This document shows, piece after piece, positions 1-64,000 of a DNA stretch of 64,000 nucleotides. The DNA comes from Ferrimonas kyonanensis DSM 18153 (GTDB taxonomy: Bacteria > Pseudomonadota > Gammaproteobacteria > Enterobacterales > Shewanellaceae). The position numbers and the translations under genes are program-made. Each line of letters begins with the position of its first letter. Position 1 is the first letter of the stretch. The notes beneath the pieces are model-generated. The model saw nothing but the letters and a program-made list of their open reading frames with translations. It did no database searches and was not told the origin of the DNA. The stretch is taken from NCBI RefSeq assembly GCF_000425405.1, contig NZ_AUDJ01000028.1, positions 1-64,000 of the forward strand, read 5' to 3'.

Positions 1-3
1 TTT

Positions 4-26
4 GGTTCTTCGCAGATTAGCGGGAA
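4..26 (+). repeat. Left terminal inverted repeat of the ISL3 element
   Basis: Begins GGTTCTTCGC. It matches the reverse complement of the right end at 19 of 23 positions, with mismatches at repeat positions 6, 11, 12 and 17. Confidence 0.85.
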
Positions 27-99
27 CTAGATACGAGAACGGCTGGAAAGGTTATTGTGTAGTCGCCAAACAAACCCAATAACCAACCAGCCGTTCTCG

Positions 100-1293
100 A
101 TGCCGAAGCTTACCTTGCCTGTCTCACTGTGGGAAGGGTTTTCCCCCACTCATACTGAGCTCCACCACGACACTCTTACCATCCATTTGACCCCTACGAG
201 CCCCGGTCGATGTCACTGTGGCCAGCCAGTCACTCAGGTCCATGATGTTTCCTCGCGCACTGTCCAGGAGCGAGACATTCTTGGCTATCGCACCCTGCTA
301 TCGCTGCCGCTACGCCGACTTCGCTGCTCTGGTTGTGGAGTAACTACCGAGAGCCTCTCCTGGCTTGAACCCCATGCGCGGCAGACCAATCTGCTGATTC
401 ATTACATCGAACACTTGCTTAAGCTGATGCCCATCAAGCACGTTAACGAGCTGACTGGTTTGCACTGGCACACCCTCAAGCGCCTGGATATGCGGCGCCT
501 GACCCGAGAGGTGATGGAACCTGACTGGAGCCAGGTGCGGCGTTTGGTCATGGACGAGTTTGCCCTGTTCAAGGGCCACCGCTACGCCACGGTCATCGCT
601 GATGCCGATACCCATCAGGTGCTGTGGGTCGGCGAGGGCCGTAGTCGAGAAGCAATACGGCCGTTCTTCCTACAGTTGGGGGAGCACTGCCAGTACATCG
701 AAGCGGTGGCCATGGATATGAATACCGCCTTCGACCTGGAGGTGGCTATGCACTGTCCAAACGCCGAAGTGGTCTATGACCTGTTCCATGTGGTGGCCAA
801 GTATGGCCGGGAAGTGGTGGACCGGGTTCGGGTAGACCGAGCCAACGAGCTGAAGCAGGACAAACCGGCCAGAAGAAGGGTGAAGCGAGGTCGTTGGGTG
901 TTGCTGAAGAATCGGGAGAACATGACCGGCAAGCAACATGCCTATCTGGAGGAGTTGCTAGCCGAGAACCGGTCGCTGATGGTTGTGTACCTGATGCGAG
1001 AGCAACTGAAGGAGTTGTGGTATGCCGACAGTCCCGATGTTGCTCTGAACCAGTGGCAACTGTGGTGGCAGCAGGTCACCGAGAGCGGTATAGAGCCGCT
1101 AATCCGCTTCGCCAGGAAGCTCAAACCTTACCTCAAAGGCATCGTCGCCTCAGCGACTTATCGGCTGCATACCTGCAAGCTGGAGGGGATGAACAACAAG
1201 ATAAAGGTCATCAAACGCATGGCCTACGGATACCGGGATAGCGACTACTTCTTCTTGAAGATACGAGCCGCTTTTCCCGGTAATGCGCGATGA
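100..1293 (+). CDS. ISL3 family transposase
   Basis: Transposase of about 397 residues that cuts and rejoins the element ends. The N-terminal part holds a Cys-rich zinc-binding segment (CHCGQP near residue 39 and CSGCG near residue 80), then a helix-turn-helix stretch. The DDE-type catalytic core follows, with VMDEFA, the AMDMNTAFD region and the C-terminal KLEGMNNKIKVIKRMAYGYRD motif typical of ISL3 enzymes. The start chosen is the ATG beginning MPKLTLP; an upstream in-frame ATG at 55 would add 15 residues rich in terminal-repeat-proximal sequence. No frameshift or internal stop is present, so the enzyme may be active. Confidence 0.9.
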   Translation: MPKLTLPVSLWEGFSPTHTELHHDTLTIHLTPTSPGRCHCGQPVTQVHDVSSRTVQERDILGYRTLLSLPLRRLRCSGCGVTTESLSWLEPHARQTNLLIHYIEHLLKLMPIKHVNELTGLHWHTLKRLDMRRLTREVMEPDWSQVRRLVMDEFALFKGHRYATVIADADTHQVLWVGEGRSREAIRPFFLQLGEHCQYIEAVAMDMNTAFDLEVAMHCPNAEVVYDLFHVVAKYGREVVDRVRVDRANELKQDKPARRRVKRGRWVLLKNRENMTGKQHAYLEELLAENRSLMVVYLMREQLKELWYADSPDVALNQWQLWWQQVTESGIEPLIRFARKLKPYLKGIVASATYRLHTCKLEGMNNKIKVIKRMAYGYRDSDYFFLKIRAAFPGNAR

Positions 1294-1296
1294 ACC
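1274..1296 (-). repeat. Right terminal inverted repeat of the ISL3 element
   Basis: Reads GGTTCATCGC on the minus strand, mirroring the left end. It overlaps the last codons and the stop of the transposase gene. Confidence 0.85.
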
Positions 1297-1316
1297 TTTT
1301 TTTAGGGGGATTGAAG

Positions 1317-2351
1317 CTACACTCGCGAGCGCTGATTCAGCTCCGCCAGCTTCATGGTCACCGCTTCCAGCGCTTCGGAAGCGCCGCGGCCGAAGCGATT
1401 GGCCAGGTTCTTTTTGATCACATAGCTTAACTTCAGTACCTCTTTGTCCTTGGCCTGTTTCATCAGCCAGTCGTCGGAGGTGCTCAGCTTATCCACCAGC
1501 CCCAGGTCCAACGCCTGAGTCGCAAACCAGTGTTCGCCGGTGGCCACCTTACCCAGATCCAGCTCGGGGCGATAGCGGCCGATGAAGTCCTTGAACAGAC
1601 CGTGGGTCTCTTCCAGCTCCTCGCGGAACTTCTCTCTAGCCGAGTCGGTGTTTTCACCAAACATGGTCAGGGTGCGCTTAAACTCACCGGCGGTGTGCTG
1701 TTCAAACTCAATGTTGCTCTTTTTCAGAAGCTTATTGAAATTAGGAAGCTGGGCAATGACACCGATAGAGCCGATGATGGAGAACGGTGCCGCCACAATG
1801 TGGTCCGCCACACAGGCCATCATGTAGCCACCGCTGGCCGCCACCTTATCCACCGCGATGGTCAGCGGAATGCCCGCCTCCCGCAGCCGCGCCAGTTGAC
1901 TGGATGCCAGGCCATAGGCATGCACCATGCCACCGCCACTCTCCAGTCGCACCAGCACCTGATCCTGCTTGTCGGCCACCGTCAGCAAGGCACTGATCTC
2001 CTCTCGCAGACTGACCACCTCGGACGCCTCGATGCCGGCTTTAAAGTCCAACACAAACACCCGGCCATCGCGGGGCTTATCGACGTTGGCTTTCTCCTCT
2101 TTCTGGCGGGCCTTTTCGGCTTTCTTCTCCGCCTTCTCTTTGGCCTTCAGTTGCTCCTTAGTCAGCAGCGCACCCTCGAGGTGATGCTGATAGTCTTCCA
2201 ACTGGTCCGACAGACAGGTGACCTGCAGCTCGCCCTTCTGGCCACGCTGCGAGCGCCCGACCTGGGCCGCCACCAAAATGATCGCCACCACGGCTACCAC
2301 CAGGGTCAGGGCCTTTGCTAAAAACAGGCCGTACTCAAATAAAAACTCCAA
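1317..2351 (-). CDS. sohB: SohB, inner-membrane S49-family peptidase
   Basis: Membrane-anchored serine peptidase related to signal peptide peptidase SppA. One N-terminal transmembrane helix (about residues 8-29) is followed by a charged Lys/Glu-rich linker (about 60-95) and the S49 peptidase domain. The nucleophile is the Ser in DKVAASGGYMMA (about residue 173), with a probable general-base Lys in AGEFKRTLT (about residue 225). The length of 344 residues is normal for SohB. It is transcribed away from the lipase gene, and the IS element lies right after its stop. In enteric bacteria sohB also neighbours yciK, as here. Confidence 0.93.
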   Translation of the reverse strand: MEFLFEYGLFLAKALTLVVAVVAIILVAAQVGRSQRGQKGELQVTCLSDQLEDYQHHLEGALLTKEQLKAKEKAEKKAEKARQKEEKANVDKPRDGRVFVLDFKAGIEASEVVSLREEISALLTVADKQDQVLVRLESGGGMVHAYGLASSQLARLREAGIPLTIAVDKVAASGGYMMACVADHIVAAPFSIIGSIGVIAQLPNFNKLLKKSNIEFEQHTAGEFKRTLTMFGENTDSAREKFREELEETHGLFKDFIGRYRPELDLGKVATGEHWFATQALDLGLVDKLSTSDDWLMKQAKDKEVLKLSYVIKKNLANRFGRGASEALEAVTMKLAELNQRSRV

Positions 2352-2396
2352 AATCAGCTCCCTAGCTTTGTTTGGCCCTTATTCTATAACGAATCC

Positions 2397-2424
2397 AAAA
2401 AAAAGACCCAGCCTTGGCTGGGTC
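2397..2424 (-). terminator. Rho-independent terminator of the VolA-like lipase gene
   Basis: Nine-bp stem GACCCAGCC/GGCTGGGTC with a TT loop, followed on the minus strand by eight T. It lies 20 bp past the lipase stop codon. Confidence 0.85.
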
Positions 2425-2444
2425 CTGTTCAGAGTTTACTCAGT

Positions 2445-4862
2445 TCAGGGACAAGGCTGAGTCACCACGTCGTTGCTCACCGGCAACGACATCCCCAGGC
2501 TGGCCGCAAATTCGGCCACCTGAGCCTGCATTTCAGCCGTAGTCGCGGCGGCATTGACGCCGTCGGTCACGCCGGGGATCTCGTTGGGGCTCAGCAGCGA
2601 ACCGTGGTGGCCCTTGCTAAAGCGCACCGCACCACTGGCGTCGGCCCCCTGCAGAGTTTCATCCACACAGCCCAGGCCGATGGCGGCAATCAGAGGCTCG
2701 GTTCCCGACAGAGGCGCACCGGCCACGGTATTGGGCAGCACCTGGTCCGGCAGGTTGGTGTCGCCGTCGCCAACGATCTCCTGCACGTGCACCTTGGCAT
2801 TGGTTGACGCCAGGGCCGCCGCATGGTTGATGGGATCAATCGCCTCAATCTGAGTCTGAATCGAGAACATCAGCAGCGGAATCACCTCCTCCTGCACCTG
2901 TTTGGCAAAGGCTTCGTATTCAGGCGTACCCGGCTCGGGAACCGGTACGCCGGCTTCCTCCGCCAGCACCTTAATCAGCTCATTCACTAACAACGGGCCA
3001 AAAGTGGCACTGCCGGCAAACACTCCGGCCAGACCGGCGGCCGGCGCCGACAGCGACGCCGCCTGAATGGTGTAAGGGTTCATCTCGGCCGGAACGCCGT
3101 CGATCGGCAGGTTGGCGTAGGTGGTCAGGTCGGCACCGGTAATGGCACCCAGGCTCAGCCCCTGCATGGTGACCTTGGTCAAATCATAGGTCGGCGCACC
3201 GCCGGCTCCCACTTCGGCCATGACCATGCCAGTGACTGCCGCCCGCACTGCCAGGTGGTCAATCAGCGCTTGACGGAAGTTATCCCGTACGGTCAAACCG
3301 CTGCTGATGTTGATGAACACCAAACCGGAACCATTGGCAAACTGCGGCCCAAAACTCGGGTCACTGGCGCTGATCTCGTACACGCCGTCGCCATTGAAAT
3401 CAAAGCCACGCTCACCGTGCAGCGGCATGTCGATGGCAATGGTAGCCAGGCCCGCCGCCGACATGGCGCCGGAATTGGCCAGGGTGGTCTCCTTGGTGGC
3501 GCTCAATCCGTGCAGCGCCATGCTCAAGGGCCAGCCGGTGGCCGGCTTGGACACGGTAATGCCCAGCGCCGCCAACTTGGCCGCATTTGGCATGGTCATC
3601 AGCACAGGTACCGTCTGTGCCGACTTCGGAGCCGGTACCGGGTTGAAGCGGGTCAGGTGCTGCTGCACATCCAGATCGCTGCCGTCGTCGGCAAGGATGG
3701 TACAACCGACAATCTCGGCCGGGTTGGAGATCGCTTCCACCGGATCGCGACCACAGGCCACCACTTGCTCAGAGAACTTCTCCAGCGTCAGGGTGCCCGC
3801 CTGCAGCGCCTGCAGCACCGCCAACGGGCTGTCCCCCAGAGCACGCCAGGTGCTGGAGATGGTCGGGTCCGCCGGCGTCGGCGCGGTCAGGTAGTAAGGC
3901 AGAGTCAGTTCGGCCTTAAATACGTCGGTGGCGTCGGCCAACAGATAGGCGACACCGTCGGCCGGTGTCAGCGGCAAATAGTTGGCGGCGGTACCAGCTG
4001 GCATCGGCGGTGCGGTCCAGACTGGTTTAAATGGCGCGTGCTCGGCGGCGGGAGACACCACCAGTTGCTTGGTGATCTCCAGTACGTCAAACACCGATTG
4101 AGTGGTGTAGACCCCACTGTAGGTGATGCTGTCCGGGTCGACACCAAATCCGGCGGCCAGGCTGCCTTCGTAGTTGTTGACCAGCGCCTGCAGGTCCCGA
4201 GAGCTCCCTTCCGGCAGTGGCTTGGTATTAATATCTAACTTCAGCTGTTTATAGGTTTCCGATGCTTGCAACTGGCGGCCGTCAGAGTCCTGCAGCAGAT
4301 CGGTGGTGATGTACAGGTATCCACTGGTGGCTGGCAGCGGCTTCAGCGGCTGGGCAATCACGGTGTTGCCGGATACGGCGGTAACAAAGTCGCTGCCCCA
4401 AACCAGCTCCTCGCCCACCTTACACACGCTCAGTGACGGCGCGGCGCTGCACTCGGCATCCGGCGACAGGGCGCCGCCCAGAGTCACGGAGAACACCCGT
4501 ACGGCACCGGCCTGGGCCACGCTGGTGGCGTCAATGGTTAAGCCTTCCGGCAGTTCGATGTTTAGCTGAATCGGCTGCGTGGTGGACCAGCCATCCAGTG
4601 CGCCCAGGGCGACCATAGGATCGGTGTAATCCGGCGTATCGCCGGCGGCCACTTCATCGGGAATCTGCAAGGTTCCGTCGGGAGTCCCCAGGAACAACAG
4701 GTCATTCGGCAAAGGCAGCACACCATTTGCCGGATCAAAGGCCACACGGGCTGAAACTGGAATCGGTTTGGCGTTGTTCACGTCGTCGTTGTAGCTGTCT
4801 CCGTTACAGCCTGACAGTGCCAAAGCCGACAGGACGGCAGTACTAACCAGCAGTCGTCTCAT
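2445..4862 (-). CDS. VolA/Pla-1-family surface lipoprotein lipase (lysophospholipase)
   Basis: Secreted lipoprotein of about 805 residues resembling Vibrio VolA, an outer-membrane-exposed lysophospholipase. A signal peptide starting MRRLLVS ends in the lipobox LALSGC, so the mature protein should be lipidated on Cys. The N-terminal domain contains the family-typical stretch VAFDPANGVLPLPNDLL. An alpha/beta-hydrolase part follows, with HGLSA, DMPLHGERG and the nucleophile elbow GLSLG (Ser near residue 570). The start was set at this Met because a good ribosome site (GGGGAGAG) precedes it and the signal peptide begins there; an in-frame Met 14 codons upstream would spoil the signal. It probably releases fatty acids from host or environmental lysolipids. 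Confidence 0.85.
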   Translation of the reverse strand: MRRLLVSTAVLSALALSGCNGDSYNDDVNNAKPIPVSARVAFDPANGVLPLPNDLLFLGTPDGTLQIPDEVAAGDTPDYTDPMVALGALDGWSTTQPIQLNIELPEGLTIDATSVAQAGAVRVFSVTLGGALSPDAECSAAPSLSVCKVGEELVWGSDFVTAVSGNTVIAQPLKPLPATSGYLYITTDLLQDSDGRQLQASETYKQLKLDINTKPLPEGSSRDLQALVNNYEGSLAAGFGVDPDSITYSGVYTTQSVFDVLEITKQLVVSPAAEHAPFKPVWTAPPMPAGTAANYLPLTPADGVAYLLADATDVFKAELTLPYYLTAPTPADPTISSTWRALGDSPLAVLQALQAGTLTLEKFSEQVVACGRDPVEAISNPAEIVGCTILADDGSDLDVQQHLTRFNPVPAPKSAQTVPVLMTMPNAAKLAALGITVSKPATGWPLSMALHGLSATKETTLANSGAMSAAGLATIAIDMPLHGERGFDFNGDGVYEISASDPSFGPQFANGSGLVFINISSGLTVRDNFRQALIDHLAVRAAVTGMVMAEVGAGGAPTYDLTKVTMQGLSLGAITGADLTTYANLPIDGVPAEMNPYTIQAASLSAPAAGLAGVFAGSATFGPLLVNELIKVLAEEAGVPVPEPGTPEYEAFAKQVQEEVIPLLMFSIQTQIEAIDPINHAAALASTNAKVHVQEIVGDGDTNLPDQVLPNTVAGAPLSGTEPLIAAIGLGCVDETLQGADASGAVRFSKGHHGSLLSPNEIPGVTDGVNAAATTAEMQAQVAEFAASLGMSLPVSNDVVTQPCP

Positions 4863-5180
4863 TTTCTCTCCCCAATCCTTGTTGTAACCCACGGCTGCCC
4901 CCAAGGGATTAAGGGCTGAACAGGTCTGCGACCGTGAGTATTAGTTTTGTTTTCCGTAATTAATTTCGTCACAATAGGCGCGATTCTGGCGAATATGACG
5001 CTCTATATGCCGATTGCGACCTATTTCAAAGTAACGCAAAAACCATAACTTAGCTACATTTTTGCAACGAGCAGCCGGTTCTGCGGTCCTAACAAAGCAA
5101 TCAAATGTTTAAAACAACTGTTTGCCGCCGCCGCAAAGCCACAAATGACGCGTATTACAAAAAAAGGATGGCGTTAAAGG
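4863..5180. other. Divergent intergenic region between lipase gene and yciK
   Basis: About 320 bp without a convincing gene. It must hold the promoters for the lipase (leftward) and yciK (rightward). The right part is AT-rich with A-tracts. I see no clear operator or riboswitch. Confidence 0.6.
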
Positions 5181-5924
5181 ATGTTGGATTACAGCCCCAA
5201 AAAAGATCTGCTTACTGACAAGGTAATCCTGGTCACCGGCGCCGGAGACGGCATTGGCCGTCAGGCTGCCCTGACCTACGCGGCCCACGGTGCCACCGTG
5301 ATTTTACTTGGCCGCAGCGTCAACAAGCTGGAAGCGGTGTACGACGAAATTGAAGCCCTTGGCGCACCACAAGCGGCGATCATTCCGCTGGATATGCAGG
5401 GCGCCACCGAGCAGAACTACATCGACATGGCCGACACCATCGAAGGCCAGTTCGGCCGCCTCGACGGCGTGCTGCACAACGCCGGTATGCTCGGCAGCCT
5501 GACCCCCTTGGAACAGGTCTCCACCGAGATGTTCAATGAGGTGATGCAGGTAAACCTGACCGCTCAGTTCGTGATGACCAAGGCACTGATGCGCTTGTTC
5601 CGGCAGCAAAATGCCGGCTCCATCATCTTTACCTCTTCCGGCGTGGGTCGCAAAGGCCGGGCATTCTGGGGCCCCTACGCCATCTCCAAGTTTGCCACCG
5701 AAGGGATGATGCAAGTGTGGGCCGATGAACTGGACGACACCCAGATTCGGGTCAACTGCATCAACCCCGGCGCAACCCGCACCAAGATGCGCGCCCTGGC
5801 CTACCCGGCCGAAAACCCGGAAACCCTGAAGACGCCACAGGAACTGATGCCGCTGTACCTGTACCTGATGGGCGATGACAGCCTCGAGGTTAATGGCCAG
5901 AGCATCGACGCTCAGCCAAAATAG
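5181..5924 (+). CDS. yciK: YciK family short-chain dehydrogenase/reductase
   Basis: Cytoplasmic SDR-fold oxidoreductase of 247 residues. The nucleotide-binding motif VTGAGDGIG lies at about residues 19-27, NAG near residue 92, the catalytic Ser in FTSSGV, and the YxxxK pair in GPYAISKF (about 165-169). The N-terminus (SPKKDLLTDKVILVTGA) closely follows enteric YciK. Its physiological substrate is not established. An AAAGG sequence sits immediately before the ATG, and a second A/G-rich sequence about 14 bp upstream may serve as the ribosome site. The gene is followed by its own terminator. Confidence 0.92.
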   Translation: MLDYSPKKDLLTDKVILVTGAGDGIGRQAALTYAAHGATVILLGRSVNKLEAVYDEIEALGAPQAAIIPLDMQGATEQNYIDMADTIEGQFGRLDGVLHNAGMLGSLTPLEQVSTEMFNEVMQVNLTAQFVMTKALMRLFRQQNAGSIIFTSSGVGRKGRAFWGPYAISKFATEGMMQVWADELDDTQIRVNCINPGATRTKMRALAYPAENPETLKTPQELMPLYLYLMGDDSLEVNGQSIDAQPK

Positions 5925-5951
5925 CCGTCACGGCACCCCTAATTCCAGGCG

Positions 5952-5981
5952 CGGGCTGATCACATTCAGCCCGTTTTTTTT
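5952..5981 (+). terminator. Rho-independent terminator after yciK
   Basis: Stem CGGGCTGA/TCAGCCCG with a 6-nt loop followed by eight T. Confidence 0.88.
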
Positions 5982-6044
5982 AAGACAGGGCGCAATACTG
6001 GCCAAACCTTTGCCGCATTCATAAGCACTCTGTAACGAATTCAT

Positions 6045-6050
6045 TATAAT
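6045..6050 (+). promoter_or_regulatory. Candidate -10 element upstream of the GGDEF/EAL gene
   Basis: A perfect TATAAT about 100 bp before the start codon. No good -35 hexamer lies at the usual spacing. The transcript would begin near 6057 and carry a possible 15-codon leader ORF (6072-6119) whose role, if any, is unknown. Confidence 0.4.
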
Positions 6051-6149
6051 AGCCTGACTTAAGAGGGTTTAATGATGAAACCGACGCCAGGTCGTGACAC
6101 ACTAGATGCCCCGTTATGATGCCCCTATAGACAGAGCCCTTTTGAGCCA

Positions 6150-8801
6150 ATGAAATGGAATAATGCTGCCCCCCTTCCCTCTGCAGCCAAACGGAACAGC
6201 AAGCGCTCGGACTCCGGCCTCAAACCTCTTTATGGCGCCGTGGCAGCTTCGGCCATCTTTATCTTTACCCTGGCCCTGACCATCAGCGCCGCCAAGACCA
6301 TCGAAAACTACGAGACCGACAAGCAACGCAACCAGATCTACGACTTCCTCAGCAGTGCCGAAGAACGCATGGTCTCCGAGGTCGCCAAGATTCACTCGGC
6401 CATCTACCTGGCCGCGTCCTCCATCCAGCAGCACCACCAACAGCCCGACCTCAAGCAGCGGTTTCAATCACTGGCCTATCTGGTGCTGCAGAATAACCCC
6501 AGCGTCCTCAGCCTGGATATTGCCCCGGGGGGGCGCATCTGGGCGGTCTACCCGCAGATCAGCAACAATGCCATTGGCCACGACACCAGCGACACCCTCT
6601 CCAGCCGCGAGGCAAGGCGACTGCGAAAGGCGGTGATGGGCGGTCCCTATACCCTGTACGCCGGCGGCACTGGCCTGGTGCTGAGCCAGCCGATTTTCGT
6701 CTCGGACAACGCGGAAAATCCGCCACTGACGCCGGCCGACGGCGAGCGGTTCTGGGGCTACATCAATGCGGTGATGCGCTTTGGCGACAGCAAGATGCTC
6801 AGTGGACTGGATATCCTCGCCAACGACACCATCAACTACAGCCTCTATTGCGGCAACGTCATCGCCAAGCATGTGTACAACAACAGCGGCGACCCGGTGG
6901 AAAAGGGCCTCAAACGCAGCTTCACCGTCGATGGCCTCAGCTGTGAGCTCAGGGCCGAATCCAAACTGCAACAGCAGACCCCGATCTCGGCGCTGTTTAT
7001 CTTCCTGTGTGGCCTGGTAACCGCCACCCTGATGAGCTTCTGGGCCTGGCAACAGAGCACCGCCAAGCGGCAACTGGAGCTGCTGGTGGCACAAAAAACC
7101 AAGGCTCTGCAAGACTCGGAACTGCAGTTTCGCGAGCTGTCGGAACGCTCACTGACCGGCATCTTTATCATCGTCCACGGCCGCTTTACCTACACCAACC
7201 CCACCATGTGCAACACCTTGGGTTACAGCGCCGATGAACTGTTCGCCATCAAGGATCTGTCGGAGCTGATTCATCATCAGGACTACCTGCGCATTCAGGA
7301 ATGGCTGGACGATCCCAGCACGGTGGAAAGCCCCAATAACGAGCGGGACAGCCAGCATCTGCACCAGCGAGTGCGCTGCTTCAACAAAGCCGGGGTCACC
7401 AAACACCTGGAGTTTTACTGCGTGACCACCGAATATCGCGGCGAAACCGCCATCTTCGGCTCCATGCTGGACGTCACCAGCCAGGTGGCCGCCGAGCGTA
7501 AGATCACCTACCAGGCCTACTACGATCAGCTCACCGGCATGCCCAACCGGGCGTCGTTTCAACAGCGAATCAAGCAATCCATCGCCGCCGCCAGTGGCCA
7601 TCAGCAACTGGCGTTGATGTTCATCGACCTGGATAAATTCAAGACCATCAACGACAGCCTCGGCCACGACTACGGCGATCAGTTGTTGAAGCTGGCGGCC
7701 TCGCGACTCAAAACCTCGTTAAGAAGCGATGACTTCATCGCCCGCATCGGTGGCGACGAGTTCTCCATCCTCATTGAGGACTATCAGGATAAACATCAGA
7801 TAGAACAGATCGCCCAGCGGGCCATCAATGCCTTTAAGGAGCACTTTACCCTCAAGGGCAAGAACTTCTACATCGGCCTGAGCATCGGCATCTGCCTGTA
7901 CCCCAATGACGGCGAAGACGCGGAAACCCTGCTGAAAAACGCCGACATCTCCATGTACCTGGCCAAGAACAGCGGTGGCTCCAGCTACAAGTTCTTTGAC
8001 GAAAGTGAATCCCACCTGTTCTACAGCAAACTGGATCTGGAGAACGAGCTGCGCAACGCGTTGGATCAAGGCGGGCTGCATCTGGAGTATCAGCCGCAAA
8101 ACTCGCTGGTCAGCGGTGACATCATCGGCACCGAAGCCCTGGTGCGCTGGTACCATCCGGTCAAAGGACGAATTCCTCCGGTGGAGTTCATTCCGGTAGC
8201 CGAGGAGAGCAGCCTGATACTGGAGCTGGATCGTTACGTACTGGAGCGGGGCTGTAAGCAGTTGGCGCAGTGGCAACAGAAAGGCATCAACGTCAAGCTG
8301 GCCATTAATATCTCTTCGGCGCAGCTGGAGAAAGGCGACCTACTGGGGCTGGTCAGTACCTGCCTCGATACCTACCAGATTCAGCCAGACAGGCTGGAGC
8401 TGGAGATCACCGAAAACTCACTGATCAAGAGCCCAACCGAAGTGGCCGCCATTCTCAGTGGTCTGCAGGAGATGGGGGTCAGCATCGCCATCGACGACTT
8501 TGGTACCGGCTACTCGTCGTTTGCCCTGCTCAAAGATCTGCCCATCAATAAGATCAAGCTGGATAAGAAGTTCATCGACGCCATCGAAACCGATGCCAAG
8601 GATCGCAAGATCATCAACACCATCGGCGAGCTGGCACGGTCACTGCAGTTGCAACTGATTGCCGAAGGGGTAGAGAGCAACTCCCAGGTAATGCGGCTCT
8701 TGGAATGCGGCTGCTATCAGGGCCAGGGGTTCCTGTTTGCCCGCCCCATGAGCGCCAGTGACTATGAAGAGATGCTGGCCCACAGCCACATCATCGACTA
8801 A
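6150..8801 (+). CDS. Membrane CHASE/PAS/GGDEF/EAL cyclic-di-GMP turnover protein
   Basis: Inner-membrane signalling protein of 883 residues. One transmembrane helix (about 27-46), a periplasmic CHASE-like sensor (about 50-275), a second helix (about 279-299), a PAS domain (about 320-450), then GGDEF and EAL domains. The cyclase signature GGDEF (534-538) is intact. So are the phosphodiesterase markers EAL (662-664), ELEITEN, IDDFGTGYSS and EGVES, so both making and breaking cyclic-di-GMP are chemically possible. Which activity dominates cannot be told from sequence. It is monocistronic, flanked by terminators, and could influence the Tad pilus or biofilm, though no direct link is visible. Confidence 0.9.
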   Translation: MKWNNAAPLPSAAKRNSKRSDSGLKPLYGAVAASAIFIFTLALTISAAKTIENYETDKQRNQIYDFLSSAEERMVSEVAKIHSAIYLAASSIQQHHQQPDLKQRFQSLAYLVLQNNPSVLSLDIAPGGRIWAVYPQISNNAIGHDTSDTLSSREARRLRKAVMGGPYTLYAGGTGLVLSQPIFVSDNAENPPLTPADGERFWGYINAVMRFGDSKMLSGLDILANDTINYSLYCGNVIAKHVYNNSGDPVEKGLKRSFTVDGLSCELRAESKLQQQTPISALFIFLCGLVTATLMSFWAWQQSTAKRQLELLVAQKTKALQDSELQFRELSERSLTGIFIIVHGRFTYTNPTMCNTLGYSADELFAIKDLSELIHHQDYLRIQEWLDDPSTVESPNNERDSQHLHQRVRCFNKAGVTKHLEFYCVTTEYRGETAIFGSMLDVTSQVAAERKITYQAYYDQLTGMPNRASFQQRIKQSIAAASGHQQLALMFIDLDKFKTINDSLGHDYGDQLLKLAASRLKTSLRSDDFIARIGGDEFSILIEDYQDKHQIEQIAQRAINAFKEHFTLKGKNFYIGLSIGICLYPNDGEDAETLLKNADISMYLAKNSGGSSYKFFDESESHLFYSKLDLENELRNALDQGGLHLEYQPQNSLVSGDIIGTEALVRWYHPVKGRIPPVEFIPVAEESSLILELDRYVLERGCKQLAQWQQKGINVKLAINISSAQLEKGDLLGLVSTCLDTYQIQPDRLELEITENSLIKSPTEVAAILSGLQEMGVSIAIDDFGTGYSSFALLKDLPINKIKLDKKFIDAIETDAKDRKIINTIGELARSLQLQLIAEGVESNSQVMRLLECGCYQGQGFLFARPMSASDYEEMLAHSHIID

Positions 8802-8815
8802 TCCCGGTCACAGGC

Positions 8816-8847
8816 ACAAAAAAACCAGCCACTTGGCTGGTTTTTTA
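8816..8847. terminator. Bidirectional terminator between the GGDEF/EAL gene and rluB
   Basis: Stem CCAGCC/GGCTGG flanked by an A-run on the left and a T-run on the right, so it can serve both convergent genes. Confidence 0.88.
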
Positions 8848-8858
8848 TTGGCTTGCGC

Positions 8859-9725
8859 TTAGCGCTTCGGCCCCTTCGCCGGGCGATGCTTCTTAACGGC
8901 ACGGCGAATCTTACCGGTCTTAATCTTGTTCTGACGTCGAGCCGCCTGCTTGTCCTTATCCATCAGGGTGCGGGACTCGGTGCCCAGGTCCACCAACTTG
9001 CGCAGGTAGTTAACCTGGTCCAGTTGCAGCTCTACCCAACCGCCGCGAGGCAGGCCTTTCGGCAGCGTGATGTCACCGTAGCGGATACGCATCAGGCGAG
9101 ACACTTGCATCCCCTGACTTTCCCACAACCGGCGCACTTCACGGTTACGCCCTTCACTGAGGATGGCGTGGTACCAGTGGTTAAGGCCTTCGCCGCCCGC
9201 GGCAATCAGTCGCTTAAACCGAGCCGGACCGTCTTCCAGCTCAACACCGGTGCGCAGCGCCTGCAGATTCTGCTCGGTGACTTCGCCAAAGACCCGTACG
9301 GCGTACTCCCGCTCCACTTCCCGAGACGGGTGCATCAGCCGGTTGGCCAGTTCACCGTCAGTGGTAAACAGCAGTAATCCTGAGGTGTTGATGTCCAGGC
9401 GCCCCACGGCCACCCAGCGACTGCCGCGCACTTTAGGCAAACGATCGAACACCGTCGGCCGCCCCTGCGGGTCGGTGCGGGTACAGAGTTCGCCTTCCGG
9501 CTTGTAGTACGCCAGCACTCGGCAAATCACTTCATTTTCAGCCTGAATGGACACCAGGTGGCCGTCAACCCGAATCAGAGCATCGCTACCGGTCTCAACC
9601 CTATCGCCCAGCTTGGCGACACTGCCATTCACACTTACTCGACCGGCCTCAATCACAGCTTCCATCTCACGACGGGAACCGTGGCCAGCTCGAGCCAACA
9701 CCTTCTGTAGCTTTTCGCTCATCAA
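8859..9725 (-). CDS. rluB: 23S rRNA pseudouridine synthase RluB
   Basis: Pseudouridylates helix 89/90 region of 23S rRNA (U2605 in E. coli). An N-terminal S4 RNA-binding domain ([18 protein letters not shown], about residues 4-60) is followed by the RsuA-type catalytic domain. The signature [12 protein letters not shown] contains the catalytic Asp (about residue 112), and [13 protein letters not shown] is also present. The C-terminal tail is Lys/Arg-rich ([15 protein letters not shown]). It lies 9 bp downstream of scpB and is probably in one transcript with scpA and scpB, an arrangement common in Shewanella-like bacteria. Confidence 0.94.
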
Positions 9726-9734
9726 ATCTCTTCT

Positions 9735-10313
9735 TTAATGTACGGAGTCTGCGCTTTTGCCGGTATCGAGCAGGGCCTCGATGGCACCTTCATCACTCAA
9801 TGCCGGCAACTGTGCCAGACTCTCCAGGCTAAAATACTGCAAAAATGCATCGGTAGTCGCATAGAGGGCGGGCCGTCCCGGCACCTCCTTATGTCCCACT
9901 ACCTTAACCCAATCTCGTTCTGTCAGGGTGCGGATAATATTGGAACTCACCGCCACCCCACGAATTTTTTCAATCTGTCCCCGAGTCACCGGTTGCCGAT
10001 AGGCAATCAGAGCCAGAGTTTCCAGCAGCGCCCTGGAGTAACGGGGCGCTTTCTCCTGCCACAGGGCACTTAAATGGGCGCTCAGATCCTGGTTGCTCTG
10101 GAACCGGTAACCACCGGCCACCTTGACCAGATTAATGCCTCGACCGGCGTAATCGCCTTCCAGCTCGTCCAGCACCTCGTTGATGCGCCCCAGGCTGACC
10201 TGCAGGCTGGCCAGCACACTCTGGCGCAACCCCTTGGCAGACATCGGTGCATCTGCCACAAACAACGCCGCCTCAATCAACTGCTTTAACTGAGTGTCAT
10301 TAATACGACTCAT
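9735..10313 (-). CDS. scpB: Segregation and condensation protein ScpB
   Basis: Winged-helix partner (kite subunit) of the ScpA kleisin in the SMC-ScpAB condensin-like complex. The 192 residues contain the family stretch LIEAALFVADAPMSAKGL at the N-terminus and ALIAYRQPVTRGQIEKIRGV in the second winged helix. The start codon overlaps the scpA stop by 4 bp (ATGA), implying translational coupling. No smc gene is present in the window. Confidence 0.93.
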   Translation of the reverse strand: MSRINDTQLKQLIEAALFVADAPMSAKGLRQSVLASLQVSLGRINEVLDELEGDYAGRGINLVKVAGGYRFQSNQDLSAHLSALWQEKAPRYSRALLETLALIAYRQPVTRGQIEKIRGVAVSSNIIRTLTERDWVKVVGHKEVPGRPALYATTDAFLQYFSLESLAQLPALSDEGAIEALLDTGKSADSVH

Positions 10314-11113
10314 GCTCGGGCTCTCACGTAGATGGCACTGTCAGGCTGTGCCTGTTGAATCTCAACTAAGCGCTCTTTCGACAACTCCAGTATCGCCAAA
10401 AACGACACCACCACACCGGCGCGCCCCTCTTCGGGCGTAAACAGAGCCACGAAGGGCGTAAAACGTTCCGGTCCCAATTGACTCAGGATGTGGCTCATCC
10501 GCTCCCGGGTCGACAGGGCCTCGCGCGCCACCTGGTGCTGCTCAAACAACTCCGCTTTAGCCAGCATGCCCCGCAGCGCCGACACCAACTCGTCCAGCTC
10601 TACCTGGGGCGGCACCACCTGGGGCACCAGGTTAGCGGCACGGGCCGCCTGAGCCACCCAGTGTTCGCGCTCCAGCCGAGGCAGTTGCTCCATCTGCTCG
10701 GCCGCCTGCTTCAGCACCTCGTAGGCCTGAAGCTGGCGAATCAGCACCATCCTGGGGTCGTCTTCCTCCCCCTCTTCGGTAGCCGGTTTGGGCAGCAGCA
10801 ACCGGGATTTTACCTCCGCCAGCGTCGCGGCCATCACCAGGTACTCCCCCGCCAGCTCCATCTGCATCTGATCCATCAGTGCAATGTAGTCCATATACTG
10901 ACGCGTGATCTCAAACACGGGGAGATCCACAATATCCAGTTTATGACGACGAATGAGGTACAGCAGCAGGTCTAACGGTCCCTCAAATGCTTCGAGAATA
11001 ACCTCGAGGGCATCTGGCGGAATGTACAGATCCGCAGGCAACTCCACCATTGGCTTGCCGCGAACCACGGCAAGGGGCAGAGGAGGCTGAACCGTTAATG
11101 GGGCTTGAGTCAT
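10310..11113 (-). CDS. scpA: Segregation and condensation protein ScpA
   Basis: Kleisin subunit bridging SMC heads and ScpB in chromosome segregation. The 267-residue protein has the hallmark N-terminal segment FEGPLDLLLYLIRRHKLDI, then YLVMAATLAEVKSRLLLP, and a C-terminal winged-helix part (VVVSFLAILELSKERLVEI). It is first in a probable scpA-scpB-rluB operon and is overlapped 4 bp by scpB. Confidence 0.93.
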   Translation of the reverse strand: MTQAPLTVQPPLPLAVVRGKPMVELPADLYIPPDALEVILEAFEGPLDLLLYLIRRHKLDIVDLPVFEITRQYMDYIALMDQMQMELAGEYLVMAATLAEVKSRLLLPKPATEEGEEDDPRMVLIRQLQAYEVLKQAAEQMEQLPRLEREHWVAQAARAANLVPQVVPPQVELDELVSALRGMLAKAELFEQHQVAREALSTRERMSHILSQLGPERFTPFVALFTPEEGRAGVVVSFLAILELSKERLVEIQQAQPDSAIYVRARA

Positions 11114-11176
11114 ATCAGATCATGCTCATAGCAAACGCCGCTATTATAGGTATTTGGGGGTAAAAAGCTAACCATA

Positions 11177-11797
11177 CTATAAAAACGGAGTCGAATCCCC
11201 CGCCCCTTCACGAACCACAACCACGTCATCGTCGCTGCAATCCACCACCGTGGTCGGGCTTTCACTGAGGTAACCGCCGTGAATGATCAGATCCACCTGG
11301 TGTTCCAAACGGTCACGAATCTCTTCCGGATCCGACTCGGCGAACTCTTTCCCTGGCAAAATCAGGGTGCTGGACATCAGCGGCTCACCCAGCGCTTCCA
11401 GCAACGCCAGGGCAATGGCGTTGTCGGGAATGCGAATGCCGATGGTCTTACGCTTGTCATTCAACAACCGGCGCGGTACCTCTTTGGTGCCTTTGAAGAT
11501 AAAGGTATAGGCCCCCGGGGTATTGTTGCGCAGCAACCGGTACGCCTGATTGTCCACTTTGGCGTACAGAGACAACTCCGACAGATCCCGGCACACCAGG
11601 GTAAAGTTGTGGTCACTGTTGATCTGACGAATGCGGCAGATCTGTTCCAGCGCCTTTTTATTGCCAATCAGGCAACCGATGGCGTAACCGGAATCGGTGG
11701 GATACACCACCACGCCGCCGTTGCGAATGATGGCCACAGCCTGGCTGACCAGCCGGGTCTGCGGGGTTTCAGGGTGTACATAAAAAAACTGACTCAT
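11177..11797 (-). CDS. yciO: YciO/YrdC-family protein
   Basis: Sua5/YciO/YrdC-fold protein of 206 residues. It shows the nucleotide/threonine-binding core of the family (VVVYPTDSGYAIGC near the N-terminus, FTLVCRDLSELS, GAYTFIFKGTKEVPRRLL, and GIRIPDNAIALALLEALGEPLMSSTL). Related YrdC/Sua5 proteins make threonylcarbamoyl-adenylate for tRNA t6A; the cellular role of YciO itself is less certain. Its start overlaps the rnm stop by 4 bp, so the two are probably co-translated. Confidence 0.9.
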   Translation of the reverse strand: MSQFFYVHPETPQTRLVSQAVAIIRNGGVVVYPTDSGYAIGCLIGNKKALEQICRIRQINSDHNFTLVCRDLSELSLYAKVDNQAYRLLRNNTPGAYTFIFKGTKEVPRRLLNDKRKTIGIRIPDNAIALALLEALGEPLMSSTLILPGKEFAESDPEEIRDRLEHQVDLIIHGGYLSESPTTVVDCSDDDVVVVREGAGDSTPFL

Positions 11798-12627
11798 ACT
11801 TCCTCCAGGCCAAGCCGTTGCCAGACACCGGGAAGATCCGGCAGATGCAGATGCCTTCCCAGTTCAATCCAACGGCCCGGTTGATGAAAATCACTACCGA
11901 CCGAAGCCAGCAAACCGTGCTCCTGGCACAGTTGGGCTAAAAATTGTCGCTCCTGAGGTGGCTGCTGACACAACACCACCTCCATGCCATCCCCTCCCAC
12001 CTCGGCAAACAGCGCCAACAGCTTGCGCAGCCATTTGTTGGAGAGACGATAGCGGCAAGGGTGGGCAAGCACCGCCAGCCCCCCCGCCTGGTGAATCACC
12101 GCCACGGCGGTCTCGATGTCACACCAGTTATTGGGCACGTAACCGGCCTTGCCCTTGCCTAAATACTTATCGAAGGCCGCCTGTTGTTGGCTGACCAGTC
12201 CCCGGTCCATCAGTACCTTGGCGAAATGACCACGGCCGACCGCACCATTACCAGCCTTGCGTTTGGCCTCCTCATAGACCCCGTCGATGCCCCGCTTCGC
12301 CAACCGCACGCCGATCTCCAGCGCCCTGGCCTCACGGCGCTGACGCTGCTGCGCCAGCAGTTCCACCATTGCCGGCTCGGCCGGATTGATGCCCAGCCCG
12401 ACGATGTGGATGTCGAAACTGTGCCAACGCGCCGAGATCTCCACCCCGTCGATGATGGTCAATCCGGTTCCCGCCGCCGCCCGGTGCGCTTCCTCCAGGG
12501 CGTCGGTGGTGTCGTGATCGGTAATGGCCAGCACCGCCAGCCCCTGATTACGGGCACGACCCACCAGTTCACTCGGAGTCAGGTCACCATCGGAGGCCTT
12601 GGTATGGGAATGGAAATCAAACTTCAT
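11794..12627 (-). CDS. rnm: PHP-domain 5'-3' exoribonuclease Rnm (YciV/TrpH, RNase AM)
   Basis: Metal-dependent PHP-fold phosphoesterase of 277 residues. Metal ligands are visible as DFHSHTKASDGDLTP at the N-terminus, AITDHDTTDALEEA, VEISA, AHPCRY and GSDFHQPG. The E. coli homologue RNase AM trims 5' ends of rRNAs and acts on short oligonucleotides. It sits directly upstream of, and divergent from, the trp operon as in enteric bacteria, hence the old name TrpH. Confidence 0.92.
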   Translation of the reverse strand: MKFDFHSHTKASDGDLTPSELVGRARNQGLAVLAITDHDTTDALEEAHRAAAGTGLTIIDGVEISARWHSFDIHIVGLGINPAEPAMVELLAQQRQRREARALEIGVRLAKRGIDGVYEEAKRKAGNGAVGRGHFAKVLMDRGLVSQQQAAFDKYLGKGKAGYVPNNWCDIETAVAVIHQAGGLAVLAHPCRYRLSNKWLRKLLALFAEVGGDGMEVVLCQQPPQERQFLAQLCQEHGLLASVGSDFHQPGRWIELGRHLHLPDLPGVWQRLGLEEV

Positions 12628-12974
12628 CTATCGCCTTTTGACCGCGCCTTGGCAATCTCTCATCAATACAAAACCGCCAGGAAGCTGGCAAAACGTAAAC
12701 CGGGAAAAAACAACGGGACAGGACAGTCCAGGCAACTAACCCGCATTCTGTTCCCTCTATTGTACGTTAGTTTGTAATATTCGCACCCCCAAGCACGGCT
12801 AACCACGGCATTGGCCTGCAATTATTCGCCGATTCAATCTGCGTCCTGGGGCCACAGCGCTTCTGTTACAAACAGCAACAAGGCATTTGCGCCAAAGGTG
12901 TTGACACCTCAGCTCCAGCAAGGTAATTTTGCTGTAAACGCCAAGCGTAAACTTATAGATACGGATTTACAGCA
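12628..12974. other. Divergent regulatory region between rnm and the trp operon
   Basis: About 350 bp carrying the trp promoter and the leftward rnm promoter. I found no obvious full TrpR operator palindrome overlapping the trp -10/-35 boxes, so TrpR control remains open. Confidence 0.6.
12901..12929 (+). promoter_or_regulatory. Trp operon promoter (sigma-70)
   Basis: Perfect -35 TTGACA, 17-bp spacer and -10 TAATTT. Transcription would begin near 12936, giving a short 5' segment before the leader peptide start, which is the arrangement expected for an attenuated trp operon. Confidence 0.7.
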
Positions 12975-13070
12975 ATGACTCAGGTTTCCATCTTCACCTC
13001 AGCTCACACCACTCAGTGGTGGTGGCGCATCCCAAATAAGCGGGGTGTACGGTGGCCTGTGCCTGAGTAA
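12975..13070 (+). CDS. trpL: Trp operon leader peptide TrpL
   Basis: A 31-codon ORF, M-T-Q-V..., containing three consecutive Trp codons (residues 15-17) and a fourth at residue 27. Ribosome stalling at these codons under Trp shortage should shift the downstream RNA fold. The segment AAGCGGG at 13038-13044, inside the leader, can pair with CCCGCTT at 13097-13103 to form an antiterminator that competes with the terminator hairpin. It is too short for routine gene callers. Confidence 0.88.
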   Translation: MTQVSIFTSAHTTQWWWRIPNKRGVRWPVPE

Positions 13071-13094
13071 AAAGAGCACAAACCAAACATCAAA

Positions 13095-13126
13095 AACCCG
13101 CTTTTTAACCGAAGCGGGTTTTTTTA
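13095..13126 (+). terminator. Trp attenuator (terminator hairpin)
   Basis: Stem AACCCGCT/AGCGGGTT followed by a run of seven T, ending 19 bp before the DAHP synthase start. Its left arm can alternatively pair with a segment within trpL, as needed for transcription attenuation. Confidence 0.88.
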
Positions 13127-13144
13127 TACCTTTTTGACGAGAAT

Positions 13145-14164
13145 ATGAACATGATCATTATCTTAAAACCACATGCCAGCAAAGAAGAAGCGCAAAAGCT
13201 GCTTCAGCAAATCGAGCAAAAAGGCCTCAAGCCACTGTACATGCCCGGCGTGGAACGCACCGTTATCGGCGCCATCGGCGACGAGCGTGTACTGCAATCC
13301 TTACACCTGGACAGTCACCCGCTGGTGGATCAAATCAAGCCCATCCTGTCCTCCTACAAACTGGTCAGCCGTGAACTCTACCCCATCGACACCCGGGTCA
13401 AGGTGGGCCGCCACGCCGTCGGTGGCGAAACCTTTACCGTTATCGCCGGCCCCTGTGCGGTAGAAAGCCAGCAGCAACTGGACGGCATCGCCGATTACCT
13501 GACCACCCACGCCGTTGCCGGCATTCGCGGTGGCGCCTACAAACCCCGCAGCAGCCCCTACAGCTTTCAAGGCCTGGGCGAAGAGGGGCTGAAGATTCTG
13601 AAAGCCACCAGCGACCGCACCGGCCTGCCAACCATCTCCGAGGTGGTGGACGCCAACGACGCGCCGTTGATGGCTCAGTATGTCGACTGCCTGCAGATCG
13701 GGGCCCGCAACATGCAAAACTTCCGCCTGCTGGAAGCCGTAGGCAAGTTGGACAAGCCGGTTCTGTTGAAGCGAGGCATGAGCGCCACCATCGAGGAGTT
13801 GTTGCTGGCCGCCGAGTACATCGTCAATGCCGGCAACCCCAACGTGATTCTGTGTGAGCGTGGCATCCGCACCTTCGAAACCGCCACCCGCAACACCCTG
13901 GACCTCAACGCCGTGGCTTACCTGAAGCAGAAAACCCATCTGCCGGTACTGGTGGATCCCAGCCATGGCACTGGGGTCAGAGAGTTGGTGATTCCACTGG
14001 CCCGGGCGGCGGCGGCAGTGGGCGCCGATGGCATCATCGTCGAAACCCACACCAACCCGGCCGAAGCGCTGTCCGACGGACATCAAAACTTAGATCCGCA
14101 GCAATTTGATGATTTAATGAGCTCACTGAAGCCGTTTGTGGAAGCCGCCGGAAGGAGACTGTAA
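13145..14164 (+). CDS. aroF: 3-deoxy-7-phosphoheptulonate (DAHP) synthase, type I-beta, first gene of the trp operon
   Basis: Condenses phosphoenolpyruvate and erythrose-4-phosphate, the first step of the shikimate pathway. The N-terminal domain (about residues 1-80, [18 protein letters not shown]) is of the ferredoxin/ACT-like regulatory type seen in Thermotoga-like enzymes. The catalytic barrel contains [55 protein letters not shown] and VDPSHGTG. It lies directly behind the trp attenuator and 2 bp before trpE, so it should be controlled by tryptophan availability. The classic enteric trp operon has no DAHP synthase. The symbol is given for the activity, not for orthology to E. coli aroF. 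Confidence 0.9.
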
Positions 14165-14166
14165 TC

Positions 14167-15720
14167 ATGACCGAACTGCAGCCGGGTCACAGCCATACCC
14201 TGACCCTGACCTGTCGCTATCAACATCAACCGGCGGCCCTGTTTCAGGCCCTGTGTGGTGACAAGGCCAACAGCATGCTGCTGGAGTCTGCCGAGGTGGA
14301 TACCAAGGCTGGCACCCAGAGCCTGCTGATGATCGATGCCGCCCTGCGCATCGAGTGCAACGGTCGCCAGGTGCGCTGTGAGCCACTGACGCTCAATGGC
14401 GAAAGCCTGATTCCGCTGCTCAGCGAACGCCTGGCCACATTTTCTCCGCAGCTGCAGCAAGGCACCCTGTGTCTGACGGTACCAGAGCCACCACGGGATC
14501 TGGACGAAGACAGCCGCCTCAAAGCCCCTTCGCCGCTGTCGGTGCTCAGGCTGATTCAACAGAGCATCGAAGATGACGACGCCTGTGCCCAGTCACTGCT
14601 GCTGACCGGCGCCTTCGCCTTTGACCTGGTGGCCAGTGTCGAGCCCCTGCCCACGGTCAGCGACGGCCCCAACAACTGCCCGGATTTTCTGTTCTACCTG
14701 GCGGAAACCACCCTGGTCATCGATCACGTCCGCCGAACGGCGCGGCTGGTGGGGGCCCTTCAGGGCGGAGACTACAGCGAGCGCTACCACCACCACCTGA
14801 GTCAACGCCTGGCGGACCTGGCCCGACAGGTCGATGAGTTCGACGGCAACGAAACTCTGACCCCGGCCCCGACCGCCGCCGTCAGCATCAATCAGGACGA
14901 CGCCCTTTTCCGCAGCAAAGTCGAGCAGCTGAAGCAGCACATTCGCGCCGGCGACATCTTTCAGGTGGTGCCCGCCCGCCGCTTTTCCCTGCCCTGCCCC
15001 CAGCCACTGGAGGCTTACGCCCGCCTGCGCCGGGACAACCCCAGCCCTTACATGTTTGTACTGCAGGACGCCAGCTTTACCCTGTTCGGTGCTTCGCCGG
15101 AAAGTGCACTGAAATACAGTGCCGAAAGCAACCAGGTGGAGATCTACCCCATCGCCGGCACGCGAAAACGCGGCCGTAAGCCAGGCGGCGAACTGGACCA
15201 TGACCTGGATGCCCGCATAGAACTGGGGCTGCGCCAGGATCAAAAAGAAACTGCCGAGCACATGATGCTGGTGGATCTGGCCCGCAACGACATCGCCCGC
15301 ATCAGCCAGCCCGGCAGCCGCCAAATCCCCGAGTTGCTGAAGGTGGACCGCTACAGCCACGTGATGCACCTGGTGTCCCGGGTGACCGGCCAACTGCGCA
15401 CCGATCTGGATGCCCTGCACGCCTATCAAGCCTGCATGAACATGGGCACCCTCACCGGCGCCCCCAAAGTGCGGGCCGCCCAACTGCTGCGCCAGGCTGA
15501 AGGCGAGCGTCGTGGCAGCTACGGCGGCGCCGTCGGTTATCTCAATGGCCGCGGCGACATGGACACCTGCATCGTGATCCGCTCAGCCCTGGTCAACAAT
15601 GGTACCGCCCACGTCCAGGCCGGCGCCGGGGTGGTCTTCGATTCCGACCCGCAATCAGAAGCGGACGAAACCTGCAACAAGGCCATGGCAGTCATTCGCG
15701 CCATCGGAGGTTCCCTATGA
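14167..15720 (+). CDS. trpE: Anthranilate synthase component I
   Basis: Converts chorismate to anthranilate using ammonia passed from TrpG. The protein has 517 residues. The N-terminal [10 protein letters not shown] element, which forms part of the tryptophan feedback pocket, is intact. The chorismate-binding domain holds [53 protein letters not shown] and the C-terminal [15 protein letters not shown]. It follows the DAHP synthase by 2 bp and overlaps trpG by 4 bp. Confidence 0.96.
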
Positions 15721-16313
15721 CCCCCATCATCCTGCTGGACAACTTCGACTCCTTTACCTGGAATCTGGTGGATCAGTTCCGCACCCTGGGTCACCCGGTC
15801 ACCGTGTACCGCAACGACATCGATGCCCACACCCTGGCCGATACCCTGATCAACCAGCACCACAATGCGGTGCTGGTGCTGAGCCCGGGCCCCGGTGCCC
15901 CAGCCGAAGCAGGCTGCATGATGACCCTGCTGTCTCTGGTGGCAGGCAAGCTGCCGATTCTGGGGATCTGCCTCGGCCACCAGGCGTTGATCGAACACTA
16001 CGGCGGCAAGGTCGGATTCGCCGGCGAAGTGATGCACGGCAAGGCCAGTCCCATGCGCCACGACAATGGTCCGCTGTTTGCCGGCATGCACAACCCGCTG
16101 CCGGTAGCCCGCTACCACAGCCTGGTGGCACACCAGGTGCCGGATTGCCTGTCCGTACCGGCCCAGGTCGGCGACATGGCCATGGCGGTGGTCCACAACC
16201 AGCACCGCGCCGTCGGCTTTCAATTCCATCCCGAGTCCATCCTCACTCAGGATGGCAGCGAACTGTTAACCCGAACCCTGAGCTTACTCACCAAGGAGAG
16301 CCCGTTATGCTAA
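15717..16313 (+). CDS. trpG: Anthranilate synthase component II (glutamine amidotransferase)
   Basis: Class I glutamine amidotransferase of 198 residues that supplies ammonia to TrpE. It shows the starting motif [17 protein letters not shown], the oxyanion loop SPGPGAP, the nucleophile elbow GICLGHQAL (Cys), and the His-Glu of [10 protein letters not shown]. It is a stand-alone trpG, not fused to trpD as in E. coli. It overlaps trpE by 4 bp and trpD by 7 bp. Confidence 0.95.
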
Positions 16314-17329
16314 CCGAATTGATGGCCACCGTAATGAACGGCCAAGCGCTCTCCCAGACCCAGAGCCAGCAACTGTTCGCCCAAATCATGGCCGGAGAAG
16401 TGGGTCAGATTGAACTGGCCGGGATCCTCACCGCCATGAAGATGCGCGGCGAGACCGTCGATGAGATCACCGGTGCCGCCAGCGCCCTGCGCGCCGCCGC
16501 CACTCCGTTTCCCCGCCCCAAGGGGGATCTGCTGGACATCGTTGGCACCGGCGGCGATGGCGCCAACACCATCAACATCTCCACCACCTCGATCTTCGTC
16601 GCCGCCGCCGCCGGAGCCCGCATTGCCAAACACGGCAACCGCAGCGTCTCCAGCCAGTCCGGCGCCTCCGACCTGCTGACCCAGTTCGGCGTTAATCTGA
16701 CCATGAGCCCGCAGCAGTCGGCCCGCTGCCTGGAACAACTGGGAGTCACCTTCCTGTTTGCGCCGCATTATCACGGCGGCATCCGTCATGCCATGCCGGT
16801 GCGCCAGGCGCTGAAGACCCGCACCCTGTTTAACGTGCTGGGCCCACTCATCAACCCGGCCCGCCCCAACCAGATGCTGTTGGGGGTCTACAGCCCGGAA
16901 CTGGTGCAGCCCATCGCCGAAACCATCGCCGCCCTCGGCGTCGAGCGGGCGCTGGTGGTGCACGGCCTGGGCCTGGATGAGATTGCCATCCACGGCGAAA
17001 CCCATGCGGTGGAGCTGCTGCAGGGGCAGCTGATTCAGCGCCAGTACACCCCGGCGGATCTCGGTGTCAACCAGCACCATATCGAGGCCATTAAGGGCGG
17101 CAATCCGGCCGAGAACCACGCCATCAGCCAGGCCATTCTCGGCGGCGGTGGCACCGATGCCCAGCGCAGCGCGGTGGCGGTCAATGCCGGTGCCGGCCTG
17201 TACCTGGCCGGCAAGGCCGACAGCCTGGCAAAAGGCACCGAACTGGCGTTTGCCACCATGGACAGCGGCAAACCCCTGCAGCTGATGCAGGCCTTCGCCG
17301 AAATGAGCAATCAGCAACCGGAGCAGTAA
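16307..17329 (+). CDS. trpD: Anthranilate phosphoribosyltransferase
   Basis: Transfers phosphoribosyl from PRPP to anthranilate. The protein has 340 residues. It contains the glycine-rich PRPP loop [33 protein letters not shown] and the conserved [25 protein letters not shown] region. The start chosen overlaps the trpG stop by 7 bp and is preceded by AAGGAG. A reading frame open further upstream overlaps trpE/trpG and is not the gene. Confidence 0.95.
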
Positions 17330-17332
17330 CCG

Positions 17333-18685
17333 ATGAGTACCATTCTCGACACCATTGTCGCCACCAAGGCCGCCCACATCGACGCGCTATCGCGGCGCTA
17401 CGGCGAACGGTTGAGCCAGCGAGCGCCAAAGAGTGAGCGCTCACTGTTTGACGCCCTTAAAGGCGGCAATGCCGGCTTCATTCTCGAATGCAAGAAAGCC
17501 AGCCCATCCAAAGGGCTGATTCGCCCAGATTTTGATCCGGTGGCCATTGCCACCCTGTACCAACCCTATGCGGCGGCAATCTCGGTGCTCACCGACGAAC
17601 AGTTCTTCCAGGGCGACTTCGACTACCTGCAAGCGATTCGACAGGCGGTCGAGCTGCCGTTGCTGTGCAAGGACTTCATCATCGATGTGCGTCAATTGCG
17701 ACTGGCCCGTCACATGGGGGCCGATGCCGCCCTGCTGATGCTGTCGGTGCTGGACGACCCAACATACCGCGCCCTGGCCGAGGAAGCCGACGCCCTGGGC
17801 CTGGACATTCTCACCGAGGTCAGCAACCAGCAGGAGTTGGAACGGGCCCTGGCCCTCGATGCCCGCATCATCGGCATCAACAATCGCGACCTGCGCGATT
17901 TGTCCATCGACCTGACCACAACCGAGCGACTGGCGGCGCAGATCCCTGCCGATCGAGTCGTCATCAGCGAATCCGGTATCGAAACCCACCAGCAGGTCCG
18001 CCAGTTGGCTCCCCATGCCGATGGCTTCCTGGTCGGCAGCAGCCTCACCGCCCAGGCCGACATCGATCTGGCCTGCCGCACCCTGATTTTTGGCCACAAT
18101 AAGGTCTGTGGCCTGACCCGGCCCGAAGACGCCCGCCACGCCGCAGCCGCCGGTGCCGTTCATGGCGGCCTGATTTTCGCCGCCAAATCCCCCCGCTGCG
18201 TCACTGAAGCCCAGGCCCGGGAGATTCGGGCCAGTGCCAACCTGAAGTTTGTCGGCGTCTTCGTCAACCAGGCCATCGACGAGGTGGCCCGACTGGCACA
18301 CGCCCTCAAACTGGATGCGGTGCAGCTGCACGGCAGCGAAGATGACCACTACCTGGCCGCGCTGCGCCCGCTGCTGGCTGACACCGAAATCTGGAAGGCG
18401 GTCAAGCCCGATGGCAGCAACCGGGTCGACAGCGCCGATCGGCTGCTGTTTGACTCCGCCAGCAACGGTCGCTTTGGCGGCACCGGCGAAACCTTCGACT
18501 GGCAACGGGTCGGCAGCGAGCGCCGCAACGCCATGCTGGCGGGCGGCCTGACCCCAGACAACGTACAACAGGCCGTGTCAGCCGGATTCCTCGGCCTGGA
18601 TCTAAACTCCGGACTGGAATCGGCCCCCGGCATCAAACACCCCGATAAAGTCTCGCTGGCGTTTGCCCGCCTGCGACAGTACTAA
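17333..18685 (+). CDS. trpCF: Bifunctional indole-3-glycerol-phosphate synthase / phosphoribosylanthranilate isomerase
   Basis: Two TIM barrels in one 450-residue protein, as in enterics. The IGP synthase half (about 1-255) shows FILECKKASPSKG, LTDEQFFQGDF, LCKDFIID, INNRDLRDL and ISESGI. The PRA isomerase half (about 256-450) begins KVCGLTRPEDA with the catalytic Cys and includes VGVFVNQ, LDAVQLHGSED and the Asp region LDLNSGLESAPG. It lies 3 bp after trpD. Confidence 0.95.
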   Translation: MSTILDTIVATKAAHIDALSRRYGERLSQRAPKSERSLFDALKGGNAGFILECKKASPSKGLIRPDFDPVAIATLYQPYAAAISVLTDEQFFQGDFDYLQAIRQAVELPLLCKDFIIDVRQLRLARHMGADAALLMLSVLDDPTYRALAEEADALGLDILTEVSNQQELERALALDARIIGINNRDLRDLSIDLTTTERLAAQIPADRVVISESGIETHQQVRQLAPHADGFLVGSSLTAQADIDLACRTLIFGHNKVCGLTRPEDARHAAAAGAVHGGLIFAAKSPRCVTEAQAREIRASANLKFVGVFVNQAIDEVARLAHALKLDAVQLHGSEDDHYLAALRPLLADTEIWKAVKPDGSNRVDSADRLLFDSASNGRFGGTGETFDWQRVGSERRNAMLAGGLTPDNVQQAVSAGFLGLDLNSGLESAPGIKHPDKVSLAFARLRQY

Positions 18686-18706
18686 CGAAGAGGCTTAAGG
18701 AAACCC

Positions 18707-19894
18707 ATGACCATTCTCAACCCCTACTTTGGCGAATACGGCGGCATGTATGTGCCGCAAATTCTGATGCCAGCCCTTAAGCAGCTGGAACAGGCGTTTG
18801 TCGACGCCCAGCAGGATCCGGACTTTCAAAGCGAATTCATGGATCTGCTGAAAAACTACGCCGGTCGGCCAACGGCGCTGACCCTGACCCGCAACTTCAG
18901 CCCCAACCCCAAGGTGAAAATCTACCTCAAGCGGGAGGACCTGCTCCACGGCGGTGCCCACAAGACCAACCAGGTACTTGGCCAGGCACTGCTGGCCAAG
19001 CGAATGGGCAAAAAGGAGATCATCGCCGAAACCGGCGCCGGTCAGCATGGGGTCGCCACCGCCCTGGCCTGTGCCCTGCTGGGACTGAAATGCCGGGTGT
19101 ACATGGGCGCCAAAGACGTGGAGCGTCAAAGCCCCAATGTGTTCCGAATGCGGCTGATGGGCGCCGAGGTGATTCCGGTCCATGCCGGCTCGGCCACCCT
19201 GAAAGACGCCTGTAACGAAGCGATGCGTGACTGGTCCGCCAACTACGACCACGCCCATTACCTGCTGGGAACCGCCGCCGGACCGCACCCCTTCCCCACC
19301 ATCGTCCGCGAGTTTCAGAAGATGATCGGTGAGGAAACCAAGCAACAGTTGCTGCAGAAAGAGGGGCGGTTGCCGGACACCGTCATCGCCTGCGTCGGCG
19401 GCGGTTCCAACGCCATCGGCATGTTTGCCGACTTTATCGACAACGAGGAAGTTGCACTGATTGGCGTCGAACCTGCAGGCAAAGGCATCGAAAGCGGTGA
19501 ACATGGCGCGCCTTTGGCCCATGGTACCACCGGCATCTTTTTCGGCATGAAGGCGCCGATGATGCAGAATGAACACGGCCAGATTGAGGAGTCCTACTCG
19601 GTGTCCGCCGGGCTGGATTTCCCTTCCGTCGGCCCGCAGCACGCCCACCTTGCCGCCAGCGGCCGAGCGAGCTACCTGTCGATCACCGACGATGAAGCGC
19701 TGGAAGCGTTTCAGAAACTGGCCAGCAGCGAGGGCATCATTCCTGCTCTGGAGTCTGCCCACGCCCTGGCCATGGCCCACAAGCTGGCCACCGAGGCAAC
19801 CGACGACACCTTGATGGTGGTCAATCTGTCCGGGCGCGGCGACAAAGACATCTTTACCGTACACGACATTCTGCAGCAGGAGGGCAAGCTGTGA
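18707..19894 (+). CDS. trpB: Tryptophan synthase beta subunit
   Basis: PLP enzyme joining indole with serine. The protein has 395 residues. The PLP-binding Lys is in [11 protein letters not shown], followed by AETGAGQHG and the phosphate-binding [12 protein letters not shown]. The protein begins with the usual [11 protein letters not shown]. It is preceded by a 21-bp gap with AGGCTTAAGGAA and overlaps trpA by 4 bp. Confidence 0.96.
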
Positions 19895-20694
19895 GCCGTT
19901 ATCACACCCTTTTTGACACCCTGGCCCTCAAGGGCGAAGGCGCCTTTGTTCCCTTCGTGACCCTCGGCGATCCCGAGCCGGGAATGACTCTGGACATCAT
20001 CGATGCCCTGGTGGCCGGGGGCGCCGATGCCCTGGAACTGGGCATCCCGTTCTCCGATCCACTGGCGGACGGCCCCACCATTCAGGACGCCACGGTGCGG
20101 GCACTCAATGCCGGCACCACCCCGGCCCTGTGCTTTGAGATGCTGACCGAGATTCGCCGCCGCTACCCGCAACTGCCCATCGGCCTGCTGGTGTACGCCA
20201 ACCTGGTGTTCTCGCCAGGGCTGGATGCCTTCTACCAGCGCTGCCGTGACGCCGGTGTCGACTCAGTACTGGTTGCCGATGTGCCAGTGGAAGAGAGTGC
20301 GGAGTTTGCCGATGCCGCGCGTCGCCATGGCATCGCTCCCATCTTCGTCGCCCCGCCAAATGGCGATGAGGCGACGCTCAAAGCGGTGGCCGAACAGGGC
20401 GAAGGCTACACTTACCTGCTGTCCCGGGCCGGAGTCACCGGCACCGAGTCCAAAGCCGGTAAACCGGTAGGGCCACTGCTGGATACCCTGAAGCGCTTTC
20501 AGGCACCGCCGGCCATTCTCGGCTTTGGCATCTCTGAACCGCAACAGGTCAAAGACGCCATCGCCGCCGGTGCCGCCGGGGCCATCTCCGGCAGTGCCAC
20601 GGTCAAACTGATCGCCGAGCATCGGCAGGACCCAGCCGCACTGACCCAGGCCCTGACCCAGTTTACTCAGGCGATGAAAGCCGCAACCCGCTGA
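19891..20694 (+). CDS. trpA: Tryptophan synthase alpha subunit
   Basis: Cleaves indole-3-glycerol phosphate and channels indole to TrpB. The protein has 267 residues. The catalytic Glu and Asp are in [18 protein letters not shown], followed by PVEES and [10 protein letters not shown]. It starts with GTG inside the end of trpB (4-bp overlap) and is the last gene of the operon. Confidence 0.95.
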
Positions 20695-20715
20695 TTTTCG
20701 GGTTTTCTGGACCTA

Positions 20716-20744
20716 AGGTGAACGCCACAGGGCGTTCACCTTTC
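20716..20744 (+). terminator. Probable terminator of the trp operon
   Basis: Strong 11-bp stem AGGTGAACGCC/GGCGTTCACCT with an ACAG loop. The T-run after it is short (TTTCC), so termination may be partial. Confidence 0.6.
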
Positions 20745-20799
20745 CTGCCCAGCCGGGATTGGTTAGAATGTGGCACCCTGCTCGCTGAAAACAGAATCC

Positions 20800-21351
20800 A
20801 TGAAACAAATACTCGACTTTCTGCCCCTGCTGGTCTTCTTTGGTGTCTATAAATTCTATGACATCTACCTGGCCAGCGGCGCCCTGGTAGCCGCCTCTGC
20901 GGTTCAAATCGCCCTGCTGTATCTGCTGTACAAGAAAGTAGAAAAGCAGCACCTGATCACCTTTGCCCTGGTGGCGGTGTTTGGCACCCTGACCATGGTG
21001 CTTCGGGATGACACCTTCATTAAGTGGAAAGTCACCGTGGTGCAGTTCCTGTTTGCCGGCGCCCTGCTGATCAGCGAATTGATGGGTCGCTCGCTGCTCA
21101 AAGCGATGCTGGGCAAAGAGATGCCGTTGCCGGATCGCATCTGGCGCAACACCAGCTTTGCCTGGGTGGCGTTTTTTATCGCCAGTGGCATTCTGAATAT
21201 GTACATCGCCTTCAATATGTCTCAGGAGGTCTGGGTCAACTTCAAGGTCTTCGGCCTGATGGGGATGACCCTGGCCTTTACCGTCGGCACCATCGTCTAC
21301 CTGTACCGGCACCTGCCCAAAGATTTCAAACCGCAGGACAAACAGAAATAA
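20800..21351 (+). CDS. yciB: YciB, inner membrane septation-associated protein A
   Basis: Integral inner-membrane protein of 183 residues with about five hydrophobic segments, matching YciB/IspZ (intracellular septation protein A family). It begins [21 protein letters not shown] and contains the family region GRSLLKAML and [16 protein letters not shown]. It is linked to cell-envelope synthesis and division. The start was set at the ATG before KQILDF; an in-frame ATG 10 codons earlier lacks family similarity. In related genomes yciI is usually close by; here it is about 16 kb away. Confidence 0.93.
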
Positions 21352-21360
21352 TCCCATCCA

Positions 21361-21383
21361 GCCCGCACCACGCGGGCTTTTTT
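21361..21383 (+). terminator. Rho-independent terminator after yciB
   Basis: GCCCGC/GCGGGC hairpin with a short loop followed by six T. Confidence 0.85.
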
Positions 21384-21530
21384 ATGCCCGCCTTTCCCTC
21401 TGACTCTCGCTCGTGAGTGTTTAATTCCTAAGCAGATACTTTGCCAAGCGGCGAGCTTTGTACTAGCTGTTAATACTAAAGCCAGCCACCTTCAGAGCAG
21501 GCAAGTGATCAACTTAGAGGAAAGGATTCG

Positions 21531-22322
21531 ATGATGACCGTCGCTTCTCCTGGGGTTTCCCTGTGCCATTTCGATCAAGAGAGTCCCGGTAAACTGGCGG
21601 CTCAGCTCAGCGACGCCCTCACAATCACCGTTCACCGGGTTTCGGCGCTGCCCGACGGCAACGATCCCTGCATTGTGGTTATGAACAAGCAAGACCATCG
21701 GGAGATGGCGGCAATCGAGCAGATTCGCCTCAAGCAACCCGGCCGCAGCCTGATGTTGCTGATGCCGAGATTGTCAGTCCCGGCACTGCGCTGGGCCTTA
21801 AGCCACAGCGTCACCCAGGCCTACTCCTACCCGTTGTCGGCTCTGGAAGCGACCGAATTGAAACTGCAGCTGAATGAGCACTACCACTGCCCGAGCGTCA
21901 TGCAACGACACACTCACGACAAACTGCGCCAGGTGCTGGATCTTATCGAACACACCTTCGATCGCCCATTAACCCTCAACCAGTTGGCAACCGAGGTCGG
22001 CATCAGTCACAGCCGGCTCAGCCACCTGTTTCGCAAAGAATTGGGGATCAAGTTCAGCCACTACCTGATCTGTCGACGGCTGGAGGCGGCACCGGCACTG
22101 CTTCACGAAGAGGGGTTGACCGTCGCCGCCATCGCCTATCGGCTGAGCTTTTCGACACCGTCGCACTTTTGCCGCGCTTTCAAGGCTCACTTTGGCCTGA
22201 CCCCATCGGAGTACAAACAGGGCGCAAAATCCGGCCAGTACAGCAACTCCTATCGCCGCTACCTTGAGTGCCGCCAGCCGCAGAGCCTCCGTCACGGTAT
22301 CGCCCTTGCGAGCCTGGCATGA
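21531..22322 (+). CDS. AraC-family transcriptional regulator with pseudo-receiver-like N-terminus
   Basis: DNA-binding regulator of 263 residues. The C-terminal AraC domain (about 125-228) has two helix-turn-helices: LTLNQLATEVGISHSRLSHLFRKELG and LTVAAIAYRLSFSTPSHFCRAFKAHFGLTPSEYK. The N-terminal 115 residues have a response-regulator-like rhythm (CIVVMNKQD, LMLLMPRLS, AYSYPLSALEATEL) but no clear phospho-acceptor site, so it may be a degenerate receiver. Its stop codon overlaps the next start (ATGA), coupling it to the L,D-transpeptidase. Its target is unknown; the transpeptidase or the downstream Tad locus are candidates by position only. Confidence 0.85.
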   Translation: MMTVASPGVSLCHFDQESPGKLAAQLSDALTITVHRVSALPDGNDPCIVVMNKQDHREMAAIEQIRLKQPGRSLMLLMPRLSVPALRWALSHSVTQAYSYPLSALEATELKLQLNEHYHCPSVMQRHTHDKLRQVLDLIEHTFDRPLTLNQLATEVGISHSRLSHLFRKELGIKFSHYLICRRLEAAPALLHEEGLTVAAIAYRLSFSTPSHFCRAFKAHFGLTPSEYKQGAKSGQYSNSYRRYLECRQPQSLRHGIALASLA

Positions 22323-23674
22323 GGAGAGCGGCGCTGCTACTGATGCTGTGGGTCAGCCTGGGGTTCCCCGCCGCCCTAGCCAATCCCCCCTTGCCGAGCA
22401 CCGACGATGCCAGGGTATCGTGGCCGACCAGTTGGGTAGACCTGCTTCAGGATCTGGCACTGCTGGCCGAACAACCTCACTACAGCGATGCAGAGCTCAA
22501 ACACGCCTCCAAGGCCTTCATCAACCTAAGGGGGGAGATGCAGCGCAAGTCGGTGACCGACGAGCAAACCCGGTTTGATGCCCTGCAGAACAGCCACCAG
22601 CTGGAAAACTGGATACGGCTAAACCAGCCCCAATACCAGGCCTTTAGGCTGTTGCAGCAGGCGCTAAAGTCGGAACAGCAACTGCAGAGCCTGCCAAGGC
22701 CCGATACCGACCTGATTCGGCACCTGTCGCTGGGGCAGAGCCACCCGGAAGTCGTGGTGCTGCGCCGCCTGCTCGCCGCCCGACTGGGAGAGAGATTACC
22801 GGCCCACCTAAACAATCGTGCGGTATGGGACCCAGCGCTGATAGAGGCACTCAAGCGTTATCAGGGCCACAACGGCCTAAACACCACCGGCACCCTGACT
22901 CCGGCAACCATCGACTCCATCATGGCCAGTGGCGAGCACCGAATCAAAGCCATTCGATACAGCTTACGGCAGTGGCTGCAACTGCCTCCCAGGCTCAACG
23001 GAGACAGCATCATCGTCAACCTGCCGCACTTTAACCTGCTGGTACTGCAAGACAACCAGGTTCGGCTGACGCTGCCGGTGATTGTTGGCAACCCCAACAC
23101 CCCGACACCAAGATTCAACAGCCGCTTCAACTCCATCACCGTCAACCCCAGTTGGACGCCCCCCTACAGCATCATCAGTAGCGAGCTGATTCCAGCCTAT
23201 CACCGAGATTCCCAAAGCCTGAAACGGCAGGGGTTCGAACTGCTGTCCGGCCCCCGCAGCGCCCCGGAAAAACTGCCCTGGTCCGAAGTGGAATCCCTTG
23301 AGCGTGCGCTGGCCAACCACCGACTGGTTCAGCGTCCGGGTAGCAACAACGCCTTGGGAAAGGCGAGGCTGAACCTGGTCAACAGCAATGCCATCTATCT
23401 GCACGACACCCCCAATCGCAAGCTGTTCCGGCAGACAAACCGGGCGCTCAGCCACGGCTGCATTCGGGTTGGTAACATCGATGCCCTGCTGACCTATCTG
23501 GCTGATCAAGCCCCCAGGGCCAGTCGCGATGCGGTCCGGGCCGCCCTGAAAACCGGCGACTCACTGACCCGGCGAATTCGCAGCAAAACAGAGGTGTACA
23601 TCGTCTACATGCCCGCTTGGCCCAACGCCGATGGCACCCTATCCATTGCCGCCGACATCTACAATAAAATTTAA
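22319..23674 (+). CDS. L,D-transpeptidase (LdtD/YcbB-like)
   Basis: Periplasmic enzyme of about 451 residues that forms 3-3 peptidoglycan cross-links or attaches proteins to peptidoglycan. A signal peptide (MRRAALLLMLWVSLGFPAALA) is followed by an alpha-helical region, a peptidoglycan-binding domain (ALIEALKRYQGHNGLNTTG, about 195-220), and a YkuD domain. The catalytic signature is SHGCIRVGN (Cys near 381), preceded by the conserved YLHDTP. The start overlaps the AraC regulator stop by 4 bp. The size and arrangement match the YcbB type rather than short ErfK-type enzymes. Confidence 0.9.
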   Translation: MRRAALLLMLWVSLGFPAALANPPLPSTDDARVSWPTSWVDLLQDLALLAEQPHYSDAELKHASKAFINLRGEMQRKSVTDEQTRFDALQNSHQLENWIRLNQPQYQAFRLLQQALKSEQQLQSLPRPDTDLIRHLSLGQSHPEVVVLRRLLAARLGERLPAHLNNRAVWDPALIEALKRYQGHNGLNTTGTLTPATIDSIMASGEHRIKAIRYSLRQWLQLPPRLNGDSIIVNLPHFNLLVLQDNQVRLTLPVIVGNPNTPTPRFNSRFNSITVNPSWTPPYSIISSELIPAYHRDSQSLKRQGFELLSGPRSAPEKLPWSEVESLERALANHRLVQRPGSNNALGKARLNLVNSNAIYLHDTPNRKLFRQTNRALSHGCIRVGNIDALLTYLADQAPRASRDAVRAALKTGDSLTRRIRSKTEVYIVYMPAWPNADGTLSIAADIYNKI

Positions 23675-23900
23675 AAAGGCACTAATATCAGTTTGATAGC
23701 AAGACAAATGGCATAAGTTATGCCGGAAATATCTCAGTAAGAATTCATTTTAATGAAAGAAATAGCAACTTGGTGTTAGGCACAAGCAATTATTTGGACT
23801 AACTTTAATTCTGTGTCGAGCATCCATATGTACCCTATGCTCAGACATTTCCTAGTGCAACAACTACTAGGCATTAATCTAACTGCGCGGAGATATTGCT

Positions 23901-24092
23901 ATGTTTAAGAAAGCACTCGTTGATTTCTGGAATGACGAAAGCGGTTTATCCGCGGTAGAGTATGCTATTGCTGGTAGCCTTGTCGTAGGTGGCATGGTTA
24001 TCGCGTTTGGTGAGCTAGGGACAGAGGCCACACAGGAAATTTCTGCCTTGTGCGCTGCAGTAGATGCTGCAGGTGACTGTGACGGCCAATAG
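23901..24092 (+). CDS. flp: Flp-type IVb pilin, copy 1
   Basis: Prepilin of 63 residues, major subunit candidate of the Tad pilus. A short charged leader ends in ESG, then comes the processing site G/LSAVEYA with the conserved Glu-Tyr pair. The hydrophobic helix IAGSLVVGGMVIAFGELG follows. The C-terminus carries two Cys (LCAAVDAAGDC) that could form a disulfide. It is separated from the prepilin peptidase by a hairpin, as expected for an abundantly made pilin. The upstream 226 bp are AT-rich and should hold its promoter; I see no certain boxes. Confidence 0.93.
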   Translation: MFKKALVDFWNDESGLSAVEYAIAGSLVVGGMVIAFGELGTEATQEISALCAAVDAAGDCDGQ

Positions 24093-24122
24093 ACAGGGAA
24101 GTTTAAATACTTTGTCGCGTTA

Positions 24123-24149
24123 AGAGCACTGCTTTATGGGCAGTGCTCT
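24123..24149 (+). terminator. Hairpin after flp copy 1 (partial terminator)
   Basis: Ten-bp stem AGAGCACTGC/GCAGTGCTCT with a 7-nt loop and a weak T-rich tail. Probably it limits read-through from the pilin into the downstream genes and stabilises the pilin mRNA. A closely similar hairpin follows the second flp gene. Confidence 0.65.
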
Positions 24150-24171
24150 ATTTATTTGGGGGACGTTTTTT

Positions 24172-24711
24172 ATGTCGGAGCTGACGTTAATACAAGCAAA
24201 ATACATTCTTGCCTCGGTCGTATTCATTATCGCCGTCATCACCGATTTAAAAACAGAAAAAATTCCTAATACCCTGGTGTTATTCGGTGTGATCGCCGGA
24301 TTCACCGTTCAAACCTTCTACAGTGGCTGGTTGGGCATCCTGCATGCATTCGCCGGTGCGCTGACGGCCGCCATCTGTTTACTGTTTTTTTATGCGAAAA
24401 AAATGCTCGGCGCTGGCGACGTAAAATTGATGATAGCCATTGGCACCATACTCGGGCCCTACATGGTGTTCTGGAACCTCTGCTTTGGCATTATTGCCGG
24501 AGGACTGACCACGCTAATTTTTGCGTTTTCCCGGGTCGGTTGGCGCGGCGTCTACACCAGCTTAAAGCGCTATTACCAATGCCTGCTTACCCGTACCTAT
24601 TACAAGCCTGCCGCCGATGAGGCCGCCGGGCTGCAGGTACCCTATGCGCCGGCTCTGGCCATCGGCTGGCTGATCATCATGTGGGCACCATTACGCTTAC
24701 CCGGGCTCTGA
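24172..24711 (+). CDS. tadV: Tad prepilin peptidase (CpaA/TadV)
   Basis: Inner-membrane aspartic peptidase of 179 residues that removes the Flp leader. The first catalytic Asp lies in AVITDLKTEKIPN and the second in the GAGDVKLMIAIG motif. About six transmembrane helices are visible. The start was set at MSELTL because GGGGGACG precedes it at good spacing; an in-frame ATG 12 codons upstream lies within the pilin hairpin. It is sandwiched between the two flp genes. Confidence 0.9.
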   Translation: MSELTLIQAKYILASVVFIIAVITDLKTEKIPNTLVLFGVIAGFTVQTFYSGWLGILHAFAGALTAAICLLFFYAKKMLGAGDVKLMIAIGTILGPYMVFWNLCFGIIAGGLTTLIFAFSRVGWRGVYTSLKRYYQCLLTRTYYKPAADEAAGLQVPYAPALAIGWLIIMWAPLRLPGL

Positions 24712-24861
24712 TAGGAAGCAGGGACTCCAGACCACTCTACGCAACTGGGTGACAGAAAACCCCACACCTTACGACTATGCTTTAGTCATTATCGACGTAA
24801 TTTAGGCTGTTGAACGTCAATCAGTTACACAGAGACACGACAACCGTGCTGGAGAGATTCC

Positions 24862-25056
24862 ATGGCCATACTTCATGCCGTTCGTACCTTCTGGCTCGAT
24901 GAATCGGGCTTATCTGCAGTTGAATACGCCATCGCTGGCAGCCTGGTAGCCGGCGGCATGGTGATTGCCTTTACCGAACTTGGCACCGAGACATCGGAGC
25001 AGATTTCGGCCATGTGCGCCGTGGTCGATGCCGCAGGAGATTGCGACGGACAGTAA
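24862..25056 (+). CDS. flp: Flp-type IVb pilin, copy 2
   Basis: Prepilin of 64 residues closely similar to the first copy from the processing site on (DESG/LSAVEYAIAGSLV). It has the same C-terminal CAVVDAAGDCDGQ with paired Cys. The leaders differ (MAILHAVRTFWL here). The similarity of both gene and downstream hairpin points to a tandem duplication that was split by the peptidase gene, or to peptidase insertion. It may be a minor or conditional pilin. Confidence 0.92.
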   Translation: MAILHAVRTFWLDESGLSAVEYAIAGSLVAGGMVIAFTELGTETSEQISAMCAVVDAAGDCDGQ

Positions 25057-25087
25057 TTAAAATCTATACACAAGATAAACAAATCGT

Positions 25088-25120
25088 ATATTCGGGCACT
25101 GCTTGGCAGTGCTCGAATAT
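25088..25120 (+). terminator. Hairpin after flp copy 2 (partial terminator)
   Basis: Fifteen-bp stem with a single G-U pair and 3-nt loop; the core GCACTGC/GCAGTGC resembles the hairpin after flp copy 1. No T-run follows directly, so it may protect mRNA more than stop transcription. Confidence 0.6.
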
Positions 25121-25244
25121 CTGCGCATAAAAAAACAAACCCCATCGAAATTAAAAAATCACGCCAGAACACCCCTGTTTTGAATTGCCTTTGACCGCAT
25201 CTGAACTAACTTAAATATAAGTGAGTTTTTCAAAGGATAGGTTG

Positions 25245-26549
25245 ATGAACAGCGAGGTTAATCACCCCAGTGCCAGCACTGCGAACCAACTGGCGATAAA
25301 GCCGGCCTCGATGGAGGCCGTTGGCGTCGACCCTCAGTTACTGCAAAGCCTGCTGTTGAAGCATCTGCTCGACGGCGATGTCCTGACCATGGAGAACCTC
25401 AATCAACGACTGGCCCTGACTGGAACCCTGGTACAACAGTTACTGGATAACGCCAAGCAAAACAGTCTTGTCGAAAACAAGCAAACCACCAGCGATGGTC
25501 AGATGCGCTATACCCTCAGCCACCTGGGACGTGAGCAGGCTGAGTACGCACTGAGTCGCAGTGGCTACCTGGGGCCGGTGCCGGTGCCTTTGGATCAATA
25601 CTGGCGCGTCTGCAGATTGCAATCCAGCCGCCAACACACCATCACCCGACCGATCATCAACCAGGCTCTCGAGGGTTTGGTCCTTCCTCACCGGTTGATG
25701 GAAGAGATAGGCCCAGCCCTGAACTCCAAACGGCCGGTGCTGATTTACGGTCCTCCCGGTACCGGGAAAAGCTACCTGTGCCGCCATTTTAACCAGGTTT
25801 TTGGGGACGATGTGTTGATCCCCCATGCCATCGCCATCGGCCAGGCCATCATCCAGATCTTCGACCCTCAGCTGCATGAACTGCATGAAAGCAACGGCGA
25901 CAATCAGTCGCTGCTGCTCACCGAAGGTCACGATCCCAGGTGGCACCGCTGTCGCCGCCCTCTGCTGGTGGTTGGCGGTGAACTGACCCAGGAGATGTTG
26001 AATGTCCATTACGATCACAACAGCCGCACCTACCATGCGCCAATTGGCCTTAAATCCAACAACGGAATATTGTTGGTCGATGACTTAGGTCGGCAGCAAA
26101 TTACTCCAAAAGAGATATTCAACCGCTGGATTGTTCCCATGGAAGAGAGCAAAGATTTTCTCTCTCTTCCCAGTGGCGAACATTTTGACGTTCCCTTTGA
26201 GCAAATATTGCTTTTCTCAACTAACCTTGATCCAGAGCAGTTGGTTGACGATGCATTTTTAAGAAGGCTGGGATACAAAATTCAATTTGCAGCCCTCAAC
26301 AAAGAGCAATTTAGCGATATTTGGCGACAAAATTGCCATGACTTCAACCTGAATTATGATCCTCACATATGCGACTGGATTATTGCCAATCTCTATGAAC
26401 CGGCAAGCAAGCCTTTATTGCCCTGTCACCCGAGAGATTTGCTGTCCATTGTCGCGGATCAAATTAGCTATAACGAGTTACCCGCAGAGGTAACCCAACA
26501 ATTATTGCAGCGGGCTTGGTCAATCTACTTTGTAAATAGCGCGCACTAG
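25245..26549 (+). CDS. AAA+ ATPase embedded in the Tad pilus locus
   Basis: Cytoplasmic ATPase of about 434 residues, not one of the named Tad proteins. The N-terminal 110 residues look like a winged helix (LLLKHLLDGDVLTMENLNQRLALTG through YTLSHLGREQAEYAL). The AAA+ core shows Walker A GPPGTGKS (169-176), Walker B GILLVDDLGRQ, a sensor-1 segment LLFSTNLDP and an arginine-bearing FLRRLGYKI. No membrane segment is seen. The start was set at MNSEVN, with AAGGAT upstream; a GTG 8 codons earlier is possible. It lies between flp copy 2 and rcpC in the same direction. Its function is unknown; a chaperone-like or regulatory role in pilus assembly is inference. Confidence 0.75.
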   Translation: MNSEVNHPSASTANQLAIKPASMEAVGVDPQLLQSLLLKHLLDGDVLTMENLNQRLALTGTLVQQLLDNAKQNSLVENKQTTSDGQMRYTLSHLGREQAEYALSRSGYLGPVPVPLDQYWRVCRLQSSRQHTITRPIINQALEGLVLPHRLMEEIGPALNSKRPVLIYGPPGTGKSYLCRHFNQVFGDDVLIPHAIAIGQAIIQIFDPQLHELHESNGDNQSLLLTEGHDPRWHRCRRPLLVVGGELTQEMLNVHYDHNSRTYHAPIGLKSNNGILLVDDLGRQQITPKEIFNRWIVPMEESKDFLSLPSGEHFDVPFEQILLFSTNLDPEQLVDDAFLRRLGYKIQFAALNKEQFSDIWRQNCHDFNLNYDPHICDWIIANLYEPASKPLLPCHPRDLLSIVADQISYNELPAEVTQQLLQRAWSIYFVNSAH

Positions 26550-26586
26550 TCGAAATCACCTCGATACGGCATTGCTGGGAGGAGAG

Positions 26587-27417
26587 ATGAATACCCGATC
26601 ATTATTTTTCGTTCTGTTATCACTGGTGTTTGGCGTCGGCGCCGTCATGCTGGCTCAAAACTGGCTGAAACAAAGCCAACCAACCTCTGATCACCCCGAT
26701 CAAGCGGTGGTGGTCACTATGTCGGTCAGCGTTCCATCCGGAACGGTTCTGGAAGCCAAACACCTGTCTCTCCAGGCCATTCCAAAAGCTTTGGCCCCCC
26801 GGGATGCCCTGACCTCCATCGACCAGGCCGTGGATAAAGTGGCCAAATTCCCGATGCTACAGGGTGACACCCTGCATCCGGATAAGCTGGCTCTACGAGG
26901 CGAAGGCAGCGTCCTGGCCAGCTTGATTGAGCCGAATAAGCGCGCGGTCACCATTCGAGTCAACGACGTGGTCGGGGTCGCCGGTTTCCTGCTGCCGGGC
27001 AACCGGGTCGATGTGCTGGTGACCTTTAAAGTCGGCAACGTCCGCAATGTGGCCGCCGAAACGCAAACCGAAGTGGTGCTCAGCAACCTGAAAGTGCTGG
27101 CGGTGGATCAGAAAGCCAACCAGGACAGCAGCCAACCGCTGGTGGTCAGGGCCGTCACCCTGGAGGTCACGCTTGAGCAAGCGGAATCCCTGATGAGTGC
27201 AAGAGGCAAAGGCACCATTCAACTGGCGCTGCGTAACCCAACCGATGATTCCGAAGTGTCGGTCGCTCAGGCATCACCAGAGCCACAACCGGGCACCCCC
27301 GTCACTCAACCAGAGGCGGTTCCCGCCAAAGTGGCCCCTCGCCCGCCAGAGCAACGAAAAATGAAAATCGAAGTGATACGAGGAACGGCCCAGCAGACCG
27401 TCACCGTGGAAAGCTGA
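26587..27417 (+). CDS. rcpC: Flp pilus assembly protein RcpC/CpaB
   Basis: Protein of 276 residues with an N-terminal membrane anchor (SLFFVLLSLVFGVGAVMLA) and a periplasmic SAF domain (VVTMSVSVPSGTVLEAKHLSLQ), then the RcpC/CpaB domain (AVTIRVNDVVGVAGFLLPGNRVDVLVTF). The C-terminal region is Pro/Glu-rich. It works with the RcpA secretin at the outer membrane and periplasm of Tad systems. The ATG follows GGGAGGAGAG. Confidence 0.9.
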   Translation: MNTRSLFFVLLSLVFGVGAVMLAQNWLKQSQPTSDHPDQAVVVTMSVSVPSGTVLEAKHLSLQAIPKALAPRDALTSIDQAVDKVAKFPMLQGDTLHPDKLALRGEGSVLASLIEPNKRAVTIRVNDVVGVAGFLLPGNRVDVLVTFKVGNVRNVAAETQTEVVLSNLKVLAVDQKANQDSSQPLVVRAVTLEVTLEQAESLMSARGKGTIQLALRNPTDDSEVSVAQASPEPQPGTPVTQPEAVPAKVAPRPPEQRKMKIEVIRGTAQQTVTVES

Positions 27418-27451
27418 TCTCGACCACCAGCATCATTAGGAACGCGAAACT

Positions 27452-28906
27452 ATGGATACACTGACTCAGAAAATGGGCAAACTCCTTGGCCGCATCGCCA
27501 TGCTGTTGCCTCTTATCGCCGCCCTGCAGTGGCACCATGCTGCCGTCGCCGGTGGCCCGACGGCCCTGCAACTACAGAGTTTTCCGGTTCCCATCTACAA
27601 ATCCAGAACCCTGCCAATCAAGCAGGCGGCAGCCCGGGTTTCCGTGGGTAACCCCAACATCGCCGATATTCTGATCATGCAGCCAACCGAGTTGTATGTG
27701 CTCGGCAAACAGCTGGGCAGCACCAATATCCTGGTTTGGGATGACGAAGATCGGCTGGTGGACATCATCGACATTGAGATCACCCACGATCTCAATGGCC
27801 TCAAAGAGAAGCTGTATCGTTTCCTGCCGGAAGAGCCCATACAGGTTCACAGCTCTCAGGGACAACTGGTCATCGGTGGTCAGGTCTCCAACCTGGACCG
27901 AATGAACATGGCCATGAACCTGGCCCAGGGCTATGCGGTGGCAGCGGACACGTCTGGCAACCCCAGCACCGTGCTGAACATCATGTCGGTGGGCGGCGGT
28001 CACCAGGTGATGCTGGAGGTGACGGTAACCGAAGTGCAGCGGGAACTGGCGCGGCAGCTGGACTCGGATTTTCAGTTGATCACCGAAAGCAGCGATTTCA
28101 TCGGCGGCATCGTCGGCGGTGATGGCATCATCAGCGACAAGGGCTTCTTCGGCAGCTACGTCAGCGGTGACTTCCTGTTCAACTTCGCTCTGGATGCGGC
28201 CAAGCAGCAAGGCCTGGCCCGAGTTCTGGCGGAACCCAATATCACCGCATTGAGCGGTCAATTGGCCGAGTTCCTGTCCGGGGGGGAGTTCCCGGTACCG
28301 GTTCCCAGCCGTGAAGGCACCACCATCGAATACAAGAGCTTTGGTGTCGGCGTTAAATTTGTCCCCACCGTGCTGGACAGCGGCCGCATCAACCTGAACC
28401 TGAATGTACTGGTGAGTGAACTCAGTAACGCCAACTCGGTGGGCATCGTTCCCGAAGGCTCCACCGCGGCTCTGGTGACCCCATCCATCATCAAGCGCAG
28501 CGCCAACTCCACCATCGAGCTGGGCGACGGCCAGACCATTGCCATCGCCGGTTTGCTCAGCAACACCGTGCGCGAAAGCCTGGACGAGCTGCCTGGGCTG
28601 GGAGAGATCCCGATTCTGGGCCAGCTGTTCAGCAGTCAGGAGTACCGCAATGGTGAAACCGAGCTGGTGATTCTGGTCACCCCGAGATTGGTTCGTCCCA
28701 TCATTCGTGACGACCTGATTTTGCCCACCGATGGCTTCGTCTCACCCTCCGATGTGGGCTTCTACCTGCTGGGCGAGATGTCTCAACGCGAAGAGCAAGA
28801 TCACATCGACACCAACCCCAATACCGTCGTCAGCGAACAACCCCTGGCACCGGTTCCGGCCACCGACAACGGCGGAACTCAAAACAAATACGGCCATTCG
28901 CTGTAA
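27452..28906 (+). CDS. rcpA: Tad secretin RcpA/CpaC
   Basis: Outer-membrane channel of the Tad pilus, 484 residues. An N-terminal hydrophobic signal region is followed by a pilus/secretin N-domain (PIYKSRTLPIKQAAARVSVGNPNIADI), a BON-like segment (VIGGQVSNLDRMNMAMNLA), and the type II/III secretin domain with VEVTVTEVQRELARQL, LAEPNITALSGQLAEFLSGGEFPVP and GVGVKFVPTV. The end of the secretin core is GDGQTIAIAGLLSN. The C-terminal 40 residues are polar and variable. Confidence 0.93.
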   Translation: MDTLTQKMGKLLGRIAMLLPLIAALQWHHAAVAGGPTALQLQSFPVPIYKSRTLPIKQAAARVSVGNPNIADILIMQPTELYVLGKQLGSTNILVWDDEDRLVDIIDIEITHDLNGLKEKLYRFLPEEPIQVHSSQGQLVIGGQVSNLDRMNMAMNLAQGYAVAADTSGNPSTVLNIMSVGGGHQVMLEVTVTEVQRELARQLDSDFQLITESSDFIGGIVGGDGIISDKGFFGSYVSGDFLFNFALDAAKQQGLARVLAEPNITALSGQLAEFLSGGEFPVPVPSREGTTIEYKSFGVGVKFVPTVLDSGRINLNLNVLVSELSNANSVGIVPEGSTAALVTPSIIKRSANSTIELGDGQTIAIAGLLSNTVRESLDELPGLGEIPILGQLFSSQEYRNGETELVILVTPRLVRPIIRDDLILPTDGFVSPSDVGFYLLGEMSQREEQDHIDTNPNTVVSEQPLAPVPATDNGGTQNKYGHSL

Positions 28907-28916
28907 GGAGCTAACT

Positions 28917-29192
28917 ATGAAACGTCCCCTGTTCGCTGGCCTGTTGTTCCTGCTCCTAAGTGGGTGCGCTTCCGATGTGATGACCCAGTTTGAACTGGGC
29001 ACCACGACGGCTCAGCTCAAGCAACAAGAGATTCTGGATCCGGACGCGGTCGCCCGCAACGCGGGTAAGGTTAACCAGCTCGATGGCCAATACGGAACGG
29101 CGGTAATGGAAAACTACCGCACCTCGACCTACCGGCCAGAAACCGCCCGCAGCCAATTTATCGACGTCAGCTTAGGTGGCGAAAACAACTAA
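28917..29192 (+). CDS. Small lipoprotein of the Tad locus
   Basis: Protein of 91 residues with signal peptide MKRPLFAGLLFLLL and lipobox LLSGC. The mature part is polar and shows no known domain. It begins 10 bp after rcpA with an AAGGAG site, and lies where other Tad loci place rcpB or small outer-membrane accessory genes. It may help secretin assembly as a pilotin or accessory lipoprotein; this is inference from location and lipidation. Confidence 0.75.
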   Translation: MKRPLFAGLLFLLLSGCASDVMTQFELGTTTAQLKQQEILDPDAVARNAGKVNQLDGQYGTAVMENYRTSTYRPETARSQFIDVSLGGENN

Positions 29193-29229
29193 GTTGACCA
29201 GGAGTGACTCTTTTTCCTTGGAGGTGAAC

Positions 29230-30570
29230 ATGAACGTTTCACGACGCCATTTTCCGGAACGGACTCCAGGAAAACAGCGCGGAGCCATCGTGGTTCTGGT
29301 GACCATCGCCCTGCTGACCATCGTCATCATGGGCGCCATGGCGCTGGAAAGCGGTCATCTGCTGCTGAGTAAAACTCGGCTCCAGAATGCCGTCGATGCG
29401 GCCGCCCTGTCCGCAGCCGTGTCTCTGGATGATGGTAACAACCATGCCGCAGCTCGCCAGAGTGCCGTCACCACCCTGACCACAGTACTGGGTGCGTCGG
29501 ATTTCAGCCAGCTTAGCGGCGACATCGATCTGGCCAGTGCGTCCTACAGTCAGAACCAGGTAACCGCTCAGCTGGTCATCGAGTTCTCTCTGCAGCCGGA
29601 CCCCTTTACGGTGACCACCGACGTCGACGCCAAGTACGCCCGAGTGCGGGTCGATGATGTGGAGCTGGCCACCTACCTGGGCAAGGCCATCAACATGGAT
29701 AAGTTCACCAGCGCCTCCGCCGTGGCCGGCCCCAGCACTCCCTTGGTCAACTGCAGCCTCAATGTGCTGCCGATGATGGTGTGCGAAGGCGACACTCCCG
29801 GCGAGCCCTTTGGCTACCCTCAGGGCAACATCATGGCGATGAAGATCTCCAGCAAACAAGACTCGCCTATCGGCCCGGGTAACTTCCAGCTGATCCGCCT
29901 CGGCGACAACTCCGGTGCCGCCGACATTCGCGCCGCCATGGCTGGCGAAGACTCCGGCAACAACTACTGTTTCGGCGGCGACGACGGCATCTCAACCGAG
30001 CCTGGTAACAACGTCGGCCCGGTGGCCACCGGCATGAACACTCGACTCGGTCAATGGCATGGCGGCACCGTCAACTCCACCGATCACCCCAGAGACAAAG
30101 ACATCTGCGTCGGCGAAGAGCTGGAGATCAACGACGATGACGAGATTGTGTTCTCTTCGGACGGCGCCCTGGTGGATGGAACCGCCGCCACGCCGTCGCT
30201 GTACCGCTACTCAGATTACACCGATAACTACGTCGACAACACCATCGATGGTGGCTCGCTCTACCAGAACAGCTGCGCCGCCACCGGTGACAACTGGGAC
30301 TCCGATGGCGGTGCCAACCGCCGCGAGTTTGCCATCGTGGTGGGCGATTGCGATGGCCAGAGCAATGGCCAGAACAACGACATCCCCTTCAAAGGGTTTG
30401 CCTGCTTCTACCTGATGCAGGAAGTGATTCAGAAAGGAAACCTGGCCTACGTGCTGGGCGAGTTTGTCGAAGACTGCACCGGTACCGGAGTGGCCACCGA
30501 TGACACAACGGTCACCGATGGCCCCTACACCATTGTCCTGTATCGGGATCCCGACAATAAGGACTCCTGA
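29230..30570 (+). CDS. tadG: TadG-like pilus assembly protein
   Basis: Protein of about 446 residues with an N-terminal TadE/G-like membrane segment (GAIVVLVTIALLTIVIMGAMALESG). The family-typical LQNAVDAAALSAA follows, then a large extracytoplasmic domain rich in Asp, Gly and Asn with several Cys. Acidic DGD/DDD stretches could bind calcium, which is speculative. The start is supported by GGAGGTG before MNVSRRHF. It is followed 2 bp later by tadE. Confidence 0.85.
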   Translation: MNVSRRHFPERTPGKQRGAIVVLVTIALLTIVIMGAMALESGHLLLSKTRLQNAVDAAALSAAVSLDDGNNHAAARQSAVTTLTTVLGASDFSQLSGDIDLASASYSQNQVTAQLVIEFSLQPDPFTVTTDVDAKYARVRVDDVELATYLGKAINMDKFTSASAVAGPSTPLVNCSLNVLPMMVCEGDTPGEPFGYPQGNIMAMKISSKQDSPIGPGNFQLIRLGDNSGAADIRAAMAGEDSGNNYCFGGDDGISTEPGNNVGPVATGMNTRLGQWHGGTVNSTDHPRDKDICVGEELEINDDDEIVFSSDGALVDGTAATPSLYRYSDYTDNYVDNTIDGGSLYQNSCAATGDNWDSDGGANRREFAIVVGDCDGQSNGQNNDIPFKGFACFYLMQEVIQKGNLAYVLGEFVEDCTGTGVATDDTTVTDGPYTIVLYRDPDNKDS

Positions 30571-30572
30571 CC

Positions 30573-31034
30573 ATGAAAACCAATGCGCGCTCACTCAACA
30601 AGCAACAGGGACTGGCGGCCATCGAAGCGATGATCACCCTGCCGATCCTGTTTCTGTTCTTTTTTGCCATCGGCGAACTGGGCCGGGTGATGTACCAGTA
30701 CAACCAGTTGAACAGCATCGCCCGCAACGCCTGCCGCTACCTGATCAACAACGCCAAGCCCGGCACCACCTCGCTGATCGATCTCACCGACGCGGTTCAG
30801 TCTCAGGCCAAGGACCTGGCGGTATATGGCACGACTGGCGGCAGCACCTCGCTGTTAAGCGGCTTTAGCGTCAATGACATCAGCATCTCGGTTCCCGCCG
30901 GAACCGATGTCATTACCGTCACCGCCACCTACAACTGGACGCCGATCTTTAACGGCAACCTGGCCGGCGACTATGGCACCACCGTCGATTACAGCTTTCC
31001 CCTGACGGCCACCATTTCGATGAGGGCACTATGA
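30573..31034 (+). CDS. tadE: TadE-like minor pseudopilin
   Basis: Protein of 153 residues. The N-terminal segment QQGLAAIEAMITLPILFLFFFAIGELGRVMYQYNQLNSIARNACRYL matches the TadE family, in which prepilin peptidase trims the leader before the hydrophobic helix and a conserved Glu is kept. The remainder is a small extracytoplasmic domain. It overlaps the next gene by 4 bp. Confidence 0.88.
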   Translation: MKTNARSLNKQQGLAAIEAMITLPILFLFFFAIGELGRVMYQYNQLNSIARNACRYLINNAKPGTTSLIDLTDAVQSQAKDLAVYGTTGGSTSLLSGFSVNDISISVPAGTDVITVTATYNWTPIFNGNLAGDYGTTVDYSFPLTATISMRAL

Positions 31035-31498
31035 ATCACAAAAACCAACGAGGGGTCTATGCGGTAGAGTTCGCCATCGTTGCCACGGTGGTGTTTGTGA
31101 TCATCTTTGCCTGTCTGGAGGTCTCCAGGCTGATGTTCGCCTACAACGTGTTGACCGAAGCCTCCCGAAGGGCGGCCCGTCTGGCCACCGTCTGTGCCCC
31201 CGACACCTCGGGCAACCCGGCGGCACCGGTAGCACTGCAATCCCTGGCCCTGTTTGACGGCGCCAACTTCGGCCCGGCCATCACCAATGCCAACCTGAAC
31301 ATTGAGTACCTGACCCTAGCTGGCGTCACCGCCACCTCCTTCTATGACATCGCTCTGGTCAGGGCCTCGATCACCAACTACCAGCACACCTTCGTGGTAC
31401 CCGGCATCACCCTGCAGATTAACTCTCCGGACTTTGTCACCACCCTGCCCAGAGAAAGCCTGGGTGCCACACGATTTGGGACAACCGTATGCATTTAA
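31031..31498 (+). CDS. tadF: TadF/TadE-like minor pseudopilin
   Basis: Protein of 155 residues beginning with a TadE-like signal QRGVYAVEFAIVATVVFVIIFACLEVSRLMFAYNVLTEASRRAARLA. The processing-site Glu is present. It is a second pseudopilin, by order most likely TadF. It is co-translated with tadE through an ATGA overlap. Confidence 0.83.
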   Translation: MNHKNQRGVYAVEFAIVATVVFVIIFACLEVSRLMFAYNVLTEASRRAARLATVCAPDTSGNPAAPVALQSLALFDGANFGPAITNANLNIEYLTLAGVTATSFYDIALVRASITNYQHTFVVPGITLQINSPDFVTTLPRESLGATRFGTTVCI

Positions 31499-31520
31499 AT
31501 ACCCATAAGGAGTGACCAGT

Positions 31521-32765
31521 ATGGACAAATCCAACACTCCGCTGGCTCAGGAACAGTGGCAGGACACCCAAACCCAATCCATTAAGCCTGCCCGGCCTAA
31601 AGCGCTGCCAGTGCCCATGAGTGCACTGCTGGTGGCTGCCAACCTCACCGATCAAACCGCACTGGTGGAGGTGTTGCGCTCCACCCCTAACCTGCAGCTG
31701 GACTCTCTGCCAATCAACCAGATCAATACCGATCTGCTGGCCGCTACTCAGTTGTTGATCCTGCTGGTTCCCAACGACCCCAAGCAGGCCACCACCCTGA
31801 TTCAGAGCTTTGCCGGCAAAAGCAAAAACATGATCATCCTGGGTAAAGAAGCCTCGCCGGAGGTGCTGCGCATCGCCATGCAATCCGGCGCCAACGACTT
31901 CATTCCCATCGAGTCCTCCCCGCAGGAACTGACCACAGCGATTCATAAAATTGCGCAAGAGCTGGCCCATTCCATGCGCTTGGCTCCGGTCATCGCCGTG
32001 GTCAACGCCAAAGGCGGTGCCGGCGCCAGTTTCATTAGCACCTCCCTGGCCGACGAATTCGCTCAGCGCGACAAGAAAACCAACGTCGCTCTGCTCGATG
32101 GCGATCACCTCAACGGCAACCAGATGCTGCTGCTGGACACCAAGCCTCAGTACTTTTTTCATGACGCCCTGTCTCAAGTAGAGCAACTGGATGACACCGC
32201 CATTACCGGCCTGATGAGCCAGATAGACAACATTCACCTGCTGCCGGCGCTGCCATTCAGTCAACTGGACAATCAATGTTTTCAGTTTGAACACCTGCCG
32301 ACCCTGCTGTTTAAGGTGCGTACCCACTACCAGTCGGTCACCGTGGATCTGTCCCGGGGACCGGACAACTGGTCGCTGCCGCTGCTAGTGGACGCCCAGC
32401 ACGTTCTGGTGGTGATACAGGACAGCATCGCCTGCCTGCGAGATGCCGCCGCGGCCATTCGCTACTTCACCCTGCAGCTGGGCATTCCGCAGAACCGTCT
32501 GCACATCATCTTCAACCGCTACACCCCCAACCGCAGCCAAATCACCGTGGCCGACGTTAAAGAGACCGTCGGCGTGGACTCGGTATTCACCGTTCGCAAC
32601 GACTACAAACGCGTCAGTTGCTGTGTGGACGAAGGCAAACGTCTGTCTGAATTCGCCGCCAAAGAAGCGATCACCAAAGACATCCGCAAGATCTGCGATG
32701 ACCTTGTCCCGAACGAGGGAGAGCAGCATCAGACCGGAATCTGGGCCAAACTCTGGAGAAAATAA
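31521..32765 (+). CDS. tadZ: Tad pilus polar localisation ATPase TadZ/CpaE
   Basis: Protein of 414 residues. The N-terminal half is receiver-like (MSALLVAANLTDQTALVEVL ... GANDFIPIESSPQEL). The C-terminal half is a ParA/MinD-type ATPase (VIAVVNAKGGAGASFISTSLADEF, then LLDGDHLNGNQ). The deviant Walker A, KGGAGAS in place of KGGxGKT, is common in TadZ and suggests weak or altered ATP hydrolysis. It probably places the pilus machine in the cell. The ATG follows TAAGGAG; a GTG three codons upstream overlaps that site and is less likely. Confidence 0.88.
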   Translation: MDKSNTPLAQEQWQDTQTQSIKPARPKALPVPMSALLVAANLTDQTALVEVLRSTPNLQLDSLPINQINTDLLAATQLLILLVPNDPKQATTLIQSFAGKSKNMIILGKEASPEVLRIAMQSGANDFIPIESSPQELTTAIHKIAQELAHSMRLAPVIAVVNAKGGAGASFISTSLADEFAQRDKKTNVALLDGDHLNGNQMLLLDTKPQYFFHDALSQVEQLDDTAITGLMSQIDNIHLLPALPFSQLDNQCFQFEHLPTLLFKVRTHYQSVTVDLSRGPDNWSLPLLVDAQHVLVVIQDSIACLRDAAAAIRYFTLQLGIPQNRLHIIFNRYTPNRSQITVADVKETVGVDSVFTVRNDYKRVSCCVDEGKRLSEFAAKEAITKDIRKICDDLVPNEGEQHQTGIWAKLWRK

Positions 32766-32768
32766 GCT

Positions 32769-34085
32769 ATGGACGCCTCACAAGACATCAGTAACAAGCT
32801 GCTTAATGAGCAGGAAAACATCATTAAGAAGGAGCTGCACGACCGCCTGATGCAACTGCTGGACGTATCCCGTCTGGAGTCCATCAGCGAGACCGAGGCC
32901 CGTCAGCAGATCTCCAAGATCTGCAATGAGATTCTGTATGAAAATCCGCGCCCCATTAACCTCAGTTCGCGGGAAAAGATCATTAAGCAGATCAACGATG
33001 AAGTGATGGGACTGGGCCCTCTGGAGACCCTGCTCGAAGATCCCACCATCTCAGACATCCTGATCAACAACTTCAACAACATCTTTGTCGAGCGCTTCGG
33101 TAAACTGGAACAGGTGCCGATGCAGTTTAATGACAACCAGCACCTGCTCAATACCATCGACAAAATTGTCTCCGGCGTCGGCCGGCGGGTGGATGAATCC
33201 AGCCCCATGGTGGACGCCCGCCTCAAAGACGGTTCCCGGGTCAACGCCATCATTCCGCCCTTGGCCCTGGATGGCCCCAGCATGTCCATTCGTCGCTTCA
33301 CCGTCGATAAACTCACCGCCGAGCAGTTGGTGCAATTCGGCTCCATGACCCAACAGATGTCTGACGTGCTCAATGGCACCGTGCTGGGCAAACTCAATAT
33401 CTTGGTCTCCGGCGGTACCGGCAGCGGTAAAACCACCCTGCTCAACATCCTGTCCGGCTACATTCCCGACGATGAGCGCATCATCACCATCGAGGACTCG
33501 GCAGAGCTGCAGATTCAACAGCCACACCTGGTCCGCCTGGAAACCCGTCCCGCCAACCTCGAAGGACGGGGAGAGGTCTCCCAGCGCGAACTGGTGAAAA
33601 ACTCCCTGCGCATGCGCCCGGATCGCATCGTCGTCGGCGAGGTCCGGGGCGCCGAAGCCATGGACATGCTCACCGCCATGAACACCGGCCACGAAGGCTC
33701 ACTGACCACCTTGCACGCCAACTCTGCCCGCGACGCCCTGAGCCGACTTGAAAACATGGTGTGCATGGCCGGGTTCGACGTGCCGGTAAAGAACATCCGT
33801 ACTCAGATCGCCTCGGCCATCGACCTGGTGGTGCAGTTGGAGCGGCAGGAAGACGGCCGCCGGCGCATCGTCAGCATTACCGAGATCAATGGCATGGAAG
33901 GTGATGTCATCACCATGTCGGAGATCTTCAGCTTCCAGCGCCAGGGACGTAACGAGCAGGGACAGATTCAGGGGAATTACCGAGCCAGCGGCGTGATTCC
34001 ACACTTCCATGACGAATTGAACAAGAAAGGCATTGTGCTGCCGTTTGAGCTGTTTGGCGTCGATAACAACATGGACATCATGTAG
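32769..34085 (+). CDS. tadA: Tad pilus assembly ATPase TadA/CpaF
   Basis: Hexameric secretion ATPase of 438 residues that powers Flp assembly. Visible are the N-terminal domain ending in DEVMGLGPLETLLEDPTISDILIN, Walker A VSGGTGSGKTTLLN (about 212-225), the Asp box IEDSAEL, Walker B RPDRIVVGEVRGAEAMDM and the His box TGHEGSLTTLHANS. It lies 3 bp after tadZ. Confidence 0.95.
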   Translation: MDASQDISNKLLNEQENIIKKELHDRLMQLLDVSRLESISETEARQQISKICNEILYENPRPINLSSREKIIKQINDEVMGLGPLETLLEDPTISDILINNFNNIFVERFGKLEQVPMQFNDNQHLLNTIDKIVSGVGRRVDESSPMVDARLKDGSRVNAIIPPLALDGPSMSIRRFTVDKLTAEQLVQFGSMTQQMSDVLNGTVLGKLNILVSGGTGSGKTTLLNILSGYIPDDERIITIEDSAELQIQQPHLVRLETRPANLEGRGEVSQRELVKNSLRMRPDRIVVGEVRGAEAMDMLTAMNTGHEGSLTTLHANSARDALSRLENMVCMAGFDVPVKNIRTQIASAIDLVVQLERQEDGRRRIVSITEINGMEGDVITMSEIFSFQRQGRNEQGQIQGNYRASGVIPHFHDELNKKGIVLPFELFGVDNNMDIM

Positions 34086-34096
34086 GAGAGGCGGTC

Positions 34097-35071
34097 ATGA
34101 GCATTCAAGTCATCTTTCTGGGCTGCGTTTTCGCTGCGGTGCTATTGCTGTCTCAGGCTCTGTTTTTACCGGTCTACCGACCTCAGCGGGGCGATACCCG
34201 AGTCATCAAAGACCGCCTCAAGCAGTTGGCCAAAGAGCGGGGTGACAGTGCCGACGACGTTTCGTTGCTACGCCGTAACCGGCTGCAGAAAGCCTCCTCG
34301 CTGGGACGCAGCATGGAGCAGTTCCCTTTTATTCAGAACCTGTCCTTTAAGCTGGAGCAATCCGGGTCTCGCTACTTGGGACACCAATACCTGATGATGG
34401 CCCTGTTTACCGCCACGGTGTTTACCCTGGTGTGCTGGTTCCTTTCCAAAGACTGGCTGTTCTGTGCGCTGGCGTTTCTGCTGACCCTGACCCTGTTTCA
34501 CTTCAAGCTGTCGCGGGATTTTGACAAACGCATGGAGACCATTGAAGAGCAGTTTCCCGAAGCCCTGGACATTCTTCGGCGGGGTCTGCAGGCCGGTTAC
34601 GCCTTCTCCGACTCGGTCAAGCTGACCTACGAGGAGATGGAAGGGCCGCTGGCATTTGAGTTCCGGCTGATGTTTGCCGACATCAACTACGGCAAAGACA
34701 CCAAGCGGGCGCTGCTGCGATTTATCGAGCGGGTGCCGTCGGTATCGGCCATGGCTTTCTCCTCGGCGGTACAGGTGCAGAAAGAGACCGGCGGCAACCT
34801 GGCCGAGAACATGAAAAACCTGTCCCGGGTCATTCGCCAGCGGTTCACCTTTAAACGCAAAGTAAAATCCATGTCGGCCGAAGGCCGAATGTCCGCCTGG
34901 GTACTGGTACTGATGCCTCTGGGGCTGTTCGCGTTCCTGTTTCTGACCTCCCCCAGCTACGCCCGCGAATTGACCGACAGTGAATCGGGCAACGATCTGC
35001 TGATGTACGGCGCCATCGGCATGATGATTGGCACCTATTGGATTGGCCGCTTGATTCGAATCGAGGTGTAA
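34097..35071 (+). CDS. tadB: Tad inner-membrane platform protein TadB
   Basis: Protein of 324 residues with an N-terminal helix, a pair of central helices (LMMALFTATVFTLVCWFLSKDWLFCALAFLLTLTLF), a cytoplasmic T2SF domain (FPEALDILRRGLQAGYAFSDSV ... QVQKETGGNLAENMKNLSRVIRQRFTFKRKVKSMSAEGRMSA), and C-terminal helices. With TadC it forms the platform that couples TadA to the growing pilus. Confidence 0.92.
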   Translation: MSIQVIFLGCVFAAVLLLSQALFLPVYRPQRGDTRVIKDRLKQLAKERGDSADDVSLLRRNRLQKASSLGRSMEQFPFIQNLSFKLEQSGSRYLGHQYLMMALFTATVFTLVCWFLSKDWLFCALAFLLTLTLFHFKLSRDFDKRMETIEEQFPEALDILRRGLQAGYAFSDSVKLTYEEMEGPLAFEFRLMFADINYGKDTKRALLRFIERVPSVSAMAFSSAVQVQKETGGNLAENMKNLSRVIRQRFTFKRKVKSMSAEGRMSAWVLVLMPLGLFAFLFLTSPSYARELTDSESGNDLLMYGAIGMMIGTYWIGRLIRIEV

Positions 35072-35073
35072 CC

Positions 35074-36051
35074 ATGGACTATCTCTTAAGCCTCCTCAAC
35101 CAGCTGCTGCAAAATCAGACCTACTCGGTCTACGTGGTCTACCTGATTGCCGCCGGCGCCGGGGTTACCCTGGCCATCGGTGTCGGACTGTTGTTCAGCG
35201 GCCTGTACTCCCCTGCCCGTCAACGGCTGGCCCACCTCAAAGCCACCGAGGGCAACGCCGCACAACTGCATGACGACTTCGACGATTCCCTGGAGCATGG
35301 CCTGCACCATAAGAAGCATCAAAAGCTGATTGGCCGCTTTGCCTTTGGCAACGAAGACACTCGAAAACGACTGATTCACTCAGGCTTCCACTCCAATAAC
35401 GCCCTGGCCGTCTACAACGGCTGCCGCATCCTGGTGTTCGCCGCCGCCATTGCCGGCTGCATGTATATGCTGCGAACCTTCACCAACACTTCAGGCACCG
35501 TCTTGTTCTATGGCATGGCGGTGATCCTGGGCGTGGCCTTTGTGCTGCCCAGCTTCATCCTCGACACCCTGGCCGACAAGCGAATGCGCAAGATGCGGGT
35601 CGGTTTTCCCGACGCCCTGGACCTGTTGGTGGTGTGCTGTGAGGCCGGCCTGGGGCTGCTGGCGGCGCTGAACCGGGTGGCCGCCGAGATTCGCCTCAGT
35701 CATTTCGAGTTGGCCGAAGAGTTGCAGTTGGTGTGCCAGAAGAACCGGGCCGGATTGCCCATGAACGTGGCGCTGCAAGAGTTTGCCGATCGCACCGGGC
35801 TGGAAGACATTCGCGGACTCAACGGCTCCATTACCCAGTCGATGCGCCTGGGTACCGGCATCGCCGAAACCCTGCGAGTCTACTCCGAAGAGTACCGGGA
35901 AAAACGGATTCAGGCCGCCGAGGAGATGGCCGGGAAACTGGGGGTCAAGATGATGTTCCCGATGATCTTCTGCATCTGGCCATCGTTCTTTATTGTCGCC
36001 ATCGGACCGGCGATGCTGAAATTGGCCGAAGTATGGGATGTCGCCTTCTAA
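35074..36051 (+). CDS. tadC: Tad inner-membrane platform protein TadC
   Basis: Protein of 325 residues, paralogue of TadB. The T2SF core reads FPDALDLLVVCCEAGLGLLAALNRVA and ends with the typical KRIQAAEEMAGKLGVKMMFPMIFCIWPSFFIVAIGPA helix. It starts 2 bp after tadB with GAGGTG as ribosome site. Confidence 0.92.
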   Translation: MDYLLSLLNQLLQNQTYSVYVVYLIAAGAGVTLAIGVGLLFSGLYSPARQRLAHLKATEGNAAQLHDDFDDSLEHGLHHKKHQKLIGRFAFGNEDTRKRLIHSGFHSNNALAVYNGCRILVFAAAIAGCMYMLRTFTNTSGTVLFYGMAVILGVAFVLPSFILDTLADKRMRKMRVGFPDALDLLVVCCEAGLGLLAALNRVAAEIRLSHFELAEELQLVCQKNRAGLPMNVALQEFADRTGLEDIRGLNGSITQSMRLGTGIAETLRVYSEEYREKRIQAAEEMAGKLGVKMMFPMIFCIWPSFFIVAIGPAMLKLAEVWDVAF

Positions 36052-36077
36052 ATTTGCGTCTTCAACAAGGAATAATC

Positions 36078-37118
36078 ATGACCAATAAGCTTATCTCAGC
36101 CCTGTTGACCGTCATTGTCACCTTGCAGCTCAGTGGCTGCGCCTCGGCTCCGGAGCCACCGGCGTACGAGCCCCCGGACATCAATAACCTGCTTGGCCAG
36201 GCGCAGGCGGCGCAAAAACGCGGCCAGTACGATGCCGCCCTCAAACATTACCTGGAAGCACTGGAACAGCAGCCCGGCGATGCCGACATTCTGTTTCACA
36301 TTGGCCAGGTCCAGACCCAGCTCGGCAACACCGAGTACGCCTTGCGGGCGTTTCAGGACGTGCTTAAAAAGGAGCCCGATAACATCGAGGCCCTGACCGC
36401 CCTGGCACTGCATAAGCTCAAGGCCGGTGAGAACCAGCAAGCCCGCACCTACCTGACCAAAGCCAAAAACCTCGACCAGCAGCGACTCCTCAGCGCCAAC
36501 CATCAGGTTCTGGTGGGAGACGGAGACGAGCAGGCGCTGCAGCCACTGGATAAGACCTCCCCGCTGCGATGCTACAACGCCCTGGGGATCCTGCATGACC
36601 TCAGCGGCGAATACGCACAGGCGAGAGAGATGTACCAGCTGGTGCTGGCCCGGGCTCCGGGCGCCGCCAATGTCCTCACCAACCTGGGCTACTCCTACTA
36701 CCTGGACGGCGACCTCAGGCAAGCGGAGATCCACCTGAGGCAAGCGGTTCAAAAGCAACCCGACTTTAAACGGGCCTGGACCAACCTGGGGCTGGTGTAC
36801 GCCCGAATGAAGCACTACAAACGGGCCCTGGTATCACTGAAACAGGTCATGCCAGAAGCCGACGCCCTCAACGATCTGGGTTACTTTGCCATGCTGGAAG
36901 GCCGCTACGCCGACGCCAAAGAGCTGTTCTGGCGGGCCATCGACGCTTCCCCCATCTACTTCGCCAAGGCTCAGGACAACCTGGAGAAACTGCAGGAGAT
37001 GCAAGGCAAGAGCGTCACCGCTCACTCCAGCTACCGCCCAATGCCTCTGCTCATGGAAGCGAACTACAAAGCCGAAGTAAGCAACTCTGTAACCGCAGAG
37101 ATTGCAGGGGAAAATTGA
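36078..37118 (+). CDS. tadD: TPR-repeat lipoprotein TadD
   Basis: Lipoprotein of 346 residues with signal MTNKLISALLTVIVTLQ and lipobox QLSGC. Six or more tetratricopeptide-like repeats follow (for example AQKRGQYDAALKHYLEAL, LGNTEYALRAFQDVLKK, GEYAQAREMYQLVLAR, RYADAKELFWRAID). TadD proteins support secretin and pilus assembly. It is the last gene of the Tad run. A longer frame upstream overlaps tadC and is not used. Confidence 0.9.
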   Translation: MTNKLISALLTVIVTLQLSGCASAPEPPAYEPPDINNLLGQAQAAQKRGQYDAALKHYLEALEQQPGDADILFHIGQVQTQLGNTEYALRAFQDVLKKEPDNIEALTALALHKLKAGENQQARTYLTKAKNLDQQRLLSANHQVLVGDGDEQALQPLDKTSPLRCYNALGILHDLSGEYAQAREMYQLVLARAPGAANVLTNLGYSYYLDGDLRQAEIHLRQAVQKQPDFKRAWTNLGLVYARMKHYKRALVSLKQVMPEADALNDLGYFAMLEGRYADAKELFWRAIDASPIYFAKAQDNLEKLQEMQGKSVTAHSSYRPMPLLMEANYKAEVSNSVTAEIAGEN

Positions 37119-37123
37119 TAGCG

Positions 37124-37145
37124 GCCCCGCCAGCACTGGCGGGGC
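37124..37145 (+). terminator. Hairpin ending the Tad operon
   Basis: Perfect nine-bp GC-rich stem GCCCCGCCA/TGGCGGGGC, four-base loop, no T-run. It lies just after the tadD stop and is likely a Rho-dependent or weak stop. Confidence 0.5.
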
Positions 37146-37254
37146 AATGAGCTAAATTCATGATCCGAGAATTGAATCCGGGATACGGCCTTTACTCTGG
37201 CACAGTGAGCACTGATAATCAGACGGATTTCACTCACAAAACTAGGATCGCTCT

Positions 37255-37554
37255 ATGTGGTATATGATCTACTCCGAAGACGTGGAAAACAGCCTGCCGA
37301 TGCGCAAAACCTCGCGTCCCGCTCACCTGGCACGACTGCAGCAACTGAAAGAGGAAGGCCGCCTGTTCGCCGCCGGCCCGCTGCCCGCCATCGACAGTGA
37401 CGATCCAGGCGAAGCAGGCTTTACCGGCTCACTGGTTATTGCCGACTTCGACTCTCTGGCCGACGCTCAAAGCTGGGCCGATGCCGACCCGTACATCGAA
37501 GCCGGCGTCTACGCCAACTCCACCATCAAGCCCTACAAGCTGGTTCTTCCCTAA
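37255..37554 (+). CDS. yciI: YciI family protein
   Basis: Protein of 99 residues with the ferredoxin-like YCII fold. It begins [18 protein letters not shown] and carries the conserved [11 protein letters not shown] His region, GPLP and [12 protein letters not shown] (Asp-Pro-Tyr). Its reaction is unknown. In related bacteria it lies close to yciB; here the Tad locus lies between them. Confidence 0.9.
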
Positions 37555-37571
37555 CCCATTAAGGTGACGCT

Positions 37572-38387
37572 ATGAAGTTTGTGTCATTCAACATCAATGG
37601 CATACGCGCTCGCCTGCATCAACTGCAAGCCCTGATCGACGTCCACCAACCGGACGTCATCGGCTTGCAGGAGATCAAAGTCGATGATCCACAGTTTCCG
37701 CTGGAAGCGGTACAGGCCATGGGTTATCACGTCGAGCACCATGGACAGAAAGGACACTATGGTGTGGCGCTGTTGACCAAACAGCCACCTAAGGACGTCC
37801 AGAAAGGCTGGCTGACCGATGATGAAGACGCGCAAAAGCGGATGATCATGGTCACCATTGACGATGACGATGGCAGCCCCATTCGAATCCTCAACGGCTA
37901 CTTCCCTCAGGGGGAGAACCGCAGCCACGAAACCAAGTTTCCCGCCAAGCAGAAGTTCTATGCCGATCTGATGAGCCACCTGGACTCCCACCACTCGCCG
38001 GACGACAAACTGGTGGTGATGGGCGACATCAACATCAGCCCGACCGATTTGGACATCGGCATCGGTGAAGCCAATGCCAAACGCTGGCTCAAAACCGGCA
38101 AGTGCTCATTTCTTCCCGAAGAACGAGAATGGCTAGATAAATTAGTTAGTTGGGGATTAACAGACAGTTTCAGATATTTAAATCCTGAAATTTGCGATCG
38201 CTATAGTTGGTTTGATTATCGCTCTAAAGGCTTCAATGATAATAGAGGGTTGCGAATAGATGTCATTCTGACAACCAAATCGTTATCGGAAAGGCTATTA
38301 GAGTCGGATGTGGATTATGATTTGAGAGGTATAGAGAAACCGTCTGATCACGCGCCCATCTGGACGACAATTAGCAGCAAAACTTAA
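37572..38387 (+). CDS. xthA: Exonuclease III with a mosaic 3' end
   Basis: Apurinic/apyrimidinic endonuclease and 3'-5' exonuclease of 271 residues. It shows [43 protein letters not shown] and the catalytic SDHAPIW, so it looks functional. The first two thirds are GC-rich like the neighbours. From about 38105 to the stop the sequence becomes AT-rich, and this continues into the following spacer, yet the protein stays well conserved. This suggests the 3' end was exchanged by recombination with a foreign copy. Confidence 0.93.
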
Positions 38388-38716
38388 CCAGAACTGAACC
38401 AATCCCCGCCATATCGACGGAGTCTATCACTAGATAAACTCCGCTTATTCTTGCAAATACACCTCTCAGCCTTTTATTAGAGTAGTTATTCAACCCTTTA
38501 CACAGTTATCGGGTTGTAAATAAAACGTCCGAATGAAGTTTTAATTATGCAGTTTTTTCAGTCGCAATGTATTCGAGATCAAATTTTCATTTTTTAAAAC
38601 TGGCTATCGAACATATCTGCTGATATCAATACGCATGAAACACTCAATTGATCGCGATTTTAATTATAAGAATGCGTCGATCACCAAAGAGCCTTGACCA
38701 GAGGAAACAAAAAATA
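38388..38716. other. AT-rich spacer after xthA
   Basis: About 330 bp without a supported gene, much more AT-rich than the surrounding chromosome and continuous in composition with the end of xthA. It presumably contains the promoter of the winged-helix regulator. Confidence 0.6.
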
Positions 38717-39043
38717 ATGGCACAAGCTCAATTGTCCAAACTGATGGATGCCGTAGAGATTTTTAGAGACGTCTACTCTGAGATTCCCCCTCAGACTTGC
38801 CTGATGTTCATGCAGGTGTGTCAAGAGGAAGGGTGCTCCATCAAAGATCTGCAGGAACGCTTCGAGATGTCCCAGGCCAGCGCCAGTCGTAATGCCCGTC
38901 TGTTATCAGACCGCGTGCACTCCGGCCGCCAAGGACTGGGATTGGTCGAGTTGCGCATCGACGAACAAGACTACCGTATCAAACGCGCCTACCTGACCGA
39001 AAAAGGCCGGGAAATTCGCGACCGCCTCACCAGCATTGCCTAA
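38717..39043 (+). CDS. MarR-like winged-helix regulator
   Basis: Small protein of 108 residues with a winged helix: CQEEGCSIKDLQERFEMSQASASRNARLLSD as helix-turn-helix, then a wing (GLVELRIDEQDYRIKRAYLTEKGREIRDRL). It is probably a DNA-binding repressor; the ligand and targets are unknown. It starts at MAQAQL behind GAGGAAAC; an upstream in-frame ATG would add 23 basic residues without family support. Confidence 0.8.
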   Translation: MAQAQLSKLMDAVEIFRDVYSEIPPQTCLMFMQVCQEEGCSIKDLQERFEMSQASASRNARLLSDRVHSGRQGLGLVELRIDEQDYRIKRAYLTEKGREIRDRLTSIA

Positions 39044-39100
39044 CCGCAATGTGGCCTGTGTGCTAACACTCTGGTGCCCGTCAGGGCACCCACCCTACTA

Positions 39101-39131
39101 ACATGCCACCGCTTGCGGTGGCATGTTTTTA
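39101..39131 (+). terminator. Rho-independent terminator after the winged-helix gene
   Basis: Twelve-bp stem ACATGCCACCGC/GCGGTGGCATGT with a TT loop and a T-run. A second small hairpin (GGTGCCC/GGGCACC, 39073-39090) precedes it. The following 200 bp up to the GcvR-like gene hold no gene that I can support. Confidence 0.85.
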
Positions 39132-39338
39132 TCTGCCCTTTCGACGCCATTGATTAATCTGGATCAGCGGTGGCCTCATCAGACCTGCTACAGTGATAGG
39201 AGCAGACTCCGGATTCAGCGCTCAACCTGACTCCGGTTAGGCTCGCAGCACCCATAACAATAAGGCGCAGGAACGCCTCTTTCGCACCGTGTCAGGCGAC
39301 CTGCAGTCCCTCAGACCCTTCAGGGTAAGGAGTAGCGG

Positions 39339-39836
39339 ATGAAGATACGCACCATCGCCACCGTCACCGGCGCCGACCGCTCCGGTCTGCTCAAGCAACT
39401 GGCCGGATTCACTCATGAGTTGGAAGGCAAATGGCTCAGCAGTAAGGTGATCCACCTGGCCGGCCAAACCGCCATTTTGCTGGAGATTGAACTGCCGGAA
39501 CACAACCTGGACGCCCTTCAGCGCCAGTTCAGCGCTCATCCCGACATCACCAGTCAGTTCACGCCTCCAGCCAGCCGCAACGATGCCCGGTTTACCCTGG
39601 CATTGCAGGTCGATGCCGATGACCGCGCCGGGCTGATTCACGACATTACCGGCGCCATTCATGAGATGGACATCAACATCGTCAACTTTGACAGCCTCAG
39701 GCTGACGGCAGCGGATCTGGGCCGTACCGTCTTTACCGCCACCCTGGAGCTCAGTGCCCCGACTCAGATTGAATCCAAGGTGTTGGTCGAGAAACTCGAA
39801 GCCCTACCGGGCAACGTGCGGGCCGAGGCAGCCTAA
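39339..39836 (+). CDS. GcvR-like double ACT-domain protein
   Basis: Protein of 165 residues with two ACT domains: IRTIATVTGADRSGLLKQLAGFTHE at the start, and TLALQVDADDRAGLIHDITGAIHEMDINIVNFDS at about 86-120. This is the layout of GcvR, which binds glycine and modulates GcvA, the regulator of the glycine-cleavage genes. No gcv gene is nearby, so the role is by family only. Confidence 0.78.
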   Translation: MKIRTIATVTGADRSGLLKQLAGFTHELEGKWLSSKVIHLAGQTAILLEIELPEHNLDALQRQFSAHPDITSQFTPPASRNDARFTLALQVDADDRAGLIHDITGAIHEMDINIVNFDSLRLTAADLGRTVFTATLELSAPTQIESKVLVEKLEALPGNVRAEAA

Positions 39837-39863
39837 ACACCTCACACAGCCAAACCGCAGCCA

Positions 39864-39894
39864 TAAAAAAACGCAGCCAGCTGGCTGCGTTTTT
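39864..39894. terminator. Bidirectional terminator between the ACT protein gene and the permease gene
   Basis: Perfect 20-bp palindrome ACGCAGCCAGCTGGCTGCGT with an A-run on the left and T-run on the right, serving both convergent genes. Confidence 0.88.
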
Positions 39895-39915
39895 GTCTGT
39901 GGGGCGAAAGCCGGG

Positions 39916-41424
39916 TTACAGCAGAGCTGGAACGCCTGGCAGCATGCCCACGGCCAGCATGGCCGCGACACAGATGATAAAGGCACCACCAGGGATAATC
40001 AGGCGGTCAGCAAACGACAGCTTGTTGGCGCGCTCTTTGTCACCGATCAGGCCGTTGTTGTCCAGCAGCATGGTCAGGGCCCAGGCAAATACCGGGTTTA
40101 CCACGATGGAGGCGAAGATACAGATACCGGCAGACTGGGAGTCTTTGGTGTCCTTCACCATCTGCATGCCCGCTTCCAGCAGCGGCAGGAATACCCCAAC
40201 CAGCAGCGCGATGGACATAACAGGACGCCATACGGTGATGTCCATTGGGTAGCCGATCATAGCAACCACAATACACAGAACACCCAGTACGATGGCACCA
40301 GCAGGGATAGGACGCTTGGCAATCGCCGCCGGAATCATGTAAGTACCCCAGGAGGAGGTGATGTTACCGCCACCAAAAGCAGTACCCACCATCTGACGCA
40401 GGGAGCAGCAGGTCATGGTGTCATCCACGTCCATCAGCACCTTGTCGGTCTTCTTAGGGTAGTTCAGCTCCTGGAAGATACGGTGACCCAGGAAGTCCGG
40501 AGACCACATGGCAACCGCCAGGATGGCGAACGGCAGAGAGGCGATGAAGTGCTGCAGGTTAGGCAAGCCCAGCTGCCAGCCGGTCTCGGTGGAGCCCCAC
40601 CAGTACACAGGATTCAGGTTAGGCAGACCAGGAGCGGTTACGAACTTCAGATCCAGACCGGCGCCGAACGCAAAGGCGATGGCAACGGCGGCGATGGAAC
40701 ACAGTGGAATCGCCAACCAACGCTTACCCAAGCGCGCCAGCACCGAGTAGACGATGATGTTGACGGCCAGGATCATCAGAGCCACGTGGCTCAGGCTGTA
40801 ATCCAGGGCGTGCTTCGCCTGCAGGCCTTCGGCCCAGGTAAACAGAGAACCGATCTGTCCCATGGAGCCCATGGCTCCCAGGTACACCAGCAGACCGCCG
40901 GCGACCCCCTCTCCGGTGAGGTTAACGAGTTTCGAGCCCCCCTTGAAGTAACTGAGCAGCAAACCAAAGACACCCAGCAGAATCGCCAGGGCCAGAGGGT
41001 GAGCGCCCGCCAGCGCGATGGCGCCGATCAGGGGAATCATCGGGCCGTGGTTACCGGCCAGGTTGGCACGCGGGTTAATGAAACCCGAGCCCAGAATACA
41101 AAACAGCAGAGCCGGGATCAGCATCTCAACGCGAACCACCTCAATGGCCCACTCGGCGCCCAGGTTCACGTGTTCCCACCGCTCGGTCAGGCCTGCACCC
41201 CAGGCTGCCATTACGGCGGAATACATCACGGTGATGCCGATGGTACCGGCGATGGCTGGTACCAAATCTTCCCACTCAAAACGGAAATCACGGCCAGGAA
41301 GGTTCAGACCCCAGCGACGTGGCTTCATAATTTGCAGCTCGTGGTCCAGATAGTCTGAACGGCTGTCAAATTCACTGCTAGGCTTGTGCAACTCGCTATA
41401 GCTCGAGTTTTCTACGTCCCGCAT
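39916..41424 (-). CDS. DUF3360-type multi-pass membrane transporter
   Basis: Inner-membrane protein of about 502 residues with some 12-14 hydrophobic helices. It resembles the DUF3360 group, distantly related to purine/sulfate-type permeases. A cytoplasmic N-terminal segment of about 50 residues precedes the first helix. Notable motifs are LAGNHGPMIPLIGAIALAGAHP and GTAFGGGNITSSWGTYMIP. The substrate is unknown. ATG was chosen at MRDVEN, with GAGG nine bases upstream; a TTG three codons earlier is also open. It is monocistronic. Confidence 0.65.
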   Translation of the reverse strand: MRDVENSSYSELHKPSSEFDSRSDYLDHELQIMKPRRWGLNLPGRDFRFEWEDLVPAIAGTIGITVMYSAVMAAWGAGLTERWEHVNLGAEWAIEVVRVEMLIPALLFCILGSGFINPRANLAGNHGPMIPLIGAIALAGAHPLALAILLGVFGLLLSYFKGGSKLVNLTGEGVAGGLLVYLGAMGSMGQIGSLFTWAEGLQAKHALDYSLSHVALMILAVNIIVYSVLARLGKRWLAIPLCSIAAVAIAFAFGAGLDLKFVTAPGLPNLNPVYWWGSTETGWQLGLPNLQHFIASLPFAILAVAMWSPDFLGHRIFQELNYPKKTDKVLMDVDDTMTCCSLRQMVGTAFGGGNITSSWGTYMIPAAIAKRPIPAGAIVLGVLCIVVAMIGYPMDITVWRPVMSIALLVGVFLPLLEAGMQMVKDTKDSQSAGICIFASIVVNPVFAWALTMLLDNNGLIGDKERANKLSFADRLIIPGGAFIICVAAMLAVGMLPGVPALL

Positions 41425-41942
41425 GCTTATCAACCTCGGTTAAAAATCACGATGGTGCTTGTGGCGGCGGCAACCAGCCGACACAACAACTTAACGCCTT
41501 ACCTGACCGCCACAATCGGCTAATTGGTAAGACCATTTTACTAAAAATAAATCGGCTGAATTAAACTTCACCCCCGAATCGATGTCAAACCACGAAACGT
41601 TAGCCTGATCACAAAGAATCGGGATGGCCTTCAGGTCAATTTCAGGTGAAAGTTGATAAGTGCTGGTTATAAAAGATAAAAATGGGTTATTCCCACTCAA
41701 AAACAGCAGTTATCAAATGTTTGATCTTGAACAAGATTAGCGTAGATAGTCGCAGTCTGCCGATTGCGATTCAGTCCCACCCTGGTATCGATGCAATCCA
41801 CGCCGGTTTGCCCTTGCCCGTTCACCAATTGGGTCGACATCGGCGCAGCGATTTCGCCACCGGGCTCGCCACTCGCAACACCGGTTCAAATGCGCTGCCT
41901 TTGCTAACACTCAACCCAGGGTTGCCGCCGCCAAGCTGGCAC
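41425..41942. other. Intergenic region between the permease and panF
   Basis: About 520 bp. It includes the leftward permease promoter and the end of the panF transcript. A TTGATCTTGAACAA sequence (41721-41734) resembles an FNR box with one mismatch but lies about 300 bp from the permease start. I see no gene here. Confidence 0.5.
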
Positions 41943-41966
41943 AAAAAAAGCGACCCGAGGGTCGCT
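41943..41966 (-). terminator. Rho-independent terminator of yhdT-panF
   Basis: Stem AGCGACCC/GGGTCGCT with a GA loop; on the minus strand it is followed by seven T. Confidence 0.85.
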
Positions 41967-41988
41967 GTGTTCACGCTCAGCTTAGAGG

Positions 41989-43404
41989 CTAACAACGCCG
42001 GCTCAGCCACCACTGCACCAGCACAAACCCCAGCAGCGACAGCGCCAGCGCCGGCACGATGGCGTGCATGTTGGCCAGCTTTATCTTCATAAAGGTCATC
42101 GGCAGGTAACAGCTCAACCCAGTCAGCACCGAGGCCAAGGCCGCCTCGCTGCGGGCGGCGGGCCAGAATAATCCCAGCACCAGCGGCCACAGGAACACCA
42201 CCTGCAGCGCCCCAAAGGCCGCCATATTCAGCCAGATGATCATCTGCGGCGGGTCCAGCGCCAACAGGGTGCAACTGGCGGCCACCACCAGAGTCACGCC
42301 CCGGGTCAGCCACTTCTGCTGAGATTCGCTGAGCTGACGCCCCTGCATCGCCAGGTCATTCACCAGGGTCGAAGTGGCCTGCAGCAGCATCGAGTCCACC
42401 GACGACATCACCGCCGCAATGGGGGCCGCCAGCAGCAAGCCCGCCACCCAGGGCGAGAACAGCTGCACCATCAGGGTGGGGATCACCTCATCCGGGCTGT
42501 TGAGGTTGGACACCAGCGGTCGCCCCAGGGCGCCGATCAGATGGGGAAGCAGGGTCACCAGCGCCGTTACTGCGGTCCCCAGTACCATGGCCCGGGCAAT
42601 GGCCTTACCATCCCGGGCCGCCATCACCCGCAGCACCGTGTGAGGCAGGCCGATGGTACCAAAGCACACCAGCACCCAGAACGACAACAGAAACGGCCAG
42701 GACATGAAGCCATCCGGACCATGGGGCTGCAATAACCCCGGATCGATCTGCGCCATCTGCGAGGTCAGGTGAGTCACACCGCCGCCATGGCTGAGCACCC
42801 CCATCAACAGGGCAAACATGCCCGCCAACATGATCAGCCCCTGAATGGCATCGGTGTAGCTGACGGCACGAAAACCGCCCCATAAGGTGTAGATCACCAC
42901 CGTAGCCACAAACAGCAGCAGCGCCGTGGTGTAGTCAATCTGCGCCACCACACTCAGCAACCTGGCACCGCTGGTAAACTGCACCACGATCATTCCCAGA
43001 AACCCTGCCACCAGGCTGATCCCCGCCAGCCACAGCAGCGGCTTGGATCGATAGCGGTCGCGGAAGATGTCGAGAATGGTCACCGCCTGGCTGGATTTTG
43101 CCAGCGTCCACAACCGTGGCCCCAGCACCCCCAGGGTCAGCATCGCCACCGGCACCTGAATCACCGCCAGCAGCACCCAGCCCAGACCATAGGTATAGGC
43201 GGCCCCCGGGCCGCCAATGAAGGAACTGGCACTGGTGTAGGTGGCCACCAGAGACAGCGCCAGGATGCCGCCGCCCATAAACTGGCCGCCGAGGAAATGT
43301 TGGCGGGAAAAGCCCGCCTCGTTTTCAGAGCGGGCCGCCGCCAGGCGCGAGACCAGCAGCGTCAGCAGCAGGTACGCAAGAATGGAGATCAGTATTGGAT
43401 TCAC
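41989..43404 (-). CDS. panF: Sodium/pantothenate symporter PanF
   Basis: Solute:sodium symporter of 471 residues with about 13 transmembrane helices. It shows SLVATYTSASSFIGGPGAAYTYGLGWVLLA and the sodium-solute family segment LLAAPIAAVMSSVDSMLLQATSTLVNDL. It imports pantothenate, the precursor of coenzyme A, with sodium. It follows yhdT by 4 bp, as in E. coli, which supports the identification. Confidence 0.9.
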   Translation of the reverse strand: MNPILISILAYLLLTLLVSRLAAARSENEAGFSRQHFLGGQFMGGGILALSLVATYTSASSFIGGPGAAYTYGLGWVLLAVIQVPVAMLTLGVLGPRLWTLAKSSQAVTILDIFRDRYRSKPLLWLAGISLVAGFLGMIVVQFTSGARLLSVVAQIDYTTALLLFVATVVIYTLWGGFRAVSYTDAIQGLIMLAGMFALLMGVLSHGGGVTHLTSQMAQIDPGLLQPHGPDGFMSWPFLLSFWVLVCFGTIGLPHTVLRVMAARDGKAIARAMVLGTAVTALVTLLPHLIGALGRPLVSNLNSPDEVIPTLMVQLFSPWVAGLLLAAPIAAVMSSVDSMLLQATSTLVNDLAMQGRQLSESQQKWLTRGVTLVVAASCTLLALDPPQMIIWLNMAAFGALQVVFLWPLVLGLFWPAARSEAALASVLTGLSCYLPMTFMKIKLANMHAIVPALALSLLGFVLVQWWLSRRC

Positions 43405-43408
43405 GGTA

Positions 43409-43624
43409 TCAACGTCGCAGTAACAGCAGGTAGGCCGCCAGGATCAGTCCGCCCGGGGCCAGCACACAGGAAAACCAGAACCACAGTGGCAGCCCAGCCA
43501 CCCGTTCCGGCACGGTGGCATCGCCACCAAACAACAGCGGCCCCAGGGCCCACAGCAGGAAATAGGCCAGAGTCAGAGCCACCGCCTTGATGGTCAACCT
43601 GGCCGGAAGGGAGTCACCGCTCAC
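43409..43624 (-). CDS. yhdT: YhdT family small membrane protein
   Basis: Protein of 71 residues with two transmembrane helices (AVALTLAYFLLWALGPLLFG and WFWFSCVLAPGGLILAAYLLLL), matching the YhdT/DUF997 group encoded in front of panF. It starts with GTG preceded by AAGGAA. The function is unknown, perhaps an accessory subunit of PanF. Confidence 0.85.
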   Translation of the reverse strand: MSGDSLPARLTIKAVALTLAYFLLWALGPLLFGGDATVPERVAGLPLWFWFSCVLAPGGLILAAYLLLLRR

Positions 43625-44315
43625 AGCGTGTTCCTTTTCTTATTCAACATCAGTGCCTTCCCTTTATACCCCGAATCGAGACTTGTGGTCTTGGTCAAAG
43701 AACGAAAAACTGCTTCCAACAGGCCGATTTTACAGGGGGTCAGGCTGCGGCGATGGTAAACGATGACAGATAATTCGACAATCAATGGCAATGAAAAAGT
43801 GATTCACTATAAAAGCGTTTATTTTACAAACTAACCCCGATCCCCATCACATTTTTTCAGCAAATAATATCGATCCAGCGCATGACTCCATTCCAATTCA
43901 TGATAGCCCTCACAAAGCTGACCATGATTAGGCCGAAAAGTTGTTACAGGGGCTATGCTCTGGAACAATGGTAAAACCAATTTGGTTGAATCGTTTTCAA
44001 ACTACCCCAAACTGGGTAGCTTGGATTTCGCCACCGGAGTGTGACGAACAGAGCAATCTGGCGATGGCAGAGGGGCGTCACAGGCTTCCTCTACCTATAC
44101 TCAAGGTTGGGTATAACGTGGTACCACCGAGCACACTGTGAATGAGTAAATGGTGGGGGCGTCAACCGACAGTTTTGCAGTTTTAATGCAACCGGTACTG
44201 CCTTTTGAGCAATCAGTTGGCGGTATTGAAAAATCGCTTCGTCATAAAGGGGACACCCTAACGTGCCGTCAATGACGAAACGTATCATCTTTACATTTGT
44301 TAAAGGTTAAACACT
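43625..44315. other. Long regulatory region upstream of pflB
   Basis: About 690 bp without a supported gene, AT-rich compared with the flanks. Long multi-promoter regions precede pfl operons in enterics. A dyad TTGAA-N5-TTCAA lies at 43986-44000 but does not fit the FNR spacing. There is no focA formate-channel gene between this region and pflB. Confidence 0.5.
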
Positions 44316-46598
<2,283 letters not shown>

Positions 46599-46622
46599 GT
46601 TTGGTGAAATCGAGTTAACATT

Positions 46623-46651
46623 AAGGCTCTGTCTCTGACAGAGCCTTTTTT
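46623..46651 (+). terminator. Hairpin terminator after pflB
   Basis: Eleven-bp stem AAGGCTCTGTC/GACAGAGCCTT followed by a T-run. It may reduce read-through into pflA, which is needed at much lower levels. Confidence 0.85.
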
Positions 46652-46740
46652 ACATTACAGGCCCGAGGTTTCCTCTTTTGAAGATCGACATATAACGAAC
46701 TGATAAAGAAGAACTTATTAACCGGGCAAACGGAGAGACA

Positions 46741-47481
46741 ATGAGCGTCGAAGGCCGAATTCATTCTTGGGAATCCTGTGGCACCGTCGATGGGCCCGGA
46801 ATCCGCTTTATTGTGTTCATGCAAGGATGCCTGATGCGCTGTCAGTACTGCCACAACCGGGACACCTGGGATCTCGACGGCGGTAAAATCGTGACCGTTG
46901 ATGAGGTCATGAACCAAGTGGACTCCTACCGCTACTTCTTTGAAGCCAGCGGCGGTGGCGTCACCGCCAGCGGCGGCGAAGCCATCCTGCAGCCGGAGTT
47001 CGTCGCCGAACTGTTCCGGCGCTGTAAAGAGCACGACATCGACACCTGTCTGGACACCAATGGCATGGTGCGCACCTACACTCCCGCCATTGACACCCTG
47101 CTGGACAACACCGATCTGGTCATGCTGGATCTTAAGCAGATCAACGACGATATTCACCGCAACCTGGTGGGCGTTTCCAACAAACGGCCGCTGCAGTTTG
47201 CCGACTACCTGACCAAGCGCAATCAGCGCACCTGGATCCGCTATGTGGTGGTTCCCGGCTACACCGACGACGACGCCTCCGCCGAGCAACTGGCCGAGCG
47301 CATCGCCCCCATGGGCAACGTCGAATTGGTCGAATTGCTGCCCTACCACGAACTGGGCAAGCACAAATGGACCGCGCTGGGCGAAGAGTACCAGCTGGAC
47401 GGCGTCAAGCCGCCAAGCGGCGACACAATGAAACGCATCCAGGCGATCTTCGAAGCCAAAGGGCTGAAGACCAAATACTGA
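46741..47481 (+). CDS. pflA: Pyruvate formate-lyase activating enzyme
   Basis: Radical SAM enzyme of 246 residues that installs the glycyl radical on PflB. The 4Fe-4S site is the CX3CX2C motif CLMRCQYC, and SAM-binding signatures include [17 protein letters not shown]. It lies 142 bp downstream of pflB with the hairpin in between, and is preceded by GGAGAGAC. Confidence 0.96.
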
Positions 47482-47504
47482 TGCCGGCACACCGTGCCAA
47501 CCAA

Positions 47505-47530
47505 AAAAGGGAGCCTGAGAGCTCCCTTTT
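47505..47530. terminator. Bidirectional terminator between pflA and the MFS gene
   Basis: Stem AAGGGAGC/GCTCCCTT with flanking A- and T-runs between convergent genes. Confidence 0.85.
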
Positions 47531-47559
47531 TACTGTCTGCCGATGGCCGAAGGCAATGC

Positions 47560-49068
47560 TCAAGCGCTCTGACGCTGGGCCCACTTCATGGCACTGATCA
47601 TCAGTACCGTACAACCGCCGATGGAGGCAATCAGCCACTGGAAACCGTTGATGCTCGCCACCGACGCCACCTGTTGCTGCAGGGCCTGGCCGATCAGCGC
47701 CGCACTGTGGCCTCCCACGGCCTGCTGCAGCTGCAACGACTGCTGAACAAAGGCATCACTGCGGCTGCTGAGGTGCCCCGCCATTACCAGGCTGGCGTTG
47801 GCGGCATCAAACGCCTGCAAGCGGGAAAACTCGACACTGGCCAGCAAGGATCCCAGGTTTCTGAACAGGTAAAACCAAGCAATGGCCTCCACCAGCTGTG
47901 CCTTGGGCATCCGCCGCAGAATATGAATGGTCACGGTGACATTGAGAATGCCCACCGCCACCCCTTTGAGCAACATCGCCGGCCACAGGTCGCTGCGGCC
48001 ACTGTCCGGGCTAACCCCGGTCAGTATCGAGCAGGCAATCACCATCAACAGCACGCCTAAGGGAATCACCTTCTCCGGCTTACCGCCTTCCGTGGTGGTG
48101 ACCTTAATCGCCAGCATCAGCCCCAGCAACATGCCATAGAAACTGATCCGCTCAAGCTGCCCCAGTTGGGCGTGGCTGTACCCCAGCACTCCGGTCACAA
48201 ACCCCGAGGTCAACATGGTTGCTGCCATTACCACAAACCCGGCCACCGCACCGTTGACCATTCCGACCCGGGCATTGGGCACCCGCAAAATGCTTGGACG
48301 CAGATACTCGCCCCGGCCCCAACCTCGGCGCAGCGCCAGCACTACGCCTGCGCCCAGCAGCGCCGTCACCACCGCCAGCACCACCCAGTCGGGATCGCGA
48401 AACCAGTTGTAGCGTTCCCCCTTCATCAGCAGTACCGTCAGCGCCACAATAAAGCCGCTCAACAACCCGGCCTGCAGCAGGTTCAATCGAATGCGTTGAC
48501 GCGTATCCGGCCAGGGCCAGGGGCCAAAACGCACCCAGTACAACACCGCCGCGTAGGGAATCCACTGCAGCGCAAAGGCCCAGCGCCATCCGCCCGCCTC
48601 CGCCAACAGCCCCATCAACAACGGGTACAGCCCCATGGGCACTAACACAAACAGCAGCAGCATCACCGCTTCGGCCTTGGCGATGCGGACAAAATCCAGG
48701 TTGGTCATCACCAGTCGGTGTGCCAGCACCACCATCACGCTGGCGCACACCCCGTGGCCCAGCCAGGCGACGTACTGCCACAACGGCGCCTCGACCAGCA
48801 CGCTGATCAGCGCACAACCCAGCCCCAGCGCCGCCGCCGAGCGCAACAGGCGCCGGTTACCCAAGCGATAGGCCGCCCAGCTGGCCAGGGGCAGCGCCAG
48901 CAGTTGGCCAACCATAAACAGCACATTGAACCAACTGGCCTCATCCAGCGACAGCCCCAGGGCGCCGGCGATGTCGGCGGCGCCGCTGCTGTAGATTGCC
49001 GATGCCAACCCTTGCGGGATCAGCATCAGCAGCGCCAGTGGCAGCAATGGCCAGATTCGGTTACTCAT
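47560..49068 (-). CDS. DHA2-type MFS drug-efflux transporter (EmrB-like)
   Basis: Proton-driven exporter of about 502 residues with about 14 transmembrane helices. It has the family opening (DIAGALGLSLDEASWFNVLFMVGQLLALPLASWAAYRLGNRR). It works with the adaptor encoded just upstream and an outer-membrane channel not found here. Its start overlaps the end of the adaptor gene by 8 bp, showing co-translation. The substrate is unknown. Confidence 0.85.
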   Translation of the reverse strand: MSNRIWPLLPLALLMLIPQGLASAIYSSGAADIAGALGLSLDEASWFNVLFMVGQLLALPLASWAAYRLGNRRLLRSAAALGLGCALISVLVEAPLWQYVAWLGHGVCASVMVVLAHRLVMTNLDFVRIAKAEAVMLLLFVLVPMGLYPLLMGLLAEAGGWRWAFALQWIPYAAVLYWVRFGPWPWPDTRQRIRLNLLQAGLLSGFIVALTVLLMKGERYNWFRDPDWVVLAVVTALLGAGVVLALRRGWGRGEYLRPSILRVPNARVGMVNGAVAGFVVMAATMLTSGFVTGVLGYSHAQLGQLERISFYGMLLGLMLAIKVTTTEGGKPEKVIPLGVLLMVIACSILTGVSPDSGRSDLWPAMLLKGVAVGILNVTVTIHILRRMPKAQLVEAIAWFYLFRNLGSLLASVEFSRLQAFDAANASLVMAGHLSSRSDAFVQQSLQLQQAVGGHSAALIGQALQQQVASVASINGFQWLIASIGGCTVLMISAMKWAQRQSA

Positions 49069-50086
49069 GGCGGGCATCCACGGCCACTACCGCCGACAGC
49101 CCCGGCACCACCCGTCCCCGCAGCACCTCGGGCAAGCTCAGGGCAATCTTCACCGGCACCCGCTGCACCACTTTGACAAAATTGCCGGTGGCGTTGTCCG
49201 GCGGCATCATGCTGAACTGAGCCCCGGTGGCCGGCGCCATGCTGAGCACCCGGCCCTCGATGGGGTGATCGGGAAAGCCATCCACCTCCACCAGTACCGC
49301 TTGCCGAGGTTTCAGCCGGGCAATCTCGCCCTCTTTAAAGTTGGCTTCTACCCATACCTGGTCGGTAGGCACAATGGACAGCAGCGGCGTACCTGCCGCC
49401 ACCAGTCGCCCCTGGCGCACGGCGCGGTTACCCACCACCCCGGCCACCGGTGCCCGAATGTCGGTGTCTTCCAGGTTCAGCTGCGCCAACGCCAGCTCCG
49501 ACTCCGCCTGAATCCGTCGCGCCTGCAGCAACTTCAGCTGACTGCGAGCCGTCGCCAGCGCCTGGCGGGCCCCCTCCAGCTTGAGCTTGGACGAGGTCAA
49601 CGCCAGCTCGGCCCGCTCCATGCGGGTTTTCTGGCCGTCATGAGTCGATTTCGACGCCAGGTTGTCCCGCAACAGGTTCGATAATCGCTGCCACTCCACC
49701 CGCTGATAACGCGCATCGGTGGCGGCAGAGTCGATGGCCGTTTCGGCTTCCTTGACGGCAATGATCTGCATCTCGATCTGCTGCCGGGCACTAACAATGC
49801 TCGCCTCTACCTCCGCCAATGACCCGGCCGCCTTGTCCTTCAGCGCCAGGTAGTTACGCTTATCCAGCTGCGCCAGCAAGGTGCCAGCCTCCACCCACTG
49901 GTTGTCGGTCACCAGCACCCGGGTCACCACTCCCGCCACCTCGGCGCTGACCGGCGTAATCTCGCCCTGCACGTAGGCGTTATCGGTTTCAATCCAGCCT
50001 TGCCGCGGCGCCAGATAGAGGTACAATCCGCTGATGACCAGCACCAGAGTCAGCGCCACCAGGACTTTCTTTTTTCCACTGTTCAT
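49061..50086 (-). CDS. HlyD/EmrA-family membrane-fusion protein
   Basis: Periplasmic adaptor of about 341 residues with a single N-terminal anchor (KKVLVALTLVLVISGLYLYLA), a lipoyl/barrel-sandwich half (TDNAYVQGEITPVSAEVAGVVTRVLV), a long alpha-helical hairpin, and the second half (TDIRAPVAGVVGNRAVRQGRLVAAGTPLLSIVP). The start at MNSGKK is preferred; ATGs three and further codons upstream are also in frame and none has a strong ribosome site. It is divergent from the tetR gene and probably repressed by it. Confidence 0.85.
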   Translation of the reverse strand: MNSGKKKVLVALTLVLVISGLYLYLAPRQGWIETDNAYVQGEITPVSAEVAGVVTRVLVTDNQWVEAGTLLAQLDKRNYLALKDKAAGSLAEVEASIVSARQQIEMQIIAVKEAETAIDSAATDARYQRVEWQRLSNLLRDNLASKSTHDGQKTRMERAELALTSSKLKLEGARQALATARSQLKLLQARRIQAESELALAQLNLEDTDIRAPVAGVVGNRAVRQGRLVAAGTPLLSIVPTDQVWVEANFKEGEIARLKPRQAVLVEVDGFPDHPIEGRVLSMAPATGAQFSMMPPDNATGNFVKVVQRVPVKIALSLPEVLRGRVVPGLSAVVAVDARHE

Positions 50087-50199
50087 AGACACAACCATTG
50101 AAGAATCAACCACCATCAGCATCCAGATGTCTGCAAACCCGCCACGGCAACGCCTCGTCAAAGCCCACTGTCGTTTGGTCTGGTTCAACAGTCATTAAG

Positions 50200-50218
50200 A
50201 TACTGTACTGTACAGTAT
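50200..50218. promoter_or_regulatory. Palindromic operator between efflux genes and tetR
   Basis: Perfect 19-bp palindrome ATACTGTAC-T-GTACAGTAT, centred about 74 bp before tetR and 123 bp before the adaptor start. A second, weaker dyad GTACT-N4-AGTAC (50266-50279) overlaps the tetR ribosome site. The position and symmetry fit the binding site of the adjacent TetR regulator controlling both directions. Confidence 0.75.
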
Positions 50219-50282
50219 CATATTTGAGTAGTAAGATGGATTTCAAGCCCTACCAGGCAAAAACTGTACTGAGGAGTACCAT

Positions 50283-50879
50283 ATGCGCCCTTCCAGCCTG
50301 AAAAAGAAGCAGAATTATTTGGATGTCGCCACCGAGCTGTTTCTGCAACAGGGCTTCGACGCCACCGGGCTGGACCAGTTGATCGAGCGCTGCGGTGGCT
50401 CCAAGCTGACCCTGTACAACTATTTCGGTGACAAACGCGGCCTGCTGAAAGAGGTGGTGACCCGGCTGACCGGCGAACTGCAGACCATCCTGGCCGTAGA
50501 TTCGGATCTCAGCCACAGCACCGAGCAACAGCTGCAGCACTTCTGCCGCAGCTACACCAGCTTCGTCTATCACCCAAAAACCATGGGCCTGTTTCGGCTG
50601 ATGATTGCCCAAAGCAAACAGGATCAGGAGCTGGTGGAGTTCTTTCTGGATCGCGGCCCACGCCGGGCACTGGCCACCCTGGAACAGTTACTGGTGCAAC
50701 TGGTGGCCGATGGCCAGCTGCAATTGGACGATCCACACAACAGCGCCGAGCAGCTGCTGGGGGCACTGCGGGGCTCCCGTTACTTCGAGGCCCTGCTGAC
50801 GCCGCTGCCCTCGGATTCCGCTCAGTTGCAGCGCTACGCCGATACCGCGGTGGCCACCTTCCTGAAAAGCTGCCGCTAA
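50283..50879 (+). CDS. TetR-family repressor of the efflux pair
   Basis: Regulator of 198 residues. The N-terminal TetR helix-turn-helix reads ATELFLQQGFDATGLDQLIERCGGSKLTLYNYFGDKRGLLKEVV. The C-terminal ligand domain (about 75-195) is helical and includes the AefR-like FRLMIAQSKQDQELVEFFLDRGPRRALATLEQLL. It is divergent from the EmrAB-like genes and very likely represses them and itself through the nearby palindrome. Confidence 0.88.
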   Translation: MRPSSLKKKQNYLDVATELFLQQGFDATGLDQLIERCGGSKLTLYNYFGDKRGLLKEVVTRLTGELQTILAVDSDLSHSTEQQLQHFCRSYTSFVYHPKTMGLFRLMIAQSKQDQELVEFFLDRGPRRALATLEQLLVQLVADGQLQLDDPHNSAEQLLGALRGSRYFEALLTPLPSDSAQLQRYADTAVATFLKSCR

Positions 50880-50938
50880 AGCAACCTGGGCCACAATGAG
50901 GTACTCTTTTAAAGACAGAGAGAGAAAAGGACACCTCA

Positions 50939-51577
50939 ATGCCCTCAGCCGCCGAAGGCCTGGCCTGGGTACTGTGGATCTGGCTGACGCTGCACTGCCT
51001 GATCCGTGGCAACCTGTGGCAGGCCATTAGAGAACACGACTACGTCTTGCACCTGACCCTGGGGTTCGTCGTTGGCCTCAGCGGCTTATGGCAGTTGCGA
51101 GCCGGAATCTACGACGGCCTGGAGCTGCACTTTGTCGCCCTCACCGTCACCACCCTGGTGTTCGGCTGGCGTAATGCCATCGTGGTCGGCAGCCTGGCTC
51201 TGTTGGCCAGTGTCGGCCTGGGCAGCGAGCCCTGGCAGGGCGCTGGCGCCGTTGGCCTGCTGGGGGTGGCTGCGCCCATCGGCCTCAGTTTCGCCATCCT
51301 GACCCTGAGCCACAACACCCTGCCCCGCAACCTGTGGATCTACATCTTCGTCGATGGCTTTTTCAATGGCATTGTCTGCTTCGTGGCTCGCACCCTGTTG
51401 CTGGCCAGCTGGTTCAGCTTTGACTACGACTGGACCATTATTCGGGACAACTATTTGATTCTGATGCCGCTGTTTTTCTTCCCCGAGGCCATGCTCAATG
51501 GCTTCAGCACCACCCTGTTGGTGGTTCACAAGCCCCATTGGCTGGCGACCTGGCGCGAAGAGCAATACCTTAAATAG
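50939..51577 (+). CDS. CbiM-like energy-coupling-factor membrane protein
   Basis: Inner-membrane protein of 212 residues with about six transmembrane helices, resembling the CbiM-type substrate-binding component of ECF metal transporters (FVGLSGLWQLRAGIYDGLELHFVALTVTTLVFGWRNAIV, GVAAPIGLSFAILTLSHNTLPRNLWIYIFVDGFFNGI). The usual ECF ATPase and T component are not adjacent, and the classical N-terminal Met-His metal motif is absent. It is therefore an orphan of uncertain function. It starts behind AAAAGGACAC and converges with luxI 4 bp away. Confidence 0.7.
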   Translation: MPSAAEGLAWVLWIWLTLHCLIRGNLWQAIREHDYVLHLTLGFVVGLSGLWQLRAGIYDGLELHFVALTVTTLVFGWRNAIVVGSLALLASVGLGSEPWQGAGAVGLLGVAAPIGLSFAILTLSHNTLPRNLWIYIFVDGFFNGIVCFVARTLLLASWFSFDYDWTIIRDNYLILMPLFFFPEAMLNGFSTTLLVVHKPHWLATWREEQYLK

Positions 51578-51581
51578 CCCC

Positions 51582-52169
51582 TTAGCTGGCCAGTTGTACG
51601 TTGAGGCTGTCGTCCACCTCCACCCACAGCGCCACCGAGCGCTCAATGCCGATCTGCAGCGATTTGCCGGCCCCCATGCGGCGGGTTTTCACCCCCAGCA
51701 AACGCAGGATTCGTTCACAGGCCACGGTGGTCACCAACACATAGTGCTTAATGTCGTTATCGATGGCGAAATCGTAGAACGACTTTACCAGCGCGGCGGT
51801 GGAGTGATTCACCAGGCCGCGGCCCTTCTCACCGTCGCCCTTGCGCACGGTAAAACGGCTGATCTCCCACACCTTCTCCTGCTGTGGCGCCGCTTCGCCC
51901 TGCAGCAACTCCGGAAACACGTCCTTCAACATGTACTGGCCCTGGGTCGGCAGCGCGCGCCAGCAGCCGATGACGCTGTCGTTATGATCGGTCATGGCGA
52001 TGTGCGACACCTGCAGCGCATCGAAGTTGTCGGTTTCCAGGCCGTCCTCACAACTGACCTCCCAACCAAGGCGCTGCTTAAAGGTCTCATTTCTAAGCTT
52101 AAAGACCTGATTCAACAGCTCAGGGTTGGCAGGAGAAGTGTGTGGGTTGATCACAGTAATGTTGGACAT
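51582..52169 (-). CDS. luxI: Acyl-homoserine-lactone synthase, LuxI family
   Basis: Makes the quorum-sensing signal from S-adenosylmethionine and an acyl donor. In 195 residues all the classical invariant positions are present: R26, F30, W36, E45, D47, D50, R71, F85, E102 and R105, each one off from LuxI numbering. Core motifs are GCWRALPT and WEISRFTV. The start at MSNITV is preceded by AAGGTGAG; a longer frame upstream crosses the promoter and lux-box-like sites. It is divergent from the RibD-like operon, and its partner regulator is probably the LuxR encoded 6 kb away. Confidence 0.92.
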   Translation of the reverse strand: MSNITVINPHTSPANPELLNQVFKLRNETFKQRLGWEVSCEDGLETDNFDALQVSHIAMTDHNDSVIGCWRALPTQGQYMLKDVFPELLQGEAAPQQEKVWEISRFTVRKGDGEKGRGLVNHSTAALVKSFYDFAIDNDIKHYVLVTTVACERILRLLGVKTRRMGAGKSLQIGIERSVALWVEVDDSLNVQLAS

Positions 52170-52233
52170 GTTGCTCACCTTTTCGGAATCGAAATCGTGA
52201 GCAAAAATTAAGAAATTCCCCGCCTCGGCATAA

Positions 52234-52249
52234 CTGTCAGTTGTGCCCA
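52234..52249. promoter_or_regulatory. Degenerate lux-box-like half-site
   Basis: CTGTCA followed by GTTG and a decayed right arm. It adjoins the better site at 52249-52264. Suggestive only. Confidence 0.35.
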
Positions 52250-52264
52250 TGTCAGATCTGACAG
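52249..52264. promoter_or_regulatory. Lux-box-like dyad on the luxI side
   Basis: ATGTCAGATCTGACAG contains a perfect 14-bp palindrome TGTCAGATCTGACA. It is of the form NTGTCA-N4-TGACAN seen in LuxR-type operators, and lies about 80 bp before the luxI start codon. An AT-rich candidate -10 lies nearer luxI. Confidence 0.65.
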
Positions 52265-52375
52265 GTGGTCGCCAGCGCCGTCGTCCCTTACCTTTACCGC
52301 CGTCACTGATGCACCGTCGCGCCCCCCCGCCAAACCGAGCATTGACGCGGATCGGGACGACAGCAATCAGCCCTA

Positions 52376-52391
52376 CTGTCACAACTGACAG
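52376..52391. promoter_or_regulatory. Lux-box-like dyad on the RibD-like operon side
   Basis: CTGTCACAACTGACAG, perfect six-bp arms around four bases, sharing the arms of the luxI-side site. With a candidate -10 TAGTCT at 52416-52421, the centre would be near -44, the classic place for LuxR activation. The start codon of the RibD-like gene is 62 bp further on. Confidence 0.65.
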
Positions 52392-52453
52392 CTAACCCGG
52401 CACGGCACTTCGGGCTAGTCTGAACCCAATCACTGATATGGACGACGTTTGCC

Positions 52454-53377
52454 ATGACTGCACAGGCCCACCACGCACAGCACACTCAACACAGCGCCCT
52501 GCCCGGCGAACTGTTGTTTACCCTGGATAAGGCTCAGCACCTGTCCCGGCGTTCCGGCTGGGCCTGGTCCCTGACCCGCAACAACCGCCGCATCGGCTCT
52601 GGCTCCGGCATGTTTGGCTACCCGGTGTCATCGCTGCTGCACGCGGCAGTGCAGGAGCAGGCCGACGCCCTGTACCTGTCGACGCCGCCACACGACGGCT
52701 TCATCACCCTGGGCGAGCTGTTACCCAGCCTGAAAGCGGCCAACATTCGTGAGCTCAACATCCCCAGCATTAATTGCCCGTGGTGGGTGTTTGGCCAACA
52801 ACAGAAACAGGCGTCGGATCACGGCATCACCATCAACCGTTTTCCGGTCAAAGACATCGGCAACCAGATCTATTACGGCCCCTACACCCTGGCCACTCAG
52901 GGTCGCCCCTGGGTGGTCGCGGTCTGCGCCACCACCCTGGGTGGCGGCGATCACCCACTGGCGGCGTTCGATGGCGAGTTCGGCCACAACCAACGCATTC
53001 GCCAGCGGGTGCTGAGCAGCCACGCCCTGGCCAGCGATCTGGCCGACGCCACCCAGGCCTACGCCGGCCTGCGTAACGCCGCCGGCAGTGAACTGTCGTT
53101 GCAGCAATTCGATGGTGCCGAGGCCTTTGCCCGGTTGCTGCTGCAACAGGCACAGATGCAGCTGCCGACGCTGGTGGTGATCACCAACCAGAGCCGCTGC
53201 CAGCAGCTGATTCAACGGGGCTGGGTGGACGAACTGCTGCTCAGTTGCCAGCTGATCGACAGCCAACCCAGTCATCAGGCCCTGGCGCCGCTGACCAGCC
53301 TCAGCGGCTGGCAGATGAGCGACTGCCACTTGTTAAGCAACGGCGTGCAGCTGGAACTGCTGCGCAAGCCTTACTGA
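52454..53377 (+). CDS. Degenerate RibD-like protein (deaminase-reductase scaffold without zinc motif)
   Basis: Protein of 307 residues with the apparent two-part layout of riboflavin-synthesis RibD. The first 125 residues follow the deaminase part (ALYLSTPPHDGFITLGELLPSLKAANIRELNIP...HGITINRFP). The rest follows the reductase part (RPWVVAVCATTLGG, then PTLVVITNQSRCQQLIQRGWVDELLLSCQLI). The HAE and PC-x8-C zinc ligands of active deaminases are missing, so deamination is unlikely. It is the first gene of an operon with a membrane-fusion protein and ABC exporter, next to luxI and a lux-box-like site. The function is unknown. The RibD relationship is my alignment by eye and needs profile comparison. 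Confidence 0.6.
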   Translation: MTAQAHHAQHTQHSALPGELLFTLDKAQHLSRRSGWAWSLTRNNRRIGSGSGMFGYPVSSLLHAAVQEQADALYLSTPPHDGFITLGELLPSLKAANIRELNIPSINCPWWVFGQQQKQASDHGITINRFPVKDIGNQIYYGPYTLATQGRPWVVAVCATTLGGGDHPLAAFDGEFGHNQRIRQRVLSSHALASDLADATQAYAGLRNAAGSELSLQQFDGAEAFARLLLQQAQMQLPTLVVITNQSRCQQLIQRGWVDELLLSCQLIDSQPSHQALAPLTSLSGWQMSDCHLLSNGVQLELLRKPY

Positions 53378-53406
53378 TTATCACCTGAAGGAACAGGAGC
53401 CCTCTC

Positions 53407-54663
53407 ATGGACAGAAAAATCACCCCGAGCCGCGGCCCGGCCATCAAAAACGCCGTCATCGCCACCCTGTTGGGGCTGGTGCTGGCCTCGGCGGCCTACG
53501 CCCTCAGCCATGGCGACAGCGACCGCGTGCAGCAGCGAGTCGACAGCGCCACCCTGATGGTCACTACCGTTCAAGCCGGTGCCTTTGAGGACACCTTGCG
53601 ACTGCGTGGCAGCATCAAGCCGAAAACCAGCATCTACCTGGATGCCATCAGCGGTGGCCGGGTGGAGCAAAAGCTGGTGGAACAGGGGGAGTTTGTCACC
53701 GAGGGCCAGCCGCTGGTGAAGCTGTCCAACAGCGCCCTGCAGCTGGACGTCATCAGCCGCGAGGCACAGATCACCGAGCAGCTCAACTTCCTGCGCAACA
53801 CCCAGATGACCATGGAAACCAACAAGCTCAACCTGAAACGGGATCTGCTGGAGATTGAACACCAGATCAACCAATTGCAGCGCAAGGTTAAACAGGCCAT
53901 TGCCCTGGAGAAGCGCGACCTGATCCCCAAGGACGACCTGCTCAACCTGCAGCAGGATCTGAGCTACTACCAGAAACGCCGCCAGCTGACCCAAGAGCGC
54001 CAGCAGGCGGAAAACCTGATTCGCCAGGCGCAGATCACCCAGTTGGAGGACAGCGCCAAGATGCTGGACACCAACCTGGCCTTTGCCCGTCAGAACCTGG
54101 ACAACCTGCTGGTGAAAGCACCGGTGTCCGGCTACCTCAGCGACCTGGACGTGGTGGTGGGCGAGTCCAAGACCAAGGGCGCCCGTCTCGGCCAAATTGA
54201 CCTGCCCGGCGAGTACAAGCTGGCAGTGGAGGTGGACGAGTACTACCTCAGCCAGGTGCAACTGGGCATGGCCGCCAAGGTGCGGGTCAACGGCCGGCTG
54301 ATCGACGCCATCACCACCAAGATCGACAGCCGGGTCAACGCCTCTCGCTTCACCGTGGAGATTGACCTGCCCGGCGACCTGGCCGGCATCAAACGTGGCC
54401 AGAGCCTGGACGTGGATCTGGTGCTGAGCAGCCCTCAGGACAACGCGGTGCTGCTGAACAAGGGCGCCTTCGTTAACGACAGCGGCGGCCACTGGGCCTT
54501 TGTGCTGTCGAGCGACGGCCACCAGGCCCACCGCACCGCCATTCGCCTGGGCAAGAAAAACGCCACCGTGTTTCAGGTGCTGGAGGGGCTCAAACCCGGC
54601 GACCGGGTGATCACCTCCAGCTATTCAAGCTTCGACAACGCCGACGAACTGCTACTCAACTAA
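53407..54663 (+). CDS. Membrane-fusion (HlyD/MacA-type) adaptor of an ABC exporter
   Basis: Periplasmic adaptor of 418 residues. An N-terminal anchor (NAVIATLLGLVLASAAYAL) is followed by a barrel-sandwich half (LRGSIKPKTSIYLDAISGGRVEQKLVEQGEFVTEGQPLVKLS), a long coiled-coil hairpin (about 120-235), the second lipoyl half (VKAPVSGYLSDLDVVVGE), and C-terminal beta domains. It lies between the RibD-like gene and the ABC ATPase in one direction, with gaps of about 20-30 bp, so it is part of the same operon. Confidence 0.88.
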   Translation: MDRKITPSRGPAIKNAVIATLLGLVLASAAYALSHGDSDRVQQRVDSATLMVTTVQAGAFEDTLRLRGSIKPKTSIYLDAISGGRVEQKLVEQGEFVTEGQPLVKLSNSALQLDVISREAQITEQLNFLRNTQMTMETNKLNLKRDLLEIEHQINQLQRKVKQAIALEKRDLIPKDDLLNLQQDLSYYQKRRQLTQERQQAENLIRQAQITQLEDSAKMLDTNLAFARQNLDNLLVKAPVSGYLSDLDVVVGESKTKGARLGQIDLPGEYKLAVEVDEYYLSQVQLGMAAKVRVNGRLIDAITTKIDSRVNASRFTVEIDLPGDLAGIKRGQSLDVDLVLSSPQDNAVLLNKGAFVNDSGGHWAFVLSSDGHQAHRTAIRLGKKNATVFQVLEGLKPGDRVITSSYSSFDNADELLLN

Positions 54664-54685
54664 TCAATAAAAAAGGAATTTTGTC

Positions 54686-55387
54686 ATGATTACCCTGACC
54701 GGCATTCATAAAGCCTTTCGCACCCACGACATCGAAACTGTGGCCCTGGACGCCCTGGATCTGACCGTGGCCCCCGGCGATTTTGTCTCCATCATGGGGC
54801 CGTCCGGCTGCGGCAAGTCGACCCTGCTGTCGATCATCGGCATGCTCGACCATCCCGATGCCGGCCAGTACCGCTTCGACGGTGAGCAGATTGAGGGCTT
54901 TTCCGAGCGGCAATTGGCCAGCCTGCGCAGCCGCTGCCTCGGCTACATCTTTCAGAGCTTCAACCTGGTAGATGACCTGACCGTGGCCCAGAACGTCGAG
55001 CTGCCGCTGCTGTACAACAAGGTCGCCAAGGCCGAACGACGCCAGCGGGTGGCAGCCATTCTGGACCAGCTCAACATCGGCCACCGCGCCGGTCACCTGC
55101 CGCAGCAGCTGTCCGGTGGTCAGCAGCAGCGGGTAGCCATCGCCCGGGCGCTGGTGATCAACCCCAAGCTGATTCTGGCGGACGAGCCCACCGGCAACCT
55201 GGACTCGGAAAACGGCCTCGAGGTGATGCGATTGCTGACCGAACTCAACCGCAAAGGCACCACCATCGTGATGGTGACCCACTCCCGCCGCGACGCCGAC
55301 TACGGCAACCGCATCATTGAACTGCTGGACGGCAAGGTGGTCGACGGCGACCAGGGCCAGCCATTGAAGGAGGTGCAGTGTGCTTAA
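54686..55387 (+). CDS. ABC transporter ATPase (MacB/LolD type)
   Basis: Nucleotide-binding subunit of 233 residues. Walker [13 protein letters not shown] (about 36-47), Q-loop [11 protein letters not shown], signature [15 protein letters not shown], Walker [13 protein letters not shown] and switch His in VMVTHS are all present. It energises the FtsX-type permease encoded next, which it overlaps by 8 bp. Confidence 0.93.
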
Positions 55388-57797
55388 CCAGTATCTGATC
55401 ACCGCCTATCGCGCCATGCTGCGGCAGAAAAGCCACAGCCTGCTGAACATTCTCGGCCTGGCCGTGGGCCTGGGCGCCGCCATTCTCATCGCCCTGTTTG
55501 TCAGCTATCAGCTGTCCTTCGATCGCTTTTTGCCCCATGCCGACAACACCTATCGGCTGCAGCAGCACTGGCCCTCCATGGGCATGCAGGCACCGCTGGT
55601 CAGCTCCGCCTTTAACACCGAGCTGAATAACGTTGCCGCGGTAGAACAGGTGTTTAACCTGATGGACCTGTCGCAGAAAGTCGACCCCAAGGTGGAGCAC
55701 ATCGGCCAGCAGTTGCAGCTGGGCACCCTGTTTGCCGCCAGCAGCAACCTGACCGAGCTGCTGCCGCTGACTACCCTGGCCGGCGACCTGCAACGGGCGC
55801 TGACCGAACCGGATCAACTGGCGCTGTCCAGTGACGAGGCCCGGCGCCTGTTTGGCCACACCGAGGTGGTGGGCGCCACCTTGCAGGGTAAAGCGCAGCG
55901 CTGGACCATCGCCGCGGTGTTTGAAACGCTGCCGGACAACAGCCACTTCGCCTTCGACCTGCTCACCGCCGCCAACCCGGCGCTGATCGGCACCCCCTCC
56001 ATGGGCCACAACAACAGCTACACCTACCTGCGTACCCGCCCCGCTGCCGACACCGAGCGTCTGGCAATGGATCTGACCGCCCTGTACGACGCCCTGGCCT
56101 ATGGCGGTAAAAACATGGTCACCATGGAGCTGCAGGCCATTACCGACATTCACCTGGACGCCGAGTCTCAGTTTGAGATGAAGACCAACGGCTCACGCTT
56201 TGTGGTCACCGTCTGCACCGGCCTCAGCCTGCTGCTGGTGGCCATCGCCCTGATCAACTTCGTCAACATGAGCACCGCCCAGGCCGGGCGCCGTGCCCGC
56301 GAAGTGGGTGTGAAGAAAGCACTGGGGGCCAGCCAGCCACAACTGGTGAGCCAGTTTCTGTTTGAGTCGACCCAGCTGGCACTGGTGGCGGTATTGCTGG
56401 CCACCGGCCTGGTGCAACTGGCCCTGCCCTGGTTCAACGCCCTGGTGGAAGCGCCACTGGCACTGACTGCCAGCCCGTCGCACCTGCTGGCCCTGGCGGG
56501 ACTGACCCTGGGCATGGGCATCAGTGCCGGCCTGTATCCGGCGCTGTTTCTGTCGTCGTTCAGCGCTAAGCGAGTGCTCAGTGGCGACCTGCAGCGCGGC
56601 AAGACCGCCATTGTGGTTCGTAAGTCGTTACTGACCCTGCAGGCGGCGCTGTCCATCGGTTTGATTGTGGCAGCGGTGGTGCTGTTCCAGCAGCTGGCGT
56701 TTCTCAAATCCCAGCCGGTAGGCTACGAGCGCAGCCAACGACTGGAGGTGAGCGGCCTGCCTAAAGCGGCGCTGTTTGATCACGCCGACACCGCCCTGGT
56801 GCAGCGCATCGACGCCTTGCCGGGCATCAGCAACGTCAGCTTTGCCGACGCCTCACTGACCGCCACCACCAACACCTCCACCAAGTTGCTGTGGCCCGGT
56901 GCCAGCGCCGATGCACCGTTTCTGCCCTTCGTCGGCAGCGGCTACGGCATCGTTGAGGCCCAGGGGCTGACGCTGCTGGCCGGGCGCGACTTCGACAGCC
57001 GCTTTGGCGCCGACTGGTACCACCAGCAGGACGACGGCCGCGGCTTTGCCAGCATCATCATCACCGAGTCCATCGCCACCATGGCCGGACTGGGCAGCCC
57101 CGAGCAGGCCATCGGCAAGATCTGGCGCTTTAAGACCGGTCGCGGCGCCGACGCCGAGTTCCCGGTGAAGATCGTCGGCGTGGTGGCCGACATTCAGGTG
57201 GGCTCGGCCCGAGAGAGCCGCTCGCCACTGCTGTTCATCTGTGGCTACAGCTGGGTGTCGCAGGCCAACCTGATCGTCACCGCCACCCAGGGGCCGATCA
57301 ATCTGGCCATCGGCACCCTCAAAGGCGAACTGCAACAACTGCTGCCACAGCAGGATCTGACCGTCACCGTGGTCGAAGAGAACTACCGCGCCCTCTACCG
57401 CCAAGATGAGCGGGTGGCCACCCTGGTGCTGATCTTCTGCGCCCTGGCGGTGTTTCTGACCTGCATCGGCATCTTCGGCCTCTCCTCCTACAGCGCCCAG
57501 AGCCGCCGCAAGGAACTGGCGATTCGCAAGGTGCTGGGAGCCTCCCGCCTGGATCTGGTTAACCTGTTAGCCAAAGAGTATGTGCTGCTGCTGGGGATCA
57601 GCGTGCTGGTGGCGGTACCCGCCGCCCACCTATTGCTGCAACAGTGGCTAAGCGGCTTTAACGACCGCATCACTCCATCGCCACTGCTGTACCTGGCCGC
57701 CACCGCCCTGGTGTGCGCCATCACCTGGCTGACCGTGGCCTCCCACGGCCTGCGCAGCGCCAGCGCCCGCCCGGCGGGGGTGCTCAAGGCCGAGTAA
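55380..57797 (+). CDS. FtsX/MacB-type ABC permease with two repeats
   Basis: Inner-membrane permease of 805 residues. It has two copies of a module with an extracytoplasmic MacB-like domain and FtsX helices. The first module begins MLRQKSHSLLNILGLAVGLGAAILIALFVSY and reaches the FtsX part at ARREVGVKKALGASQPQLVSQFL. The second ends with FGLSSYSAQSRRKELAIRKVLGASRLDLVNLLAKEY. It starts with GTG inside the ATPase gene. Family members export peptides, lipids or small molecules in tripartite pumps. The substrate here is unknown, perhaps the product of the quorum-sensing cassette. Confidence 0.88.
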   Translation: MLNQYLITAYRAMLRQKSHSLLNILGLAVGLGAAILIALFVSYQLSFDRFLPHADNTYRLQQHWPSMGMQAPLVSSAFNTELNNVAAVEQVFNLMDLSQKVDPKVEHIGQQLQLGTLFAASSNLTELLPLTTLAGDLQRALTEPDQLALSSDEARRLFGHTEVVGATLQGKAQRWTIAAVFETLPDNSHFAFDLLTAANPALIGTPSMGHNNSYTYLRTRPAADTERLAMDLTALYDALAYGGKNMVTMELQAITDIHLDAESQFEMKTNGSRFVVTVCTGLSLLLVAIALINFVNMSTAQAGRRAREVGVKKALGASQPQLVSQFLFESTQLALVAVLLATGLVQLALPWFNALVEAPLALTASPSHLLALAGLTLGMGISAGLYPALFLSSFSAKRVLSGDLQRGKTAIVVRKSLLTLQAALSIGLIVAAVVLFQQLAFLKSQPVGYERSQRLEVSGLPKAALFDHADTALVQRIDALPGISNVSFADASLTATTNTSTKLLWPGASADAPFLPFVGSGYGIVEAQGLTLLAGRDFDSRFGADWYHQQDDGRGFASIIITESIATMAGLGSPEQAIGKIWRFKTGRGADAEFPVKIVGVVADIQVGSARESRSPLLFICGYSWVSQANLIVTATQGPINLAIGTLKGELQQLLPQQDLTVTVVEENYRALYRQDERVATLVLIFCALAVFLTCIGIFGLSSYSAQSRRKELAIRKVLGASRLDLVNLLAKEYVLLLGISVLVAVPAAHLLLQQWLSGFNDRITPSPLLYLAATALVCAITWLTVASHGLRSASARPAGVLKAE

Positions 57798-58059
57798 TGC
57801 CCCCGGCCTCTTCGGTTCCCTTGCCGAAGAGGCCGGCCCAGTGCCGCCCACCGCAACACGCCATTCGCGCCAATCTCTCACACGCTCGATCAGCATCTGC
57901 CCACAGCGTGCATGGCCAGCGCCTCGCGTCGGTTCAAACCAATGCCTTACAGCACCTATAAGCAATTGTTTTTCAATGCATTAGCCGCTTGAGCTTTTGC
58001 CGTAAGGGCAGTAGATTAGAGGGTGATATTCACTCAAAAAGCTCAGGAACAACACTGCC

Positions 58060-58797
58060 ATGGACGGTAAGGTTTTCTCCCAAATCGTACAGAATCTGGA
58101 GCTGCTCAACTCCGCCGATCAGCTCAAAACAGCCTGTGAAGAGTTCTGCCAGCTGGTGGACATTCCCTATTACCTGATGGGGGTGGTGTCTCAGGATTCC
58201 CTCTACTCACCGAAGATGAGTGTGCTCAGCAACTACCCGGAAGCGTGGCTCAAACCCTACTTCGAGCAGGAGAAGCACAAGAGCGATCCGGTGGTGGCCT
58301 ACATGATGACCAAGCACGCACCGGTGCAGTGGAGCCAGCTGATTCAGCAGAGCCAGTTCAGCGATCCGAAAAACCAGGCACTGATGATCGAAGCCCGAGA
58401 ACACGGGCTGGAGAACGGCCTCAGCATTCCCATTCGCTCCACCTCCGGCGAGTTTGCGGTATTCAGCCTGGCGGTGGACGACGGCAGCGAGGCCGGCAGC
58501 GACAAGCTCAACCAGGTGCTGCCCTTCGCCCACACCTTCGGGGTAAACCTGTTTGAGCGCCAGTTGAGCCTGATTGAGTCGGAAACCCTGGAGGCCAAGC
58601 TCACCGCCCGCGAGAAGGAGTGTCTGTTCTGGGCCTGCGAGGGCAAAACCGCTTGGGAGATCTCGCAGATCATCGACATTACCGAGCGCACGGTGCTGTT
58701 CCATCTGAACAACTCCACCAAGAAGCTCGGTGCCACCAACCGTCAGCACGCGGTCGCCCTGGCGATGCGTTACGGGCTGATCACCCCCAACGTCTAA
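58060..58797 (+). CDS. luxR: LuxR-family quorum-sensing regulator
   Basis: Transcription factor of 245 residues. The autoinducer-binding domain (about 20-165) keeps the signature positions W63, Y67, D76, P77 and W91. The C-terminal helix-turn-helix is LTAREKECLFWACEGKTAWEISQIIDITERTVLFHLNNSTKKLGATNRQHAVALA. The conserved acyl-lactone pocket indicates a true signal receptor rather than a ligand-free LuxR protein. It lies 262 bp after the permease gene and probably reads the signal made by LuxI, acting on the dyads near luxI. Confidence 0.92.
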   Translation: MDGKVFSQIVQNLELLNSADQLKTACEEFCQLVDIPYYLMGVVSQDSLYSPKMSVLSNYPEAWLKPYFEQEKHKSDPVVAYMMTKHAPVQWSQLIQQSQFSDPKNQALMIEAREHGLENGLSIPIRSTSGEFAVFSLAVDDGSEAGSDKLNQVLPFAHTFGVNLFERQLSLIESETLEAKLTAREKECLFWACEGKTAWEISQIIDITERTVLFHLNNSTKKLGATNRQHAVALAMRYGLITPNV

Positions 58798-58815
58798 GCG
58801 CAAGGAAACGTTCCG

Positions 58816-59046
58816 ATGCAGTGTTCCTGTGGCATCGCCCTCAACCTGTCGCTGTTCCGTAGCCACGACGACCAGCCGTTAAAGAGCTGCCCCAAGTGCT
58901 CGATGCAACAGGGCAGGCACGTATTCTATCCGGAAACCCTGTTTGGTTGGCGCCAGCTCAAAGGCCAGTCGCAACTGCAATCCTGGTGCCCCGCCTGCCG
59001 CTCCAAGCGCACCCCGGAGCAACCCGCCACTGCCCGTTGTGGGTGA
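58816..59046 (+). CDS. Small Cys-rich (zinc-ribbon-like) protein downstream of luxR
   Basis: Protein of 76 residues with Cys pairs CSC, CPKC and CPAC, suggesting a zinc-binding fold. An AAGGAA ribosome site precedes the ATG at good spacing, and only 18 bp separate it from luxR, so the two are probably co-transcribed. I do not recognise the family. The composition matches luxR, so it belongs to the cassette rather than to the phage debris to the right. Confidence 0.6.
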   Translation: MQCSCGIALNLSLFRSHDDQPLKSCPKCSMQQGRHVFYPETLFGWRQLKGQSQLQSWCPACRSKRTPEQPATARCG

Positions 59047-59084
59047 CGTCATCACCTCGCCCAATCGTTTCTCCAATACAGTAA

Positions 59085-59516
59085 ACCAAGCAGATTGGCG
59101 GTGCCTCGGTAACTGTCTGGCGCGAACTGCGCCGTCTGAAAGCTCACATGGTGGCTAAGGGTTCCCAATTAGCCCATGTATGGCAGGCCGCAGATAACGG
59201 CGACTGGGCTGAATACCTGAAAGCAATGGCGGGTATTTCACCTAAAGGTGAACAGTCAGCTAAAGATAGCCACAATACCAATTGTCAAAGTTCCGAGTCA
59301 CCTTTAGCTGGCAAGCCAGCACTACCCCCTGTATCCCTGTACGAAGTGCAAGTCCATCCAGAAATCGGCGAGGCCAAGACCAACCGCTTTGACGGCACTT
59401 TGACCTATGCCCTGAAAGGGCTGCTCTAACAGGGCCAAAAGCTGATCACCCGCTACCTCGAATGGCGTCGTGCCAGTGCGCCGGATGCCGACGCAGTTTC
59501 ACTTGGAGTACTGTAA
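59085..59516 (+). pseudogene. Remnant of a P2-like phage replication endonuclease gene (gpA-like)
   Basis: An open stretch without a proper start encodes QIGGASVTVWRELRRLKA, then WQAADNGDWAEYLKAM and FDGTLTYALKGLL, resembling the C-terminal part of P2-type replication initiators. An in-frame TAA at 59427-59429 interrupts it, after which the same frame continues (GQKLITRYLEWRRAS) to a final stop. The 5' two thirds of such a gene are missing. It marks an old phage insertion at the left edge of the defence island. Family assignment is by eye. Confidence 0.6.
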
Positions 59517-59992
59517 ATAACTGTACGAGGGCTTCAGTCTACATAGATAGTATTAGGGCGCGAATCGCAACCTCCAATATCTGCCCCAAGCAGTTACATA
59601 TTCTTTGACCTGACTGAGGCCAAAACCAGGTACCTTTTAGATAGGCCATAAGAGCGTAGGCTAATCTCTGTGCAAAGTGTAAGAGATCGCCTCTACCATT
59701 AGTCTCTCTAATTTAGTAGATTTAATCTATGCAAATCAGCTAGATGCAAGTGCTCAGGATGACCTAATCCGTCAGCCTCGGCGGAGCGCTGACTCGCGCA
59801 ACACCTCACCAAAATTTAGATCAATAAATTCAGACACATGCAGGTTTGTGAACACTAACATCACTCATGCCTGAATGACTTTCAACGCTAATGAACGTTA
59901 GCAATGGGCACTAACATGATTACTCCCCGTTCTTTTAACTCTTTAGAAGAATGCAAATTTAAACGACTATTCCATTTTTAGAATGAATATAT
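59517..59992. other. AT-rich spacer before hamA
   Basis: About 475 bp with no supported gene. A small inverted repeat GCTAA-N6-TTAGC occurs at 59887-59902, and CACTAACAT appears twice. It should contain the hamAB promoter. Confidence 0.5.
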
Positions 59993-60919
59993 ATGAACTT
60001 ATCACAAAATATAAAAAGTAAAATATCTGTCGAGAAGCCTGATTTTTCCAAGTGTATCGACGTCATAGAGCATACACATACCATCTCTGGAATAGAGGCA
60101 AACATTAGACTTCATCACTTAAAATTTGATGGCAATAAAATGCCAATGGTCAAAGCTCTTGCCGACACACTATATCTATACATTATCGATTATTGTCTAT
60201 CCGCAAAGAACCGAAATGAGCCTCTTACTCCAAGGCAGTCTACTCAGCTAACAAAAGAAGCGCGAAGATTATTTAGGCACCCAGAAATAACCGACACATC
60301 ACCAGATAAAACAGGGGAAGCTGGTGAAACCCTATTATACTTTTTGATGGAAGCAGTTTTGGAAGCACCACAGATGGTGTCCAAAATGGAACTTAAGACG
60401 AATCACAGGGATGAAGTTAAAGGTTCAGATGGTATCCATGCGAAGTGGAATGAAGACTTAGAAATGGTTGACTTCTTTTTCGGTGAATCAAAATTATATA
60501 AGAATGTAAACGGTGCAATTACAGACGCAATAAAGAGTGTGGACAATTTTCATGAAATAAAAATGTATGAACACGAATTTTCAATGGTTACCAAACATTT
60601 TAAGTATGCCGACGATTATGTAAAAGAAGAAATCTCTAACTTGTTTGTAAACGGTAATCCAGGTCCAAATGTAAGATTAAATCATGCCTGCCTAATTGGA
60701 TATGATTATGGTGGATATATTAGTATTTTTGATCAAAGCCATAAAAACCTCGTTTCAAAATTCACAGATTCACTCCTCACTGACTTTCAAAAAATTGTAC
60801 CCACACTCCAAAAAAAGTTTGATTCTTTTAATAAAAAGCACCTAGCATTCGATATATTCTTTCTTCCTTTCCCATCAGTTGTTGAATTTAGAAACGCATT
60901 TAATGAGGCCTTAGACTAA
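59993..60919 (+). CDS. hamA: HamA, DUF1837 nuclease of a Hachiman anti-phage system
   Basis: Protein of 308 residues with a PD-(D/E)XK-type nuclease site: upstream GEAGETLLYFLMEAVL (E112), D146 in KGSDGIH, and E165-S-K167 in FFGESK. In Hachiman systems HamA is held inactive by the helicase HamB and degrades DNA when activated by phage. The gene is far more AT-rich than the chromosome and is separated from hamB by one base. This makes it a two-gene defence operon of foreign origin. Confidence 0.85.
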   Translation: MNLSQNIKSKISVEKPDFSKCIDVIEHTHTISGIEANIRLHHLKFDGNKMPMVKALADTLYLYIIDYCLSAKNRNEPLTPRQSTQLTKEARRLFRHPEITDTSPDKTGEAGETLLYFLMEAVLEAPQMVSKMELKTNHRDEVKGSDGIHAKWNEDLEMVDFFFGESKLYKNVNGAITDAIKSVDNFHEIKMYEHEFSMVTKHFKYADDYVKEEISNLFVNGNPGPNVRLNHACLIGYDYGGYISIFDQSHKNLVSKFTDSLLTDFQKIVPTLQKKFDSFNKKHLAFDIFFLPFPSVVEFRNAFNEALD

Positions 60920-60920
60920 C

Positions 60921-63431
60921 ATGAGCGATATATTAAATCTCATAAACACTCTCGAAAAGGCCAGCATACAAGAACAGCTCCCTGGTGAAGCTGTTGGAGC
61001 AAAATCTAGCTATAGTGAATTAGATATATCTCGGCTTATAGGCTATGCGTCTCTACTTTCTTTATCCGATGAACCAGATGAAAAAATGTTGTCGTATGAA
61101 ATTATAACAAGACTTTTGGAGGTGTCCGGAGGACAAGATAAGAAAGTTATTACATCGGCAGAAATCATTCTATCTAGATTAGGAAACTTCCCAGGGAGAT
61201 CACTTCTTAGAGAGAGATATGGAAAATTAACCAGTGAAATATCCAACTTCCTTAGGCTTGAATGTATATCTAGAGAAGTAGAAAACTCTGTCTTTCTGAA
61301 CAATGACTCCTCTGCTCAACTAACTGATTTTCAGCATAATCTTTATAGCTCATTAAATAGAGAAAGAGCGATAAGTGTTTCTGCACCGACATCAGCAGGA
61401 AAGTCTTTTGTGCTGAGTTTAAATATCATCCGAAAGCTAGCAAAAGCAACAAATCAGTGTATTGTTTACATAGTGCCAACTAGAGCACTAATAACGGAAG
61501 TGTCAAATAGAATAAGAATGTCACTCCGAGAGCATGATTTGGAAAAAGTTGTAGTAAGAACGGCCCCGTTCCCAATATCTATTGAACTTCTAGAAGATGG
61601 GGTAATATATGTTCTCACACAAGAAAGATTAACCAACTACTTAAACACTGAAGAGGAAATGCCAGCAATTACCTCTTTAGTTATTGATGAAGCACACGAA
61701 ATACAAAAAGGAAAAAGAGGGATAATACTTCAAAATGCAGTTGATTTAGCTTTAAAAAAACACCCTAGTGCAGAAGTTTTATTTGCCAGCCCGCTGATAA
61801 GAAATCCGGGATACTTCCTCAACTTATTCAACATCGTCGATAAAGGCAAGTTTTTTACTGAAACAGTCTCTCCTGTTTCGCAGAATATACTACTTGTTTC
61901 TGAGATAAAAGGTAAACCAACTCAAGTCAATATCGAATCACTAAGCACAAACAACAAACTAGATATTGGAATTAGAAATTTACCATTTAGGTTTCGAGGA
62001 AACAAAACTCTACAAAAAGCAAACTTTGCAAAATCCTTGCGAAAAACCAGCGAGTCTGTAATTATTTTCTCAAATGGACCAGCTGACTCCGAAAAAGTTG
62101 CATCATCATTAGCTGACATAAATGATGATTTTGAGCCAAGTGAAAAGCTAATAGCATTCATCGAGTTTCTAAAGAGAGAAATCCATCCAGAATATTCCCT
62201 TATTCATTGCTTAAATGGAGGTGTTGGATTCCATTACGGAAAAATGCCTTCAATAGTTAGAAACGGTATAGAAAACTTGTTTAAGAATGGGGACATTCAA
62301 TTCCTTTGTTGTACCAGTACTCTTTTGCAGGGAGTAAACCTTCCTGCAAAGCACATCATCATTGAAAATCCAAAATCTGGAACTCAACCGATGTCAAGGG
62401 CCGACTTTCAAAACTTATCAGGTAGAGCAGGAAGGTTGTTAAAGGAGTTTCACGGAAATATTTGGTGTATACGCCCTGGAGAGTGGGATGAAAAAAACTA
62501 CGAAGGAGACAGGCTACAAGAGATTACTGCTGCAATAGACAAGGTTATGATTGATGGAGGGGTAGAAATCCGCTCCCTCATTGAAGAGTCCCTTATTAAT
62601 GACAAACGAATAGATGTGGCCGAGGCAGCATTCGGGAAAATATACAATGATATCAACCAAGGAGAAGGAGAAATACTGGAGAGGTATCGAACAGAAGACA
62701 ATTCTGAAGAGTTAGATAAAACCATATCAACGATAAAAGAAATAAATATATCAATCCCAAAAGAAATACTAAAAAGAAATAGCTCTGTTAGACCAGATCA
62801 TCTTCAGTCTCTTTATGATTACTTGTATACAAAAAAGTCACTAGATGATCTAACTCCTGAATCTCCCTTCAAAAAAGGAGCAAAGGCAAAGCTGGATAAA
62901 ATACTAGACATATTTGCCACCACCTTCAATTGGGATGCGAACCCAAACTACAGAAGATTAATTAGCCGGACAGCTCATGACTGGATGTGGGGGAAGCCAT
63001 TAGGTGAACTAATATCTTCTAGAGTGTCATATGTAAAACGCAATGACAGCAAGGCTAAAACACCAATTATCATTAGAGATTTTCTTGACGTTGTCGAGTT
63101 TCAGGTTAGATTCAAATTAGTGCAATACTTTTCCGCCTACATTGATATTCTTCGACACATTTATATATGCCAAAAAGGTATTGATGCAGATCTTGAACCG
63201 TACCATATATATCTAGAATTTGGATCTTGTGACAGAACAACACTGAACATAATGGCCACAGGCCTATCTAGGTTTACAGCCTTGCATTTGTCAAAGCCCC
63301 TTTCTAACTATGGGGGGATAACTGATATTGACGATGCTTACAGGAAGATAAAAGAGTTAAATGTGAATCGCCTAAATATTCCTCACATATGTAAGCAGGA
63401 AATTCACGACCTTACAGGAAGTAGTGCATAA
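60921..63431 (+). CDS. hamB: HamB, superfamily 2 helicase of a Hachiman anti-phage system
   Basis: DNA helicase/translocase of 836 residues. Motif I is APTSAGKS (155-162), motif II DEAH (256-259) in VIDEAHEIQ, then the Ski2-like STLLQGVNLPAKHIIIENP and motif VI QNLSGRAGR. The C-terminal 300 residues are family-specific. It senses damaged or phage DNA and releases HamA. AT-rich throughout; followed by a hairpin. Confidence 0.88.
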   Translation: MSDILNLINTLEKASIQEQLPGEAVGAKSSYSELDISRLIGYASLLSLSDEPDEKMLSYEIITRLLEVSGGQDKKVITSAEIILSRLGNFPGRSLLRERYGKLTSEISNFLRLECISREVENSVFLNNDSSAQLTDFQHNLYSSLNRERAISVSAPTSAGKSFVLSLNIIRKLAKATNQCIVYIVPTRALITEVSNRIRMSLREHDLEKVVVRTAPFPISIELLEDGVIYVLTQERLTNYLNTEEEMPAITSLVIDEAHEIQKGKRGIILQNAVDLALKKHPSAEVLFASPLIRNPGYFLNLFNIVDKGKFFTETVSPVSQNILLVSEIKGKPTQVNIESLSTNNKLDIGIRNLPFRFRGNKTLQKANFAKSLRKTSESVIIFSNGPADSEKVASSLADINDDFEPSEKLIAFIEFLKREIHPEYSLIHCLNGGVGFHYGKMPSIVRNGIENLFKNGDIQFLCCTSTLLQGVNLPAKHIIIENPKSGTQPMSRADFQNLSGRAGRLLKEFHGNIWCIRPGEWDEKNYEGDRLQEITAAIDKVMIDGGVEIRSLIEESLINDKRIDVAEAAFGKIYNDINQGEGEILERYRTEDNSEELDKTISTIKEINISIPKEILKRNSSVRPDHLQSLYDYLYTKKSLDDLTPESPFKKGAKAKLDKILDIFATTFNWDANPNYRRLISRTAHDWMWGKPLGELISSRVSYVKRNDSKAKTPIIIRDFLDVVEFQVRFKLVQYFSAYIDILRHIYICQKGIDADLEPYHIYLEFGSCDRTTLNIMATGLSRFTALHLSKPLSNYGGITDIDDAYRKIKELNVNRLNIPHICKQEIHDLTGSSA

Positions 63432-63441
63432 AAACGATGAG

Positions 63442-63466
63442 CAAGGCTGGTTTAACACCAGCCTTG
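63442..63466 (+). terminator. Hairpin after hamB
   Basis: Ten-bp stem CAAGGCTGGT/ACCAGCCTTG with a 5-nt loop. The T-rich sequence begins about 10 bp later. Confidence 0.6.
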
Positions 63467-63565
63467 ATATCCTTCGTTTTTCTCATAAGTTAAAAAACCT
63501 TTACCATCACAATCGATATAACTTGTTTCTTGACTCATGTAAAAGTCCCATTCAAAAAGTGACAC
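63452..63565 (-). CDS. Possible 37-residue ORF between the integrase and hamB
   Basis: GTG-started frame preceded by GAGAAGGAT, encoding MSLFEWDFYMSQ...NEGYQGWC. It follows the integrase stop on the same strand, and its end overlaps the hamB hairpin. No family is recognised and it may be chance. Confidence 0.25.
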   Translation of the reverse strand: MSLFEWDFYMSQETSYIDCDGKGFLTYEKNEGYQGWC

Positions 63566-63610
63566 CAGCCTATCCTTCTCAATTAATATAGTTTTAATGA
63601 CTAATTCAAA

Positions 63611-64000
63611 TTACTTACTCCATAAAGCATCAACTTTCACTGAGCTGCCTCCCAACTCAGCTATCAACGCGATCTTATCCTCTTTGCTCAACTCACTCAG
63701 TTCCTGTCGTATTGGATGATAGGTTTCCTTTGGCTCACCAACACCCACAATGTCATCACTCAACAAAGAGAGTTCCTGCCGCACCTGATCCAACTGCAAG
63801 TGAGCATAGGTACCTGCGGTAATACTAAGGTCACTGTGGCCAAGCAACTTGCTGACCGCTTGCAAGCTGCCTCCCCGGACCACATTCCAGGTCGCAATGG
63901 TTCGCCGTAGGTCGTGAATGGTTACGGTGTGCTACCGGTCATCACTGCGCAGTCCGGCTCGTTTAGTTATCCGATACCAGGAGCTGGTCGTTCCAGCCCT
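63611..64000 (-). pseudogene. Tyrosine recombinase (phage-type integrase), interrupted and cut by window edge
   Basis: C-terminal half of a site-specific recombinase. The box with HDLRRT, then LQAVSKLLGHSDLSITAGTYAHL (His, and the nucleophile Tyr), are present. In the same frame, 16 codons before V-V-R-G-G, a TAG at 63932-63934 (minus strand) breaks the gene between SDDR and HTVTIHDLRR, where relatives often have Trp. Upstream codons continue as integrase-like sequence to the window end. Unless the stop is suppressed, the enzyme is dead and the island is locked in place. Confidence 0.8.

Follow-up and report, generated by a model that had tools for sequence, protein, structure and literature searches.

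We consider it likely that in Ferrimonas kyonanensis DSM 18153 an acyl-homoserine lactone (AHL) quorum-sensing module, consisting of luxI, a gene for a RibD-like protein and luxR, controls a class III, labionin-type lanthipeptide cluster. The reading is built on gene content, homology, lost active-site residues, the positions of lux boxes and synteny, all of which are directly observed, and lux control of both the module and the lanthipeptide cluster is well supported by the sequence. If true, it would tie class III lanthipeptides of Gram-negative bacteria directly to AHL quorum sensing, and would predict when and how a silent peptide cluster can be switched on.

The window, by which we mean the whole 64,000-nucleotide stretch that was analysed, contains all seven open reading frames that the initial annotation had described (Table 1). 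LuxI and LuxR domains score above the Pfam cut-offs in a single locus, a pairing seen in five genomes, and across these five loci the pairwise identities are 48–82% for LuxI and 40–81% for LuxR. The LuxI of the window is the only one in its genome and would be expected to produce an AHL. Shewanella sp. SR44-3 carries homologues in an identical order, and the arrangement is thus more than chance. The small Cys-rich gene downstream of luxR is probably outside the conserved module; it has no match at E≤1e-3 in the cassette loci of the four relatives; a homologue (47%) of its protein occurs in a record from Aeromonas caviae.

Table 1. Features of the quorum-sensing locus and of the adjoining part of the contig.
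Feature	Position	Strand	Evidence or remark
luxI, predicted AHL synthase, 195 aa	51582..52169	(-)	ATG start at 52169; Pfam Autoind_synth 2.7e-31
Candidate lux box A, ATGTCAGATCTGACAG, 1 mismatch to CTGTCANNNNTGACAG	52249..52264		luxI side
Candidate lux box B, CTGTCACAACTGACAG, 0 mismatches	52376..52391		centre ~70 bp ahead of RibD-like start
RibD-like putative double pseudoenzyme, 307 aa	52454..53377	(+)	hhalign to RibD, fold, lost active-site residues
Membrane-fusion protein (MFP), DarC-like	53407..54663	(+)	HlyD_3 3e-12; NCBIfam DarC 8.9e-60, below cut-off
ABC ATPase, DarD/MacB/LolD type	54686..55387	(+)	ABC_tran 1.6e-34; NCBIfam DarD 6e-86, below cut-off
ADOP/MacB-type permease, 805 aa	55380..57797	(+)	FtsX + MacB_PCD, two stretches each
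luxR, predicted AHL-binding regulator, 245 aa	58060..58797	(+)	Autoind_bind 8.8e-31; GerE 1.6e-16
Cys-rich zinc-ribbon-like protein, 76 aa	58816..59046	(+)	sub-threshold zinc-ribbon matches only
Hachiman hamA + hamB	59993..63431	(+)	PADLOC HamA 9.2e-126, HamB E=0
Lanthipeptide ABC exporter	contig 64347-66089		just beyond the window's right edge
LanKC class III lanthipeptide synthetase	contig 66065-68728		beyond the window's right edge
Two further candidate lux boxes	contig 69807 and 69847		beyond the window, ahead of precursor genes

Control by LuxI/LuxR of the operon divergent from luxI, which the initial annotation had proposed, is very probable. The interval between luxI and the RibD-like gene holds boxes with 0 and 1 mismatch, the former being the sole exact site of CTGTCANNNNTGACAG in the window genome and a match reached by none of 3000 resampled intergenic sequences. 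All five loci, the window included, have a box with at most 1 mismatch between these two genes, and in each of them only 0–1 of 3000 Markov-resampled sequences come up to the observed match. Boxes are also found ahead of the precursor arrays in all three lux-linked lanthipeptide loci, where 3, 0 and 17 of 3000 resampled sequences do as well as the observed match. At ≤1 mismatch the 4.93-Mb genome has 11 palindromic sites, against 6 for the reversed-pattern control; four of the 11 are on the cassette contig, in the luxI/RibD-like interval and ahead of the precursors, and the other seven stay at the control level. It is the place of the motif that is informative, not its number, since at ≤2 mismatches the window has 5 matches with 2.72 expected, and 12 of 100 shuffles reach 5. 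The relative G854 shows no genome-wide excess (14 sites, control 16), and the box ahead of its precursors differs from the pattern at 2 positions. No lux box was found ahead of luxR in the three loci examined, the best candidates having 4–5 mismatches, and in S. salipaludis one lux box falls within a DUF6895 gene.

The best reading of the module's main cargo is, on the genes present, the class III lanthipeptide cluster. Its LanKC has matches to RamC_N (1.2e-55), Pkinase (2.6e-11) and LANC_like (3.2e-21), and the same three domains are found in the LanKC of all three lux-linked loci. Six tandem precursor genes with the core WSTFSVNC adjoin it, and the other two lux-linked loci carry 8 and 4 copies; the precursors of all three loci have a leader LxLQx(L/F) and a core SxxSxxC. 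SxxSxxC is the labionin spacing, and labionin or lanthionine rings are the chemistry that we would expect here. The cluster lies just past the edge of the window, and was out of sight of the initial annotation; a precursor gene considered inside the window was dropped after the array had been found beyond the edge. Shewanella sp. SR44-3 and G854 repeat the arrangement of lux and lanthipeptide genes, G854 without the exporter trio (MFP, ABC ATPase and permease) in its cluster. In these two genomes luxR is separated from the ABC/LanKC genes by ~90 bp and ~160 bp, respectively, with no Hachiman island in either interval, and in the window genome the Hachiman genes lie in between. We read hamA and hamB as no part of the quorum-sensing/lanthipeptide module; only short, imperfect pairs of direct repeats were found flanking the island, and we propose no insertion ends.

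Beside luxI–RibD-like–luxR, lanthipeptide genes are found at three loci and a polyketide-type operon at a fourth, in the genome G833; in S. salipaludis neither was recognised, including any precursor or LanKC. The G833 operon starts at 242909(-) and has boxes ahead of it at 242973 (2 mismatches) and 243033 (1), which could equally belong to the divergent gene at 243089(+). Conversely, LanKC clusters need no lux control, since the genome G812 has a LanKC without luxI. A second RamC_N fragment, on contig C22, was set aside, having no cassette neighbours except a weak LuxR-domain match.

The RibD-like protein looks like a full-length relative of RibD that has lost both active sites. The window protein alone gives no Pfam or NCBIfam match, and a Pfam scan of all five members (306–323 aa) up to E=10 returned only CadC_C1 and RibD_C, in one member each. 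A full-length alignment of the five-member profile to housekeeping RibDs was obtained with hhalign (probability 98.6, E 6.8e-16, 288 columns), and the best PDB match of the predicted fold is E. coli RibD (Foldseek, E 9.2e-13, TM 0.46), which bears out the label given in the initial annotation. Its suggestion that the protein is catalytically dead also appears to hold. RibD enzymes carry HAE and PCxH...PPC, which form the zinc site, together with an LDG(K/R) stretch and a cofactor loop. All of these, the zinc cysteines included, are absent from the five copies and present in 16 aligned housekeeping RibDs, and each of the five cassette genomes has a normal RibD gene at another locus.

The gene follows luxI and luxR closely. 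Among the 152 genomes of the family it lies between luxI and luxR in all five intact cases, and these five loci hold the five best LuxI matches. The pairwise identities of LuxI, LuxR and the RibD-like protein correlate with r 0.94–0.98 over 10 non-independent pairs from the five loci; like the cassette counts, this rests on the five cassette genomes known. One match in G838 (E 1e-3, with stops) was dropped as chance or a relic, with no cassette gene nearby. In samples of the order, class and phylum, the order (394 genomes) gave 3 matches, all of them cassettes, and apart from the window itself the class and phylum (369 and 398 genomes) yielded no more than 4 and 9 weak ones, respectively; these 13 were rejected as relatives, all carrying the intact HAE and PCxH...PPC of real RibDs. 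Plasmids gave no match and viral contigs none that was confirmed. Two short LuxI patterns found 7 loci, of which the two in Shewanella are known cassettes; no RibD-like gene was seen at the other five, two of which (L015 and L016) are on short or cut contig stretches.

That the RibD-like protein is instead a tailoring enzyme or accessory of the exported product, flanked by luxI and luxR by happenstance, would fit the fact that its gene opens the exporter operon in both the window and SR44-3. We think this unlikely, as the catalytic and cofactor motifs are missing from every copy, the gene stays with luxI/luxR while the neighbouring product changes, and G812 has a LanKC and no RibD-like gene. 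An action on the signal itself, for example reduction or binding of the AHL acyl chain by the reductase-like domain, would agree with the tracking of luxI and with a C-terminal half that is predicted to retain a RibD/DHFR-like fold. This is quite improbable in our view, given that none of the five copies keeps the catalytic and cofactor-binding stretches of the reductase intact; also, mupX, the AHL-degrading gene between luxI and luxR of P. fluorescens, is described in an excerpt of PMC3386692 as an amidase-hydrolase, and is not a RibD relative. The role that we favor is that the RibD-like protein probably tunes LuxI/LuxR by binding a protein or ligand, by analogy to RsaL and RsaM.

The exporter trio is optional to the module. 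With up to 6 candidates scored in each genome, the permease is present in at least 9 of the 152 family genomes at E≤1e-30, and we found at least 10 exporter loci in at least 9 genomes. Only in the window and SR44-3, two of the five loci, does the trio lie within luxI–RibD-like–luxR; in G854 it is placed elsewhere in the genome, although lanthipeptide genes are present. Seven of the exporter loci (6 genomes) adjoin two-component-like genes, labelled response regulator and sensor kinase from the starts of their reading frames, with no lux gene or LanKC in those stretches, and one adjoins a LanKC without luxI/luxR nearby. The initial annotation had taken the genes as one self-contained cassette, and the order luxI, RibD-like, MFP, ABC, permease, luxR is indeed exact in two genomes. 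We now regard such a cassette as highly improbable, because three of the five lux loci lack the exporter, which in turn is found at eight loci away from lux genes. The occurrence of the operon in relatives without luxI/luxR, named there as what would speak against the cassette, was thus found for the exporter but not for the RibD-like gene, of which no intact copy away from luxI/luxR was seen in the 152 genomes.

The exporter may serve generally as an envelope pump, since it stands beside two-component-like genes in 6 genomes. Going further, one could see in it a multidrug or envelope-stress pump with no tie to the module beyond a shared lux promoter, as its place next to an apparent response regulator and sensor kinase at 7 of the 10 loci found would suggest. 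We find this somewhat doubtful in view of its association with LanKC: the exporter is found in all four genomes with a full-length LanKC and in at least 5 of the 148 others (hypergeometric by hand ~6e-6, a value that takes no account of kinship and depends in part on clustering), and in three of the four the two are in the same cluster. This count omits G867, whose RamC_N match is weak and lies in a 352-aa frame; with it the count would be four of five.

We propose that LuxI makes an AHL, and that AHL-bound LuxR would act at boxes A and B to raise expression of luxI and of the RibD-like–exporter operon, and at the boxes at contig 69807 and 69847 to drive the six precursor genes, LanKC and the ABC exporter; binding of LuxR to these candidate boxes is what their sequence and place suggest. 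LanKC would then form labionin or lanthionine rings at the SxxSxxC core, and the lanthipeptide ABC protein would move the peptide across the inner membrane. The MFP/ABC/ADOP trio may act as a MacB-like pump that either clears the periplasm of the peptide or shields the producing cell. The RibD-like protein, in place of RsaL or RsaM and from the same position, would tune LuxI/LuxR. That a riboflavin enzyme has decayed and been co-opted as a quorum-sensing modulator, giving a pseudoenzyme family tied to one LuxI/LuxR lineage, lux-box-controlled and part of a portable three-gene switch for unrelated clusters, is a proposal for and against which we see an equal chance. If true, a dead metabolic enzyme would join the small set of built-in quorum-sensing modulators as a new kind of protein. 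As the same three genes adjoin different clusters, the switch could serve as a marker when genomes of the Shewanella family are mined for silent natural products.

Among the matches listed from the open-licence PMC literature, titles and opening lines of abstracts do not describe this system, which does not prove its absence from print. The closest circuits are those of RsaL, RsaM and mupX, which likewise have one gene between synthase and receptor that tracks the circuit. In excerpts of a survey of 1,403 genomes, 40 of the 48 single genes between luxI and luxR are rsaL or rsaM, and its Table 2, as excerpted, names no RibD-like gene and lists five genes of unknown function (PMC3386692). RsaM genes are reported, in the part of PMC10710839 concerned, to neighbour luxI and/or luxR in every case and to encode proteins of 140–170 aa with their own fold (pfam16245), whereas the present locus encodes a decayed RibD of 306–323 aa; our Pfam scan of the five members returned no match to pfam16245. 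Unlike those circuits, two of our five loci add three exporter genes between the RibD-like gene and luxR.

The lyase–kinase–cyclase synthetase is shared with class III lanthipeptide clusters (LanKC/RamC), such as those for noursin and SapB, with labyrinthopeptin as a further comparator. The LxLQx(L/F) leader resembles the LELQEL motif of NorA given in an excerpt of PMC10206099. The present clusters differ from these in their Shewanella-family hosts, in their 4–8 similar tandem precursors and in their lux boxes and adjacent luxI/luxR. A survey of luxR-linked clusters in Proteobacteria includes lanthipeptide clusters and finds a LuxI homologue in 47% of the clusters that it covers; the passage concerned mentions neither a class III cluster nor a RibD-like gene, and the word 'shewanella' has 0 occurrences in the main text (PMC5872303). 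Thalassomonasins, lanthipeptides of a marine proteobacterium according to the excerpt of PMC9860996, share a Gram-negative marine origin with the present cluster.

The exporter trio has the composition of the darobactin exporter DarBCD and of MacB-type pumps, namely an MFP, an ABC ATPase and an ADOP/MacB-like permease. In NCBIfam the MFP and the ATPase match DarC and DarD best, and DarB comes second for the permease, which also matches the NCBIfam ADOP model at 5.7e-73, under its cut-off. Unlike DarBCD, all three proteins score below the curated equivalog cut-offs (DarC 202.5 of 450, DarD 287.4 of 375 and DarB 113.8 of 700 bits), and the operon showed no darobactin maturase. With RibD itself, the bifunctional riboflavin deaminase/reductase, the RibD-like protein has the two-domain fold in common, and it differs in the apparent loss of both active sites.

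We searched 152 genomes with a LuxI profile, all from the family that the window genome (4.93 Mb, with a single LuxI) shares with Shewanella sp. SR44-3 and S. salipaludis, and obtained 13 matches in 12 genomes. In all five genomes with the top matches (SR44-3, the window, S. salipaludis, G854 and G833; E <= 4.1e-73), a RibD-like gene sits between luxI and luxR. The surroundings of three of the eight weaker matches (genomes G863, G807 and G852) were inspected; none contained a RibD-like gene, and luxR was near luxI in G863 and G807. As a RibD-like profile search of the same 152 genomes returned just the five cassette genomes and one weak match with stops (G838), none of the genomes with only a weaker LuxI has the gene. 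Pairwise identities among the five loci are 48-82% for LuxI, 40-81% for LuxR and 18-51% for the RibD-like protein, and the three sets correlate (r 0.94-0.98), as would be expected if the genes travel jointly and the RibD-like protein evolves fastest.

A Pfam scan of the RibD-like protein alone gave no match, and a scan of all five members up to E=10 gave a single RibD_C match (E 0.2). The RibD-like profile nevertheless retrieves true RibDs elsewhere (13 of 13 weak matches have intact deaminase motifs), matches PDB RibD chains (best E 0.0088) and aligns with 11 RibDs across 288 columns. The first structural match of its AlphaFold model (pLDDT 74.6, pTM 0.70; five sequences) is E. coli RibD (E 9.2e-13), with a TM of 0.46 and an rmsd of 11.5, which means that the domains are either placed differently or of uncertain placement. 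Aligned together with 16 housekeeping RibDs, the five proteins all miss the deaminase HAE and zinc cysteines as well as the reductase LDG(K/R) stretch and cofactor loop, which we take to be the catalytic residues of RibD. As both motif sets are missing, and as each cassette genome has a normal RibD elsewhere that scores above the family cut-off, the protein is very probably a pseudoenzyme in both its deaminase and its reductase part and not a riboflavin enzyme, in line with the initial annotation, which had called it dead or repurposed.

Allowing <=1 mismatch to CTGTCANNNNTGACAG, the window genome contains 11 palindromic sites versus 6 for the reversed pattern, and four of the 11 lie on the window contig, C17. 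Two are in the cassette, and a tandem pair accompanies genes for a class III lanthipeptide synthetase (LanKC), its precursors and an exporter beyond the window end (see table).

Lux boxes and lanthipeptide-cluster features on contig C17 (window = bases 1-64000)
Feature	Position	Strand	Remarks
Lux box	52376		0 mismatches; between luxI and RibD-like gene
Lux box	52249		<=1 mismatch; between luxI and RibD-like gene
hamA/hamB, complete-looking Hachiman pair	59993-63431		Between luxR and lanthipeptide half of cluster
Two short ORFs, read like integrase remnants	63611-64204	(-)	Past hamA/hamB
ABC exporter	64347-66089	(-)	Adjoins LanKC
LanKC	66065-68728	(-)	RamC_N 1.2e-55, Pkinase, LANC_like
Six precursor ORFs, 35-37 aa	68930-69708	(-)	NVLNLQTLAVDSDAELM-like leader, core WSTFSVNC
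Tandem lux boxes	69807 and 69847		<=1 mismatch; 5.8 kb beyond window end

SR44-3 has eight precursor copies and G854 four (core WSTISNHC), each array preceded by a box (1 and 2 mismatches, respectively). When upstream regions were resampled under a first-order Markov model (3000 each), the observed precursor-box match was reached in 3 (window genome), 0 (SR44-3) and 17 (G854) resamplings. In SR44-3 and G854, luxR is followed directly by convergent ABC/LanKC genes; in the window copy 5.5 kb, including hamA/hamB and the two short ORFs, separates them. The Shewanella precursor cores (loci L071 and L034) differ from the window core: their sequence is WSTISNHC, in which ring residues flank a His. 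Since His-crosslinking LanKC enzymes are known (excerpt of PMC10206099), this His is of interest. Contig C22 of the window genome (37687-38007) carries another RamC_N-like match, which is short (45.5 bits) and has no LanKC neighbours.

The remaining two cassettes have other surroundings. In G833, luxI/RibD-like/luxR adjoin a polyketide-type operon (KAS III, acyltransferase/carrier protein, other enzymes) whose first gene starts at 242909(-), with boxes ahead at 242973 (2 mismatches) and 243033 (1) in a promoter region shared with a divergent gene at 243089(+). No target operon was recognised around the S. salipaludis locus, where two DUF6895 proteins adjoin (L006 5546-8390) and a box at 5881 falls within a DUF6895 gene; the pair could possibly be part of an uncharacterised lux-controlled pathway. 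On its own the motif does not discriminate, G854 being the weakest case, since genome-wide counts versus controls are 15/7 (SR44-3), 14/16 (G854), 23/9 (S. salipaludis) and 24/13 (G833). Judged from sequence, the argument for putative lux control is carried by the position of the boxes relative to genes.

The seven genes of the initial annotation were confirmed in position and in family. Its view of the RibD-like gene and exporter as one density-controlled unit bracketed by luxI and luxR fared less well: luxI, RibD-like gene and luxR co-occur in five of five loci, but the trio of membrane-fusion protein, ABC ATPase and ADOP/MacB-type permease is there in only two. With six or fewer candidates per genome scored, the permease (E <= 1e-30) was found in nine of 152 genomes at 10 loci, eight of them outside lux cassettes: one beside LanKC without lux (G812) and seven with regulator/kinase-like neighbours. 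By reading, all seven stand-alone loci (L098-L104) adjoin an apparent NtrC-like response regulator and a putative histidine kinase, and these exporters are perhaps envelope-stress or peptide-sensing pumps. It is possible that the trio is a general envelope pump. Full-length LanKC is found in four of 152 genomes (window, SR44-3, G854, G812; in a fifth genome, G867, a 352-aa frame gave a weak RamC_N match), and the exporter is encoded in all four versus 5 of 148 others, again with six or fewer candidates per genome scored. It lies in the LanKC cluster in three of the four, the G854 copy being elsewhere beside two-component-like genes, and in G812 a candidate precursor (leader LALQVL, core SMLSLAC) lies between the exporter and LanKC genes. 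We therefore favour lanthipeptide export or immunity. The luxI-free G812 cluster, of the genus Shewanella (L084/L105, 3994402-4006113), comprises LanKC, an ABC exporter, one candidate precursor, the trio and an apparent sensor/response-regulator pair.

Left of luxI (window 47560-51577) are an apparent MFS pump, an EmrA-like adaptor, a TetR-family regulator and a 212-aa membrane protein weakly similar to CbiM. The Cys-rich protein (window 58816-59046) probably represents a real small family of uncharacterised role, as Aeromonas caviae encodes a 47% homologue that is unannotated (L107 2980-3225).

The RibD-like gene occupies the position of RsaL and RsaM between luxR and luxI, where rsaL and rsaM accounted for 40 of the 48 single genes recorded by a survey of 1,403 genomes (excerpt of PMC3386692). 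It differs from RsaM in sequence, with no RsaM match in the five-member Pfam scan. The broad category is already known, as luxR-linked lanthipeptide clusters, some types with luxI, were counted in a survey (excerpt of PMC5872303). In the literature searched, including that excerpt, such clusters are described with no mention of class III chemistry, arrays of precursors or a pseudoenzyme related to RibD.
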